The notes beneath the pieces are model-generated. The model did no database searches, had not been told where the DNA came from, and saw only the letters and a program-made list of their open reading frames with translations. Made by a program: the position numbers and the translations under genes. This document shows, one piece after another, positions 1-64,000 of a stretch of DNA of 64,000 nt (positions within the stretch are counted from its first letter, which is position 1; every line of letters begins with the position of its first letter). Location of the stretch: assembly GCA_020048915.1 (NCBI GenBank), contig JAIFLU010000033.1:62001-126000 (forward strand), read 5' to 3'. Source of the stretch: Bacteroidota bacterium. Lineage in GTDB: Bacteria; Bacteroidota; Bacteroidia; Bacteroidales; JAAUTT01.

Positions 1-484
1 AATAATCCAGCCTAGGTAGAAAAATGCATTTAAAAGTGAGGGAAGGGATTATTGATAATGCTGTAAATGTATAGATAAAACTTTCCTACATCAGCCTGTA
101 AATGCTGCAATTGTGTTTCAGCTGTTCATGGGTTTGCAGGAGTTTTAAAATCCGGGTTTTCATAACAAATTTATAATAGTTCCCTATACCAATAAACAGG
201 TATATTTTTTTTAAGAATTGTATTAATTACAAAACAATATTTAATGTCGTTTAGTTAAGGAAGACTCTTGTTTTTAATGCCTGCACTAACCCCTCGGTCC
301 CCAAAATGAGAAGGTCCGCGCTCGGTTCTCTTTAGGAAAATAAAAGGTGTGCGATGGTAAATTTCCACTAACTAAACGACTTTGAATCCCAAATAGAGAA
401 CTCTCAGGTAAATGGTTGGGTAAAACGTTAAATTGTAATTTGAGACTTTTTCATACCATTTTTTATTTTCTTAAGTGCAAAAAA

Positions 485-961
485 TTATTTTGCAAACAAT
501 ACAGTCCGGCGCTCCATTTTTACAGGTTTTCCGGTTAGTTTACAACTGGCATTCAACCTGATGTCTGCTGATGATGCACCTATTTTAAATTCATATTCTC
601 CGGCATCAATCCTCCAAATGTTATCTGAATAATGTGCCAACTGCTGTGACGATACTTTAAAAGTTACTGTTTTCATTTCACCGGGTTTCAGGTCCACCCT
701 TTGGAATCCTTTTAATTGTATTGGCTTTAAAGGCTGGTTACTATTAGGTGAAATGTAAAGCTGCACAATTTCGGTTCCTTCTTTTGACCCTGTGTTTTTA
801 ATATTGCAAGAAACTTCAATATACCCGGCATTAGTTTTTACCGATGCAGGCACTATTATATTGCTATACACGACAGTTGTATAGGAAAGTCCGAAACCAA
901 ACGGATAACAATGGAATAAAAATCCTGCAAGGCTCGTAAATACAATCCTTATATCTCCGAC
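485..961 (-). pseudogene. C-terminal remnant of a GH3 beta-glucosidase-type protein (Fn3-like domain only)
   Basis: ORF 485..871 is a GH3 C-terminal Fn3-like domain. The same frame extends upstream without a stop and reads ...LFHCYPFGFGLSYTTVVYSN..., the GH3 YPFGxGLSYT hallmark. The catalytic domain is absent and the isomerase gene starts immediately upstream. Confidence 0.8.
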
Positions 962-965
962 ATCT

Positions 966-1910
966 TTACTGCTTTATTAGTTTAATAGCTTCTTTGTTCA
1001 GGAAATCGATACATTGCATAAGTTCCCTATGCTGCCTGCTTCCCCAGCTTTCGTATTCGAGGGTTAGCACACCTTTGAATTTCTGCCTTTTTAGTTCTGC
1101 CAATAGTTTTGGGGCATTAAGTATACCAGTACCAAGAGGCACATCCTGCTTTTCGATGTTTAAATCTTTGAAGTGAACCGAATTAATATGGCCTTCAACT
1201 TTTTTCAGACAATCCAATGGTTTCAAACCGGAGCGATACCAATGACCCACATCGGTACACATGCCTATTTCAGGTGAATGTGGTTTTACAATACCCAGGG
1301 CAAAATCAGGATCCCAGAATTTATAATTCTCGTTATTTGATTTTTTGGGATGATTATGTACTGCAATTTTTATTTTATATTCCTTGCAAAGCCTTGCAGT
1401 GAGTTCCATTGCATCCTTATTGCCAGGATCGGGCTCTGTAGTTATTGTTTCTATGCCTAATTCTTTCGCCCAGGCAAACAGTTTACGAATATTTTCTTCG
1501 TTTCTAGGGAAAGGGTCGACCCAAATCGCAATAGCCGCAATGCCCGTTTCCTTTAGTTTGGCTTTTACCTTATCAAGACATGCTTTATCCATATCCGGAC
1601 CGCTTTTTTGAGGGATGTCTTTCGATACTTTTTGGTATGAAAGCATTTCGACATAATGCACGCCAAGACTTTGGATGCTGTCGAGTGCATCGAAAAAAGT
1701 TAGTTGGTTGTATGTCCAGCATTGGATGGCAACTTTCCAACCCAGTTGGGACATTGTTTTCTCATCAACGCCTTTGTATGGTGTATTTTGAGCATTAATG
1801 GTTTGTTGTGAAATACAAAAAACAAGAAACATTGCTAAAGCTGCTTGTTTGATATACCAACTAAAACGAATTCCGGAAGTTTCAATACAAGAAATAGTTA
1901 GTGTTTTCAT
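966..1910 (-). CDS. Exported sugar phosphate isomerase/epimerase-like TIM barrel (AP_endonuc_2 family)
   Basis: 314 aa; N-terminal hydrophobic signal; AVHNHPKKS, CTDVGHW, VHFKDL, LTLEYESWG motifs. Confidence 0.8.
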   Translation of the reverse strand: MKTLTISCIETSGIRFSWYIKQAALAMFLVFCISQQTINAQNTPYKGVDEKTMSQLGWKVAIQCWTYNQLTFFDALDSIQSLGVHYVEMLSYQKVSKDIPQKSGPDMDKACLDKVKAKLKETGIAAIAIWVDPFPRNEENIRKLFAWAKELGIETITTEPDPGNKDAMELTARLCKEYKIKIAVHNHPKKSNNENYKFWDPDFALGIVKPHSPEIGMCTDVGHWYRSGLKPLDCLKKVEGHINSVHFKDLNIEKQDVPLGTGILNAPKLLAELKRQKFKGVLTLEYESWGSRQHRELMQCIDFLNKEAIKLIKQ

Positions 1911-1920
1911 TTTATTTAAT

Positions 1921-2883
1921 TTAATTGATTTTCAGGATATTATTAATGTATTCGATTGCCTTTTGGTTAGCAACATCAGGAGTATATTTGTTGCTTTCGT
2001 ATTCGATATCGATATAGCCTTTGTAGCCATCTTTTACCATAGCTTTTATACATTCCGCGAAATTGATGTCGCCCTCGCCAATGAGTTCGTTCGAGAAATC
2101 GCGGCGGGTAGAGCCATTGGTATTTGCTTTATCATACCAGCGCCCATCCTTGAAATGAGCATGTACAATATGCTCTCGGCAGGCGTTGTAAAAAGCAAGG
2201 GGGTCTTCGCCCATTGCAAAAACATTGCCGGCATCGAACACCAATTTAATGCCGGGCACTTCACGAACAACCCTTAGCATTTCAGCCGAAGTTGAAAGCG
2301 GACTGTGCCGGATGCTCTCGATGGTCAATGTTAAACCGGCAGCATTTGTCAGCACAATAGCCTCCTGCAAGCCATTTATCCAGTTAACACGGCATTCCTC
2401 GTCAGTCATTCCCGAATTTCCAGGTGTATGGATCATTACTTTATCGGTGCCTAAACGCTTTGCTATTTCAATGGCCTTTTTTACTTCTTCAATCCCGGCT
2501 TCCCTCTCAGCCTTTGTAGGTTTATTGAGTGGTGGAAAAAACGTGTAGCACACCACTTTTTGGCCATGCGCTTCCAATACTTTACGGATACTGTCGGGGT
2601 CCAAAGGCGAAAAAGAATGCGACACAATGTCGACTCCTTCAACACCAAGCTCCTGACCTACTTTACACATCTTTTGGAGGTCGAAATTGCCATCCTTTTT
2701 CCAATCCTGCCGGGCAAAAGTATAGGTCATAAGGGCAAATTTCATTTTATTAGCCTGCATCGAAGCGGCTTTCCCCTGTTGCGAATATGTCTCCTGCAAA
2801 AGGAAAGGAGCAAACATAATACCTGCAATAACCACAATGACGCCATAATAGCGGTAATAATTAATTTTACTTGTTGTTCTCAT
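1921..2883 (-). CDS. Exported sugar phosphate isomerase/epimerase-like TIM barrel
   Basis: 320 aa; signal-like N-terminus; LTIESI, VFDAGNVF, VHAHFKDGRW, IDIEYES motifs. Confidence 0.8.
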   Translation of the reverse strand: MRTTSKINYYRYYGVIVVIAGIMFAPFLLQETYSQQGKAASMQANKMKFALMTYTFARQDWKKDGNFDLQKMCKVGQELGVEGVDIVSHSFSPLDPDSIRKVLEAHGQKVVCYTFFPPLNKPTKAEREAGIEEVKKAIEIAKRLGTDKVMIHTPGNSGMTDEECRVNWINGLQEAIVLTNAAGLTLTIESIRHSPLSTSAEMLRVVREVPGIKLVFDAGNVFAMGEDPLAFYNACREHIVHAHFKDGRWYDKANTNGSTRRDFSNELIGEGDINFAECIKAMVKDGYKGYIDIEYESNKYTPDVANQKAIEYINNILKIN

Positions 2884-2894
2884 AGTTTCGATTT

Positions 2895-3854
2895 TTAAAA
2901 AAACTGGATTCCTGTTGACCCGCCAATTGTTTTCAAGGTTATGGTTGCCTTTTCGTACTCCTCGCTGGTGTTCATGTGTTCCATCATGAGCGGAATATCT
3001 TTAAGCTTGCTCAAACATGTCAGGTAGGTTTTAAAATCAACTATACCTGTTCCGAGCATTACATCATCGAAATGGATGGTATAGGCATCCCGGAGTTTAA
3101 TATCCTTGGCATGGCAGTTTTTAATGTATGGCCCCAGCTTTTCGAAACATTCTTTTATCAGATCGCCGTTATTAAAGTATTTTGAAGGGGAGTTGATCAT
3201 GTTCACCGGGTCGAGGTTTACGGCCAGGGCTTTTCTGTCGATAGCTTTTATAAGGTCTAAGTACGAATCCACCGAATCGGGATAGCTCCAGGGCAAGGAT
3301 TCTAATGCGAAGAATGTTCTTGTCGGTTTGATTTCATCGATAATTTCCCTGGTAACTTGCACGATCATGTCGAAGGTTTCTTTCTTCAGATTATCGGGAT
3401 GTGGCCCAACAATGGAATTGCCGCGCGATCCGGTAACATTTACGCAACAATTGGCACCAATGAGTTCGGCAAGAGCCAACGAATCCTTACATTTTTTAAC
3501 CGCTTTTTTTCTGGCTTCCTCATCGCTGCTGATCGGGTTGCTCCAGGCTCCCACTTCAGCAATAACAATATTTGCTTCTTTGGCCGCTTTTTCAAACGAT
3601 TTGACGGTTTGCTCATCGGCGTCCACCGAAACCGGGCAAAGGGCAGCGCTGTACCTTTTTGCTTTTAGGGTTCTAACCCACTCATCAGGGTCTTTTAAAT
3701 CACCCCAAACAGGACCACCAAGGCGAATAAAGTTATTTCTGTCGGGATCAAAAGTACCAATACCCATAGCACTTTCCGCGAGCAATGCGGCTGAACCAGC
3801 TAAGCTTAGTTTTGTAAACTGTCGACGAGAGAATGTAGTTGCCATTATTTTCAA
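2895..3854 (-). CDS. Tat-type exported sugar phosphate isomerase/epimerase-like protein
   Basis: 319 aa; SRRQFTKLSLAGSAAL twin-arginine-like leader; ALESLPW, VNLDPVNM, CHAKDIKL motifs. Confidence 0.78.
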   Translation of the reverse strand: MKIMATTFSRRQFTKLSLAGSAALLAESAMGIGTFDPDRNNFIRLGGPVWGDLKDPDEWVRTLKAKRYSAALCPVSVDADEQTVKSFEKAAKEANIVIAEVGAWSNPISSDEEARKKAVKKCKDSLALAELIGANCCVNVTGSRGNSIVGPHPDNLKKETFDMIVQVTREIIDEIKPTRTFFALESLPWSYPDSVDSYLDLIKAIDRKALAVNLDPVNMINSPSKYFNNGDLIKECFEKLGPYIKNCHAKDIKLRDAYTIHFDDVMLGTGIVDFKTYLTCLSKLKDIPLMMEHMNTSEEYEKATITLKTIGGSTGIQFF

Positions 3855-3858
3855 TGTA

Positions 3859-5880
3859 TTACTTCATAGCTTTTATGCGAATAACCGTAAAAGAGTTTGG
3901 TTTAAGCGTATAATCCATTCCCGTACCTTTTATCGGTAATTCGGAAATTTGAGGTACAACTTCGTTGGGGTTATCGAGCGAGTTCTCGGCAGTAGCATCG
4001 GTGTGCCAAAGCGCAGTAACCTTCGCTATTTTTCCAAGTTTCTTAATTCCCTCGAAATTTATAGTTATAGGCAAGGGGGTTTGTTTCTTGCTAACAACTT
4101 TCACTATGTATTCGCCTACTTGCGTGTTGAAGCCGCCCAACGCCCATATTTCCTGCTCGTCGGGGTTGGTAACTTTTGGTACTGATGTTTCGAGCGTGTA
4201 ATCGGGGCGGTTATGCGCAAGTAGTTTTTGTACATAGTACGAACTGCGCCCTGCAACCCGAGCATTGTCAATAGCAATCATGTTTACCGGCCATGCAATA
4301 TCGTTTTCGTGGTAAAACAAGGGTGCATACGAACTCATTTTTACAATGTCGCTGTTGCGTTCCAAGCCAATAAGATAAGCAGCTTCGGCCAATGCCGCGG
4401 TTATATTCCCATTGCCAACGTTGGACGTAACACCATATTCGCCCACATAAATACTCGGGCTAGTGCGGTCGTAAGTGTCGTACTGCGAAACGTTTTTGAA
4501 AAAACTTTCGGGCGAACCGTACTTGTGGTGGTCGGTAATTTCAACTGTTCCGCCATCGACCTTATCGAAATTGCTGATGATATGTAAGTTTGGATATTTC
4601 GCTTTTATTGCATTGTAAAACAACTTGTAATTGTCGGCATACACCTTGCCACTGGCTTCGTTTCCTATTTCGATGTATTTCAGGCTGAAAGCTTCGGAGT
4701 GCCCATTGGCTACCCGCATGGCTCCCCATTTCGAATCGACAGAACCAAGGGCATATTCGAGGGCATCCATTGCTTCGTCAACAAACAGGTGAACATCTTC
4801 GGGCTTGGCAACTTCCGAGTTACGGTAATTATCGCTGAAACCGGGGTTACATACCCAAAGGGCATCGGCGCCAATGTCTTCGCATAATTGAAGGTATTCG
4901 TGAAAACCAAGACCATTGCTTGTCCAGTAGCCCCAAAGGTTCATGGTACCCTTGCGTTGGGCAATGTCGCCTATGGAGTTTTTCCATTGTATACGGTTGT
5001 CGAGGTTCAAGCCCCCTACAATTGCTCCTCCCGGGAATCTTACAAAAGAAGGTTTCAGGTCGGCAAGCAATTGCGCAGCATCGGCACGCATGCCGTTGGT
5101 GCGGTTTTTAAAGGTATTACGCGGAAACAAGGACACGATATCGAACCATACCGTGTCGGGTGCATTTAAATAAAAAGCCAAGCGCCCATTGGCATCTGAA
5201 GCATCGGGTGTAAATGAGCAAGTGTATTTTTTCCAGTTTTTGCCTATATCTTTCATGTCGGTTTGCGCGTATGCCTGATGACCGATGGCGCTTTCGAGTG
5301 CAACAGAAAGGCTTGAATTGTTATTTGTCCGGGCATAAAAAGATAAATCGTAGGTTTGACCTGCAATAAAATTCATCCCCCAAAAGCCATTGTTGGCCAC
5401 TCCCATCTTTCCTCCCGGGTTAGAGCATATAAGCCTCATCGAATGCGGGTTACGGTCGTTCAAGGCTCCGTCCGATACTTGTTTTATATAGCCTTGGGCA
5501 TTCCCTTTTTTAACAATCGACCAGCCATGCAGCGAATTTGTAAACCATTTACGCTCCTGCCAACTGTCTTTCGTTCTCAATAAATTTCCTGCCCAGAAGG
5601 CTCCTTTTGGTAAGGTGTTATATTCAAAATCGCGGTTGATAACCATTTCGGCATACAAACCGCCTTCGCCAGCGTGATTAATCTCTTCGAAAAAGATGCC
5701 ATAAAGGGTTTTGCTTACTTCTACTCCTTTTTTGTCAGCCGATATTGAAATAACCGTCGGCTGTGCAATTAACACGGCATAGAAAAAAATGGCTATTATA
5801 AAACTTAATGAATGCTTTAGTTGAATATTTGTCATTTTAAGAATTAAATAGGAAAACTTATGAATCGTATTTGCCCTCAC
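3859..5880 (-). CDS. Alpha-L-arabinofuranosidase, GH51-like
   Basis: 673 aa; LYGIFFEEINHAGEGGLYAEMVINRDFE, FVRFPGGAIVGG, KYIEIGNEASG, VGEYGV motifs characteristic of GH51. Confidence 0.9.
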   Translation of the reverse strand: MRANTIHKFSYLILKMTNIQLKHSLSFIIAIFFYAVLIAQPTVISISADKKGVEVSKTLYGIFFEEINHAGEGGLYAEMVINRDFEYNTLPKGAFWAGNLLRTKDSWQERKWFTNSLHGWSIVKKGNAQGYIKQVSDGALNDRNPHSMRLICSNPGGKMGVANNGFWGMNFIAGQTYDLSFYARTNNNSSLSVALESAIGHQAYAQTDMKDIGKNWKKYTCSFTPDASDANGRLAFYLNAPDTVWFDIVSLFPRNTFKNRTNGMRADAAQLLADLKPSFVRFPGGAIVGGLNLDNRIQWKNSIGDIAQRKGTMNLWGYWTSNGLGFHEYLQLCEDIGADALWVCNPGFSDNYRNSEVAKPEDVHLFVDEAMDALEYALGSVDSKWGAMRVANGHSEAFSLKYIEIGNEASGKVYADNYKLFYNAIKAKYPNLHIISNFDKVDGGTVEITDHHKYGSPESFFKNVSQYDTYDRTSPSIYVGEYGVTSNVGNGNITAALAEAAYLIGLERNSDIVKMSSYAPLFYHENDIAWPVNMIAIDNARVAGRSSYYVQKLLAHNRPDYTLETSVPKVTNPDEQEIWALGGFNTQVGEYIVKVVSKKQTPLPITINFEGIKKLGKIAKVTALWHTDATAENSLDNPNEVVPQISELPIKGTGMDYTLKPNSFTVIRIKAMK

Positions 5881-5889
5881 CCCAAATAT

Positions 5890-6942
5890 TTACAATTTAA
5901 TAACCCTGATTTTTACCGCGTAGGCATTCTGTGGATTTTTAACCAGCATTAAATCAATATCATCATCACTAAACCCATTTTCTTTTAAGGCCGGAATAAG
6001 ATCATTGAAAATATTGTTATAACCTCTGAATTTACCACCGTTTTCCTGTCCGGGATTGTACCACCCTGCATCGTGCGAAATCAATACCTTATGAAGCAGA
6101 TTTACTTTTTTCAGTTCTGTTAAAATTTTTGCATAGAAGGCAATACCTCTGGACTCATCTGATTGGTCTGATAACTTTTGAATATTGTCAAGGGAAATCC
6201 ATGCACCCTGTTTTGCCGCTTTAATATACCCTTCAATGGTGCCATGCTGAGCATGTGTCCATACAAAGGCTTCAGGAGATACTCCCTCATTTTTCAGAAT
6301 TTCCAGTTGTGCAAACGCAGGGTCATCGGTGCCGGTATGTGAAACAATAGTCAGACCAGTGGCTTTGTGTGCAATAGCCGCAGCTTTTACAAGCTTTGCA
6401 TGCATTGGTGATAAAGTGTCTTTTCTTTCCACTCCAATTTTAATGAATCCTGGAAAAATACCGGTGCCTTCAATCCCATTGTTAAACTCTTCGATCCAAA
6501 CTTTGGCAATATCTTCAGCAGTATCGTCAAAAGCATGTTTAGGAAAAAATTTATTGTCTCTTGCCCCATAATAACCGGTATTGGTAACAATATTGATCCC
6601 GGATTTTTCGGAAAGTTCTTTATACAATAAAGGATCGCGGCCCAGATAAGCAGGAGTGCATTCAAAGAATGTTTTTACACCATTTTTCTTCGCTTCCATT
6701 AAAAAAGGAAGGGCGCATTCAATCACTTTCGATTTTTCCCAACGATGGTACCCTGTGCTGTCGGCCCCGATAAAATCGACCAGAATATGCTCATGAATCA
6801 GGCAAATACCCATTTTTTCAACCGGGATTTCGCCTTTGACGGTGATAAGTTTTAATTCTTGGGTTTTACATGAAATTGAAAAACAAAGGATTACAAAAAT
6901 GAAAAACGAGAATGAGCTCTTACTGAATATTGTAAACTTCAT
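5890..6942 (-). CDS. Phosphotriesterase-family metal-dependent hydrolase (possible lactonase), lipoprotein-like signal
   Basis: 350 aa; LIHEHILVDF HxH motif, VSHTGTD, WTHAQHG, LISHDAGW; leader ending in CFSISCKT (possible lipobox). Confidence 0.8.
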   Translation of the reverse strand: MKFTIFSKSSFSFFIFVILCFSISCKTQELKLITVKGEIPVEKMGICLIHEHILVDFIGADSTGYHRWEKSKVIECALPFLMEAKKNGVKTFFECTPAYLGRDPLLYKELSEKSGINIVTNTGYYGARDNKFFPKHAFDDTAEDIAKVWIEEFNNGIEGTGIFPGFIKIGVERKDTLSPMHAKLVKAAAIAHKATGLTIVSHTGTDDPAFAQLEILKNEGVSPEAFVWTHAQHGTIEGYIKAAKQGAWISLDNIQKLSDQSDESRGIAFYAKILTELKKVNLLHKVLISHDAGWYNPGQENGGKFRGYNNIFNDLIPALKENGFSDDDIDLMLVKNPQNAYAVKIRVIKL

Positions 6943-7158
6943 GACAGATTATTTTTAAAATTCATTTTGTTGTAAATATACAATTTAACTATGCTTCTAA
7001 ATTCCACGACACCGGCTTTTCTATTCCTTATTTCCGAAGCCAGACTATTGACGTTGGAGATTTCCATTGCCGCCCCATTGAATACGATCCGGATGTCTGG
7101 ATATGCTTTTGCTTGAAATAATATCCAGCAGTAAAATTTTTTTTCTGTTGTCCTTACT

Positions 7159-8118
7159 TTAATTAACAAGCTTCTTTGCCTGCTTCTCAACAAAGGCAAT
7201 ATTACGTGACATGTCTTCCTGAAGGGCAGGAGTATCATGTTCGAAATCAATTGTAACTGCACCCTTATAACCTTGGCGCGCAAGTTCTGCCAAGGATTCG
7301 GCACAAGCCCCTTGCCCCTCGCCGATGACAGTATTATTGCAAAAAAGTTCCCCTTTGGTCTGAATATCTTTGAGGTGGAAATTAAATATCCTGCCTTCAA
7401 GCTTTTTTAGGCACTCAACCGGATCGAGGTTTGAGCGGGCCCACTGTCCTCCGTCGGCTGTTGCTCCAACATAAGATCCTCGGCCATTAGACATTTCAAG
7501 CACTATTTCAGGACTCCAGTACTCCGAGCGTTCCCTCTGATGGTTATGAAGGGCCAACTTGACTTTATATTCTTCACAAAGCTCCTCAAGCATGTTTATA
7601 TACTCTTTTTTTTGGGGCGGTTCAGCTGTATAGACCACTGTTCCGAAATCCTTCCAGAAATCGAACAATCGTTTGGCCTGGTCGCGTTCGCCGGTAAAAT
7701 CAGTGAATATGGTGGGTACAGAAAGGCCATTATCGGCCAAACGGGCCTTGAGTTCTTTGCGGGCATCGCCGGGCATATTTTCATCTGCATTCATGCCGGG
7801 GCGTTTCGTGTCTAATTTCAAGTTGCTCCGAACTTCAAAATAATGAAGGCCTATCTCCGAAGCCATGTCCAAAGCCTCGAATAGTGAAAAGCGGCGGTAT
7901 GTATAACCTTGCACACTTACGCGCCAGCCCAGCTTATCGACATTAGGCAACTCAAGAGGCATTATGGGCTTCTTCACCTGTGCAAATACCGGCATGCGGG
8001 AAAGCAGCCCCAATCCAAGAGCCAGTGCTCCGCCTTTATATAGAAAATCGCGACGGTCAATTCCGGATTTTTGATTTTTGTTTTCTTCGAAAGAAACACT
8101 TGGTTTAGATGGTTTCAT
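7159..8118 (-). CDS. Tat-type exported sugar phosphate isomerase/epimerase-like protein
   Basis: 319 aa; IDRRDFLYKGGALALGLG leader; LALHNHQRE, ATADGGQW, FHLKDI, VTIDFEHD motifs; co-linear with the 966..1910 product. Confidence 0.8.
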   Translation of the reverse strand: MKPSKPSVSFEENKNQKSGIDRRDFLYKGGALALGLGLLSRMPVFAQVKKPIMPLELPNVDKLGWRVSVQGYTYRRFSLFEALDMASEIGLHYFEVRSNLKLDTKRPGMNADENMPGDARKELKARLADNGLSVPTIFTDFTGERDQAKRLFDFWKDFGTVVYTAEPPQKKEYINMLEELCEEYKVKLALHNHQRERSEYWSPEIVLEMSNGRGSYVGATADGGQWARSNLDPVECLKKLEGRIFNFHLKDIQTKGELFCNNTVIGEGQGACAESLAELARQGYKGAVTIDFEHDTPALQEDMSRNIAFVEKQAKKLVN

Positions 8119-8163
8119 GATTCAATATATTAATCTTATTTAATTGATTTCTTTGTAGTTAAA

Positions 8164-8964
8164 TCATTCATGTATCAACCGAATGCAAAAACCTGTTCTT
8201 TTGTGATGATGATTGTCGCCATATTTGGCAAACCAGGTATGAACGCTGGTATGATAAGCATCAGAATCGCTATACGGGGTAACACTCCACCAGTACACAC
8301 TGGTTTCAAACGCGTGAAAACTCCCTTCGTTCCATCTGCTACCTGCAGGGATAGCCGAATATCCCGATTTGTTGTTTGTTTGGGGATTATTGCCCACCAT
8401 TCCCAATGTATCCGGTAACGAATTGCCATAAGCATCTTTAACCTTGTAAGGCCAACCGGTTGTTGTTGCCATCGATTTGGCAACCTTGTTCCCTTCGGTT
8501 GTCCCATCGTAGTTGTACCCGTTGGCTATCAGGTAATCCCTGAGCACCAGTTGGTCCTCACGGGTAGGCACCCTCCATCCTTTTGGCGCAATCTTGCCGG
8601 AGCTTGCGGCGTACCAATTGTACAAAAAACCGTGCTTCTTTCCGTTTTCCTGATTGTTTTCGTAATAACAGAAACCCGGAGTGGTAAGGCTTTTCCATTC
8701 TTCGGCACCTGTAACGTTAGGGATCGGCGTACCGTCGTTGAACTTGGTTGTCCTAAGGTCTTCGACTGTCCATACCTGATTGCCGATTTTTACCGTATGG
8801 TAGATATTACCATCCGCGTCCTTCACGGTTTTCGACGAAGTGTCGGGTTTGAACGACGTAAGCATCATAGTTGTTATTGCGCTAATTAATAACACAATCA
8901 TTATTGTAAAGCCCGATTTTTTAAGGCTTTTTCCCGATAGAAGTTTACTAATTGTTGTTTCCAT
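8164..8964 (-). CDS. Secreted FISUMP-domain (Fibrobacter succinogenes major paralogous domain) protein
   Basis: DADGNIYHTVKIGNQVWTVEDLRTTKFNDGTPIPNV...GFCYYENN...YNWYAA...APKGWRVPT...GSRWNEGSFH...GFCIRLIHE. The track ORF extends to 8997; METTISK (ATG at 8964) is the more likely start. Confidence 0.8.
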   Translation of the reverse strand: METTISKLLSGKSLKKSGFTIMIVLLISAITTMMLTSFKPDTSSKTVKDADGNIYHTVKIGNQVWTVEDLRTTKFNDGTPIPNVTGAEEWKSLTTPGFCYYENNQENGKKHGFLYNWYAASSGKIAPKGWRVPTREDQLVLRDYLIANGYNYDGTTEGNKVAKSMATTTGWPYKVKDAYGNSLPDTLGMVGNNPQTNNKSGYSAIPAGSRWNEGSFHAFETSVYWWSVTPYSDSDAYHTSVHTWFAKYGDNHHHKRTGFCIRLIHE

Positions 8965-8994
8965 TGTTTTAATTTTAATTACATTGTTTATTAC

Positions 8995-9119
8995 CAATAC
9001 TTCGTTAATCTTATATTTTTATGGGCTAAAGCCCTTACATTTTAACCCCAGCCTAAAGGCTGGGGTTATTAAATATCAGCGTATTACTGGCTTCAGCCCA
9101 AAACTTTAACGAAGTATTG
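8995..9119. repeat. 125-bp nested inverted-repeat (MITE/REP-like) element
   Basis: 14-nt perfect terminal inverted repeat CAATACTTCGTTAA (8995-9008) / TTAACGAAGTATTG (9106-9119); internal hairpins AACCCCAGCC-TAAA-GGCTGGGGTT and GGGCTAAAGCCC / GGCTTCAGCCC. Confidence 0.8.
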
Positions 9120-9142
9120 TAATGTCTGATTTTGTATTAATA

Positions 9143-10639
9143 TCATTTTTTTCCTGCGAAATACTTTGCATTAAGATAAGCTTCTGCTTTTTTTCTCTCC
9201 GTGTCGTCAAGCGCTTTGGTGTACACAATTATTTCAGCAACATTACCGGCAAACCAGCCACTGTTGTCGCCACCATGTGACCATTGTCCGATAAACCCGT
9301 TTGATGCGCAATTTTTTATTGTAGCCAGTTTGTCTGTTTGAGTCCAAACCAATTCCCCCCCGACATAGAGTTTTTCGGTTGAACCGTCATGAGTTGCTAT
9401 GGTCATTGTAGGTGAATCGCCAATAGATGCAGGCCGTTTCCAGTTGTTAATGTTAGGATTCTGACCAGTGCCGAAACGAAAGCTGACCGAATTCTGGTAC
9501 GCGGACAAGAGCACGATTCCCCACCTGGCATCAGATGTAGACTGCGGCCAATTCAGGATTGATTGCAATGTTGAATGAGAACCTCCCTCTGCCCCCTTGC
9601 CAGGTCCGGGTTCGGGCTGATATTCAGTATTCGCGCTAACAATAATGATTGTCATTGCTGTAAGTTCATTTGGGCTCCATCCGGTAAACTCGAGCACATC
9701 TCCTTTGCCATTAAAATGAATGGCTGGCTTGCCCCCAATTGCAGAATTTAATAACATGGGTTGCCCCCTTTTCAATTTCGCATGAAGGTTGGTGCCGGAT
9801 AGATCATCCCATTGCGTTACCTTGTTGTCTGAATGTGTCACTCCGCGATCGGCCCGAAACCACAACTGAAGTCCGTCTGTTGGAATTTCATTCTGTGCAA
9901 CACCCTGGTTAATGGTAACAACAGGTGCATAAAGGTCGGAGCCGTGCAGTTTGCCGTGGTCTTTACCGGGCTCTACAGGTACATTGATACTTGCTTTCGA
10001 TATTTCGATTTTTGCAGAAACCTTGATATCCGAAAAAGTACCATTCTGAATACTTGTTTTTCCGTACACGACAAGATATTTAAAGTCTTTGGCGCCGGCT
10101 TTATTATCGCGGACTGTAACTACAATATCGGTAGTGCTGAAAGAATCAACATGGGCAACATACCCTGTAATATTTCGCGGTGTAGAAACCGTATCAACAT
10201 GTAACGCATAGTTACAACAGCCATAACGCGATGCACGGATCTCCTGAATCGGTTTGCCTAACATTCCTGCCGGTTCTGCCCTACCTTTCACACGCACATA
10301 CATTCCGGTTTTAAGGTCGGAAAATGAAATTCCTTCCAGTTGTGTTGAGTCCTTCACCACCATGAATTGATAATCGAAATCTTTCCCAAACCGGTGTCCC
10401 ACAATATAGATCGAAATAACCTGCTTGCCGTTAAATGTATAAGGCGCCCTGGGTTCGATATTTCTGACCTGTTTGATATACCCTTCAATTTCGAATGGTG
10501 CCGCAGTAATGTTTGAGGCGGCAGCAAGCATAAACAACATTCCGAAAATGAGAATGATACGCTTTTTAGCGATGCCGGCCACTTCCGAAGAAAACTGGAA
10601 AACCGGCAATGAACGTCCGAAAAATGTTTTCATAACCAA
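9143..10639 (-). CDS. Secreted protein with two OB-like repeats and a C-terminal LamG/concanavalin-like domain
   Basis: 498 aa; two related N-terminal segments (FEIEGYIKQVRNIEPR..., RNITGYVAHVDSFST...) then DGLQLWFRADRGV...VTQWDDLSG...IGGKPAIHFNGKGD. Confidence 0.55.
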   Translation of the reverse strand: MVMKTFFGRSLPVFQFSSEVAGIAKKRIILIFGMLFMLAAASNITAAPFEIEGYIKQVRNIEPRAPYTFNGKQVISIYIVGHRFGKDFDYQFMVVKDSTQLEGISFSDLKTGMYVRVKGRAEPAGMLGKPIQEIRASRYGCCNYALHVDTVSTPRNITGYVAHVDSFSTTDIVVTVRDNKAGAKDFKYLVVYGKTSIQNGTFSDIKVSAKIEISKASINVPVEPGKDHGKLHGSDLYAPVVTINQGVAQNEIPTDGLQLWFRADRGVTHSDNKVTQWDDLSGTNLHAKLKRGQPMLLNSAIGGKPAIHFNGKGDVLEFTGWSPNELTAMTIIIVSANTEYQPEPGPGKGAEGGSHSTLQSILNWPQSTSDARWGIVLLSAYQNSVSFRFGTGQNPNINNWKRPASIGDSPTMTIATHDGSTEKLYVGGELVWTQTDKLATIKNCASNGFIGQWSHGGDNSGWFAGNVAEIIVYTKALDDTERKKAEAYLNAKYFAGKK

Positions 10640-10696
10640 TTGTACTTTTTAGTTGCTATATCTGGTTGCATGAGTCAAATGAGATTAATCGATTAG

Positions 10697-13186
10697 TTAT
10701 TCCTTGTCCTTGATCAACCGGAGACCGAAGCCTGTTTCCTTTACGTGATGGCTGTCGCCCAAGTATTTGGACCAGTTATGAATACTGCTCAGCCATCCCC
10801 TGTCTGAAGCCTGTTCTGTGCTGCTCCACATGTATAAGCTTCCCGTCAAATTGTGGAAGCTACCGTCGTTCCAGCGGGCACCGTTGGGTAGACCATTGAA
10901 ACCAGTCTTGTTGTTTAACTCCGGACGCTCGCTGATCAGCAATTCTTTTTCCCAATATTTTCCTTGTTTGTCCACGATTCGATACTCCCAGCCAATTCTT
11001 CCCGCCATCGATTTACCGACCTTGTTCTCCTTGTCCTTTTCGTGATTGTTTTCGCCCTTCCATTCGGGGTATTTGGTTCCATCGCAGTTATATCCATTGT
11101 TTACCAGGTACCGGCGAAGGGTCAGTTGTTCCTCAACCGTAGGCACATGCCAGCCTTTTGGCGCAATCTTCGGATGGTTTGCGGCCCACCAGTTGTATAA
11201 TAACCCTATTTTGGCGTGTTCGGGCTTGTTGTCGTAGTAGCAACATGCAGCGGACTTAAGCTGATTCCATTCCTTGTTGTCTATCACGTTGGGGATCGGG
11301 GTGCCGTCGTTATACTTGGTGGTGCGCAGGCTTGAGGTGGTCCACACCTGATCGCCGATCTTCACCGTCTGGTAAACATTCCCGTCCGCATCCGTCACCG
11401 TTCCCGCGCAATCAATCATTTCGATGGCCATTTTGCTGGCCTCGGGTGCGGGCACATGAATCTGATAATCCAAATAGCCTTTTTTGGTGACAGTGATCAC
11501 ATCCCTGCGATAGTCAACGAAGCCTCTGTCGTTAACCTTTTTGGTTACCGGCGCAAGACCATTCAGAACCATGCTAAAATTTCCCTTTGAATCTGTCTTC
11601 GTGGATTGGCTGGTGCCTTCCAACTGCACCTTGGCTCCAGCCAAGCCGACCCCGGAGGAGTTTTTAACCGTTCCTTTGATGCTGGAAGCCTGCTCAATAG
11701 TATCGATACGCAAAAGCCGGATACAGAAACCAGACCGGTCATGATGCTGGTTGTTGCCGTATTTTGCAAACCGGCTGTGAATACTGCTCATATGCGAGCC
11801 TTCGCCTTCGCCCTTGGTAGTACTCCACCAGTAAACGCTCTGTCCCATGGCGTGGAAGCTCCCGTCGTTCCAGCGACTGCCGGTGGGGAGCGCAGTAAAA
11901 CCGGATCGGTTGTTGGTAGTCAAATCGTTGCCGGCGTTCCCCGGTGTCGGATCGGGACCCCAATCGGTTCTGGCTGTCATGGACTTGGCAACCTTGTTGT
12001 CTTTCTTGGTGCCGTCGAAGTTTAATCCAATGGCGATCAGACAGTCCCGCAGCATCATTTGCTCTTCAATGGTCGGAACTTTCCACCCCTTGGGGGCGAT
12101 CTTGCCGGAACTGGCGGCCCACCAGTTATACAACGCACCGTATTTTTTTCCGTATTCGGGGTTGTTCTCGTAATAGCAGAAGCCCGGACTAGCCAAACCT
12201 TTCCATCCGGCATCGTCGGTTACGTTGGGAATCGGGGTGCCGTCGTTGAACTTGGTAGTTCTAAGGTTTTCGACTGTCCATACCTGACTGCCAATCCTCA
12301 CCGTGTTATAGACGTTCCCATCTGCATCCGTGACGGTTTCCGAAGAAGTGGCTTTATCTACTGTTTTAAGCCCGGCAGTCCAGCGGACACCACGGACAAT
12401 TAATTCGCGAAATTCAGGACAATTATAGACTTTTTCATCGTGTCCAAGCTGAATATTGAAAACCTTGGATTTCCCATATTCTCGTGTCCAGGCAATAGGC
12501 TCATCGTTTTCAGGGTGATTTGTGGTCAACAGCACATTGTTGTCTTTTGCCCACCAGCGCCCCATGTAGGTTTCGTCGATTACCTCGAAATCCTTCATGC
12601 CCCGGGTAATCGGATGCTGATTATCCTTTACCTTGATGGGGATATTCAAGCCCTCATGAACCTTGCCGTGCGGCCAGGGTTTTCCATCTATTTCGACGTC
12701 GAAATAAATGTAGGCTGTCCCGATGATTTGATGATATTCATGCCAGCTTTGAAAAGCAGCTTGCGCGTGATGCATCACTACCAGGCCAACGCCTTTTTCC
12801 TTCATGAGCCGCACAAAGTTCTCCTGTCGTTTGGGGGATATTTTTTGTGTCATATTGTAAAGAAAGATGACATCGTAATCCCATTTACTGATGTCCTCAA
12901 ATACCTCGCTTTCATCCTTCAGGGTATACTCGGAATAATTAATGTCTACGCAATCAAAGATGCCGAAGAATGACTCGCGGTTGAAGTGATGCCCGCTTGT
13001 CACGATAAGGACATCAATTTTGTCAGGATCACCGAACGCAGTTTTACGGGAAGCTCCCTGCGCGTCAATGCTAAACAATAATGACATTATTATACTAAAT
13101 ATCAGTACAATATTTTCTGATATTTTTTTCATCCCTGTAGTATTAATACAATTCATGGAGAATAATTTACAATGATTTTTTTTCAT
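10697..13186 (-). CDS. Multidomain secreted protein: ThuA-like + FISUMP + CarboxypepD_reg-like + FISUMP
   Basis: 829 aa; ThuA-like IDVLIVTSGHHFNRESFF...GVGLVVMHHAQAAF...VFNIQLGHDEKVY; FISUMP copies ~11709-12350 and ~10697-11410; IKGTVKNSSGVGLAGAKVQLEG between them. Confidence 0.8.
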   Translation of the reverse strand: MKKNHCKLFSMNCINTTGMKKISENIVLIFSIIMSLLFSIDAQGASRKTAFGDPDKIDVLIVTSGHHFNRESFFGIFDCVDINYSEYTLKDESEVFEDISKWDYDVIFLYNMTQKISPKRQENFVRLMKEKGVGLVVMHHAQAAFQSWHEYHQIIGTAYIYFDVEIDGKPWPHGKVHEGLNIPIKVKDNQHPITRGMKDFEVIDETYMGRWWAKDNNVLLTTNHPENDEPIAWTREYGKSKVFNIQLGHDEKVYNCPEFRELIVRGVRWTAGLKTVDKATSSETVTDADGNVYNTVRIGSQVWTVENLRTTKFNDGTPIPNVTDDAGWKGLASPGFCYYENNPEYGKKYGALYNWWAASSGKIAPKGWKVPTIEEQMMLRDCLIAIGLNFDGTKKDNKVAKSMTARTDWGPDPTPGNAGNDLTTNNRSGFTALPTGSRWNDGSFHAMGQSVYWWSTTKGEGEGSHMSSIHSRFAKYGNNQHHDRSGFCIRLLRIDTIEQASSIKGTVKNSSGVGLAGAKVQLEGTSQSTKTDSKGNFSMVLNGLAPVTKKVNDRGFVDYRRDVITVTKKGYLDYQIHVPAPEASKMAIEMIDCAGTVTDADGNVYQTVKIGDQVWTTSSLRTTKYNDGTPIPNVIDNKEWNQLKSAACCYYDNKPEHAKIGLLYNWWAANHPKIAPKGWHVPTVEEQLTLRRYLVNNGYNCDGTKYPEWKGENNHEKDKENKVGKSMAGRIGWEYRIVDKQGKYWEKELLISERPELNNKTGFNGLPNGARWNDGSFHNLTGSLYMWSSTEQASDRGWLSSIHNWSKYLGDSHHVKETGFGLRLIKDKE

Positions 13187-13279
13187 GATTTTTTTTTAGT
13201 TATTAGGTTTTGGTATTTATATTTGAACTTGCCAGAGTGCTTCCTACAAGCTCCTGTTTTTCTTTCCTTTACAGTAATC

Positions 13280-14914
13280 TCATTCACGTATTAAACGAAT
13301 GCAAAAACCGGATGTCCTTTGGTGCTGAACAAAGCCGTACTTTGCCAACCGACTTTTAATATAGCTCAAGTGCGCATCATCCCCACTGCCTGGCGTCGAA
13401 CTCCACCAGTAAACGCTTTGCCCAATTGAGTGGAAACTCCCATCGTTCCAACGGCTGCCGGCAGGAAGCGCCGAGAAGCCGGTTTTGTTGTTTGTTTCCG
13501 GATTATTGCTCACCGTTCCAACATCCGGCGCCGATTCGTTACCTTCGTTTGTTGGCTTATAATTCCAGCCGGTCTTCGCTGCCATCGATTTGCCGATTTT
13601 GTTTTCCTGCGTTGTTCCATCGTAATTATAGCCGCTGGATACCAAATAGTTACTAAGCACAATTTGCTCATCAAGCGTAGGCACCCTCCACCCTTTTGGT
13701 GCAATCTTGTCGGAGCTTGCAGCATACCAATTGTACAGAATGCCGTATTTCTTTCCGTTTTCAGGATTGTTCTCGTAATAGCAGAAACCCGGAGTGGTAA
13801 GGCTTTTCCATCCTTCGGCTTCTGTAATATTGGGAATCGGCGTTCCATCGTTGAATCTGGTTGTTTTAAGGTCTTCAACAGTCCATACCTGACTGCCAAT
13901 CCTCACCGTATGATAAACATTACCATCCGCGTCCGTCACGGTTTCCGAAGATTGGGCTGAATTGAGTTGTTCCTCAGCAACAACGATTTGATTTTGAGAT
14001 TGGCCGCTGGTTTTAGGCAGGAAGTTGGCCAACCCTTTTTTCATCACTAATTTTATTTCCGCATCGGTAAGTGCGCGGCTCCAAATAGCAGCCTCATCGA
14101 TCAGCCCCTGAAATACAAAACGGGCAGTATCAAAACGCATCACCCCGCCAAGAGCTGTAATCGTTGGTGTGATGGGTTCACGCGTGTAGTTAATACGACT
14201 TGTATCCTGAATGCCATCAACATAAAGACGAGCCTTTCCGTTTTCATCCACCAAGGCGATGTGATGCCATACATCGTCGAATGCAATGAGACTTGTACGA
14301 TGATGCAAGATTAGCGTGTTGCCATTATTGGCACGCAAATACACATCCACTACACCTTCGGGCGCCCGGCGGTCGGTGCTGATGGCCACCAATGGACTGC
14401 GTAAATTTGTACTTTCAGAAAAAACTCTACCTGTCCCCTTTGACGTGTTGCCTTTGACCCACATAGCTACCGTAGAGGACTTGTGCGAGTATGCCGGTAG
14501 ACCGGTGCCATTTTTCGCAAAACATAAGAGGAGGGAATTAATACCATTGAAAGAGATGGCATTGCCTCGCTTTCCCGGAACCACATCGGCTGCAGTCAGA
14601 TTGATTGCTTGAAGATGGTTCTTGTTGCCGCTCAAGTCAGGTGTTGTTGCAGAGAGAATATCCAATGGCCAGTAGGCCACAAGTCCTTTTCGTATTTCAT
14701 GCTTGGAGGCTGCCGCAGGTGTCGCAGCGCAGCCGGTTATACAACCCAACAGAGTTATCGTTACTAAAATAGACAGTAAGGCAGTTTTGATTTTCAATGG
14801 TTTCAAAAATGCTACTATTACACTAATTATCAGCACAATTTTAATCGGCATATTTGTTAACCCTAATGTTTTAAACCATTTTCCTGATATAAGTATACAA
14901 TGAGTTTCTTTCAT
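13280..14914 (-). CDS. LamG-like domain + FISUMP domain secreted protein
   Basis: 544 aa; YWPLDI...DLSGNKNHLQA...VAMWVKGN...HHIALVDENGKARLYVDGIQD...IDEAAIWSRALTDAEI (LamG), then a FISUMP copy ending GFCIRLIRE. Confidence 0.82.
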   Translation of the reverse strand: MKETHCILISGKWFKTLGLTNMPIKIVLIISVIVAFLKPLKIKTALLSILVTITLLGCITGCAATPAAASKHEIRKGLVAYWPLDILSATTPDLSGNKNHLQAINLTAADVVPGKRGNAISFNGINSLLLCFAKNGTGLPAYSHKSSTVAMWVKGNTSKGTGRVFSESTNLRSPLVAISTDRRAPEGVVDVYLRANNGNTLILHHRTSLIAFDDVWHHIALVDENGKARLYVDGIQDTSRINYTREPITPTITALGGVMRFDTARFVFQGLIDEAAIWSRALTDAEIKLVMKKGLANFLPKTSGQSQNQIVVAEEQLNSAQSSETVTDADGNVYHTVRIGSQVWTVEDLKTTRFNDGTPIPNITEAEGWKSLTTPGFCYYENNPENGKKYGILYNWYAASSDKIAPKGWRVPTLDEQIVLSNYLVSSGYNYDGTTQENKIGKSMAAKTGWNYKPTNEGNESAPDVGTVSNNPETNNKTGFSALPAGSRWNDGSFHSIGQSVYWWSSTPGSGDDAHLSYIKSRLAKYGFVQHQRTSGFCIRLIRE

Positions 14915-14999
14915 AATTTCAAACTTTTGAGTTTAATGGGAATCTAAAATCCATATTGATTTGATTTTTTCGGTTAGCTACTTCCTGCCAGAAACAATG

Positions 15000-17561
15000 T
15001 CAGAGAGCATTAATCGAATATTTACAACCTGCTTTTGCCGGAAAAACTATGCACTCGCCATTGCTTTTATCAATAGTACACTTAACAGTTTTATCAGATT
15101 CGGTAACAATAACCTGTCGGCCAGGCCAAGGGTTTATGATAAGGCAAGGATTGTCGCGCCGAGCCACAACTTCGAGAAAATATACTTTTTCTGCATTTTT
15201 AGCTGCCGAAACAACGAAAGCGCCCCGAGCCTGGAAATTTCGAAAAGCCACAACTTCTTCTGCTTTTACGGCCGGGAAAAGGTACATACGGCCGCTTCGG
15301 CTGTTAAGTAATGCTTCAGCATTAAAATCATCCCAAAAAGTATCATTGCCTGTTTGCCCCAGGAGAGTGAGCGCCTGACCTGTAGTACCGGCATTGGAAA
15401 GCTTTTTAGCAGTCCGAAGCATCATTTCCTTTTGTTCCTTCGGTGAATCGAGTGTAATATCATCAGATAGCAGTACAGGATATTCTGCCGCTTCGCCAAA
15501 ATGGTCGGCTTCGTAGTGAATTGGTTCTACTCCTTCGATGGCGCAATACATCGAGCCATCAGGCCCTTTCCAAACCGGATATGGGGCTAAATTTGCTGCC
15601 ACTTCACGCCATTTGCCACGCAAATCACTGTCAACACCCAGGATTTCGGAAGCTTCAGATGTCCGGTTCAAAGCCCATTTGAACATACACAGCGAACTGA
15701 TAACATCTTTGTTACGGGCAAGCCCGGCATACCATCCCCATTTTTCAGGTTCCATAGAAGGTATAATATGATAAAATCCATCGTCGCCTTTTTTTACATA
15801 AGCTGCATAGAAAATAGCCATCTCACGCATAAGCGGGTAACATTCGTTTCGTAAAACATTAATGTCGCCGCCATAATCCCATTCGTCCCATACAGGCTTG
15901 ATAATCTGCGCCATAGTTTCAAGACAAAATTCGAGGGTAAGGGTAGTATGGACAATTTTATCGGGTTTTACAGGAGGTTGGTAACCATGTAAAATTGCCA
16001 TCCCGGGCATACCGAACATGTCCCTGGCATTGTTTTTGGCGCCTTCCATCCAATGCCATACCAGGTTTTTCCACATTTTTTGATTGTCGGCCCTGTTACG
16101 TACAAATTGCATGGTGGTGAAAACTTCATTATAACATGGAGAGCTGCTCCAGTATTGAGCATCACGATCGGGATGAACATACATTGCGGTGCATTCATAT
16201 TTGCGCATATCGGTATATGTGCCGCCGCCATGACCATCTGCATAACTGCTGTAAATATTTTCTATTTTATCGGTACAACTATCACCACTCAAACCATAAA
16301 ATATACGGCCATTTTCACGTATATTATAGAAGTTGTTCCACCACAAGGTATTTTCTTTTAATACGCCATCAAACCCATCTTTTTCGGCTTTAGTTAGTCG
16401 TTCTTTGGCCATACCAATAACATCGGGGTTGTCCATAGTTGTAAAAACGGTTATCAAAGCTTCGAAATCTCCCTTTTTAGGGGCAAATGTAACTGTTGCA
16501 GCCACCCCCGGGGCACGGGCAATAAGTTCTTCGGCAGGTGGGGTACCCAATCCTTTCTTGCCTTCGGCAGTTTCAATTTTCACTTCGCCGGGGGTAATAA
16601 CCAACCCCATCATTACATATTCAAAACCTTTCGGGAAAGTCTTTTCAGGTGGCATCTGCTGCTTTATCCAAAAAAACCTGCCATCGGTTCCACAGGTAGG
16701 CGGAGCCATTGGATAATTAAAAGCGCTATCGGCTTCAGTACCCTTTTTTGTATATGTTTTACCATCTTCGTCCATGTATTTTAAATGGGAAGTATCGAAA
16801 TGACGAAATAATCGAAGCCATACCGGGGTGTTTATTCCCGAAAATTTTCCGCGAACAGCGTAAAGGTTACTGGTCATGCCCAAAACATATTGCAAGTTTG
16901 CCGTGGCATCTTTTTTTGTTATTTCCATTTCCACAAGACCATTTGCACAACATTGCTTTATCTGAGGAATGGCCGCTCCTGCCAAAGCATCCATTCCAAT
17001 AATAATTTGTCCAACGGGTTTAAGACAGGGCAATGAATACTCAAGTGGCTGTCTGTATGGGTCATAAAACCCACCCTCTTTAAGCAGGTAACCATAACCC
17101 CAGGGGCGTTGACAATCACTGGCAACACCTTTGAAACCTTTGTTTGCCGGCGAATAAGCGCCAGCAACAATTTCCTGCAATGTTGGAACATCCAGGCCGC
17201 GAGGATTGATCCGGCGATCCCAAACATCGTTCTTCGTCAAACTAATGGTAACCCTGTTTGTTGGCCCCCAGATTGTTGTGCGCATTTTCAGGTTATTGAT
17301 TGCCATTGCCTTGCCCTCCGGATAACAATTCCGGTTGGGAAGCGAATTTGCCGTATCCAACATACTGGTTAAAAATATAGATTGAGCCGCTTCACGCAAA
17401 GGAACTTCCCTTTCCCATGGCAATTGCTTATTATTGTTACATGATGTTAATGAAAATGTTATTGTAGCACAAAGTATTAGCAAAATATTTAACGGCATTT
17501 TAGTTAACTCTAATGTTTTAATGCCATTTCCCGAAATTCTCATACAATGATTTGTTTTCAT
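15000..17561 (-). CDS. Six-hairpin (alpha/alpha)6 glycosidase-like protein, lipoprotein signal (copy 1)
   Basis: 853 aa; FSLTSCNNN lipobox-like; helical C-terminal half; close paralog of 29174..31732. Confidence 0.6.
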   Translation of the reverse strand: MKTNHCMRISGNGIKTLELTKMPLNILLILCATITFSLTSCNNNKQLPWEREVPLREAAQSIFLTSMLDTANSLPNRNCYPEGKAMAINNLKMRTTIWGPTNRVTISLTKNDVWDRRINPRGLDVPTLQEIVAGAYSPANKGFKGVASDCQRPWGYGYLLKEGGFYDPYRQPLEYSLPCLKPVGQIIIGMDALAGAAIPQIKQCCANGLVEMEITKKDATANLQYVLGMTSNLYAVRGKFSGINTPVWLRLFRHFDTSHLKYMDEDGKTYTKKGTEADSAFNYPMAPPTCGTDGRFFWIKQQMPPEKTFPKGFEYVMMGLVITPGEVKIETAEGKKGLGTPPAEELIARAPGVAATVTFAPKKGDFEALITVFTTMDNPDVIGMAKERLTKAEKDGFDGVLKENTLWWNNFYNIRENGRIFYGLSGDSCTDKIENIYSSYADGHGGGTYTDMRKYECTAMYVHPDRDAQYWSSSPCYNEVFTTMQFVRNRADNQKMWKNLVWHWMEGAKNNARDMFGMPGMAILHGYQPPVKPDKIVHTTLTLEFCLETMAQIIKPVWDEWDYGGDINVLRNECYPLMREMAIFYAAYVKKGDDGFYHIIPSMEPEKWGWYAGLARNKDVISSLCMFKWALNRTSEASEILGVDSDLRGKWREVAANLAPYPVWKGPDGSMYCAIEGVEPIHYEADHFGEAAEYPVLLSDDITLDSPKEQKEMMLRTAKKLSNAGTTGQALTLLGQTGNDTFWDDFNAEALLNSRSGRMYLFPAVKAEEVVAFRNFQARGAFVVSAAKNAEKVYFLEVVARRDNPCLIINPWPGRQVIVTESDKTVKCTIDKSNGECIVFPAKAGCKYSINAL

Positions 17562-17624
17562 TTTTTTAGATTTTACATTTTATAAATTACCAAAATAATG
17601 ATTGAACCACTTAATTATTAACTA

Positions 17625-17777
17625 ACCTGATACATGATTGATTCAGAAATTCAACACATTGCACAATATCCGCATGTTGCTTACTGCCCCAGCTTTCGTA
17701 TTCGAGTGTAAGTAAACCTTTGAAGCCCTGATATGGATAATTAAGCGGCAATAATTAATTTTACTTGTTGTTCTCAT
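17625..17777 (-). pseudogene. Internally deleted sugar isomerase remnant (start of one paralog joined to the end of another)
   Basis: Minus strand reads MRTTSKINYCR (matching MRTTSKINYYR of 1921..2883) then, in a shifted frame, YQGFKGLLTLEYESWGSKQHADIVQCVEFLNQSCIRLVNN*, matching the C-terminus of the 966..1910 product. Confidence 0.85.
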
Positions 17778-17842
17778 TGTTCTGTATATTCTTAATTTTT
17801 AAGGGATTTATAGTCAAGCTTTCATTTCTTCCCATTGCGTGG

Positions 17843-17877
17843 AAAAACAAACCACCTCAATTGCCTGAAATGGTTTG
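17843..17877 (-). terminator. Rho-independent terminator downstream of the BASS-family transporter gene
   Basis: Minus strand CAAACCATTTCAGGCAATTGAGGTGGTTTG (~13 bp stem with G-U pairs) followed by TTTTT. Confidence 0.8.
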
Positions 17878-17890
17878 TGCAATACTTATT

Positions 17891-19165
17891 TTATTCCTTG
17901 GGAGGTTTACTTCGCCACCAGCTTGCCAGAGCAGATCCGGTCACATTCATGAGCGGACCAAATATGGCAGGAGCAAGCCCAACAGTTGCTATTTTCCCCA
18001 TTTGCAGCGCCAATCCTGAAGCCAATCCTCCATTCTGCATCCCCACTTCAAAAGCAACGGTGCGGCGGTCTTTTTCAGGCATTCCAAATAACCACGAAAC
18101 TCCGTAGCCCAGTGAATACCCAGCCAGATTATGCAACAAACTGGTGACCAAAAGCAACGCACCAACCTTTAAAAGACTATCGCGGCCAGTAGCCGTTATA
18201 ATGGTAATGATGACTGCAATACCCACCATGGATATCAGGGAAAGAATTTGCCCCATCAATTTTTTGTCACCTTTCAGAAAATGCCTGAATGCGATAGCTC
18301 CAATCATTGGCAGAAAATAGAACCAGCTCATTGATTTAAGCAAAGCCATCAAGAATCCCTGAATATCAGCTTGCTTAGCCTTCATGAAAACCAAATCGGT
18401 CAATAAAATAATGATGAAGAATACAGTTAACTGTATCGCTTTTGAGCAGAGCTTTTCTTTGTTTTCATTGAATAAATTGAAAATAAAACCGGCAACAATC
18501 GGAAGGATGATCATATTCAGAATATCAAGCATCATGCTCCAGAAGTTTACCTCGATGTACTGTCCTCCAAGCATTTTCATCAGAAAAGGAGTAACAAATG
18601 GTGAAATCAGTGTTGAAATCGCACCGATTGTTACAGCCAAAACCAGATTGGCATGGGCAATATACGACATTACATTGGAGGCCAATCCACTTGGGACACA
18701 GCCGATCAGGATAATTCCAGCCGCAATTTCAGGAGGAAAGTTAAATATCCGCGAAATGGCAAAAGCGACCAGTGGCATGATGATATAATGCGATCCGACT
18801 CCAATAATTACTCCTTTTGGCATTTTTATCACACCGGTAAAATCACTCAAACTCATTTGCGATCCCATGCCGAACATGATAATCTGCAAAAGCGGAACAA
18901 TGAGTGTTTTAAACTGAAAACTACCTGCTGAAGTAAAATATTGGGGATAAAACATGGCCGCAGTTACAGCAGTAAAGATCCAGATTGTATAAGCGAAGCC
19001 TTTAAATGCCGCGAATCCCCTGACTGCAAAAGCAAGTAATAAAAAGAAAGAAATAAGAAAAGGACCGGAGTTGGCTAAGTTTCCGGTAAAAATGAAGAAA
19101 AACGAGATGATCAGAAATAGCACAGCAAATCCGCTTGTTATCTTGTAAGCATTGATTTTTTTCAT
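17891..19165 (-). CDS. BASS-family (bile acid:sodium symporter-like) transporter
   Basis: 424 aa with multiple TM segments; FGMGSQMSLSDF, GCVPSGLASNVMSYIAHANLVLAVTIGAISTLISPFVTP, AFEVGMQNGGLASGLA motifs of this superfamily. Confidence 0.85.
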   Translation of the reverse strand: MKKINAYKITSGFAVLFLIISFFFIFTGNLANSGPFLISFFLLLAFAVRGFAAFKGFAYTIWIFTAVTAAMFYPQYFTSAGSFQFKTLIVPLLQIIMFGMGSQMSLSDFTGVIKMPKGVIIGVGSHYIIMPLVAFAISRIFNFPPEIAAGIILIGCVPSGLASNVMSYIAHANLVLAVTIGAISTLISPFVTPFLMKMLGGQYIEVNFWSMMLDILNMIILPIVAGFIFNLFNENKEKLCSKAIQLTVFFIIILLTDLVFMKAKQADIQGFLMALLKSMSWFYFLPMIGAIAFRHFLKGDKKLMGQILSLISMVGIAVIITIITATGRDSLLKVGALLLVTSLLHNLAGYSLGYGVSWLFGMPEKDRRTVAFEVGMQNGGLASGLALQMGKIATVGLAPAIFGPLMNVTGSALASWWRSKPPKE

Positions 19166-19168
19166 AGT

Positions 19169-20653
19169 TTAACTCCAGGTTCTGTCATGTGAGCGCTTTT
19201 CGTTCCATTCTTCAGTTGGGGCAAAAAAGCTTTTATCTTTTGCATGCAAATGTTCTTTTACGACATCTTCATTCAATTCAATCCCCAATCCAGGTGAGTT
19301 TGGGACAGGAGCAAAACCTTTATTAATAATCGGATTGCCATCGGTCATTTTCACCAGACTTTCCCACCAGGGAAGGTCAACTGAGTGATGCTCGAGCGCT
19401 AAAAAATTTTGGGTAGCAGCAGCACAATGAACGCTGGCCATAAACGAAACCGGAGTTCCAGCCTGGTGCATTGCCATTGCAATTCCATGTTCCTCCGCAT
19501 AATCGCCAATCCGTTTGGTTTCGAGAAGCCCACCCGAAGATGCCAAATCTGGATGAATAATGTCAACTGCATGGGTATCAATCAGCGGTTTAAAATATTG
19601 CAACAGATAAATATCTTCTCCGGTAGTCGTAGGAGTTTCCAAGGCATCGGTAATTGTTTTCCATTGTTCGGTATAGTCCCAGGGAACCATGTCTTCGAGC
19701 CAGGCCAGCCTGAATTTTTCAATGGCTTTACCCAGGCGAATGCAATTATTTAAATCAAAATGTCCGTAATGATCTGTTGAAATCGGAATATCCCAACCAA
19801 TATGCTCACGGGTATGTTCGGCAATTTTAACCAGTTCTTCCAATCCTTTATCTGTTATTTGTATTTGGGTAAATGGGTGTTTGGTGTTTCCATAACCCAT
19901 ATATTGGCGAAGGTCATACTGTCCGGTTGCACCATCCCAGAATTCATGATTCACTAAAGCACCCGGAATATTCTTCAGTTCATTGATGGAAAGATCCATT
20001 TTCAGCCAGGTGTATCCCTGATCCTCAATTCGATATTTGATTTTTGCGGTTTGATCCTCATGTGATTTACCTTCCGGAGTATCAGCATATAACCGGATAC
20101 TATCGCGGTATCTTCCTCCCAATAACTGCCAGGCCGGAACTCCATAAGCTTTGCCGACAATGTCCCAAAGCGCCATTTCAACAGCACAAACTCCACCAGC
20201 CTGACGTGCCTGTCCGCCAAATTGTTTTATGATTTTAAAAATCATCTCCACATTACATGGATTAAGCCCCAGAATGCGGCTTTTAAGCATCAGAGCATAT
20301 CGGACATCGGCGCCATCGCGTACCTCGCCCAATCCTGAAATTCCTTGATTTGTATCAATTCGAATAATAGCCGTTTGTCCCAAAACTCCAGTCAGTGCAT
20401 AACGCATGTCGGTTATTTTTAAATCCGATGGACTGGAAGCTCTCGAAACGCCTGCTGTTGTTTGTGCAATTGTATCTTCAATCGGCAATCCAAGCAATCC
20501 GCCAATTGCGATACCTCCCAGAGCTGTTTTTTTGAGAAAATTACGCCGGTTATTGCTTGTTGCCGGGTTTTCAATTTCAGCCATAACAGCTTCTTTTTGA
20601 GCCGATTCGCGTTCTTTGTTTTGTGCAGCAATTTGCTGTATTATACCTTTCAT
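19169..20653 (-). CDS. Tat-type exported enolase-superfamily (MR/MLE-like) sugar-acid dehydratase
   Basis: 494 aa; NNRRNFLKKTALGGIAIGGLLG leader; TWLKMDL, STDHYG, WLEDMVP, TTGEDIY, HPDLASSGGLLETKRIG, AMHQAGTP motifs. Confidence 0.85.
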   Translation of the reverse strand: MKGIIQQIAAQNKERESAQKEAVMAEIENPATSNNRRNFLKKTALGGIAIGGLLGLPIEDTIAQTTAGVSRASSPSDLKITDMRYALTGVLGQTAIIRIDTNQGISGLGEVRDGADVRYALMLKSRILGLNPCNVEMIFKIIKQFGGQARQAGGVCAVEMALWDIVGKAYGVPAWQLLGGRYRDSIRLYADTPEGKSHEDQTAKIKYRIEDQGYTWLKMDLSINELKNIPGALVNHEFWDGATGQYDLRQYMGYGNTKHPFTQIQITDKGLEELVKIAEHTREHIGWDIPISTDHYGHFDLNNCIRLGKAIEKFRLAWLEDMVPWDYTEQWKTITDALETPTTTGEDIYLLQYFKPLIDTHAVDIIHPDLASSGGLLETKRIGDYAEEHGIAMAMHQAGTPVSFMASVHCAAATQNFLALEHHSVDLPWWESLVKMTDGNPIINKGFAPVPNSPGLGIELNEDVVKEHLHAKDKSFFAPTEEWNEKRSHDRTWS

Positions 20654-20695
20654 TTTATCTGATTATTTTTTTTCAGTACTAAATACTCAATGCCC

Positions 20696-21628
20696 TTAAT
20701 AATTTCTTTCTTTCATGTAATCATCCAGTTCCTTTTTCGACATCGGCAATTTTCCCGGATAATTATTCAGCCAGTTCAGAAAATCCTTTTTGATTTCATC
20801 GCTCCATTCACTATCGATTTCGCCTGCCAGGTATTTCTTTTCCTTCAGCCGCAAATGTCCGAATTCGTCGCGAAGCGCTGTTACTTCTGAAGTCAATACC
20901 AAATCCTCTACCAAATAAGCCGGAATAAAAATCACACCGTATTTATTTGCAAGAACGGCATCGCCAGGTAACACAATAGCCCTTCCAACCCGTATTGGCG
21001 CATTAATTGAAGTCAGCATCATTTGCTGAATGTAGGAAGGATCCGCTCCTTTGATCCAGCCATTAAAACCTTTAATTTCGGAAAGGCCTTCCTGATCGCG
21101 AACGGAGCCGTAAAAGATTACCCCTCTTTGCGATTTGGCATAAATTGAATTGCCCAGGTTATCGCCAATGAGGGTGCCATCAGCAATTTTTCCATAGCTA
21201 TCAGCTACATAAACATCACCTTCAGTCAAAATATCAATTGGCCATGAATTTGTTCCGCCCTTTTGTGCCCGTCCCTCAATCTTGCCCTGCTCTTTGAGCT
21301 GTTTCTCAAAATCGGGCCTGAGCGGCATATATTGGGCAGTCACTACCCGGCCAGTCATTGATTCGCAGGGGTTGATAATTGTCCAGTCGCCCTCGAACTG
21401 GTTTTGGAAACCTTTGTTTCGCAATACTCCCCATGCTTCTTCGATAGAGATATTCTTTAATCTTTCCAGAATTGCATCCGGCACTTTTGGCCTTCCATCG
21501 GCAAAACGCACTCCTTTCCACTCTGAAGTTAATGCTTTAATGTATTCGGGCGATGAACCTACGCGCTGAGCATAAGTAAAAAGGCAAACGAAGAGTAAGG
21601 TTGCCATCAATAATATTTTCCTGTTCAT
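20696..21628 (-). CDS. Exported RraA-like (HMG aldolase-type fold) protein
   Basis: 310 aa; signal MNRKILLMATLLFVCLFTYAQ; GDNLGNSIYAKSQRGVIFYGSVRDQEG and GDAVLANKYGVIFIP motifs. Confidence 0.8.
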   Translation of the reverse strand: MNRKILLMATLLFVCLFTYAQRVGSSPEYIKALTSEWKGVRFADGRPKVPDAILERLKNISIEEAWGVLRNKGFQNQFEGDWTIINPCESMTGRVVTAQYMPLRPDFEKQLKEQGKIEGRAQKGGTNSWPIDILTEGDVYVADSYGKIADGTLIGDNLGNSIYAKSQRGVIFYGSVRDQEGLSEIKGFNGWIKGADPSYIQQMMLTSINAPIRVGRAIVLPGDAVLANKYGVIFIPAYLVEDLVLTSEVTALRDEFGHLRLKEKKYLAGEIDSEWSDEIKKDFLNWLNNYPGKLPMSKKELDDYMKERNY

Positions 21629-21690
21629 GTCTTTTTGGTTATTTGTAAATATTGACTTTCACTTTCAGAACGGATTTTTAAACAATATTT

Positions 21691-21734
21691 AAAAAAGTAT
21701 CCGCATTGATGGATTAAACTTCCTGCGGATACTT
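21691..21734 (-). terminator. Rho-independent terminator between susD and the RraA-like gene
   Basis: Perfect 11-bp stem AAGTATCCGCA / TGCGGATACTT, followed on the minus strand by a T tract (CTTTTTTAAAT). Confidence 0.8.
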
Positions 21735-21765
21735 ATTAATATCAGTGTTAAAGTACATTAAAGTA

Positions 21766-23400
21766 CTAGTTCACATCCCACCAGCAGCGTTTGGCAATTT
21801 CAGTTTCTCTTGAAACTGCTGCATCAAGACCTATTGCTGTAAGAGCACTTGTCAGATTCTCGAGGTTATTTGAACGCTCATTTTCGACGTAAGCATATCT
21901 AACCGGCATGCTTGCACTTGCTGAATTACTTGGTAAAACAAGATTCATCCTGCGTACATTAAACCAGGATTCAACAGGATTAAGGTACAATGAGACCCAC
22001 ATTTCTTCAGCGAGTCTTTGTTTTGCTGCTGCACCAGTTCCCAGAGGGGTGGCAGTGATGAATGCAGAAATTTCGTCTGCTGTTATTTTTTGAGTAGCAA
22101 GAAGGCCTGCAAATCCACTCAGATATGTCATACTGGTTGAAATTCCTGCTGAATATGCCGCATCCGCTGTAGTACCAGTGGCCCACCCTTTTAAAGTAGC
22201 TTCGGCAATCAGAAAATTCATTTCAGAAGCATTGAGAATGCATAATGGCTGATCCATCGTGAAGAGGAATGGATTTGGACTTGTATAAGTCTGATGATAG
22301 GCAGCCAGAGAAGAAGCAGGGTTGGCATTGGTTCCATGAGTCATTCCTTTAGCTGTTGTTACATCATAATTCCATTTGGTAACATCTCTCCAGTATGACT
22401 GCATATTTGATGCAGTTACTGCAGTAATATCGGGGTTAAGACGACCACCAAAAATCACTTTCTGCCGTGGATCGGCTTTTGATTTCAGGAAATCAACAAA
22501 ATACTCACCAAGTTTCATATAACGTTCAGGATCACCTGAGGGGGAACCTTCAAAAAACGAGCTGAATGGACTTTTCTCACTATTGATTGTCCCATCTTTT
22601 GTTTTAAGCACCCAGTTGTCATCGTTATTTGTAATAACACCACCGGCTATTGCTTTCTCGGTGTATGTTTTTGCCATTGCAGCATCTGCATCAGATGCAC
22701 GCATCGCGATGCGGAGCATAAGTGAATAGGCAAATTTTTTCCATTTTATTATGTCGCCATTATAAACAATATCGCGTGCCCTCGCTGCAGTTGAGTTCCC
22801 TTTCCAGTTATAAGGCACCAATGCAGCAGCAGTACTCAAAGCCTGAGCTTCAGCATCCAGTGTTTCAAGCATATATTTGTAAATATCCTCTTGCTTGTCA
22901 TATTTAGGCTTCTTAACATCGCTGATATAAGCAAGGCAGGCTTCTTTTACCGGCACATCACCATAAAAATCGGTGAGGCGCTGAATAACAGCTACTTTCA
23001 TAATCCTGGTCATAGCGAGATTATTTACCTGATTAGGAGTATTGAGTTTAACCAGATAATCCTCAAGAGCAACTGCCATCTTTAGTGTACCGTTATAAAC
23101 ACCCCATTGTGCATCATTAAGTCCCTGGTCGAATTGATAAAGTCCACCCATGAGCATGAGATTTGAATAGGTGGCATAGTACTTAACATACCCCCCCTCA
23201 ACTCTTACAGCATTGGCGCCTGTAGCTCCCCGACCATGGTTGATCAGTAGGTTTGTGAACATCATTGACATATCGGAGTTTTCGGGAGTCAGCAAATATT
23301 TTGGATCATCCAGCTCCATTAGCCCATCGGTATCGCATGCATAGCTGCCTAGCAGGATCAAAACAGCCACAGCAAATATTTTGAATTTATTGTTTTTCAT
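21766..23400 (-). CDS. susD-like: SusD/RagB-like outer-membrane lipoprotein (SusD-like_2 type)
   Basis: 544 aa; LLGSYACDTDGLMELDDPKYLLTPE lipobox; MNFLIAEATLKGW, RLAEEMWVSLYLNPVESWFNVRRM. Confidence 0.88.
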   Translation of the reverse strand: MKNNKFKIFAVAVLILLGSYACDTDGLMELDDPKYLLTPENSDMSMMFTNLLINHGRGATGANAVRVEGGYVKYYATYSNLMLMGGLYQFDQGLNDAQWGVYNGTLKMAVALEDYLVKLNTPNQVNNLAMTRIMKVAVIQRLTDFYGDVPVKEACLAYISDVKKPKYDKQEDIYKYMLETLDAEAQALSTAAALVPYNWKGNSTAARARDIVYNGDIIKWKKFAYSLMLRIAMRASDADAAMAKTYTEKAIAGGVITNNDDNWVLKTKDGTINSEKSPFSSFFEGSPSGDPERYMKLGEYFVDFLKSKADPRQKVIFGGRLNPDITAVTASNMQSYWRDVTKWNYDVTTAKGMTHGTNANPASSLAAYHQTYTSPNPFLFTMDQPLCILNASEMNFLIAEATLKGWATGTTADAAYSAGISTSMTYLSGFAGLLATQKITADEISAFITATPLGTGAAAKQRLAEEMWVSLYLNPVESWFNVRRMNLVLPSNSASASMPVRYAYVENERSNNLENLTSALTAIGLDAAVSRETEIAKRCWWDVN

Positions 23401-23411
23401 AGTAATTCATT

Positions 23412-26400
23412 TTAGAAATTAATGCTGAGATTCAATGTAAATGAACGTGACGAAGGCAATACACGGTTGTTAATACCGGTAGCACCTCCTGTTGAAGGAT
23501 CCCCATTCGGAAGTTTGTTGTATATATCAAAGAGGTTACGGGCCACAACCGATACATTAACTAACTGTACAGGAAGTGTTTTAAGAACCGATTTTGGAAT
23601 TGTATAACCAATTGACAACTGACGGAACTTTGCATAAGAAGCATCAAAAACAACCATTTCAGAAACTCGTTTCACATAACCTTCACGATAATAATTTTCG
23701 AAGTGTTTTACGTGGTAGGGTATTTCATTTCCTGCAACAACAACATTATTGGGAAGATTTGCTGCAGGATTTGCATTAATTGTATATCCGGGAGCTGTTT
23801 TAATATCAGCATATACCGGAGCTGTTGCTGTTCCTGTATTATATACCCCCTCAAGAAATAAACCACCATCCCGTCCTGGTAAAGTTTGAATACTCTGGCC
23901 ACGTTCAACCATTTCCTGTTCTCCCTCAAAGGCAACTTTTGCACCCCACTTACCATCAATCATAGCTGACAGGCTAATTCCTTTCCATGTAATTGTTGAG
24001 GCAAAGCTAGCTCCATTTGGGTTTACCCCATACCCGAGAAGTGTCTTCTGCGCATCACGTGCCGGTCTCCAAGACTGATGAGTCTGGCCTCCATAATTGA
24101 AGGTCCATCTTTCCCAAACAGGTTGTCCGTTTTCCTTTTTTTGTGTGTACCCAAAAATTGCGTATGGCCTTGAACCAACAATCTGTTTTACATCTATCCC
24201 ACCACCTATGCCTGTGGAGCCGGCACCAACCTCTGAAACGCCCCCGAGATCAAGTATCTCTCCATCATTATGTGAGTATGCAAGATTCATTTCCCAGTTG
24301 ATTTTTCCTGTAACAGGTACAAGGGTCAACATTAATTCATGACCTTTATTCGAAATTGCACCAAGGTTTACAGTTGCACTTCCATAGCCTGAAGTGGAAG
24401 GTAGAGTAACACCAACTATATCATTTGTTGTTTTCTTATCATAGTATGAATAATCAATACCGATCCTGTTTTTGAAAAATCTGAGGTCAACTCCTGCTTC
24501 ATATTCACTTGTCTGATAAGGTAGCAGGTTTGGATTAGAAATATTTCCGGGTAAATTGAGAAGAGGAGTCCCCATATACCCGATAGCATCAAAACTATAT
24601 CCTATTTTAGTCGCATACGAACTCGACCCACCACCAACTTCAGCATAGGATGCCCTTAATTTCCCAAAGGAAACCCATTCTGGTAAAGCAAACTGGTTAG
24701 AGAATATATAGCTTACCCCTACACTTGGATAAAATATGCTGTTATTTGCAGGAGCAAGAGTGGAGAACCAGTCATTACGACCTGTGGCTGTTAAATATAC
24801 AAGGTCCTTGTAAGAAACCTCAGCACTTCCATAAAGAGAATTGATTCCCGACTGACTAAAACCAACGCTTGAATAGAGCTGTCCTGCATTTGTAACTACG
24901 TGATAGAAAGGAATTAATAAGGCATCTCCCCTGATTCCGTCACTATTGTATTTGCTGCGCGTGGAGCTTCCTCCGCCCATGGCATTAACATTAAAATCAC
25001 CAAATGTTTTATTGAATACAAGTGAGTAGTCCATGTTAATCTGAGTATCTATTGTTGTATATTCTTCAACTGATCCTGTTCCTGCCACATTACCTCTGAG
25101 GAAACCATATGCATCAATGTTTGTAACTTTGGTATTATTCGATTCGATACCAGCACGTCCGGCAATAAACAACCAAGGTGTAATGTCATATTTTATGCTT
25201 CCTGATGCCGAGATACGATCTCTCTGGTCATTCTCTGAGTCCTGGTAGGCCGACCAGTAAGGATTCTGATAGTAGTCGTTTGTACTAAAAGGTAACATCC
25301 AACCATCAGGTTTTGCACCCCATTTCGCAGTCTCACCTTTGAGCCAGTTGATATCCCATGATGTTGGAATAAGGGACAAAATCTGCATATAGCGTCCCGG
25401 ATTAGGTCTGTTTTTACTATTTGAAGTTGAATAGCTTAACCTTGCGTCGACAGTGATTTTATTCCCGAATTTACTATTTGCGTTAAGATTCACTGTCTGA
25501 CGGTTCATATTTGAATTTGGAATTGGTGAAGTGTTGCGCATGTCGGAAATCGATAAGCGGAATTTTTGCGTATCGCTACCTCCGGTGAAAGAAAAGTCGT
25601 TAGTCATTGTTGAACCTGTGCGCATAAAAGCATCCCAGTGATCTTCTTTATAACTATAAATGAGCGGTTTGGTTTGATCATCATTCCAGAAAATTCCGAG
25701 ATCCCGACCGTCATATCTTGGCCCCCAGTTCCTGTGAACTTCCTGATTCCATGTAGTCTGATAAACATCGCTGTTATCGCCATTTGATCCAGGATTTCCA
25801 TATAGTTTTTGGCGTCCTTCGAAAGGATTTATATAGTTTTCAATTGCAAAACTTCCATTGTAGGAAATTCCAATTCCCGATTGTTTTGAACCACTTTTTG
25901 TAGTAATTATAATAACACCGTTAGACGCACGCGATCCATAAAGCGCTGTGGCTGCAGCTCCTTTGAGCACACTCATAGATTCGATATCGTTAGGGTTGAT
26001 TGTTGTAAGAGCGTCTCCAAGGTCGCGTCCGCCTATACTTGATGAGGCGCGGGTAATAGGAACTCCGTCAATTACGTATAACGGATTGTTATCCCGGCTA
26101 ATAGAAGTATTTCCACGAATTATAACTCTTGATGATCCGGCCGCTCCTGTTCCCGAAACGTTTATGTCGACCCCTGCAATTTTACCCTGAAGTGAATTCA
26201 TAATGTTAATATCCGGGGCTTTACCGAATTCATCCCCTTTTATTTCAGTTGCTGAGTAACTCAATGCCTTGGTCTGTCTTTTAATTCCAAGAGCAGTTAC
26301 AACTACTTCTTCAAGACTTTTAATATCCAAAACCAGTTTAACATCAATTGTGGTTTGGTTATCAATAGTTATTTTTTCAGTTAAATAACCGATAAAAGAA

Positions 26401-26945
26401 AACACTAAAACCGCGTGGCTGGCAGAAAATTCAATGGAGTACCGGCCTTCTGAGTCGCTAACCGTTCCAAGGGTAGTACCCTCCACTGTTATGTTTACCC
26501 CGCTAATGGCCTCACCGGTTGAAATATCAGTCACCATTCCGGTTATTTTGCGTTGTTGATTTGTATAGCTTGTATCAAAATCCTTTGGAACTATAAGAAT
26601 TAGCTTATCTTGGACTATATATCCAAGGTTTCGCGAGGCTAATACTTTGTTAAGAATTTCATGAATTGAAGCATTATGGAAATTGCCATCAACTGTCAAT
26701 GAACTTTGAGCTAATTCATTTTTGTAGAAAAATGAAAAGTCAGAATTTTCCTCAATTCTTTGAAATACCTTGTCCAGTGTTTCATTTTCAAATTTTATAT
26801 CCAGCTTTGTATTCTGAGAATACGTATTGGCTGTAACCTGAAAAAGAGAAGCAATTGTTAGGATAATAGTTAGTTTCATAATTATAAATGTTTTTGAAAG
26901 TGCATAGTTTATCCTATGCCGTTGCAACAAAGCATTTTTTTTCAT
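23412..26945 (-). CDS. susC-like: SusC/RagA-like TonB-dependent receptor with N-terminal STN domain
   Basis: 1177 aa; STN (LDIKFENETLDKVFQRIEENS...), carboxypeptidase-like ITGMVTDISTGEAISGVNI, plug NNPLYVIDGVPI, SMSVLKGAAATALYGSRASNGVIIITTK. Confidence 0.95.
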   Translation of the reverse strand: MKKNALLQRHRINYALSKTFIIMKLTIILTIASLFQVTANTYSQNTKLDIKFENETLDKVFQRIEENSDFSFFYKNELAQSSLTVDGNFHNASIHEILNKVLASRNLGYIVQDKLILIVPKDFDTSYTNQQRKITGMVTDISTGEAISGVNITVEGTTLGTVSDSEGRYSIEFSASHAVLVFSFIGYLTEKITIDNQTTIDVKLVLDIKSLEEVVVTALGIKRQTKALSYSATEIKGDEFGKAPDINIMNSLQGKIAGVDINVSGTGAAGSSRVIIRGNTSISRDNNPLYVIDGVPITRASSSIGGRDLGDALTTINPNDIESMSVLKGAAATALYGSRASNGVIIITTKSGSKQSGIGISYNGSFAIENYINPFEGRQKLYGNPGSNGDNSDVYQTTWNQEVHRNWGPRYDGRDLGIFWNDDQTKPLIYSYKEDHWDAFMRTGSTMTNDFSFTGGSDTQKFRLSISDMRNTSPIPNSNMNRQTVNLNANSKFGNKITVDARLSYSTSNSKNRPNPGRYMQILSLIPTSWDINWLKGETAKWGAKPDGWMLPFSTNDYYQNPYWSAYQDSENDQRDRISASGSIKYDITPWLFIAGRAGIESNNTKVTNIDAYGFLRGNVAGTGSVEEYTTIDTQINMDYSLVFNKTFGDFNVNAMGGGSSTRSKYNSDGIRGDALLIPFYHVVTNAGQLYSSVGFSQSGINSLYGSAEVSYKDLVYLTATGRNDWFSTLAPANNSIFYPSVGVSYIFSNQFALPEWVSFGKLRASYAEVGGGSSSYATKIGYSFDAIGYMGTPLLNLPGNISNPNLLPYQTSEYEAGVDLRFFKNRIGIDYSYYDKKTTNDIVGVTLPSTSGYGSATVNLGAISNKGHELMLTLVPVTGKINWEMNLAYSHNDGEILDLGGVSEVGAGSTGIGGGIDVKQIVGSRPYAIFGYTQKKENGQPVWERWTFNYGGQTHQSWRPARDAQKTLLGYGVNPNGASFASTITWKGISLSAMIDGKWGAKVAFEGEQEMVERGQSIQTLPGRDGGLFLEGVYNTGTATAPVYADIKTAPGYTINANPAANLPNNVVVAGNEIPYHVKHFENYYREGYVKRVSEMVVFDASYAKFRQLSIGYTIPKSVLKTLPVQLVNVSVVARNLFDIYNKLPNGDPSTGGATGINNRVLPSSRSFTLNLSINF

Positions 26946-26958
26946 AGTTTTACTTTGA

Positions 26959-27023
26959 TTTAAGTTTCGTATTTAGATCATTTTTTCTAACATCAGATGG
27001 GATGCCGCCCATCTGGTGTTTTT
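26959..27023 (+). ncRNA. Candidate antisense sRNA opposite the 5' leader of susC (DonS-like), ending in an intrinsic terminator
   Basis: Plus-strand terminator AACATCAGATGGG-ATGCCG-CCCATCTGGTGTT with five T's (26989-27023), between fecR and susC and oriented opposite to both; 5' end estimated from a weak promoter-like TAGTTTTA at 26945-26952. Confidence 0.45.
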
Positions 27024-27996
27024 ACTTAACCGTAATAGTAATTTTACGTAGATTAGTTCTTTTGTAATTTATTGGCATATAGATCTTTATAGCATCCAGT
27101 ACCTGCCAAATTGTTTCTTCGTTTTTGAATGTTCCTGTGAAATTCACCTCCTTTCCAGTTTTATTTTCTATTGTGATATCCAGATCGTACCAGTTTTCCA
27201 GTCTTTTAATTAATTCAGTTAAAGGAATGTTTTTAAAAGTAAAATTATTCTCTACCCATCCTATAGAAAGAGAAGAGGTTACATTTTTTGTTTCCATTTC
27301 TTTTCCAGTTAAAACAAGCATTTGTTCAGGTTTTAAAATCCTTTGTAAACCAGATGAATTTACTTTAACACTCCCTTCAATCAATGTTATTTCATTTCGT
27401 CCAAATTCCTTGTAAGCCATCACATTGAATTTTGTGCCTAAAACGGTAACATTGCAATCCTTAGTTTTTACTATGAAAGGCGTTTTTTCCGAATGCGCTA
27501 CCTCAAAATACGCTTCGCCTGTAAGCTCAACCTTACGCTCTTTATCTTCAAACAAATGATAAACAAGCTTCGAATTGGCATTTAGCCATATTTTCGACCC
27601 ATCGGGCAAAGTTACAGTGGACTTTTTCCCCCGCGGAGTTTCAAATACCAGCGTTTTTTGTGTATTGTTTCTTTTCGAAAAGTTAGTTGTTAATAAAACT
27701 CCAAGGTATAGGCCGATGAGAAATAATGCAGCTATTGAAGCTGCTTTTATCCAGATATTCCCTATTCTTTGGGTAGTTATTCTTTTTATGTTTATTTTAT
27801 ATTGTAAGCTATTCCAGTTGCGGTTAACCAGTTCACTCATTTCCGGATCTTGGTTCCAATTGCGCTTTTCTTCTTCAAATATTTTTCTATTTTCCTCTTT
27901 TTTTAAGAAATCCAATAGGTACTCATATTCTCCTTCAACAAGCTTTCCTTTAAAGTACCTTCGAATAATTTCAATATTTTCCCGTTGTTCCATCAA
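27022..27996 (-). CDS. FecR-family anti-sigma factor
   Basis: 324 aa; RGKKSTVTLPDGSKIWLNANSKLVY, GEAYFEVAHSEKTPFIVKTKDCNVTVLGTKFNV; C-terminal FTGTFKNE. Confidence 0.93.
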   Translation of the reverse strand: MMEQRENIEIIRRYFKGKLVEGEYEYLLDFLKKEENRKIFEEEKRNWNQDPEMSELVNRNWNSLQYKINIKRITTQRIGNIWIKAASIAALFLIGLYLGVLLTTNFSKRNNTQKTLVFETPRGKKSTVTLPDGSKIWLNANSKLVYHLFEDKERKVELTGEAYFEVAHSEKTPFIVKTKDCNVTVLGTKFNVMAYKEFGRNEITLIEGSVKVNSSGLQRILKPEQMLVLTGKEMETKNVTSSLSIGWVENNFTFKNIPLTELIKRLENWYDLDITIENKTGKEVNFTGTFKNEETIWQVLDAIKIYMPINYKRTNLRKITITVK

Positions 27997-28119
27997 TATT
28001 AGTTCTTTATTACAATAACTGATTATTGGTCATTATACCCATCATCGAAAAGATGAAAAGTTAAAAAAATCACTATTGTCCAGTAAAAAATATTTATAAG
28101 AATTAATGAATAGATTTAC

Positions 28120-28290
28120 CTTTGGTGAGATTGCTACGCTAAGTTCTCATTACATTCGAAATAGCAATGAAGTTTTTAGGTTAGGGGAGGGGGGCTAGTG
28201 GGCGGCTTTGCCGCCCACTAGCCCACCTCCATTTTTAAGTCCTATAAAAGCCTTGTCATTTCGACCGCAGGGAGAAATCTACTATTTTAA
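28120..28290. repeat. Nested inverted-repeat element between sigma factor and FecR genes
   Basis: Perfect 15-bp hairpin GGGCTAGTGGGCGGC-TTT-GCCGCCCACTAGCCC (28192-28224), flanked by imperfect inverted arms (gagattgctacgct...ttcgaaatagcaatga / gtcatttcgaccgcagggagaaatct). Confidence 0.7.
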
Positions 28291-28395
28291 CCGGACACCA
28301 ATGAAAAAAATCTATATTAAATAAAGTGTTGTATTATAATAATTATACAGGAAATATATTTCGAGACTAACTTAGGGCAGGTATTTATATCAGTT

Positions 28396-29007
28396 CTACA
28401 GATTTTTTAGAACAAGTATAACGATAGCAATTGGAAACTCATCTGAAAATCCCTGTCTGAAAGAGAACAGCGCTCTTTTCAGATGCCTTTCAACATTCTT
28501 GATATTGATATGAAGTTTTTCAGCAATTTCTTTGTTCTTCATTCCATTTACCCGGCTTAGTAAAAATACTTCACGACAACGATCGGGCAAATGACGGATG
28601 ACGTTATTGATCTTTAATTTTAATTCTTTTTCAATTAACAAATATGGTTCGTCACCAACGAAATCTATTCTGTATAGCTCCTCGTATTTGTTAGAAATTT
28701 CATATTCCTGTAACCTTGAATTTATAATCCTGATATGCTTAATATAGTCAATGCACCTGTTGCGAACCAGCCGAAACAAATAAGCTTCAATATTTATACT
28801 TTCAATCTTTTCTTTTATTTCCCAAATCTTCAGAAATACATCCTGGACTATGTCCTGGGATATCCCACCGTCCTGAATAATTTTTCTTGCAAAATCATTT
28901 AATCGGGGGAAATATATTGCAAAAAGCTGTTCAAGCGCTTTCTGATCTCCTTCTCTGATCCTGTCAAAGAGTTCATCTGCGATATCGTTTTTTACAAAAT
29001 CTCGCAT
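28396..29007 (-). CDS. ECF-type RNA polymerase sigma-70 factor
   Basis: 203 aa; DIVQDVFLKIWE, YLFRLVRNRCIDYIKH, LPDRCREVFLLSRVNGMKNKEIAEKLHINIKNVERHLKRAL. Confidence 0.95.
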   Translation of the reverse strand: MRDFVKNDIADELFDRIREGDQKALEQLFAIYFPRLNDFARKIIQDGGISQDIVQDVFLKIWEIKEKIESINIEAYLFRLVRNRCIDYIKHIRIINSRLQEYEISNKYEELYRIDFVGDEPYLLIEKELKLKINNVIRHLPDRCREVFLLSRVNGMKNKEIAEKLHINIKNVERHLKRALFSFRQGFSDEFPIAIVILVLKNL

Positions 29008-29173
29008 ATCTGAAATTATCTTATTAATTTAGAAGTATCAGCAAACTGCTAACTGCTTTGCTTTTTAGTTGAATATAGGGTGTTAACAGTTAGCAAGAAG
29101 TGTTTTAATTTCTCGGAAAATTTATGAAAAAACTTTGTATGTTCTCAATTTTAAAAATTATCTGATTTATCGT

Positions 29174-31732
29174 TTATTTTGGATGAAGCATATAGTGCTT
29201 GCCCGCAATGGTCGAAAATACAATGCATTCTCCGTTACTTTTATCAATCCTGGTCATCACTGGTTTTCCACTGGCTGATTCAACCACACTAACCGGACGG
29301 CCAGCCCATGGATTCATAATCCGGCAAACATTATCTTTTCTTGCTTCCACATGCAAATAGTAAACTTCTTTGTCGTTTCTGGCTGCCGATACTAAAAATC
29401 CTCCCCTGGCCTGGAAGTTACGGAAAGCCACAATCTCATCAGCATTTATTGCAGGGAAAAGGTGTATCCGCCCGCTTCGACTGTTCAGAAGGGTTTCGGC
29501 ATTGAAATCGTTCCAGAACGCTATACCTCCCGGTTGGCCCAGCAGCGTCAATGTTTGTCCTGTTGTTCCGGCATTGTGAAGTTTACGGGCCGTACGGAGC
29601 ATCATTTCTTTTTGTTCTGCCGGCGAGTCAAGGGTAATGTCGTCCGACAATAATACCGGATATTGTGCTGCTTCTCCAAAATGATCAGCTTCGTAGTGAA
29701 TGGGTTCAACACCTTCAATGGCACAATACATTGGACTTTCGGGGCCTTTCCAAACCGGGTATGGTGCCATGTTCGCGGCAACCTCACGCCATTTTTCACG
29801 CAAATCGCTTTCAATACCAAGTATCTCCGATGCCTCGGCAGCTTTATTAAGCCCCCATTTAAACATGCACAGCGAGCTTATTACATCTTTGTTCATACTC
29901 AACCCGCCATACCAGCCCCATTTCTCCGGATCCATGGACGGGATGATATGATAATAGCCATCGCTACCTTTTTTTGCATAGGCTGCATAAAATATGGCCA
30001 TTTCTTTCAGAAGCGGGTAACAATCGTTTCGTAAAACGTTGATATCACCTCCGTAATCCCATTCATCCCACGCCGGTCGGATAATCTGCGCCATTGTTTC
30101 GAGACAAAACTCCAGCGTGATGGTTGTATGCAGAATTTTATCGGGTTTTACAGGTGGCTGGTAGCCGTGTAAAATGGCCATACCAGGCATCCCGAACATG
30201 TCGCGGGCATTGTTTTTTCCACCCTCCATCCAGTGCTGCACCAACTGTTTCCACATCTGCTGATGGTCGGGCCAGTTGCGTACAAAGTGCATGGTTGTGA
30301 ATACCTCGTTATAGCAGGGCGAACTGCTCCAGGCCTGCGCATCGCGCTCCGGGTGCACATATTCGGCCGCACACTCGTATTTGGTCATGTCGGTGTGGGT
30401 TCCTCCTCCGTGGTGGTCGGCGTAACTGTTGTAAATACTGACAATGTCATCGGTGCATTTTGTTCCGTTCGCGCCAAAAAATACGCGTCCGTTCTCGCGT
30501 TTATTGTAAAAGGCATTCCACCACTGTGTGTTCTCGCGAAGAATGCCATCAAAACCATCTTTCTCTGCTTTGGCCAACCGTTCCTTCGCCAGTTTTATTA
30601 AATCGTCGCCATCCATCGATGTTACAATGGTTACCAGGGCTTCAAATTCTCCTTTTTCAGGCGAAAAACTGATGGTTGAAGCAGCACCTGTTGCTTTGGC
30701 AATGCGTTTGTCGGGAGGTGGTGTGCCCAATCCCGGCATCCTTTCCTTAACGGTTACTTCGCCAGGGGTATTAAGCACACCCATCAGGATATATTCAAAA
30801 CCATTGGGAAATGTTTTTTCTGCTGGAAATTTCTGGCGAATCCAGAAATACTTTCCATCTTTTCCGCTGGTGGGTGGGTCCATCGGGAAGTTGAAAGCTC
30901 TGTCGGCGGCAGTTCCTTTTTTGAGGTACTTTGTTCCCTCCGGGTTCATGTAATCTTCATGGGCGGTGTCTTTGTGCCTATACAATCGCAGCCAAACAGG
31001 TTTGTTAATTCCTGAAAGCTGGCCTTTGATTGCATACATGTTGCTGGTCATTCCAAGTATATATTGCAGTTTTGCTTTCGCACCCTGGTTTGTAAGTTCC
31101 AACTCTGTAAGACCATTGGCGCAACATTGTTTTATTTCAGGCAGTTGTGCTCCTTCAAGCTGGTCAATGCCCACGATAATCTGTCCAACAGGTTTTAAAC
31201 AGGGCATCGCATATTCGTGAGGTGTGCGGTACGGGTCGTAATATCCGCCATCTTTCAGCAGATAGCCATAAAACCAGGGGCGCTGACCATCATTTCCCCT
31301 GCCCATAAATCCTATATTTGTAGGTGAATTAACGCCTTCGACAATCTCTTGCAAGGTTGGAGCTACCAATCCGCGGGGATTAATCCGTCGGTCCCATACA
31401 TTATTTTTGGTGAGGCTGATGGTTATCTGCTCCGGCGGTCCCCAAAGGGTGGTGCGCATCTTCAGATTATTGATGGTCATAGCCTTTCCGTCGCGGGGAT
31501 AGCACTTTCGGTTGGGCAACGAATTGTCGGGAGCTAATGTGCTGGTAAGAAAAATCGATTTAGCGGCTTCTTTCAGAGGTATTTCACGATCCCAGGGTAA
31601 TGACGGAGTTTCCTGTGAAAATAATGTAAGTGAAAAGGTAAAAACGACAATGATTAATGTGGCGATTTTTTTCACCCTGAAATTTTGAAGTAAAATCAGG
31701 AAGACATTGGCATTAATTGTTTTATTCATCAT
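29174..31732 (-). CDS. Six-hairpin (alpha/alpha)6 glycosidase-like protein (copy 2)
   Basis: 852 aa; paralog of 15000..17561 along nearly its full length, with a different leader. Confidence 0.6.
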   Translation of the reverse strand: MMNKTINANVFLILLQNFRVKKIATLIIVVFTFSLTLFSQETPSLPWDREIPLKEAAKSIFLTSTLAPDNSLPNRKCYPRDGKAMTINNLKMRTTLWGPPEQITISLTKNNVWDRRINPRGLVAPTLQEIVEGVNSPTNIGFMGRGNDGQRPWFYGYLLKDGGYYDPYRTPHEYAMPCLKPVGQIIVGIDQLEGAQLPEIKQCCANGLTELELTNQGAKAKLQYILGMTSNMYAIKGQLSGINKPVWLRLYRHKDTAHEDYMNPEGTKYLKKGTAADRAFNFPMDPPTSGKDGKYFWIRQKFPAEKTFPNGFEYILMGVLNTPGEVTVKERMPGLGTPPPDKRIAKATGAASTISFSPEKGEFEALVTIVTSMDGDDLIKLAKERLAKAEKDGFDGILRENTQWWNAFYNKRENGRVFFGANGTKCTDDIVSIYNSYADHHGGGTHTDMTKYECAAEYVHPERDAQAWSSSPCYNEVFTTMHFVRNWPDHQQMWKQLVQHWMEGGKNNARDMFGMPGMAILHGYQPPVKPDKILHTTITLEFCLETMAQIIRPAWDEWDYGGDINVLRNDCYPLLKEMAIFYAAYAKKGSDGYYHIIPSMDPEKWGWYGGLSMNKDVISSLCMFKWGLNKAAEASEILGIESDLREKWREVAANMAPYPVWKGPESPMYCAIEGVEPIHYEADHFGEAAQYPVLLSDDITLDSPAEQKEMMLRTARKLHNAGTTGQTLTLLGQPGGIAFWNDFNAETLLNSRSGRIHLFPAINADEIVAFRNFQARGGFLVSAARNDKEVYYLHVEARKDNVCRIMNPWAGRPVSVVESASGKPVMTRIDKSNGECIVFSTIAGKHYMLHPK

Positions 31733-31780
31733 ACGGGTTATTTGTTGTTTATAGTTGGTTCTTATTTTCAGGGTTTATGG

Positions 31781-32593
31781 TTATTTCAGTGAGCGAACCC
31801 AAATGTTTCGGAAACGTACAGCGCAATAGTGCGCGGGTAAACTTATCGGACCAACAGAATCAGTCTTCTTGTAAGCTGGGAATTGCCGGTGACGTGTCTC
31901 ACCGTAAATTTCCTGATCAAGATGAACCAACACTCCGTTGTGCATGAGAGTGAGCCGTGCTGGCTTTACCAATTTCTCATTTTCGAAAACTGGAACTTTG
32001 AAAAATATATCGAAATCCTGCCATTCGCCAGGTTTTCGGCATGCATTTACCAAAGGAGGGGTCTGCCCATAAATGGCGGCGCACTGTCCATCCGCGTAAA
32101 GAGGTGTTTTGTAGTTGAAGGAGTTAAATATTTGTATTTCAAATTGATCCATCAGCGCAACACCATTGTTGCCATCGCCATACCAGGGGCCCTTAAAATC
32201 GGTTGGCACCAACCATTCGGCATGAACCTGAACATCGCCAAAAGAATCTTTAGTAACTAACTTGCCTTCTCCGGCGACAATCTGACCCTCCTCAATCTTC
32301 CATGATGTTGAAATCTGCCAGGCCGACAAATCTTTGCCGTTGAACAGGATAACCGCATCGGAAGGAGGTGGTACAGAAAGGCCTGCAGGCCCAACCTGAA
32401 TTATCGGCGGGAGTGGTCGGTCAGGGTCGTGCATAAAGAATTCACACCAGGGCAGTTTTGGGGTGTCCTTGTATCCAAAAACTCCGGAACCATCTTTGGC
32501 TTTTGCCATATCAGCCTGGGCCAGCACAGTGGCAATTCCAAAGATAAAAATGGCCAGAGTGTTTAATGTAATGAACTTTAATGGATTTTTCAT
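31781..32593 (-). CDS. DUF1080 (3-keto-disaccharide hydrolase-like) secreted protein
   Basis: 270 aa; AVILFNGKDLSAWQ...SFGDVQVHAEWLVP...GDGNNGVALMDQFEIQIFNS...WQDFDIFFKVP. Confidence 0.85.
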   Translation of the reverse strand: MKNPLKFITLNTLAIFIFGIATVLAQADMAKAKDGSGVFGYKDTPKLPWCEFFMHDPDRPLPPIIQVGPAGLSVPPPSDAVILFNGKDLSAWQISTSWKIEEGQIVAGEGKLVTKDSFGDVQVHAEWLVPTDFKGPWYGDGNNGVALMDQFEIQIFNSFNYKTPLYADGQCAAIYGQTPPLVNACRKPGEWQDFDIFFKVPVFENEKLVKPARLTLMHNGVLVHLDQEIYGETRHRQFPAYKKTDSVGPISLPAHYCAVRFRNIWVRSLK

Positions 32594-32662
32594 CTCATTT
32601 TAGTATATACTTTTTAATAATTTTATATTCAATCTTTTAGCTCCTATAAATATAGCGGTATA

Positions 32663-34063
32663 CTATAATTTGCTAAAGCGAAACGATTTCAAATCGCAAA
32701 TAATCCCATCCTCTTCCGAAATGAATTTAAAATACAGCCCGTGTACGCCGGTAATATTGTCAACTTTTGCAGAAATTTCGCGCCATGCAGTTTCCACTTT
32801 TCCTTCGTTTTTAATATCAACCGTTCCAACAAAAGTTCCGCGGGTTGGGTCGGTAGAGTCAATCCAAATCTCCATTTTGCCCGAAGCCACATTGCCCCTG
32901 ATGGAGGCCTTAAACTGCGTTTTTTCACTTTTCGACGGGCTTGTAAAATCGTAATATTTAAATCCTATCACACAGTTGTGCTTGTTTTTGATTACCGGAT
33001 GGGTAAAACTGTCGATTTCGGTAATATAGTTCCCGCCAGTTAACACGCAGGCAATGTAAGTTGAATTCTCTTTATAAGGGTCGAGTTTTTCGGCAAATCC
33101 CATGGAGGTCATATCCACTTCCTTGATGCTGCCGTCGGGTTCGAAATGAACCTTTTCGACACATGCTTTGCGCGACATAATGGTGTTGTTCGTCATGCGA
33201 TGGTAAAAAATGTACCATTGGCCGTTTATTTGCATCAACGAACCGTGGATATTCCCGCCCGGATAATCGCGGCCATTGCGGACAATCACCCCGCCGTATT
33301 TGAAAGGGCCTCTTGGAGAATAGCTGGTGGCGTAAACCATGAGTCCGCCATCTGCATAAATCATATAATATTTGTCATTGATCTTGCGTGGAGAGGCTGC
33401 CTCGAAAAAGTTGAAGGGCGGAGTAACGGGTATGATATTGCGTTGATAGGTATTGGGTAAAACCTCATACATATTGTCGGGGTTTAGCTCGGCCATAAAC
33501 GACCACAGGTAACCGCAATATATATACACCCGCCCATCGTCGTCGACCAGCACACCCGGATCGATAAACTGTTTCCAGTTGGTGAGCGAATCGTGCATAC
33601 CCACAGGTGTTTTGTACTGCGATACCAGCTTAAATGGGCCGCCCGGTTTATCGCTTACAGCTACACCTCCCGGAGCGCCTGTTATGTAGAAATACAGGTA
33701 GTACTTACCGCCTTTTTCAATAACATCTGGAGCGTACAGGTCGTTGTCGCTCCAGGGTATATCGTCAATTCCTTTTTCATCGGCTTTCGAAAAAAACGAC
33801 TCGCTTTCCATGCGCCAGTTGGTGAGATCGTTTAAAGCTGCCGACCATACTACATGTTTGGTATCGCAAAAGGTTTTGGAGCCAGCTTTGTCGTGCGAAC
33901 CGTAAAGATAAACCCTGTCGCCAAACACGCGGGGTTCGCCGTCGGGAATATATTCCCATGCGGGAAGGAACGGGTTTTGCGCCGAAGCTGCAATACTCAT
34001 GAACAGGATCAGAAACAATAAACAACAGATTCTGCTTAAGCGAAATGTGTTTTTCATGATCAA
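32663..34063 (-). CDS. GH43-like glycosidase with C-terminal carbohydrate-binding domain
   Basis: 466 aa; YLYGSHDK, NDLYAPDVIEKGGKYYLYFYI, FIDPGVLVDDDGRVYIYCGY, GNIHGSL motifs. Confidence 0.85.
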   Translation of the reverse strand: MIMKNTFRLSRICCLLFLILFMSIAASAQNPFLPAWEYIPDGEPRVFGDRVYLYGSHDKAGSKTFCDTKHVVWSAALNDLTNWRMESESFFSKADEKGIDDIPWSDNDLYAPDVIEKGGKYYLYFYITGAPGGVAVSDKPGGPFKLVSQYKTPVGMHDSLTNWKQFIDPGVLVDDDGRVYIYCGYLWSFMAELNPDNMYEVLPNTYQRNIIPVTPPFNFFEAASPRKINDKYYMIYADGGLMVYATSYSPRGPFKYGGVIVRNGRDYPGGNIHGSLMQINGQWYIFYHRMTNNTIMSRKACVEKVHFEPDGSIKEVDMTSMGFAEKLDPYKENSTYIACVLTGGNYITEIDSFTHPVIKNKHNCVIGFKYYDFTSPSKSEKTQFKASIRGNVASGKMEIWIDSTDPTRGTFVGTVDIKNEGKVETAWREISAKVDNITGVHGLYFKFISEEDGIICDLKSFRFSKL

Positions 34064-34087
34064 CTTAGTTTATTTAAATGATATTAT

Positions 34088-35809
34088 TTACTGATTTTCA
34101 CCTTTGAGATACACTTGTATTTCGGAGAACTTAGGCAATACCCCCGAATTGTTTACCTGTAACCGGATATATCTGGCCGTTTTTTTCTCAAACGATATGG
34201 AATAAGTATGCCCAATTTTGTTGCCTTTATCCAGGGTAATCCAGTTGTTGCCTGCCTTGTATTGCAAAACAAAATCATTGGTTCTGGGCTCCCATTCATT
34301 TCCCTCCTCACGAATGTCGATGCGATCAAAATCCTTTTCAGCACCCAGGTCGAGTTCTACCCAGCATTGTCTGGAATCTGATTTCCATTCGGTTTGAGGA
34401 TCATCATCAACCAACGATTGTGCCATTTGCTGATTGACAGAGGTTGTAACTTTTGCCGTTTTGGCGATCGATTTTGTTGGAATAATGACAGGTAAAATAT
34501 CGCCGGCATTTCCACCAAGCGTAAGCTTGATAATTGTACTGGGATATTTCCGGTCTTTTCCCTGAATCAGAAATTTTATCCCTTTTGCATTTTCCTCGAA
34601 CTTAATATCGCCACCGGTAAGTAACTCCGCTTTTTCGATTTTCTTACCCAACGATGGAAAATATTCAGGAGTATCGAACCACGAAAGAATGTGCAGATAC
34701 ACCACGTTACCTTTGTTGGTGCTAGCCCCCCACCCTGACGGTTTGTAGGGGCCACCATCGAGGGCATAAATACTCTCGCCATAATTTCCGAGCCAGTCGC
34801 CAATACCTTTCAGTATTTCAGCCTGACGAGGTTCTATGATTCCGGTTGGCATTGGCCCAACATTAAGCAACAAATTGCCATCGCCACCTACTGTGCTTAT
34901 TAAAATTCGGATACAATCGTCAGTCGATTTAAATTTATCGTTTGTTTTCCACGACCACGATGTACCCAAAGTCATACACGATTCCCAGTAGTCGGTATTA
35001 TTAAAAGCGCCAACCACCTGTTCAGGGCATTTATAGTCGGCTGGCAAACCACACCGTTCATTGATAACCACATCAGGTTGCAAGGTGCGGATAAGCTTGA
35101 ACAATTCCTTGGTATGGTATTCTTTTTCACCATAGAATAACCCATCGAAAAAAATCATGTCGATTTTGCCATAGTTGCTGCACAATTCTTTCATCTGTCC
35201 AAAAAGATAGGGCCGATAGGCCTCAAAGTCTTTCTTTACAAAATCGGGGTGGTGCCAGTCGGGCTGCGAATAATAGATGCCAAAGGCCATTCCTGCGGCA
35301 TGGCAGGCATCCGCAAGTTCTTTAATCACATCGCGGCCAAAAGCGGTATTGGTAATTTTGTAGTCGGTAAGTTTTGAGTCGAACATACAAAAGCCGCCAT
35401 GGTGTTTGGTTGTGATAACAATGTAGCGCATCCCGGCATTTTTTGCGACTTCCACAAACTTTTTGGCATCGAACTCCTGCGGATTGAAACTTTTGTAAAG
35501 GTTGTTATAAATTATATCGGGTATTTCGCCTTCGCCAGCCACATCCACCCGGTTTTGTTTTGCCCAGCTAATTTCCACTCCTAACAGGCTCGACATGTCC
35601 CAGTGCATAAACAAGCCAAAAGTGCGGTCGTCCCATTTTTTCATATTCTCGGGCGACGCTTTTAAGTAGGGAGTATAATCGGTTGTCTGTTGGGCGTTTA
35701 AATTAGTACCCCAGGCTATTAAAGCCAGCAGGGTAAACAGGTGAAATAATCTGTTTTTTAACATTATAATTATAGTTTTTGAGTTATCAAATTGTTTCTG
35801 ATGGTTCAA
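34088..35809 (-). CDS. GH29 alpha-L-fucosidase with C-terminal F5/8 type C (CBM32-like) domain
   Basis: 573 aa; KWDDRTFGLFMHWDMSSLLG, YIVITTKHHGGFCMFDSK, DMIFFDGLFYG, GNLLLNVGPMPTG; discoidin-like C-terminus. Confidence 0.9.
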   Translation of the reverse strand: MNHQKQFDNSKTIIIMLKNRLFHLFTLLALIAWGTNLNAQQTTDYTPYLKASPENMKKWDDRTFGLFMHWDMSSLLGVEISWAKQNRVDVAGEGEIPDIIYNNLYKSFNPQEFDAKKFVEVAKNAGMRYIVITTKHHGGFCMFDSKLTDYKITNTAFGRDVIKELADACHAAGMAFGIYYSQPDWHHPDFVKKDFEAYRPYLFGQMKELCSNYGKIDMIFFDGLFYGEKEYHTKELFKLIRTLQPDVVINERCGLPADYKCPEQVVGAFNNTDYWESCMTLGTSWSWKTNDKFKSTDDCIRILISTVGGDGNLLLNVGPMPTGIIEPRQAEILKGIGDWLGNYGESIYALDGGPYKPSGWGASTNKGNVVYLHILSWFDTPEYFPSLGKKIEKAELLTGGDIKFEENAKGIKFLIQGKDRKYPSTIIKLTLGGNAGDILPVIIPTKSIAKTAKVTTSVNQQMAQSLVDDDPQTEWKSDSRQCWVELDLGAEKDFDRIDIREEGNEWEPRTNDFVLQYKAGNNWITLDKGNKIGHTYSISFEKKTARYIRLQVNNSGVLPKFSEIQVYLKGENQ

Positions 35810-35810
35810 T

Positions 35811-37148
35811 TTATAATCTTTTCGTAATTTTTAAATCTAGAAGTTGAGGGTTAATAGCCGATGACCGGATGATGCTTGTTAACCGCCGGTGCCATTCCAC
35901 ATCGCGCCACATGCCAGCGAACTGAGGGCCGCAGAAATTGCTGGTAGCAATAGCAATCCATTGCCCGGTTGATGCTGCCGTTTTCGTTCCCAGTTCGCAT
36001 AACTCTTTCACCCAATCCCATTTCAGCAGTGGCCAGTCTTTATAATCCACAATACCCCAACATTCGGTTGTTAGCAGCGGAAGATTTGCTTTGGCGGCAT
36101 GAACGGCTGTAAGCTTTATTTTATCGGTCAGGAGCTTTTTCCAATAATCAGTTTTTTCTGAATAAATACCGTCGTATTCGGCAGCCAGGTTTTTATAGGC
36201 TTGGTTCGAAAATAGACCGTCAAAGTCAACAGGTCTGCCTGCGGCTTTACTTCGTTCTTTCACTTCGCGGTAAAACTCCCCGTTGTTTTCTTTCACCATC
36301 CAAATGTGGTGTTCGGCAAAGTCGAAGAACGCCAGGTCGCGCTCCGAGTATTTTTCCACATCGAGGTTGTCGAACGAGAAATTCAGCGGGAGTTGTGGAT
36401 ATTGTTTCCGAACGAGCTCAATGGCTGATTTCATCCATTTCATGGATGCATCGGTATGCCAGTAGCCCCATGTTAGATGAGGCGGGTCGTTTTTAAAATA
36501 GGGAGCCCAAATGTCACCTGGCCATTCATTGCAAAGGTCAACATAAAGCAGATTGTCGAGCAGCCCTTCTTTTTCGATGGTTTGAAGGGTTTTTATCCAT
36601 ATTTCGGCATGTTTTTCGGCTGAGGTTATTTTCATCCGGGTGTTATCCGCATCCTTTCTGTACCAAGACGAAAGGCCAACCTTGATATCATAATCCCTGC
36701 ATTTGGCAATAAACTTGTTAAGGTTTGGCTGAACCATTACTTTATTTATATCCGGGCTACCCCAATTTTGGATGCTCCAAACTTCGTGAAGTGTCCATTC
36801 CTTTTCAGGATTTTCGGCCACCAGATGGGGATAAGCATCGATGCGCACAGCGTTGTACCCTCTTTCTTTCAGGCCGCCAAGCGCTTCGTCCCAATTTTCG
36901 TAACCGGCACCGGGCCAGCGGCGTTCTAGCCACGAAAAATCCCACATGGTAATGGCTCGGGGCGCTATTTTAAGCTTTCTTTTGCCTGTCACCAAAGGTG
37001 AAGCGATATTCGAGGCTATCAGGTTGTTTCCAATAACTCCCATTGCTGAAAATGCAGCTATGTTTTTAACAAAATTTCTTCGTTCCATTTTATTAGCTAT
37101 TTGGTTGATAAAAAAAGAATAGGATCGGCGGATGCCAGCAATCCTCAT
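35811..37148 (-). CDS. GH5/clan GH-A-like cellulase-type protein with twin-arginine-like leader
   Basis: 445 aa; MERRNFVKNIAAFSAMGVIG; YNAVRIDAYPH, YVDLCNEWPG, LTTECWG motifs. Confidence 0.65.
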   Translation of the reverse strand: MRIAGIRRSYSFFINQIANKMERRNFVKNIAAFSAMGVIGNNLIASNIASPLVTGKRKLKIAPRAITMWDFSWLERRWPGAGYENWDEALGGLKERGYNAVRIDAYPHLVAENPEKEWTLHEVWSIQNWGSPDINKVMVQPNLNKFIAKCRDYDIKVGLSSWYRKDADNTRMKITSAEKHAEIWIKTLQTIEKEGLLDNLLYVDLCNEWPGDIWAPYFKNDPPHLTWGYWHTDASMKWMKSAIELVRKQYPQLPLNFSFDNLDVEKYSERDLAFFDFAEHHIWMVKENNGEFYREVKERSKAAGRPVDFDGLFSNQAYKNLAAEYDGIYSEKTDYWKKLLTDKIKLTAVHAAKANLPLLTTECWGIVDYKDWPLLKWDWVKELCELGTKTAASTGQWIAIATSNFCGPQFAGMWRDVEWHRRLTSIIRSSAINPQLLDLKITKRL

Positions 37149-37179
37149 CCTCCGACCTTACCAAAATATTCGTAACCTG

Positions 37180-38235
37180 TTACTTTTTCGATTTCATATA
37201 ATCGAAGAACATCTTCCCATTTTCAGTAGGTGTGAACTTTTCCCAGGAATCAATCATGCTGGGTGTCCATTCCGGATCAACCACCCATGCAACCCAGCTA
37301 ATTCCCCTTCCTTCAAGGTAATTGATAATGGCAGTGCCATATTCGTTGTTTACAGCCTTATCGTCCATGGTAAAGCCTATTTCGGTTGCTACAACTGGGT
37401 ATTTCCCTGCAGCGAAACCAAAATTTTCTTCCCATTTTGGTTCGTAGGGTTTTGAACGTTTATGCGGATAAGGATGAGTCACATAGCAAATACCTTCGGC
37501 ATTGATTGGCGATTGCTGAAGTGGCGTAAGGTCATAAGCCCAATCGAATCCGGCGACCATCGGAATGGTTGTTTTATCGAAAGCACGCACCAGTGTAATC
37601 ATTTGTTCATTAATGGTTTTCCATTCGTCCCACGATATATGTCCCAACTGATTGTTATAGGTAGTAGGCTCGTTGAAAAGCTCATAAAAGGCAATGGTAT
37701 TGTTTTCGGCGTATCGTTTTGCAATGGTTCTCCAGAAATCGAAGGTTTCGGTAAGCGAAGTGTTGTACATCGGATCCTGAAACAAACCGGTTTTCAGGTT
37801 GCCAATCGAATGCCAGTCGATAATGATGTATATTCCCTGCTCGGCAGCCCACTCAACAGCCTGATCAAGTAATTTCAAATACCCCTCAGCGGTGCGCTCG
37901 CGCCAGGCAATTGGATGAACAGGAATACGAACCAGCTTAACGCCAAATTCATTGAGCTTCACAAACACGTTTCGATTCCAGTTTCCCTGGTTTTCGATTT
38001 TGTCCGGATCGGATATGGAAACACCACGGAACAAAACTGTCCGACCTTGTTCGTCAACAAATTTATTTCCTTTTACCTGAATAACAGGAAGTTTTTTGTT
38101 GTTCGCTGACTGATAAACTCCACCCGGTGTTTGATCTTTCCACCAGGCATGGTACTGTTTCTTTGCAGCTGTTTGCGTTGATGCGAATTGAATCGTTAAC
38201 AATACTGTTAGTAGCAAGGCAATACTCTTCTTCAT
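37180..38235 (-). CDS. GH5 endoglucanase-like
   Basis: 351 aa; LFRGVSISDP, VRIPVHPIAW, IIIDWHSIG, FYELFNEPT, VVATEIGF motifs. Confidence 0.9.
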   Translation of the reverse strand: MKKSIALLLTVLLTIQFASTQTAAKKQYHAWWKDQTPGGVYQSANNKKLPVIQVKGNKFVDEQGRTVLFRGVSISDPDKIENQGNWNRNVFVKLNEFGVKLVRIPVHPIAWRERTAEGYLKLLDQAVEWAAEQGIYIIIDWHSIGNLKTGLFQDPMYNTSLTETFDFWRTIAKRYAENNTIAFYELFNEPTTYNNQLGHISWDEWKTINEQMITLVRAFDKTTIPMVAGFDWAYDLTPLQQSPINAEGICYVTHPYPHKRSKPYEPKWEENFGFAAGKYPVVATEIGFTMDDKAVNNEYGTAIINYLEGRGISWVAWVVDPEWTPSMIDSWEKFTPTENGKMFFDYMKSKK

Positions 38236-38274
38236 TGTATTTATGGATTAATGATTAATTTATTTCACTGTTAT

Positions 38275-39711
38275 TTAATGACTTGAAAGTTTCCTTTTTT
38301 TTACATTTAGTAATTCAACTACTGATTTAGAATTTCCATTTCCGGGAAGGGTTCCATCGAATTGATTGATTTGAAAATCAGATGTATTCTTAACCGAAAG
38401 GGCTGAGGTCCACTTAGGCTCTACTTGTTGTGTGTCCCATCGAACCGTTGAATTGCTAATACATGCACCATTAATGTTTGCCATTTTGAGTGCAGCTGTT
38501 GCCCGTTTATCGGGAATCGATTCCGGATTCATAAACAATTGAAGACCTTCCATCCGGATGTTATTCACCGTATTATTGGTGCCTTCCAAGCCGGCAATCA
38601 AGCTTGTTCCCTGAACATTTGCAATCACATTGCGAACGACGATGTTATTAATTGACCCTACTTTTGAATTTTCATTTCGCTTTAAAACCACAAAAGTCAG
38701 AGCATCGCCAGAGCCCCACCAACCAACAGGTTTGCGGTTGCACTCAATGGTAATATCAGAGAACAATACATTGTTTACTTTCCCGCCGTCGCGGATAAAA
38801 ATCCCCAGACCACGGTTGCTGTTTCTTATAACACAGTTGCTGAATAGGATATGATTGAAATCTCCATGACTTTCTGTTCCCAATTTAAGCGCACAAGAGC
38901 TTGAAGTAAGAATACAATTGGTAACGGTAACGTTTTCGCATGCCCGGTAACCCTCTTCGTTAATGGTTGTTTTCAGGCAAATAGCATCGTCGGCGGTCAT
39001 AACTGTACAATCAGAAATGGTTACATCACGGCAACCATCAATATCAATACCATCAGCATTAACACTCTTTTCCAAATCACTATAAATGTATATGCCACTT
39101 ATTTTTACCCGGGTACACCAATGTGCGTGCAGTGTCCAAAAAGGTGAGTTAAGCAATGAAACGTTTTCGATCTGCACATTTTCGCATTTGGTTAAAAACA
39201 CCAGCGAAACATTGGGCTTTTTCCAGCGATAACCTGTCGGTTTTAAACCTGCTTTTACTGCGATGTCGAAGTCCTCTGCAATGAAATCGTAACTATTTAA
39301 AGGTTCAGTATAATACTCCGGTTGCCCGATGATTTCACCCTGCCCTATAATACTTATATTCTTTGCCCTTTCAGCATATATAAAAACAGGGGTGCCATCG
39401 GAACCAGTGTCTTTAATCTTGCCTTTGAGTTTGAATTGTCCTACTTCTTTTGTTGCAATAAGTTTTGCCCCATTCGATAAGAAAAGCGAAACATTGTCTT
39501 TCAATTCTATGGTTCCTGCAAGGTACAACCCGGCCGGAACAAGTACAGTCCCACCACCATCATTGGAGCATTGGTCGATCGTTTTTTGGATTGCCCCCGT
39601 TGCAAGGGTTTTACCATCAGCAATTGCTCCAAACTCCTTGATATTATAGGTTTGCGAAAACGATGTTACTGAAATGCAGACAATCAGGAAAGTTGTCAGG
39701 GTAAATCTCAT
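38275..39711 (-). CDS. GH28 polygalacturonase-like
   Basis: 478 aa; YNIKEFGAIADGKTLATGAIQKTIDQC, NADGIDIDGCRDVTISDC, ADDAICLKT, SHGDFNHILFSNC. Confidence 0.88.
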   Translation of the reverse strand: MRFTLTTFLIVCISVTSFSQTYNIKEFGAIADGKTLATGAIQKTIDQCSNDGGGTVLVPAGLYLAGTIELKDNVSLFLSNGAKLIATKEVGQFKLKGKIKDTGSDGTPVFIYAERAKNISIIGQGEIIGQPEYYTEPLNSYDFIAEDFDIAVKAGLKPTGYRWKKPNVSLVFLTKCENVQIENVSLLNSPFWTLHAHWCTRVKISGIYIYSDLEKSVNADGIDIDGCRDVTISDCTVMTADDAICLKTTINEEGYRACENVTVTNCILTSSSCALKLGTESHGDFNHILFSNCVIRNSNRGLGIFIRDGGKVNNVLFSDITIECNRKPVGWWGSGDALTFVVLKRNENSKVGSINNIVVRNVIANVQGTSLIAGLEGTNNTVNNIRMEGLQLFMNPESIPDKRATAALKMANINGACISNSTVRWDTQQVEPKWTSALSVKNTSDFQINQFDGTLPGNGNSKSVVELLNVKKRKLSSH

Positions 39712-39715
39712 GACT

Positions 39716-41062
39716 CTATTTATTTATTTCAGGTGTAACTAAAAAGTAGTCAAGCTTCAGGTTGATTTTTGCTTTACCACTAAACCGAATGATGTTGTCA
39801 CCTTCTTTTAATTGCACGTCTCCTAAATCAACCAGTTCCCATCCATTGGTTTTTTTCATTGGTGATCCATCCCAACCAGCCAGCATAGTTGCTCCTACCA
39901 AAATATCGGCTTTATAATCACTTTCAGATGATAGCCTGATTTTGAGGTTTGCCTTCATATCTTTGGAAACCTGAACCAAAACCGATACATAGTCGTGGGG
40001 AATATCAAAACCGGTAACATATCCTTTGCCCGAAAAGCCAGGAAAACTCGATTCAACTGATGTTCCACCCGTATTTCCGCCGGCTGCTTTTCCGCTTTCA
40101 GCTTCGAGTAAAATGGTACATTTAGTTGGCTCTCCATTTGTAATACTTTTATTATCAGGAATAATTGTATTTATGGTTCCATCGGGATTGTAATACAGAA
40201 AATCAGCCATCAGGTTACGCACCTCGCTTTTCCCATCTGAAACAATTGAAGCGTGATGAAAGGCAATCCACTGGTTTTTAAATCTAACAATTGATCCATG
40301 GTTTGTTCCGGCCTGCCCCTTAAAAAATGGAATGTACTTGCCTTTATAGGTAAATGGGCCAAGAGGTTTATCAGCCACAGCGTAGTACATTTGTTCAGGC
40401 CATTGTCCGCCGGGAAGTGCGGGGTACGACAAGTAATATTTCCCTTTGTATTTATGTGTCCATGGGCCTTCGAAAACTTCGAAAAGCTCGTTTTTCAAAT
40501 CGCGCTTGGTTTCGGGTTTTATAGAAAGTAAATCGTCGTTAAGTTCTGCTGCTGAGCAACCACCGCCAGCACCCCAATAGAGGTAGGCGCGATTATCGTC
40601 GTCCACAAAAACACAAGGATCCTGGCCCCATTCAACACCTTTTATAAATCCTAAATCGGTAAACGGCCCCTGGGGAAGATCGCTAACAGCTATTCCTGTA
40701 CGGAACATTCCGGTAGCTTTCTCGATCATGCAATAAATCAGATAGTATTTGCCGTGACGGTAAACGGCATCGATGGCCCAGGCATGACTTACTGCCCACG
40801 AAGCATCGTCGAGCGACAGAACCCTGCCGTGGTCGATCCAGTTCACCCTGTCTTTGGTCGAAAAAACATGGTAGTCGAACATGGTCGCATGATGATTAGT
40901 ACCTGGTACATCGTGCGAAGTGTAAAGCCACAAGGTGGTTGTGTCAGTTGGCCAAACATGGCCTGAAGGGTCGGCGGCATAGATATGCGAAATTAATGGA
41001 CGCTGGGCATAGCTATTAAAGCATAAGATGCTAACAAATAGTATAATGCTAATTTTTTTCAT
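39716..41062 (-). CDS. GH43-like glycosidase + CBM6-like domain
   Basis: 448 aa; HIYAADPSGHVWP, WAIDAVYRHGKYYLIYCM, GQDPCVFVDDDNRAYLYWGAG, GTNHGSIV; C-terminal CBM-like. Confidence 0.87.
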   Translation of the reverse strand: MKKISIILFVSILCFNSYAQRPLISHIYAADPSGHVWPTDTTTLWLYTSHDVPGTNHHATMFDYHVFSTKDRVNWIDHGRVLSLDDASWAVSHAWAIDAVYRHGKYYLIYCMIEKATGMFRTGIAVSDLPQGPFTDLGFIKGVEWGQDPCVFVDDDNRAYLYWGAGGGCSAAELNDDLLSIKPETKRDLKNELFEVFEGPWTHKYKGKYYLSYPALPGGQWPEQMYYAVADKPLGPFTYKGKYIPFFKGQAGTNHGSIVRFKNQWIAFHHASIVSDGKSEVRNLMADFLYYNPDGTINTIIPDNKSITNGEPTKCTILLEAESGKAAGGNTGGTSVESSFPGFSGKGYVTGFDIPHDYVSVLVQVSKDMKANLKIRLSSESDYKADILVGATMLAGWDGSPMKKTNGWELVDLGDVQLKEGDNIIRFSGKAKINLKLDYFLVTPEINK

Positions 41063-41072
41063 GTGTTAATAT

Positions 41073-43931
41073 TTAAAATTTAATTTTAACTTCTTCACCA
41101 ATGTATTTCACTAGTTTATCAACGTCCTTAGCTTCAGTAATACCGCTGGCTTTTCCGTTTCCAACCAATACAATTTTGAAAGTCCGTTCTTTTAACATTC
41201 CGGGAAACTCTCCTTTTATTTTGCCAACAATCAATGTTTTATCCGCATCGTTCCATTTCAGGTCAATGGTTGAAAATTGTCCTTTCTCATAGTTGTAGTT
41301 TTCACCTTCATCGTCATAAAGTGTAAACGAACCATCAGCGCCCGGATAAATGCGAATTTCAAGCGGATTGGCAACCTTTTCGGTGGCGTATTGCAAAAAC
41401 GGTCCGAAAGGAACAATGGAACCGGCGCGCACAAACAGTGGGATAGCCTGCAATTTTAAGGGCCGGTCAATAGTTTGTCCGCCAGCGAATTTTTCGCCAG
41501 TCCAGAAATCGAACCAATCCGTATTTTGGGGCAAATAGCATTTTTGTGATTTAATGCCAGGTTCAACCACCGGGCAAACCATAAACGATTTTCCAAACAT
41601 AAACTGAAATTGTACATCAAGCGCTTTGGAGTCGTTCGCAAAATCCATTACCAATGAGCGCATTATGGTATAGTTTTCGTGAGTTACTGAACCGGCTGTG
41701 GAATAAATGTATGGTAACAAACGATAACGCAGGTTCACAAAATCAATTTGGGTGTTCATGGATTCGTTGCCCATAAGCCACATTTCGCGGCGTACACCGC
41801 ATCCGTGTGTGCGCAATATCGGACAGAATGTACCAAATTGATACCAACGCGTGTAAAGTTCCCGGTAGCCTTCGTCCTGATTGAGCAGTGGCCAATCGGT
41901 TTTATTTATGAAAAACCCGCCAATATCGGTTGTCCAGTAGGGCTGGCCGGAAAGCGAATAGTTCAATCCGCAGGCAACCTGATTGCGGAAAACGTCCCAT
42001 CTGCCGGCTATGTCGCCCGTCCAAACTACGGTTGCATTGCGCTGTTGCCCTGCGTATGACGAACGCCCCAAAATAAGCACTCGCTTGTCCGGTGCAGTTT
42101 GTCGCTGCCCATCGTAAATACCCTTGGTTTGCATTAGAGAAAAGGCATTGAGGTATCTTGCGCCGCTACCTAAATTGTTTTTCATCACTTTTTTATACAG
42201 AAAAGGGTCGGCAGGTGTAGAAATTTCAGGCTCTGAGGCGTCTAACCACCAGGCATCTACTCCTTTGTCGAATAATTCCCTGTTCATCTGGTTCCAATAG
42301 ACTTCGCGTCCTTCTTTACTGAAAGGATTGTAATACCATGTACCTTTATCAGTCCAGAAACTACAATTGTTGTATCCGAAGAGTAAATTCTTGTCCATTA
42401 GCTCTTTCCAGTTTTCGCTTCCTTTCTGGAACATTCCCCAAACCGAAATCATGTAATGGATATTATTTTTATGTGCCTCGGCAATCATTTCTTTGGGATT
42501 GGGGTACCGTTCCGGATTGAAATGATGCGAACCCCATGGTTCCGGAGTCCAATAATTTAAGTCCTGAACCAACACATCAAGCGGGATTTTTCTTCCCCTA
42601 AATTCTTTAATAAGCGCCAAATAGTCTTTTTGAGATTGAATGTCGATGTGCGAATGCCAATAGCCATAAGCATATTTACCAAACATGGGAGCTGTTCCGG
42701 TAGCCGTGCGGTATCCGTCAATAACACGGTCGAGTCCGGGACCATACATGAAGTAATAATCCATCATGTCGCCCACTTCCGAAGAAAAAGTAATGCCTTC
42801 GTATGATTCCAGTGCTGGTGGTGCCCAGCGCAGTTGAATTGCGCCATTCCACACGCCATGAATAGGGCTTTTTGCGTCTTTTGCCCACTCTACTTTAATT
42901 TTATATTTCGTGTTTCCCTTTAGTTCAATTTTTCCGTTCAGGTACATATTGGGAGTTGCCCAACCATCAACAATCAGCTTATTATCAACCCAAAGGCGGA
43001 TACTATGGGTGCAAAAAGTATTAAATGTGTAAATACCAGCATGGAGGCTTTTTACCTCACCCTGCCAACGTACCGAAAAGTTATTTGGGTCAATTTCTTT
43101 ATTCAAGGGATTGCTTACCCAATCAGGATTTGTTGTAAAACTATTATCCACCTGGGGTCCAAATGTTTTAAAATCGAAATTAACGACTGAATCTTCCCGT
43201 TGGGTTTTTAAATCCTTAAAATCAATTCCAGTAAAATACTCTCCGGAAAGTGTGCCGGGTTTTCCTTCTTTATTAAAAATATTCGCCGAAGGGATAAAAT
43301 CGGCAGTAACCGGAAACCCCCATTTGGAGTGCGAATAATTGTCCCACAAAATACCGTAACCACGGCTAGAGGTGAAAAACGGCACTACAATCTCCCAGTT
43401 TTCCTGCCATAAATCCACATTCGCACCACGCAGGTTAAATAGTCCGTTTTGATGGTGTCCAAGTCCGTAAAGTTTTTCATCATCAGGCGATTCCCACTGC
43501 TGGCGGATATTCCAGGTATTTTCACCCAAAACAGAAACAGGCGAAAGTCGCTTTGTATCTTCACGTTCGGCAAGAATTAGTTTGTCGTTCAGGTCGAAGA
43601 ATTTAACAGCCCCTGTTTTTAAATTTACTTTTACTTTAAGTTTTGCGGTCTTCAACACCAGTTCGTCAGCAACCACTTCCGAAGAAAATTCAGTTTTTTT
43701 CCATGGATTCTCCACCATCATCAGGCTTTTTCTGGTTGAAAAAGTATCCGTTGGCGAAACCATCACCCGGATAATGTCTTCGCGACAAACTTCTAATTTC
43801 ATTTTCCCTTGCGGCACATCGAAAACAACGCCGTTTTCAACGGTTTTTAGATTACTGCTACCGGAGCAACCTAAAATGAGCAACAAAAGCAATGTGATGA
43901 ATGTGTTTTCTATTTTTTTCATCTGTATCAA
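41073..43931 (-). CDS. GH31 alpha-xylosidase-like with PA14 insertion, lipoprotein
   Basis: 952 aa; LLILGCSGSSN lipobox; PA14-like HAGIYTFNTFCTHSIRLWVDNKLIVDGW; WWLDASEPEI catalytic motif, WTGDIAGRWD. Confidence 0.9.
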   Translation of the reverse strand: MIQMKKIENTFITLLLLLILGCSGSSNLKTVENGVVFDVPQGKMKLEVCREDIIRVMVSPTDTFSTRKSLMMVENPWKKTEFSSEVVADELVLKTAKLKVKVNLKTGAVKFFDLNDKLILAEREDTKRLSPVSVLGENTWNIRQQWESPDDEKLYGLGHHQNGLFNLRGANVDLWQENWEIVVPFFTSSRGYGILWDNYSHSKWGFPVTADFIPSANIFNKEGKPGTLSGEYFTGIDFKDLKTQREDSVVNFDFKTFGPQVDNSFTTNPDWVSNPLNKEIDPNNFSVRWQGEVKSLHAGIYTFNTFCTHSIRLWVDNKLIVDGWATPNMYLNGKIELKGNTKYKIKVEWAKDAKSPIHGVWNGAIQLRWAPPALESYEGITFSSEVGDMMDYYFMYGPGLDRVIDGYRTATGTAPMFGKYAYGYWHSHIDIQSQKDYLALIKEFRGRKIPLDVLVQDLNYWTPEPWGSHHFNPERYPNPKEMIAEAHKNNIHYMISVWGMFQKGSENWKELMDKNLLFGYNNCSFWTDKGTWYYNPFSKEGREVYWNQMNRELFDKGVDAWWLDASEPEISTPADPFLYKKVMKNNLGSGARYLNAFSLMQTKGIYDGQRQTAPDKRVLILGRSSYAGQQRNATVVWTGDIAGRWDVFRNQVACGLNYSLSGQPYWTTDIGGFFINKTDWPLLNQDEGYRELYTRWYQFGTFCPILRTHGCGVRREMWLMGNESMNTQIDFVNLRYRLLPYIYSTAGSVTHENYTIMRSLVMDFANDSKALDVQFQFMFGKSFMVCPVVEPGIKSQKCYLPQNTDWFDFWTGEKFAGGQTIDRPLKLQAIPLFVRAGSIVPFGPFLQYATEKVANPLEIRIYPGADGSFTLYDDEGENYNYEKGQFSTIDLKWNDADKTLIVGKIKGEFPGMLKERTFKIVLVGNGKASGITEAKDVDKLVKYIGEEVKIKF

Positions 43932-43939
43932 TATTTACT

Positions 43940-45295
43940 TTATTTTACTTCTGGCTTGAAAACCACTTTATCCAATTTAAAATCACCATTATACGACTGA
44001 ATCCTTACTTGATTATCGCCGGCTTTCAGACTAACTTCGCCAACGACTGCGCTTGTAAACGACTGTGATTTAGGAAGTAGAATATCTTTCCAGGCAGCAT
44101 AGTCGCCATTCAGCATGAAGCCATTTACACAAACGGCAATTTTTTTATCGGTTTCGGCAGAATAAAAAACTTCCATGGTATATTTCTGGTCTTTAGCTAA
44201 CTGAACCAATACTTCCACATATTCTTCGTTGTGGTTGAAACCAGTAACATATCCATGTCCCGTGAAGCCTTTTGAAATGCTTTCGGTGTATGTACCCATT
44301 AGCTTTCCTCCTGATGCCGTGCCGTTTTCAGCTTCCAACTGAATAATACAACTGGCAGGTTTTCCTCCTGTAATTCCATTGACAGTAGGTACAATAGAAT
44401 TTATTTTACCGTCTTTATCGTAGGTAAGAAAATCGGCCATTAAATTCCTTTCGTAACCATTTCCTTTGGAAAGCAGGCAACTGTGATAAAAAGCAATCCA
44501 ATTGTCCTTGAATTTCACGATTGAACCATGGTTTGAACCGGCCTGCCCTTCAAAAAAGGGAATGTATTGCCCCATTGGTTTGTAATCACCCTTCACCTCA
44601 TCGGCAACTGAATAATACATTATTTCGGGCCACTGGTCGTTGCGCAATCCCGGGTACGACAGGTAGTATTTGCCATTGTATCTGTGGAGCCAAGGCCCCT
44701 CTTGCAATTGAGGGGTTTCCTTAATGGCAGCAACATTACTTACCGACATTAAATCGTCGGATAATTTTCCTATGAAACATGCACGATTGTGTGCATAAAG
44801 AAGATAAGGCTGGTTATCGTCATCCACAAAAATGGCCGGATCCATACCTTGTTCCACGCCGCGAATTTGCCCAATGCTTTTAAATGGACCTTCGGGGCGG
44901 TCGCTAATGGCAAGCCCGATGCGGAACAAATCGGAATTTACCTTACTCCTCATGCAGAAAACAAAATAATAGTTGCCTTTCCAAAATACGGCATCGGTAG
45001 CCCAGGCGTGCGTAATGGCCCAATCCACATCGTCAACCGAAAGTACGCGGCCGTAATCTGTCCAGTTCACCAAATCTTCGGTTGAAAAAACATGGTAGTC
45101 GAACATCGTAGCATGGTGATTTGTACCTGTTACATCGTGCGAGGCATAAACCCATAATTTGTTCGGGTTATCAGGCCAAACGTGCCCCGAAGGGTCGGCA
45201 GCATAGATATGGTTTATTAGCGGTTTTTGAGCAAACGAATTAATTGCAATAAATTGAACTGCCAATAAATAAACAGCAACAAGTAAGGTTTTCAT
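43940..45295 (-). CDS. GH43-like glycosidase + CBM6-like domain
   Basis: 451 aa; co-linear paralog of 39716..41062 (NHIYAADPSGHVWPDNPNKLWVYASHDVTGTNHHATMFDYHVFST). Confidence 0.87.
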   Translation of the reverse strand: MKTLLVAVYLLAVQFIAINSFAQKPLINHIYAADPSGHVWPDNPNKLWVYASHDVTGTNHHATMFDYHVFSTEDLVNWTDYGRVLSVDDVDWAITHAWATDAVFWKGNYYFVFCMRSKVNSDLFRIGLAISDRPEGPFKSIGQIRGVEQGMDPAIFVDDDNQPYLLYAHNRACFIGKLSDDLMSVSNVAAIKETPQLQEGPWLHRYNGKYYLSYPGLRNDQWPEIMYYSVADEVKGDYKPMGQYIPFFEGQAGSNHGSIVKFKDNWIAFYHSCLLSKGNGYERNLMADFLTYDKDGKINSIVPTVNGITGGKPASCIIQLEAENGTASGGKLMGTYTESISKGFTGHGYVTGFNHNEEYVEVLVQLAKDQKYTMEVFYSAETDKKIAVCVNGFMLNGDYAAWKDILLPKSQSFTSAVVGEVSLKAGDNQVRIQSYNGDFKLDKVVFKPEVK

Positions 45296-45310
45296 TTGTT
45301 TTATTCCTTT

Positions 45311-46630
45311 TTATAAGTTACGAAAGTCTTTATTGTATTTTTCTATGGTATCAATAATGTTATCGGTATCGAAAACAGAGTTTAAACCTTGCTCTTCGCA
45401 AGGTGGATCGCCCAACAAATCATCGTTTTTAGAAAACCAGGGAGCTTTTTTGGTTCCCGGACGGCCAAAACCACCATACGACCAAAAATTACAGCCTGCC
45501 AGATTTTTCTTATTCTTTGAACTTCCCTGAATTTTTTGAAAAATGGCACCGTAGTATTTATCCCGATTCGTCGTTGCAGATAACGGAGAAAAACTGTAGC
45601 CATCGCGCGGAAATCCAAATTCTTCGATAACCAATGGTTTTCCCAGTTTTTTGGCTACGGCAAGATGTGAATCAATATATTCGTCGGTATTCTGAATGGC
45701 AGTATTTACAGTGCTATCCAGATTATTTTCATTTATCCAACGCCAGTTTTTTGGCCAGATGTGAATGGTGAGATAGTCCACTTCAGGAATACTGTGCAAC
45801 CGTTCATACAATTCCATCGAACCTTCGCTGCCCATTTTCCCCTCGGAACCTACCGAAACCAAATGGTTTTTATCAATTGACTTTATCAGTTGGGCAGCGG
45901 CTTTCATGTTATTTTCGAATGCCGGAATTGCTGCCTGTGAGAAAGCCCGAGGTTCATTGCCTAACTGCCAGGCCATTATTGCAGGGTCGTCTTTATACGG
46001 CAAACCAGTAATGCTGTTATTGCGTGATACAATTTTCCTGATGTGCGCCAGATAGTTCTCCACGCAAGGCTTGCATGAATGAAATTGAGTTGTATATGCC
46101 TGAAATTCGGTCCAACTTACAGCAGTATCCACAACCGATGGGTAAGTTCCAAAGCCGTTCCATTCCAGGTATTGACCATAGCCGCCCGACCAGTCCCAAC
46201 TGTTGGTCAGGTATAAAACAGCCGTCATTTTTCGGTTCGACATCTCTGCAAGCAAATAATCAAGCCCCTCTAAAAGTTTTTCATCGTAAACTCCCGGTTT
46301 GGTTTGAAGTGCAGGAGAAACTCTTTTGGGATGTTCAACCGATAAATCTGCCCCAACCAAAATCCGAAGATTGGTAATTCCTTTTGATGCCAAAAAATCA
46401 AGCTCGTTCAGCAAGCGTGGCCTGTTACCTTGTTCCGTCTCAGAACCCAAAAGTGTACCATACCAAAAATTTGTGCCAATAAAGTAATATGCCTTACCTT
46501 GCCTATACAAAAGACCATTTTTTGCAGTTACAAAATCTGGTTTTGTTGGTTTAAAACCGATAAAAAGAAATGCAACAAACAGGACTAGAATAAAAACAGG
46601 TGCTCTCTTGGCAAAAAAGTTGTGGCTCAT
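45311..46630 (-). CDS. GH5 mannanase-like
   Basis: 439 aa; YFIGTNFWYGTLLGSE, GITNLRILVGAD, AWQLGNEPRAF, VIEEFGFPRDG motifs. Confidence 0.85.
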   Translation of the reverse strand: MSHNFFAKRAPVFILVLFVAFLFIGFKPTKPDFVTAKNGLLYRQGKAYYFIGTNFWYGTLLGSETEQGNRPRLLNELDFLASKGITNLRILVGADLSVEHPKRVSPALQTKPGVYDEKLLEGLDYLLAEMSNRKMTAVLYLTNSWDWSGGYGQYLEWNGFGTYPSVVDTAVSWTEFQAYTTQFHSCKPCVENYLAHIRKIVSRNNSITGLPYKDDPAIMAWQLGNEPRAFSQAAIPAFENNMKAAAQLIKSIDKNHLVSVGSEGKMGSEGSMELYERLHSIPEVDYLTIHIWPKNWRWINENNLDSTVNTAIQNTDEYIDSHLAVAKKLGKPLVIEEFGFPRDGYSFSPLSATTNRDKYYGAIFQKIQGSSKNKKNLAGCNFWSYGGFGRPGTKKAPWFSKNDDLLGDPPCEEQGLNSVFDTDNIIDTIEKYNKDFRNL

Positions 46631-46698
46631 AAGTTGATAAATTACATTTATTTGATTTTTTCAGTTCTTTTCACTGGTAACAAATGTCTTTTCTCCGA

Positions 46699-48378
46699 TT
46701 ATTCCCAGTTAAAATTTACAATTTCGCCATTAAGTTTCCACTTTGGGGGGAAGGCATTCTCCATCCAGTCGAGGGGTTCGCCAACCGGCAATTCCTTTGA
46801 AGCCAGGGCAAAACATTCTTTGATGAATGCTTTTTGTTCCGGACCGGTTGCTTCTGGTTGTGCCGAAATGAAAAGTGGTGTTCCGCTTTTGGCCACTAAT
46901 TCCATCCACTGCTTGTTTTTTTCCCATGGAACTTTGGGTGTCAACCCAACGCAATCACCATCGGCCGCATAAAAAGTACCCTGATGTGCACTTCTGAAAG
47001 CAAGTGTATTGACACCCATTTTGCGGGTCCTCTCCCACTCGTTGCCGCTGGTATCGTCGCCAATACGGTTGAGCTCGAACAAACCTGCCGACAGATGGCT
47101 GAAAGTATTGCAGCCTATGATGTAGGTTTTGCCTGCCGACTCGCGAATGGCTTTGTAAAGTTCCAGCACAATCTCTGCATTTGTTTTTGTGTTGTAGTTC
47201 ATGCGCCAGCCATATTCGGTAAGCTTGCGGTCGGTGAGCATTTCGAAGCCCCATTTTCCAAAAATGTCAAAGGTGGTAAAATCGACTTTTACCATTTCGT
47301 ACGACCAATCGTTATAGAGTTTGAAATAGCTTTTCACCCTTTCGAGCACTTCGGGGATGGTAGGATCGAGGATAGGCTGTTTTTCGGGGTTGCGGCCTTT
47401 GATAGCTGGCAGGAGCAGGCTTACAGGGTCTTTGTGACTGGCACAAAGCGGACGTGTCCATATCCCGGGACGCATTCCAATTTTGCGGATTTTCTGCGCA
47501 AGATTGTCCATGTTGCCAAAGTTGGCATCGGGGGTATTCATGTTGTCGCCAAAACAGCAGTCGTTGGGCGAGTTTGGAGGGTTCTGGAACCAACCGGCAT
47601 CGATTACCGAAAAAGGGCGGTTTTCCAGTCCCTCGGCCATGGGAGCCATCATTTGGGTATGCTCCAGGATCAGTTTCTCGGAGTTGTTGCCATAGCTGAA
47701 GTACCAGTCGTTAATGCCATACACAGGTTTTGCGGGCATGCGGGCATTGTTGCACATCAGTTTTAAAAATTCGCGCAAAGCCTGGAAGGGGGATGTGCCC
47801 TCTGTTTTGTAGGCCACTATTTGTGCGGCATTTATAACCCTTGAACCTGACTGAACGCCGTTTCCACCCGAACGGGTGTCGAGCACCAGCGAGAGAGTTG
47901 TTTCAGAGATTTCCCAGTGGCAGAAAGAACCCGCCCCGGTTTTAACACCAAAGCCATTTACAGCGTTTTTCTCAGTTATTTCCATGAAATACCAGGGCAG
48001 TATTTCGGAAGTATTTGGCTTGTGCCACGACACATCGCCATAGGTGCGCTCCCAATGATCGTTCAGCACCCTGGAACTTTCGGGTATAGCAATTTCCCAG
48101 GAAAGTGTAACATCGCATACGATTTCTTTAGGAGCATGTATTACGACTTCTGTATAGCCATTTTTCTGCCCCATTATTACGGTCAGATTGTTATAAAGCC
48201 AGATGTTTTCCTGGCTTTTCATCAATTTAACCTTTTGTTCGTTTACCGTGGCAACAAGCTGATCGGGCAGTTTTAACTGAAACCCATTTTCTCCGGTTCC
48301 GAGCGCCATCAGTTTGTTCCCTATGAGCATAGCTCCAAGGGATGCTCCGGTTGTTCTGATAAAATTTCTTCTGTTCAT
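46699..48378 (-). CDS. Clan GH-D (GH27/GH36-like) alpha-galactosidase-like protein, Tat-type leader
   Basis: 559 aa; MNRRNFIRTTGASLG; FSVIDAGWFQ, GMRPGIWTRPL, EMVKVDFTTFD, RIGDDTSGNEW. Confidence 0.7.
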   Translation of the reverse strand: MNRRNFIRTTGASLGAMLIGNKLMALGTGENGFQLKLPDQLVATVNEQKVKLMKSQENIWLYNNLTVIMGQKNGYTEVVIHAPKEIVCDVTLSWEIAIPESSRVLNDHWERTYGDVSWHKPNTSEILPWYFMEITEKNAVNGFGVKTGAGSFCHWEISETTLSLVLDTRSGGNGVQSGSRVINAAQIVAYKTEGTSPFQALREFLKLMCNNARMPAKPVYGINDWYFSYGNNSEKLILEHTQMMAPMAEGLENRPFSVIDAGWFQNPPNSPNDCCFGDNMNTPDANFGNMDNLAQKIRKIGMRPGIWTRPLCASHKDPVSLLLPAIKGRNPEKQPILDPTIPEVLERVKSYFKLYNDWSYEMVKVDFTTFDIFGKWGFEMLTDRKLTEYGWRMNYNTKTNAEIVLELYKAIRESAGKTYIIGCNTFSHLSAGLFELNRIGDDTSGNEWERTRKMGVNTLAFRSAHQGTFYAADGDCVGLTPKVPWEKNKQWMELVAKSGTPLFISAQPEATGPEQKAFIKECFALASKELPVGEPLDWMENAFPPKWKLNGEIVNFNWE

Positions 48379-48565
48379 ATTTTTAAATTATGAATTCATC
48401 TGAGTAGTTAATTTTTGTGAATTGCTTATCCATTGGTGAAGGCTTGGATAACTGATAAAAATATGAATTTGTCAGAAGTGACATTATATCATTCCGGTAG
48501 GTTTCTATATCATTTTTTTGCATTTGAAACCTATGAAAGGACAATCAAGGAGGAGCGAAAGAATC

Positions 48566-51500
48566 CTAAATGTTTTTTTCTTTCAGGTATTGCGTTGGGT
48601 ATTTCCCGAAATGATTGAAAAAACTGCGGGAGAAGTTGGATTGCTCTGAGAATCCTAGTTTAAAGCTTATTTCCGAAACGGTTAACTCTCCTGCCAGTAA
48701 CAACTCTTCGGCTTTATGCATGCGAACGGATTTGATAAGCTCGCTCACTGTTTGATGCGACAGGGCTTTCATTTTGCGGTAAAGCTGCATTTTGCTCAAC
48801 CCCAGCTTTTCGGCTACCCATTCGGGCGAAAGTGAAGCTTCTTCAAGGTTTTCTTCAATCAAAACTACCATCTTTTGGATAAATTCATTGTCCATCCTGT
48901 TTACGGCGGGTTTGATATCATTCTGTGCTTTTGCACCCGAAAAAAGGTCTTTCAGCTTAAACCTTGAATTGATGAGGTTGTGGACTCTTGCTTTCAGTAT
49001 CTCTGGATTAAAGGGCTTGGTAATATATTCGTCGGCCCCGAGGTCGTAGCTTTCAATTTTCTTTTCGTCGGCATGGAGCGCTGTGAGCAGGATGACAGGG
49101 ATATGGCTTGTGCGGTAATCGCTTTTAATCTTTTCGCATAGCTCTGTGCCGTTCATTTCGGGCATCATCACATCGCTGATAATAAGATCTGGTATGGTTT
49201 CAATGGCAATTTCGAATCCTTTGCTTCCATCCTCAGCCTCCAAAATCCTGAATGTATCTCCCAGCTCCAGTCGGAGAAACTGGCGTACATCGGCATTGTC
49301 TTCCACCACTAACACCAATGGGGCTGTTTCGGGCAGAACACCGAAAGTTCTCCCGGAATCCGGAAGCTCCGCATCCTCTCTTTCGGATAACTGTTTCGTC
49401 CGGGAATTTTCGTCCAGCACAGCTACCTCAAGCGACACTGTAAAAGTGGTTTCTTCACCTGCTGTGCTTTTTGCGGTTATCTGGCCACCGTGCAAGGTTA
49501 CCAGTTCTTTGGTAAGTGCCAAACCTATTCCGGTGCCTGTTTGCTGATTGTTTCCCACCCTGTAGAAGGGCGTGAAAAGTTTATCCAGGGCTTCTGCCGG
49601 AATCCCGACACCATTGTCGGTCACTTCTATTTCGACATAGTATTTATTTTCCCTGGGCTTAAGTGCCGATAGGGAGGCTGCTATTTTCCCGCCTTTGGGA
49701 GTGTATTTGAAGGCATTCGACAGGAGGTTGGAGAGTATTTTTTCAACCTTATCATGGTCGAAACCGGCAAGCATATACTCGTTTTCTGTTTGGAGGGTGA
49801 AACTGATTTGATTTTGCTCAGCTATCAGGTTGAAATTGTCGCAAACCGACCGGAAAAGGCCAATCATGTCGCTGAATGTCAGGTTTAATTCGGTTTTTCC
49901 GCTTTCAATTTTCCTGAATTCGAGGATCTGGTTGATGAGGGTGAGCAGCCGGTCGACATTGCGCTGCATGAGCTGCAAATAGGTTTTGTATTTTGGGTCG
50001 GACGGAGGATTGGCCAGCATTTTTTGCAACGGCCCCGAAATCAAGGTGAGCGGTGTCCGGAATTCGTGCGAAACCTGGGTGAAAAAGCCAACCTTGAGCT
50101 GGTGCGTTTCGTGTTCTTTTTCGCGCTGAAGCTTTTCGAAGTATAAATCGCTTTTGTATTTGAGCCTTATTTGCTGATAGCGGTAATACATCCAAAGCAA
50201 TCCCGAAAAAAATGCTCCGTATAGCAGATATGCCCACCAGGTTTTCCACCAGGGCGGCAAAATAATTATGTTTAGGCGGGCCGTTGGAGAGGAAGACGCA
50301 TATTTATCGCTCGTGGCATACACTTCGAAAGTATATGTGCCCGGATCGAGGTTGGTATAAGTAGCCATTCGCTCGCGTGCACCGGCTTTTCGCCAGTTTT
50401 TGTCGAAACCGGTCAAACGGTAATAATATTGAAGGCCGAAAGCATCCACGTAATCAAGGGCTGCAAACTTAATGGAATAGCTGTTTTCGTTATTTGACAA
50501 CCGAAGTTCCTCCAGGGTATTGATGGAGCCGGAATGCTTTTGCTTTTTTTCGAACTGTTCCAATGTCATGGACTGGTCGTTAACGCGTACATTGGTTATG
50601 TAAATGGGCGAAAGGAACCGGTCTTTTCTTATCCGGTCGGGATCGACAATTATAAAACCGTTGGTTCCGCCAAAGAAAATATCTCCGTTCCTGTCTTTCA
50701 TAATGGCTCCCCTGGTATAAATATTACCCTGGAGTTCGTCGTTAAAACTGAAATTTTCCACTTTGCCGGTTTTCTTGTCCAAGCGCGACAAGCCGGTAAA
50801 TGTTCCTAACCAGATGTTCTGGTTCCCGTCGTCAAGGATGCTGATAATGTTTTGATCTGAAAGACCATGGCTGCTGTTGAAGTTTTTAAATTTCCCTGTA
50901 TCGATATCGTAAACGGAAAGGCCATTATCGGTTCCGACAAGAAGTTTTTTGTCAGAGCTTAAAGCAAGGGAATTAATGACGGATCCGGCAATGGAATTGT
51001 CCCCGTTTCCCGCGAAAAAATGATCAATTTTCCCGGTGCTGGTGTTGTAACAATTTAGTCCGTGAAAAGTGCCGATCCACAAATTGTTTTTCAAATCCCT
51101 TACCAGCGATGTAGCTCCGTTGTTTGAAAGCGTGTTAGTACCAGGCCCTCTGGCTGTTATTCTTGTAAATTTCTGTGTTTTTTTGTAAAATATGCTGATA
51201 CCGCTGGAATGCGTAGCTGCAATTATATTCCTGTTATTGTCTTCGGTAATTGCCCAAATGTGATTGCCGCCAATGCTGGTGCTATCGTAAGGGTCTGCGG
51301 TAAAGCAGGTAAAAGTCTGAGTTTTTTCATTAAATCTGCATAAGCCGCCATCGAAAGTTCCTATCCATAGGATTTTTTCCGAATCAATGAATAAACTAAT
51401 AATAGAGTTTGAACTTATGGAACCTGGCTTTTTGTCGGCACGGAAATGCTTAAAAGAACCTGTTTGCCTGTCGAAACAGTCCAGGCCTCCGCCATCGGTG

Positions 51501-52618
51501 GCGATCCAGATGTTTCCCCGGGTGTCCTCTGCAAAAGCATTCACCACATTGTTCGAAAGGCTGTGGCTGTTCCCGGGGTAGTTCGAATAACGTTTCAGGG
51601 TATTGGTGTTGTGGAGGCTGGCAAAATTCAGGTTACCATTTTGTGTAATGGCCCACAACGTTTGTTGCTTATCTATAAAAACATTGATGGCTTTATCGCT
51701 GAGGATTGAAGTTGGGTTATTTTCTTTTTGTTTTAATTGCAGAACCTCACCGTTACGGTTGTTAAAACGGAAAACCCCTTCGCCATCTGTTGCTACCCAA
51801 ATGTTACCGGAGTTATCCTGTGCAATTTTCCAAATGTACGAACGGAGTAGCGTTTCAGTTTGGTAGCTCCCAGGTTTGTCGCCTTTTCGAAGGGTAACTA
51901 GGCCTTTGTCGGTGCCAATCCATATTTTACGCTCGTTATCTGTGAATAAGCAGGTTATTCTGTCCGAAATAAAACGAGATGCAGCGTTCAGGTGAACCAG
52001 TTTTTTGTGTTTTTTTCCAAAAATATATAGTCCATTGTTCGAGGTGCCGACAATCATCAAGTCGCCATAAAAAACAATTTGGCCGAGCTCAACATCCTGC
52101 GGCAATGCTGTAATAGGGTGAGGTAGCAGTATTTCTTCGGCGGGTAAAAGCTGGTAAGTATTAACAGAACTGTAAACAACAGGATTGCCGTTCGGATTTT
52201 CTGCAACGCCTATGATTCTTTCGTTCATTTCGGTGATTGATCCATCGGGCTTCCTCACTTTTATGTGGCGAAACGATTCGCTGGCCGGTAAAAAAAGTTC
52301 CAGTCCCTGGGAGCTGCCAATCCACAGCCGGTGATTAGGGCCTTCGTAAACAGAATAAACGCTTTTTCCACGGAGAGAGTTGGCTTCGGACAGGTTGTTC
52401 ACAAAGTTCCTGAATTCGTAACCATCGAACTTGTGCAGGCCGATGTCGGAGCCAAACCACATAAATCCATTACGATCCTGGTGAATAGAGTAGCAAGTCC
52501 TAAGAAATGGCAGTCCCTCGTTTTTGGTAATATGCCTGAATTGAATATCCTGCCCTGTAATCAAAATCGGGTGGGTTATCCAAACAAGTAATGCATAAAT
52601 TAAAGGTTTGCCCAACAT
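48566..52618 (-). CDS. Hybrid two-component system (HTCS) regulator
   Basis: 1350 aa; Reg_prop repeats, Y_Y_Y domain, SHEFRTPLTLISGPLQ (HisKA), NAFKYTPKGG/GTGIGLALTKELV (HATPase), LVVEDNADVRQFL...DLIISDVMMPEMNG (receiver), C-terminal AraC HTH. Confidence 0.96.
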   Translation of the reverse strand: MLGKPLIYALLVWITHPILITGQDIQFRHITKNEGLPFLRTCYSIHQDRNGFMWFGSDIGLHKFDGYEFRNFVNNLSEANSLRGKSVYSVYEGPNHRLWIGSSQGLELFLPASESFRHIKVRKPDGSITEMNERIIGVAENPNGNPVVYSSVNTYQLLPAEEILLPHPITALPQDVELGQIVFYGDLMIVGTSNNGLYIFGKKHKKLVHLNAASRFISDRITCLFTDNERKIWIGTDKGLVTLRKGDKPGSYQTETLLRSYIWKIAQDNSGNIWVATDGEGVFRFNNRNGEVLQLKQKENNPTSILSDKAINVFIDKQQTLWAITQNGNLNFASLHNTNTLKRYSNYPGNSHSLSNNVVNAFAEDTRGNIWIATDGGGLDCFDRQTGSFKHFRADKKPGSISSNSIISLFIDSEKILWIGTFDGGLCRFNEKTQTFTCFTADPYDSTSIGGNHIWAITEDNNRNIIAATHSSGISIFYKKTQKFTRITARGPGTNTLSNNGATSLVRDLKNNLWIGTFHGLNCYNTSTGKIDHFFAGNGDNSIAGSVINSLALSSDKKLLVGTDNGLSVYDIDTGKFKNFNSSHGLSDQNIISILDDGNQNIWLGTFTGLSRLDKKTGKVENFSFNDELQGNIYTRGAIMKDRNGDIFFGGTNGFIIVDPDRIRKDRFLSPIYITNVRVNDQSMTLEQFEKKQKHSGSINTLEELRLSNNENSYSIKFAALDYVDAFGLQYYYRLTGFDKNWRKAGARERMATYTNLDPGTYTFEVYATSDKYASSSPTARLNIIILPPWWKTWWAYLLYGAFFSGLLWMYYRYQQIRLKYKSDLYFEKLQREKEHETHQLKVGFFTQVSHEFRTPLTLISGPLQKMLANPPSDPKYKTYLQLMQRNVDRLLTLINQILEFRKIESGKTELNLTFSDMIGLFRSVCDNFNLIAEQNQISFTLQTENEYMLAGFDHDKVEKILSNLLSNAFKYTPKGGKIAASLSALKPRENKYYVEIEVTDNGVGIPAEALDKLFTPFYRVGNNQQTGTGIGLALTKELVTLHGGQITAKSTAGEETTFTVSLEVAVLDENSRTKQLSEREDAELPDSGRTFGVLPETAPLVLVVEDNADVRQFLRLELGDTFRILEAEDGSKGFEIAIETIPDLIISDVMMPEMNGTELCEKIKSDYRTSHIPVILLTALHADEKKIESYDLGADEYITKPFNPEILKARVHNLINSRFKLKDLFSGAKAQNDIKPAVNRMDNEFIQKMVVLIEENLEEASLSPEWVAEKLGLSKMQLYRKMKALSHQTVSELIKSVRMHKAEELLLAGELTVSEISFKLGFSEQSNFSRSFFNHFGKYPTQYLKEKNI

Positions 52619-52716
52619 ATCCTAAGGCCCTATAATGGTAAATTGCAGCCAATATAGGAAATTATTGGAGGAGGATCAAAACTGCCCATATATTTAAGTT
52701 GGTTTCGCGGGTAATT

Positions 52717-55700
52717 TTATATTTTGCTCAACGGCAATGTAAAATAGAATGTGCTGCCAACTTCCAATTGGCTTTCAACCCAAATTTTCCCCTGATGGTA
52801 TTCTACAAACTCCTTGCACAGCAGCAGTCCCAGTCCCGTTCCCTGCTCTTTGGCAGTACCTTGGGTTTTTATACTTTCGCCCACCATAAAAAGTCTGGAC
52901 ATAACTTCCTGTTCCATACCAACTCCGGTATCGGCAACCAAAATTGTAACCCAGTCATCTTTGGGTTGTGCATCTACTGTGATAAGGTCTCCTTTTCTTG
53001 AGAATTTAATAGCATTGGTAATCAAATTTCTCAGAATGGTGAGTGCCATGTCTTCGTCGGCATTCACCCAGGTATTGACCGGAACGTTCGATTTCAAGGT
53101 TATACCTTTGCTGTTAGCCGGATTAGTAAGGAGTTTAATGCAATTTTCGACCAGCAGCGACAAGTCTGATTTCTGTGGGTTGAAAGTGATATTTTTGCTT
53201 TGTGACCTGCTCCAGGTCAACAAGTTTTCAAGCAGGTTAAAAACATCGTTAACCGACTGCCTGATGATGCCGGCATATTTGCTGTATTTTTCCTGGTTGC
53301 CTTTTTGGATTTCCATCACGAGCAATTCGGAGAACCCAAGGAGCGAGTTAAAAGGGCCACGAAGGTCGTGAGCCAGGATACTGAAGAACTTATCTTTGGT
53401 GGCATTGGCAACTTCGAGCTGATTTTTCTGATCCAGGATTTCTTCTTTTTGGTTTTGAATTTCGAAGGTGCGCTGCTCGATAATTTTTTCGAGTTTTAGT
53501 TTATCCCTTTTTAAACGGGTCGAATTGTATTCAACAATGAGAAAAATAAATGCTATGGCAAGCACTCCATATATTAAAAAAGCCCACCAGGTTCGGTATA
53601 TGGGAGGCAGAATATGGAACGAGTACATGGCAGTTTTGCCTACAACTTTATATTGATTTTTTGCTTTTACCTCAAAGGTATATCTGCCTTCCGGTAAATT
53701 GGTATATTCTTTTTTAACATCGCTCACCCAGGCAGACCAGGCAGTATCGGAGCCAAGAAGCCGATAGCTGTAAAGGTTTTTTTCCACGTCTTCGTAAAAA
53801 GCAGCGGCATAGTGAAACACCAGATTGTTTTGGCGATATGGCAAATCGCACCCCTTTATATGTTCAAAATCATTGGCTTCGGCGGTAGCTCCCCCAAACA
53901 CCAGGCTATCCTTGGCAATAACTTTACGGATAAGGGTATGAAACGGGATGTTATAATTTACTTTCTGCAACGGGTTGTATTGCAACAACCCTTTGACTGT
54001 GCCAATAAACATAACACTATCAGATGCGCTATAAAAATTATGATCGTGGCTATTTAAATATTCATTAAACTTATAAAAAGCTTGTTTATAAAGTTGATAC
54101 TTGCCATTGTTATATTTTAATACTCCTTTTTCGTAGATACCGTTTCCCATAACTTCCTGGAACCAGATATCGCCGTTTTTTTGCTGCTGAAAGGGGTATA
54201 TTGTACCCGCGAGCATGTTGAATGCCGGATGTTTTATAAAATTACCGGAAGTGGAATTGTATCGATAAATCCCTTTAGTGGTGACAAATACCAATTCGCC
54301 CGAATTGAGCAGACAAGGCACAGCATAATCAGGAGGCAATCCATGTTCGGTGGTGTATTGCATTACAGAAATAGCGCTATCCATGTTTTCGTTCAATTTC
54401 AACCTAAACAGCCCTGGATTTGTATGCACCCAAACATCTCCATCTTTGTCCTGAACTACTGTGTACGCAAACTTAGCAAACCCTTTTATCACATTTTTTA
54501 GTTTCCATGTTTTTTGGTGATATTCCAATAAGCACAGGCCTTTTGCCGCCTCTATACCCGACAGTAAAAATCCGGGCTTATTGTTTAACGGACAAAAATT
54601 GATAAAACCATAATCGTTAGCCAGGGGGATAGCCTTTTTTTCTTTTATTTCAAACAAACCTTTCAGGGCTGCCAGCAACAAAGTACCATTTGCATTATAT
54701 AATTGCCAGTTTTGGCCTTCGGTGCCTGGTATGGTTTCGAAGGTGCCATCGGGGTTTTGGACACACAAGTACTCCGAAGTGCCTACATACAAACGATTTT
54801 TGAAATAGTAAATACACATCGGGAACCCTTTTAACCCGTTCTTTTCATTAAAAAACTGAAATGGCAGGTTGTTTTGAACCAAACTAATCCCGTTGTTCAA
54901 AGCAGCCCACAATTGCCGGTTGTTATCCTGATAAAGTTTACGGATGGAATTATCCTGTAACCCTGAACCGGTATTATAAATGGTCTGAATTTTCCCGGCG
55001 CTGTTAAATACAATTATACCTCCGGCAAGCGTACCTATGGCATAGCACCCGTTTTCCAATTCATGTCCGCAATACGACATATTTTGGATCAAAAAATTAT
55101 CCACAGCCTCAAAACCGACAGGTTTATAAATTTGGCTATGAATTGGCGAATAAACCAATATCCCTTGAGTTCGCGTTGCAATAAGGATTTCGCTTTGACC
55201 GTAAGGGAGCATTGCGTATATTTTTTCGTCGGCAAAACGTTCACCTCCTTCCAATAATTGCAAGCTATCGTTTTTGTAAATCATCAATCCTTTCCCTGCT
55301 TCGCGCACATAAAAAGAGTGGTTGACCATAAAGGAGAGGTGAAAACTGTTTTCGGGGCTTAATACCTTGATTTTCTTGTTTTCATATATAAATATTTTCT
55401 CAAAAGTTTGAAAGAAAACCTGTTTGCCCAAAACGAAAATATTCCACACGTCATTAAAATCGTGGTGCTTAACAGGTATTTTTTCTTTCAGCGACCTGTA
55501 TTGATAGGTGCCCAGGCTATCGGGATGTAAATACCCAAAGTCGCCGTTACCACCCACGAATATAGAACCAGAGTCGTCGATGGCAAGAGAACGGACAGTA
55601 TTTTGCATGGGTATGTAACGCCATGTAACGCCATCGTATTCCAACACTGCGTTACTGTTGCCAAAGAACATCACACCGCGCTTGTCCTGCGCTATGGCCC

Positions 55701-55827
55701 AGTTTTGTGAACTTGATTTATATGCATCTGGTGGGTAATTGGTAATAAAGGGCGTGCCGGTTTGCTGTGCAAAAACCGGTATTTGCAAGCAAAACAGGAA
55801 TAAAATTATGCGTAGTTTGTTAATCAT
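52717..55827 (-). CDS. Reg_prop-like / Y_Y_Y periplasmic sensor histidine kinase lacking receiver and HTH
   Basis: 1036 aa; beta-propeller-like N-terminus; AHDLRGPFNSLLGFSELL, NLITNAIKFSRKG, GTGLGLLLCKEF; ends FYFTLPLSKI. Confidence 0.92.
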   Translation of the reverse strand: MINKLRIILFLFCLQIPVFAQQTGTPFITNYPPDAYKSSSQNWAIAQDKRGVMFFGNSNAVLEYDGVTWRYIPMQNTVRSLAIDDSGSIFVGGNGDFGYLHPDSLGTYQYRSLKEKIPVKHHDFNDVWNIFVLGKQVFFQTFEKIFIYENKKIKVLSPENSFHLSFMVNHSFYVREAGKGLMIYKNDSLQLLEGGERFADEKIYAMLPYGQSEILIATRTQGILVYSPIHSQIYKPVGFEAVDNFLIQNMSYCGHELENGCYAIGTLAGGIIVFNSAGKIQTIYNTGSGLQDNSIRKLYQDNNRQLWAALNNGISLVQNNLPFQFFNEKNGLKGFPMCIYYFKNRLYVGTSEYLCVQNPDGTFETIPGTEGQNWQLYNANGTLLLAALKGLFEIKEKKAIPLANDYGFINFCPLNNKPGFLLSGIEAAKGLCLLEYHQKTWKLKNVIKGFAKFAYTVVQDKDGDVWVHTNPGLFRLKLNENMDSAISVMQYTTEHGLPPDYAVPCLLNSGELVFVTTKGIYRYNSTSGNFIKHPAFNMLAGTIYPFQQQKNGDIWFQEVMGNGIYEKGVLKYNNGKYQLYKQAFYKFNEYLNSHDHNFYSASDSVMFIGTVKGLLQYNPLQKVNYNIPFHTLIRKVIAKDSLVFGGATAEANDFEHIKGCDLPYRQNNLVFHYAAAFYEDVEKNLYSYRLLGSDTAWSAWVSDVKKEYTNLPEGRYTFEVKAKNQYKVVGKTAMYSFHILPPIYRTWWAFLIYGVLAIAFIFLIVEYNSTRLKRDKLKLEKIIEQRTFEIQNQKEEILDQKNQLEVANATKDKFFSILAHDLRGPFNSLLGFSELLVMEIQKGNQEKYSKYAGIIRQSVNDVFNLLENLLTWSRSQSKNITFNPQKSDLSLLVENCIKLLTNPANSKGITLKSNVPVNTWVNADEDMALTILRNLITNAIKFSRKGDLITVDAQPKDDWVTILVADTGVGMEQEVMSRLFMVGESIKTQGTAKEQGTGLGLLLCKEFVEYHQGKIWVESQLEVGSTFYFTLPLSKI

Positions 55828-55861
55828 TTTATGTAGTTGTTTTGTCTTTTAATTGTTTATT

Positions 55862-56520
55862 TTATATTGAGTCGTTGTATGGTAGTGCACTGCTGAAGAA
55901 TTTGTGGACGAAAAAAACAGATTGTCCTATAGATTTTAATTGATTGCTTTCAATCTTCCTGATTCCACTTATTTTGATACTACGAAACATATGTCCTTAT
56001 ATTCAAAACAACCGTTAAAGGTCTCACTATTTTCTACCGGGAATGCAATTATTTTCTCATTTGTTCGAGAATATTGCAGAGTATATTCGAGTGACTGAAA
56101 ATAGAAATAACTGGTTGTCATGGCAATCGACCGTAAAATCCCCAACTTGATTTTTGAATCAGGAAGCAAATGTTTAATGTTAACATAGTTGGTATTCCCT
56201 ATTTTATCAAGAGACAGAAATCCGAATTCGTCAACAGCGGAAGCATAGATATTTCCGTTTCTGTCTTTTCTAAAATCATAGGGACGAACAAAATTATCTG
56301 AGTAAACATCGCGCCAAATAACTCCATCATACTCAATTAATTTATCTGATCCAAAACACATCACTCCCCGGTCGTCCTGAACAGAACAAGTTATTTGGGG
56401 ATTGCTTTTATATTCTTTAGGAGAATAGTTTCTTAAAATCGGATACCCAACTTCTAGTGAAAGAATTTGTGAAACATTATTCAGGATGAGTAAAATAAAA
56501 GTAAAGCATACTACTTTCAT
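55862..56520 (-). pseudogene. Frameshifted, truncated paralog of the sensor kinase N-terminus
   Basis: ORF 55969..56520 aligns with the N-terminus of 52717..55827. After its stop, a one-base shift restores homology (ISGIRKIESNQLKSIGQ...SSALPYN vs GLMIYKNDSLQLLEGG...YAMLPYG) until 55862. Confidence 0.8.
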
Positions 56521-57087
56521 TAATCTTCCAGTTAATTATATTATTCATTATAAATTTAAAATATAAAATTGAAATAGCTAGAATTAGCTAGAAAAAAATA
56601 TAAGTTAAAATACTTGATTTCATCAATTATCCTCTTTCACACTAAGAAACTGGTAATTTCAACTCAGATAATTAATTATGAATACTAATTGATAGTAAAG
56701 AAGTTATATAGTAAAGGATACCTAATCCTTTGATGCTTTTTTGAAAAGCTTGAGGCTGTGAAAAAGTGGAATAAGTCTTCTACTCTAAATCATACCGTTG
56801 TATATCAGTTATTTGCCACATTAGGCGGAGTCGAAATATGATAATTAACTGACTATTTACATCGCTTCTGTTAAAAAAATGGTTAAATCTTTAAACAATA
56901 TCTAACCAAATCTTTTCATATTAATACTTAATTGGGAATAGCGTAAATCAGCTAGTCAAAATTTTAGATTGATGTGGTTGAGTTGGTAATACCTTAAAAA
57001 CATAGTTGATAACCGTCCAACCCAATAATTTATTGTAAATTGCATGCTTGTTTAGATTTTAAAATTTGTTTTATCAATTTAATAGTG

Positions 57088-57687
57088 ATGCTGGTTGAAA
57101 TCTCTCAGGACTTATTAACAGAGCTAAAATCGGGAAACGAGAAAGCATTTACTATTTTATTTAACGGTTATTTTCAAAGGCTATGCCGGTTTGCGACAGG
57201 TTATGTCATCGATGGATCGGTGGCAAAAAACATTGTTCAGGATGTATTTCTTAAGCTTTGGGAAACAAGAAAAAATATTAGCGAAGGCAGCTCTATTGGG
57301 GGGTTGTTGTTGACAATGACAAAAAATAGTTGTCTTGATTATCTAAGACACAAACACATAGAAAGTAAATACCAGCAACAAATTCAGGACAACCAAAAAG
57401 AAATTGAGCTCAACTATTTTGCGTTAAAAAATTTGGAAATAGACCTGTTGAACCTCTCTGAAATTTCTGATATAATAGAACATACTATTAATTTATTGCC
57501 TCCGCAATGCCAACATGTCTTTAGGATGAGTCGGTTTCAGGATCTTTCAAATGCCGAAATCGCACAACAGCTCGACATCAGCGTAAAAGCTGTTGAAGCA
57601 AATATTACCCGAGCATTGAAAATTTTTCGTACCGAATTGAAAGACTATATCACCATCCTTTTTATTTTAAACATTCCTTTGATATAA
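57088..57687 (+). CDS. ECF-type RNA polymerase sigma-70 factor
   Basis: NIVQDVFLKLWETRKN, LLTMTKNSCLDYLRHKH, LPPQCQHVFRMSRFQDLSNAEIAQQLDISVKAVEANITRAL; track ORF starts at 57040, MLVEISQ (57088) is a likelier start. Confidence 0.93.
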   Translation: MLVEISQDLLTELKSGNEKAFTILFNGYFQRLCRFATGYVIDGSVAKNIVQDVFLKLWETRKNISEGSSIGGLLLTMTKNSCLDYLRHKHIESKYQQQIQDNQKEIELNYFALKNLEIDLLNLSEISDIIEHTINLLPPQCQHVFRMSRFQDLSNAEIAQQLDISVKAVEANITRALKIFRTELKDYITILFILNIPLI

Positions 57688-57761
57688 TTTTCAATGCATA
57701 ATAATTTGTAAAAAAATACTTTTTCCAATATAGGGTTAGGGGAAAGTTAATCGTATTTATT

Positions 57762-58760
57762 ATGAAAGGGAGAATTATGGAAGAAGAAAAAATACTTCAG
57801 TTTATAAATAAAAAGGTGTCACCTGAGGAGCGTAAGGTAGTGCTGGAATGGATTTCAGCCGATTCTAATAACCGGGTAGAATATTACAGGATAAAAAATC
57901 TTTTATCTCTTATCGATTTTAATTCGGATGCACAAGCCAGCAAAGAAGAACTGGAAATCTTTAAAGAAGATATCAAGCGCAAAAAACTCAAAGTTTTAAG
58001 AAACAGGTTTTTATATATTGCAAAATATGCAGCGATTATCCTAATTGCAGTTTTGACCGGGCGCTTTTTAATAAATCCTTCTGTCCAAAGTCCAAACGAT
58101 AAATTGGTTTATAACGAAATTACCGTTCCTCCAGGTCAGTTTGCCCATGTAACATTATCTGACGGATCGGGCGTTTATATCAATGCTTGTTCAAAACTGA
58201 AGTATCCTGCTAAATTTGGCAATGACAATCGCAGGGTAATATTATCAGGGGAGGCTTATTTTACTGTGACTAAAGGTAAGAACCCATTTTTGGTGGAAGC
58301 TGGAAACAGGACTATAAAGGTATTAGGTACAAAATTTAATGTTCTGGCTTACCCAAACGACGATTCCTTTCAAACAACTCTGGAAGAAGGAAAAGTTACT
58401 TTATTTGACTCTAAAGGTGAAAGCTTGTATGAACTTAAACCCGGAGAGCAATACAATCTTCACACAAAAACGGGTAAGCAAGAGGTAAGAACTGTTAATA
58501 CCATAATCTACGATTCATGGAAAGACGGACTTTTTATTTTTGATCATGAAACGTTGAAAGGTTTGGCAAAACGTCTGGAGAGAGTATTTGCAGTGAGGAT
58601 AATTATTGAAAATGAGAAAATTAGTAATTACAGGTTTTCCGGCACAATTTCGCGAAATGTCCCATTTGAACAGGTACTAAAAATCATTCAGATTTCATCA
58701 CCAATTAAATATAAACTTAAAGAGCAAAACGGGACAATAATAGAAGCAAAACTATACTAA
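57762..58760 (+). CDS. FecR-family anti-sigma factor
   Basis: 332 aa; PPGQFAHVTLSDGSGVYINACSKLKYP, GEAYFTVTKGKNPFLVEAGNRTIKVLGTKFNVLAYP. Confidence 0.93.
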   Translation: MKGRIMEEEKILQFINKKVSPEERKVVLEWISADSNNRVEYYRIKNLLSLIDFNSDAQASKEELEIFKEDIKRKKLKVLRNRFLYIAKYAAIILIAVLTGRFLINPSVQSPNDKLVYNEITVPPGQFAHVTLSDGSGVYINACSKLKYPAKFGNDNRRVILSGEAYFTVTKGKNPFLVEAGNRTIKVLGTKFNVLAYPNDDSFQTTLEEGKVTLFDSKGESLYELKPGEQYNLHTKTGKQEVRTVNTIIYDSWKDGLFIFDHETLKGLAKRLERVFAVRIIIENEKISNYRFSGTISRNVPFEQVLKIIQISSPIKYKLKEQNGTIIEAKLY

Positions 58761-58788
58761 AGAAGAAAGGAGGTCATACTTTATTAAT

Positions 58789-58891
58789 AAAAAAATAAGG
58801 CAACAAAATTTGCGGTTTTGCTGCCTTACATAACATTAACTCTAATCCATAGCATCACTAGCTTAAAGGACTATGGACGAAGTCAAACTTT
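58789..58891 (-). ncRNA. Candidate antisense sRNA opposite the 5' leader of susC (DonS-like), ending in an intrinsic terminator
   Basis: Minus strand: TAGATTTG (58905-58898), a full match to the Bacteroidetes TAnnTTTG -7 motif, then TAAGGCAGCAAAA-loop-TTTTGTTGCCTTA (one mismatch) followed by seven T's; lies between fecR and susC. Confidence 0.5.
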
Positions 58892-58904
58892 AAAACTCAA
58901 ATCT

Positions 58905-61900
58905 ATGAAAAAAAAACTACTAAAGTTTGGGCTTTATTATAAAAGCCTGAAGAAAATTTTAATGGTTATGAAACTACTCGTACTTATCATTACACTTACC
59001 ATTATCCAGGTTAATGCCTCAGTTTATTCCCAATCGACATTATTAAACCTGGACCTAAACAACAAAACTATTCGCGAAGCGCTTAGTTTGATGGAAAAAT
59101 CGTCGAAATTTAAGTTCTTCTTCAACGAAGATTTTATCAATGTCGATCAAACAGTTAGTTTAAAAGCTAACGAAAGTAAAGTAAATGATATCCTGGATAA
59201 ATTGCTGGAGGATACAGAAATAGGTTATCAGGTGCTCGAAAATAATATGATTGTTCTCACCAATAAAAGCCAAAAACAAGTACAAACCATTACTGGAACT
59301 GTAACTGATGTTACCTCAGGAGAACCTGTAGTTGGTGCAAATATTGTTGTTGATGGAACAACTAATGGCACTATTACCGACATTTCAGGTAACTTCAGTA
59401 TCGATGTCCCGAGAATCAATTCTGTTTTATTAGTTTCCTTTATCGGATATAATACAGAAAAGATTCAATTAAACGGACAGGTGTCCCTTAAAATTGCTTT
59501 AGTTCCCGATATTCAAAGCCTTCAGGAGGTTGTGGTTGTTGGGTATGGTACCAAACTCAAAGGTGAGCTAACTGGTTCGGTTGCAAAAATTAGCTCTGAG
59601 GCAATTTCTTCCCGTCCCATAACTGGAACCTTAAATGCCTTACAGGGTATTGTTCCCGGCGTTACAATTACCCGTAACAGCGGTCGACCAGGGCGCGAAA
59701 ATTACGATTTGAACATCCGCGGATTCTCTTCGATGAATGGGAATAAACCACTCATTCTTATTGATGGTATACCGGGAGATATCAATCTCATAAACCCGTC
59801 CGACATCGAAAATGTCACGGTATTGAAGGATGCTGCTGCCGCCATTTACGGTGCCCGTGCTGCCGATGGTGTAATGATTATCACTACTAAAAAGGGTAAA
59901 AAATCGGATAAAGTACAGGTGGACTATACAGGTAATTTTGGGGTAAAAAAACCGAGTTTTCTAAAGAAAATGGCTAATACCTACGATCTTGCTGCCTCTT
60001 TCAACGATGGACGAATCAACGATGGTGACCCATTGAAGTTCGACGACGGCGATTTTGTAAAAATAAAGGCAAACGACCCCGGTGTTGGCCCCGGTAAAAT
60101 GCTCTACCTCGAAAGTTATCCAATGTGGTATCAATCGCACGACCATTACGGCGAACTATTTGATAACGCCTTTTATCAGTCGCATAACATAAGCCTGTCA
60201 GGTGGTTCAGATAAGGTAACATACCTTATATCCGGAGGCTACATGAACGATAACGGCAATATAAAATTTGGCGAAAACAAGTCCGACAGATATAATATTC
60301 GCAGTAATACTCAATACATCATTTCCAAAAGGTTAAAAGCCGATGTCAGAGTAGGTTTCGACTATATGGATATTGCCGAACCTTCTCAAATAGATGATGC
60401 ATTGGGTATTGCCCTTACCAATTGGTCGTACGTACCTTTAAAAACCCCAAAGGGAAATTATTACTCCTACCAGGGATATTCCAATTCGCTCCAACGTTTG
60501 GAAGAGGCGGGAAAAAGAAGTACTCAGTTTTACAAGGTTAGTACGAATCTTAAACTCGATTATGAGATTATAAACGGGTTGACATTAACCGGTCAGGCTG
60601 GTTTTAACTTTGATAAATATGAGGATAACTCCTATTATAGAACCATTACCGAATATAACTGGGACGAATCGGTCAATGGAAAGAGAAACGACCCAAACTC
60701 TGCATATTATCTGGATAATACCTCTAAATACTCGAACCTCACAGCTTATGCCAATTATGTCAAAACACTTGGTAGCCATAATTTTGGATTAATGGCCGGG
60801 GCTTCCAAGGAAGGGTCGGATTTTAAACAGAAATATTTTGGAGCTCAGCGGTTTTCGAGTAACGAAATATTTCCACTGAGTCTTGCAGACCCTACATTAC
60901 TCAATACCGGGTCTAGCCGCTGGAGTTTTTCCGATTGGGCACTCATTTCATATTTCGGACGTTTCAATTATTCCTTTGGAGGTAGATATTATCTTGATGC
61001 TACTTTTAGAAAAGATGGAAGCTCGAAATTCGAAGAATCTAAACGTTGGAGTACAGTTTACCCAAGTATATCCGCAGCTTGGAATGTAGCTAATGAGAGT
61101 TTCTTTTCCAATAGTATTTCCAAGTCGATTGTTGATAACCTAAAGTTCCGTGCATCTTGGGGAAGAACAGGAAATCAGGATATTTCGGCTTTAGGCAATT
61201 ATGATTATATTCAATTGATTTCTATTACGGGTAGTTACCCAATGGATAATTTCAACCCTTCAAAAACTGCCAGCATGAGAGGTATGGCATCCAAAGAAAG
61301 AACATGGGAAACTATTGAAAATTACAATATTGGTGTAGATCTAGGGGTGCTTAAATCAAGACTAAACGCAACCTTCGACATTTATAAGAAAGTGAATAAC
61401 AATATGCTTGTAAGTGTTGTATTCCCTACTATACTTGGAGCCGAAGCTCCCACAACAAATGCTGGGAAACTTGATATTAAGGGGTGGGAAACTTCTCTTA
61501 ACTGGAAGGATAACATAGGCGATTTTCAATATAATTTTGGAGTGATAATCAATTATAACGAAAACAAGTTAACTGATCTACAGGGGCAGGATAACTTCAA
61601 TACCGGTTTAACATCCTTCAGGGAAGGCTATCCAATCAATTCTTATTATGGATTTAAGTCAGCCGGAATAATTAAAACTAAGGAACAGTTAAAAGAGTAT
61701 GGCGATAAGTTTGCAGGTAAGGGCGTTGTTCCTGCCATGAATTCTTCGCTGGATGGTTATAAAACAATCGGAGTTGGCGATCTTATGTATCAGGATCTCA
61801 ATGGCGATGGAAAGATTACGGTTTATGGTGATGATGGCAAAGAAGGTGATGCCGTTTTTCTTGGCAGCCGCTTACCAAAATATACCTATACCATTCAGGG

Positions 61901-62420
61901 CGGAGCTTCTTATAAGGGGCTGGATTTTAGCTTTATTCTTCAAGGCACAGGCGATAAATATACTTACAGAGGTGGCTGGGAGTCAGATAATAACTGGGCG
62001 AACTTTGGAGCTCCTTACACATGGCCATGGTTTCAGCCTTTTCAGTATTTTATGGGCAAAACCTTTACCGAAGGTGAAACAACTTACTATCCTGCAAATC
62101 CCGATGCAAAATATCCCCGCATTACCCATGCCGATAATATCAAGGCCAATAATTACAGATGTTCGGATGTGTGGGTTGAAAATACAAGGTATTTGCGTCT
62201 GAAAAACATTACACTTGGTTACACTTTGCCAAAAACAGTCCTGGGAAAAATGAAAATTGAAGGAATGAGAGTTTATATAAGCGGTCAGGACTTATTTGAA
62301 TTTGCCAAAGGTACTTGGGATGGAAACTTTGATCCGGAAGAAAGTGGTGTTGGAAACACTAATGAGAAGCAATATGCTTTTTATAGAACCATCTCATTAG
62401 GCGTGGACATTAAGTTTTAA
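58905..62420 (+). CDS. susC-like: SusC/RagA-like TonB-dependent receptor with STN domain
   Basis: STN LDLNNKTIREALSLMEKSSKFKFFFNED; ITGTVTDVTSGEPVVGANIVVDG; NKPLILIDGIPGDI; VTVLKDAAAAIYGARAADGVMIITTKKG. Track ORF starts at 58818; MKKKLLKFGLYY (58905) is the likely start. Confidence 0.94.
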   Translation: MKKKLLKFGLYYKSLKKILMVMKLLVLIITLTIIQVNASVYSQSTLLNLDLNNKTIREALSLMEKSSKFKFFFNEDFINVDQTVSLKANESKVNDILDKLLEDTEIGYQVLENNMIVLTNKSQKQVQTITGTVTDVTSGEPVVGANIVVDGTTNGTITDISGNFSIDVPRINSVLLVSFIGYNTEKIQLNGQVSLKIALVPDIQSLQEVVVVGYGTKLKGELTGSVAKISSEAISSRPITGTLNALQGIVPGVTITRNSGRPGRENYDLNIRGFSSMNGNKPLILIDGIPGDINLINPSDIENVTVLKDAAAAIYGARAADGVMIITTKKGKKSDKVQVDYTGNFGVKKPSFLKKMANTYDLAASFNDGRINDGDPLKFDDGDFVKIKANDPGVGPGKMLYLESYPMWYQSHDHYGELFDNAFYQSHNISLSGGSDKVTYLISGGYMNDNGNIKFGENKSDRYNIRSNTQYIISKRLKADVRVGFDYMDIAEPSQIDDALGIALTNWSYVPLKTPKGNYYSYQGYSNSLQRLEEAGKRSTQFYKVSTNLKLDYEIINGLTLTGQAGFNFDKYEDNSYYRTITEYNWDESVNGKRNDPNSAYYLDNTSKYSNLTAYANYVKTLGSHNFGLMAGASKEGSDFKQKYFGAQRFSSNEIFPLSLADPTLLNTGSSRWSFSDWALISYFGRFNYSFGGRYYLDATFRKDGSSKFEESKRWSTVYPSISAAWNVANESFFSNSISKSIVDNLKFRASWGRTGNQDISALGNYDYIQLISITGSYPMDNFNPSKTASMRGMASKERTWETIENYNIGVDLGVLKSRLNATFDIYKKVNNNMLVSVVFPTILGAEAPTTNAGKLDIKGWETSLNWKDNIGDFQYNFGVIINYNENKLTDLQGQDNFNTGLTSFREGYPINSYYGFKSAGIIKTKEQLKEYGDKFAGKGVVPAMNSSLDGYKTIGVGDLMYQDLNGDGKITVYGDDGKEGDAVFLGSRLPKYTYTIQGGASYKGLDFSFILQGTGDKYTYRGGWESDNNWANFGAPYTWPWFQPFQYFMGKTFTEGETTYYPANPDAKYPRITHADNIKANNYRCSDVWVENTRYLRLKNITLGYTLPKTVLGKMKIEGMRVYISGQDLFEFAKGTWDGNFDPEESGVGNTNEKQYAFYRTISLGVDIKF

Positions 62421-62438
62421 TTCTTAAAAACTGATAGT

Positions 62439-64000
62439 ATGAAAAAAATAATCTTTTTTAATATATTTCTTGCATTAACATTCTTGTTCTCCACAAGTTG
62501 TGATGAGGAACTTAACCTGGCCCCCAAGTCGGATATTTCAGACCCGACATACTGGAAAAATGCCAACGATTTTAAATTGGCTGCCAATTACTTTTACAGT
62601 TATCTGGTGGGGTATACTTTCGATGATAATAATTCTGATATTGCATTCGATTTATCGCCGACGCAGCTCAGTAACGGCACTGCTGTTGCTCCAGCTTCGA
62701 GCTATGTCAACTGGGATCTTCAGTATAACGTAATCCGTAACTGCAATAAACTGCTGGAAATGGGCGAAAAATATGCCAATAAAGATGAAATAAAAATTTA
62801 TGTAGGAGAAGCAAAGTTTTTCAGGGCGCTCAATTATTTCCATCTTTTCAGACAGTATGGAGGAGTGCCATTGGTCAAGACCGTGTTAGATGTAAATTCT
62901 CCCGATCTTTTTGGCGAAAGGGCAACCCGCGATGCAACCATCGACTTTATTTTACAAGATCTTGATGAAGCAATTGCTGTTCTTCCCTTGAAAGGAGCCT
63001 CTGAAAGTGGAAGAGCAACCAAAGGTGCTGCTTTGACGCTGAAAGCTCGTGCTTCATTGTTTGAAGGTACCTGGCGGAAGTTTCATAACACTGGAGATGC
63101 CAATGCAATGCTGGATAAAGCTATTGCTGCCTCAGGGGAAGTAATTGCAAGTGGAAAATATTCGCTACATCCCGATTACAGAAGGTTATTCATTATGGCT
63201 GGTGATAATTCGGCTGAAGTTATTTTTGATATTCGTCGTAAAGTGGGTGTTTGGGAACATGACTTCTCTTCCTGGGTAGGATCGGGACGCTATAATCCAA
63301 CCCGTAAACTGGCCGAAATGTATCTGAGCATTGATGGATTGCCCATATCAAAATCACCAATTTATCAGGGCGAGGCAACTTTTACTTCCGAGTATCAGAG
63401 TCGCGATGGCCGAATGGTTCAAACCATGATTACTCCGGGCATAAAAATTTTACGCCCCATGGAACCTTCCGGTAATAATGAACAATGGCCTGCCAAAGGA
63501 AATAACCGCAATGTTATGTCGGGATATATGATTTACAAATTTCTGGAAGAAAATCCTGCCGGACTCTCTTGGAGTACCGCCGATTTCGACTGGCATTATT
63601 TGCGTTATGGCGAGGTGTTGCTGATATATGCCGAAGCTATTTTCGAACGAAACGGAAACATTTCCGATACTGACCTGAATAAGTCGATAAATGAGTTAAG
63701 GAAGCGTGCAGGTTTTCCCCCTACGGCGTATCTGACAAATGATTTCGTAACAGCGAATGGTCTTGATATGCGTACCGAAATTCGTCGCGAAAGAACAGTA
63801 GAGCTTGCTTTTGAAGGTTTCCGTCGCGACGATCTGAATCGTTGGAAAACTGCCGAAACAGAACTTCCCAAAGCTGTCAGGAGTGTTAAAGTTATTGGAA
63901 CCCAATGGGAAACATACACACTCTTTGAGTTTGTAGTGAAAAATAATTTATATGATGCTGATGGTTATATTGTTCTTGAAAAAGCGGAAAACAGAACATT
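62439..64000 (+). CDS. susD-like: SusD/RagB-like lipoprotein, 3' end truncated by window edge
   Basis: ATG at 62439: MKKIIFFNIFLALTFLFSTSCDEELNLAPKSDISDPTYWKNANDFKLAANYFYSYL...; open frame to the window end; RRERTVELAFEGFRRDDLNRW typical of SusD. Confidence 0.92.
   Translation, partial: MKKIIFFNIFLALTFLFSTSCDEELNLAPKSDISDPTYWKNANDFKLAANYFYSYLVGYTFDDNNSDIAFDLSPTQLSNGTAVAPASSYVNWDLQYNVIRNCNKLLEMGEKYANKDEIKIYVGEAKFFRALNYFHLFRQYGGVPLVKTVLDVNSPDLFGERATRDATIDFILQDLDEAIAVLPLKGASESGRATKGAALTLKARASLFEGTWRKFHNTGDANAMLDKAIAASGEVIASGKYSLHPDYRRLFIMAGDNSAEVIFDIRRKVGVWEHDFSSWVGSGRYNPTRKLAEMYLSIDGLPISKSPIYQGEATFTSEYQSRDGRMVQTMITPGIKILRPMEPSGNNEQWPAKGNNRNVMSGYMIYKFLEENPAGLSWSTADFDWHYLRYGEVLLIYAEAIFERNGNISDTDLNKSINELRKRAGFPPTAYLTNDFVTANGLDMRTEIRRERTVELAFEGFRRDDLNRWKTAETELPKAVRSVKVIGTQWETYTLFEFVVKNNLYDADGYIVLEKAENRT

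Follow-up and report, generated by a model that had tools for sequence, protein, structure and literature searches.

On the minus strand of the window (the whole 64,000-nucleotide stretch of Bacteroidota DNA that was analysed), the genes for an RraA-like protein, an enolase-superfamily dehydratase and a BASS-family transporter are tightly packed between two terminator-like hairpins. The features are as follows.

21691-21734, minus strand: hairpin resembling an intrinsic terminator, in the gap between susD and the RraA-like gene (z -5.28, 0/200 shuffles as good)
20696-21628, minus strand: RraA-like enzyme with a Sec-type leader, 310 aa (Pfam PF03737, E 5.6e-15; fold match to RraAS2 and HMG/CHA aldolase)
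21566-21628, minus strand: residues 1-21 of the RraA-like protein, a Sec-type signal peptide that ends in TYAQ (hydrophobic leader in 94/94 scored homologues; Q21 invariant)
21095-21163, minus strand: D156-X20-R177-D178 motif of the RraA-like protein (invariant in 96/96 aligned homologues)
19169-20653, minus strand: enolase-superfamily protein, predicted acid-sugar dehydratase, 494 aa (PF13378, E 7.4e-46; PF02746, E 3.2e-10; nearest solved structure 2qq6)
20528-20554, minus strand: twin-arginine motif NNRRNFLKK, dehydratase residues 34-42 (RRxF-type motif in 70/71 Enol1 and 18/18 Enol2 homologues)
17891-19165, minus strand: BASS-family transporter, 424 aa (PF01758, E 1.1e-36; nearest to ASBT_NM and PanS; 14-helix model)
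18284-18475, minus strand: extra pair of helices inserted in the BASS protein at about residues 231-294, found only in the window's clade (alignment and model)
17843-17877, minus strand: intrinsic-terminator-like hairpin after the BASS gene (z -3.59, 0/200 shuffles as good)

Flanking hairpins and upstream genes

The gap between susD and the RraA-like gene is 137 nt, those inside the trio are 42 and 3 nt, and 329 nt follow the BASS gene. Direct folding gave -17.1 kcal/mol for segment 21685-21740 and -17.7 kcal/mol for segment 17835-17885, values equalled by none of 200 shuffles in either case, and the orientation of both hairpins is right for a minus-strand trio. Neither appeared in the output of a generic terminator scan, probably due to its limits on loop length and tail. 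The compact, terminator-bracketed unit of the preliminary description is therefore borne out in position, direction and folding.

Immediately upstream are genes for SusD, SusC, FecR and an ECF sigma factor. Dyadobacter has them in this order too, and the arrangement could make the trio the mere tail of a polysaccharide-utilisation operon, serving its SusCD. This is hardly credible, given the strong hairpin between the SusCD genes and the trio and the low identity of the window SusC (30-33%) and SusD (27-31%) to the RraA-adjacent SusC and SusD of other genomes, which are 43-84% (SusC) and 40-84% (SusD) identical among themselves. Because of these low identities the trio appears to lie behind an unrelated SusCD pair, in agreement with the hairpin, and the window SusCD was rejected as the module's own importer. 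A further candidate partner, the phosphotriesterase-like gene at 5890, had been suggested as a lactonase supplying acids from lactones, and the suggestion was dropped, as none of loci L001-L086 holds a match.

Export signals and conservation of the gene set

The twin-arginine leader of the dehydratase scores above the cut-off of the NCBIfam Tat domain (19.7 vs 16.7 bits). The RRxF-type counts listed above refer to full-length homologues of the paralogue groups Enol1 and Enol2, and the sole Enol1 exception looks like a mis-called start. Relatives share the N-terminus, in which a charged n-region some 35 residues long precedes RRxFLK, and so support the annotated start. With TatC encoded in the window's genome, away from the trio, the dehydratase has the sequence traits of a Tat substrate. 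The leader of the RraA-like protein is of the Sec type and ends in FTYAQ. Both leaders had been proposed in the preliminary description and are upheld by their conservation in homologues; from them we infer that the two enzymes would be exported and located in the periplasm.

Used as query in a genome scan, the RraA-like protein gave 80 loci, including those of Prolixibacteraceae-like MAGs, Dyadobacter, Algoriphagus, Puia, Pontibacter and others. In a sample of 297 Bacteroidota genomes, 38 matches (nine of them weak, either FlDet-like or distant) were confined to 25 genomes, the window's included, which makes for a patchy distribution. A search of 99 relatives found the family in four, counting the window's own genome, and in none of the four genomes of the same genus. 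Over 104 RraA loci, many of which come from close relatives and do not represent independent events, the neighbours were the dehydratase (93), SusC (55), SusD (55), BASS (44), UxuA (10), PQQ dehydrogenase (10), MFS (5), KdgK (5), DgaE (4), amidohydrolase (4) and Eda (2). When the dehydratase was the query for the same 297 genomes, 15 close homologues were found in 11 genomes besides the window's, and by coordinates all 15 adjoin an exported RraA or lie within a few kb of one. Paralogues are paired strictly: RraA1 with Enol1 in 84 pairs, RraA2 with Enol2 in 25, and none crossed. The lack of mixed pairs and the phylum-wide sample make chance adjacency untenable. Judged by gene neighbourhood, the trio is a conserved set that recurs across many Bacteroidota genomes, as the preliminary description had required of its model.

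Loci without the dehydratase are informative. In these, RraA sits with a Tat-leadered UxuA (L041), beside twin-arginine DgaE-family proteins and a PRK09237-type amidohydrolase (L093, L094, L107), or beside BASS (L038, L112). Enolase-type dehydratases, UxuA and DgaE (an ammonia lyase) are unrelated enzymes whose known relatives form 2-keto-3-deoxy acids. Most simply, RraA would act on compounds of that class. The PQQ dehydrogenases found in 10 loci are nearest to the glucose/quinate/shikimate family and include a cytochrome c domain, which would fit periplasmic production of sugar acids.

Catalytic and transport residues

In the dehydratase, the metal ligands D294, E320 and E346 and the D369-H396 dyad are conserved in both Enol1 and Enol2, as are K218 and E421. 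On the third strand, where we take D-x-H to be expected, as in galactonate and mannonate dehydratases, Enol2 has DMHGR, while the window enzyme shows the Enol1 pattern D-H-[YF]-G-H and more distant members D-H-[WTF]-G-H. No NCBIfam model of a named sugar-acid dehydratase scored above its cut-off, the best being galactonate dehydratase (175.4 vs 311 bits), so that these models point to no particular substrate. The low model scores and the altered third strand of Enol1 would also suit a racemase, epimerase or cycloisomerase acting on some other exported substrate. We regard this as very unlikely, because the closest models and structures are acid-sugar dehydratases, the Enol2 paralogues retain the canonical DMHGR, and the linked UxuA and PQQ dehydrogenase genes indicate sugar acids.

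The AlphaFold model of the RraA-like protein (pLDDT 86.9) has the RraA/HMG-CHA aldolase fold, with Foldseek matches to 5x15 (E 1.8e-14) and 3noj (E 6.7e-14). D156, R177 and D178 form a D-X20-R-D motif, presumably the defining motif of RraA-like class II pyruvate aldolases; three divergent RraA copies elsewhere lack part of it. The catalytic residues of the two enzymes, on which the preliminary description had staked its scheme, are thus largely present, with one non-canonical position in the dehydratase. The HMG/CHA enzyme has been described as a class II pyruvate aldolase, and one of two required motifs is retained by most RraA homologues (PMC5065237). Another member of the family, FlDet of Flavobacterium sp. 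UMI-01, converts 2-keto-3-deoxyglucarate to 2-oxoglutarate semialdehyde by dehydration and decarboxylation, and does not use KDG, KDPG or 4-hydroxy-2-oxoglutarate (PMC8563752). A FlDet-type protein in L088, 25% identical to the window protein, also has the D-X20-R-D motif, and so the motif alone is indecisive between cleavage and dehydration. The window protein was rejected as a member of the FlDet type itself (NCBIfam PRK08245 subfamily), scoring 89.9 bits against a cut-off of 208, while the L088 protein scored 332.

The existence of FlDet, an RraA-family enzyme from a Bacteroidota strain (PMC8563752), and the shared motif nevertheless allow a scheme in which an aldarate is the substrate of the dehydratase and the keto-deoxy-aldarate so formed undergoes dehydration and decarboxylation by RraA to 2-oxoglutarate semialdehyde, which is then oxidised and used. 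That seems quite improbable in view of the low identity and bit score just given, the lack of a semialdehyde dehydrogenase among the recurrent neighbours, and the UxuA and DgaE relatives, whose products would be of the KDG type and not the aldarate type.

The residues E260, Q264, N265 and G267 at the crossover of ASBT_NM correspond to E373, Q377, N378 and G380 of the window BASS protein and are invariant in 16 homologues. The model contains the ten transmembrane segments expected of the BASS fold, plus two N-terminal helices and the two-helix insertion. Positions 128 and 132, which we count among the Na1 sodium ligands, are Ala/Gly in the window's clade and Ser/Thr in other members. Pantoate bound to ASBT_NM contacts Asn265, His294, Asn295 and main-chain atoms, and plant carriers that move pyruvate, glycolate and keto acids have Ser in place of Asn265 and Gln in place of Thr112 (PMC10645422). 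The window protein has Asn378, Asn407 and Leu161 at positions 265, 295 and 112, respectively, both Asn residues being invariant in the family alignment; it therefore lacks the Ser265 and Gln112 of the pyruvate type (BASS2), and its residues lean towards a hydroxylated acid over pyruvate as cargo.

A proposed periplasmic route and its relation to known systems

In the scheme we favour, the Tat-exported dehydratase would work in the periplasm on a sugar acid, probably an aldonate, and turn it into a 2-keto-3-deoxy acid; of all the steps this one is rated highest, as quite probable. The RraA-like enzyme, exported by the Sec route, would then act on that compound by a mechanism that we expect to need a metal and to pass through a pyruvate-type enolate, which we also think probable, if somewhat less so. 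Its most likely reaction would be a retro-aldol cleavage to pyruvate and an aldehyde, an assignment that falls slightly short of an even chance. The 2-oxo or hydroxy acid so formed would cross the inner membrane by way of BASS; import of a product of the module is moderately likely, and that the product is pyruvate is unlikely. What the sequences show is the gene order, the export signals, the conserved catalytic motifs and a neighbourhood that is conserved and co-inherited; the location of the enzymes, their substrate, the reaction of RraA and the cargo of BASS are what we infer from these.

Alternatively, BASS might import the 2-keto-3-deoxy acid whole, leaving a cytosolic KDG kinase and KDPG aldolase to finish; RraA would then have an accessory reaction, with this acid or an off-product as its substrate. 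KdgK and Eda are found within the cluster in L011 and L013, and the window's genome encodes, away from the trio, a protein of the KDPG-aldolase family and a close homologue of KDG kinase, so that an imported keto-deoxy acid could be used there (a search of this genome for a UxuA-family protein found none). A D-galactonate-type MFS carrier lies beside the RraA-dehydratase pair in L011 and L027-L029, MFS replacing BASS in some clusters, and the Asn265- and Asn295-type residues of BASS also suit this route. Against these observations, it leaves RraA, the most constant partner, without a main role, and KdgK is present in only 5/104 loci; we consider import of the uncut acid possible but unlikely.

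Taken as a whole, the trio as a periplasmic sugar-acid catabolic module is a tentative proposal, which we rate just under evens. Weighing against it are the non-aldolase activity of FlDet, the D-H-[YF] of the dehydratase where D-x-H is expected, the two BASS asparagines, and the occurrence of BASS near RraA in only 44/104 loci, with MFS as a substitute in some. The periplasmic pathway put forward in the preliminary description consequently stands in part: the compact unit, export signals, neighbourhood and sugar-acid partners support it, while the RraA aldolase step and pyruvate import are not established, given FlDet, the Asn in place of Ser in BASS, and the clusters with KdgK and Eda, which suit import of the uncut keto-deoxy acid. 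A broader version, rather unlikely in its entirety, would be a modular, non-phosphorylative Entner-Doudoroff-like periplasmic pathway with a PQQ dehydrogenase to form the sugar acids, interchangeable Tat enzymes (enolase-type dehydratase, UxuA or DgaE-type lyase) to convert them to 2-keto-3-deoxy acids, an exported RraA aldolase to cleave the latter, and import of the product by BASS or MFS.

Dehydration and breakdown of sugar acids is usually an intracellular job. No published periplasmic version of the pathway was found in the open-access literature searched, which is not proof of absence and is in line with the earlier statement that none was known. The trio is probably a new variant of known chemistry, in which sugar acids are broken down by two exported enzymes and an importer. 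If this is true, some central steps of sugar-acid catabolism take place beyond the inner membrane in Bacteroidota, with changes in what is imported, in energy cost and in what can leak to neighbours. Functions would also be gained for an unassigned RraA-family branch, for one within the enolase superfamily and for a group of BASS carriers. Through the survey, what began as a guess from a single window becomes a gene set open to testing in genera that can be cultured, Dyadobacter and Algoriphagus among them.

Cytosolic sugar-acid pathways of the Entner-Doudoroff type (UxuA, KdgK, Eda) pass through a 2-keto-3-deoxy acid, the kind of intermediate proposed for the trio, but the enzymes that would form it here are Tat-leadered and would act outside the inner membrane. 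The window enzyme has the metal ligands, His-Asp dyad and KxD lysine of the acid-sugar dehydratases (galactonate, gluconate, ManD; 2qq6), and differs from them in its Tat leader, its D-H-[YF]-G-H third strand and its scores below every named family cut-off. The RraA-like protein has the fold and D-X20-R-D residues of HMG/CHA aldolase and the RraA-like class II pyruvate aldolases (3noj, YER010C, PF03737), but has additional segments at both termini as well as a Sec-type leader, and is linked to sugar-acid enzymes rather than to aromatic catabolism. Like FlDet, it is an RraA-family protein of Bacteroidota, with the motif shared via the L088 protein, and FlDet acts on a 2-keto-3-deoxy acid, the class of compound proposed here; FlDet, however, has no leader, is 237 aa long and about 25% identical, and its type adjoins genes for alginate lyase and semialdehyde dehydrogenase. 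The BASS protein is closest, among characterised carriers, to PanS and ASBT_NM, with which it shares the conserved crossover residues, and is set apart from both by its two extra N-terminal helices and two-helix insertion.

Genes around the SusCD and trio block

The block formed by the SusC/SusD genes and the trio (RraA-like protein, enolase-superfamily dehydratase and BASS transporter) is bracketed on both sides by GH95-like paralogues, which share 71% identity across 830 residues. The following features of the window lie outside the block:

15000-17561 and 29174-31732, GH95-like paralogue pair
10697-13186, 13280-14914 and 15000-17561, three adjacent genes with similar N-termini
31781-32593, 3-keto-disaccharide hydrolase family protein
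966-8118, four xylose-isomerase-like TIM barrels

The three adjacent genes belong to different families and their products share a similar N-terminal stretch (M-K-x-x-H-C ...), which resembles the outcome of copying a leader segment from one gene to another. The occurrence of the 3-keto-disaccharide hydrolase family protein and the four TIM barrels in one window suggests 3-keto-sugar chemistry.

Features of the dehydratase and the BASS transporter

20540-20653, minus strand, n-region of the dehydratase

This n-region, ahead of the twin-arginine motif, is conserved, charged and unusually long (about 35 residues). Positions 177 and 181 of the BASS transporter (17891-19165), putative sodium-ligand sites, are Ala and Gly in the clade of the window but Ser and Thr in other members; the same clade carries a two-helix insertion, and its Na+ coupling may be different.

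Related loci outside the window

Three divergent RraA copies, all predicted to be exported, depart from the D156-X20-R177-D178 motif (window numbering):

L091:9295-10227, D156 replaced by Ala
L106:9001-9927, D156 replaced by Ala
L096:8248-9195, D178 replaced by Asn

At three RraA-bearing loci (L093, L094 and L107), DgaE-family PLP ammonia lyases have twin-arginine N-termini and adjoin exported-type RraA, BASS and amidohydrolase genes, an arrangement that hints at a periplasmic amino-sugar-acid branch.
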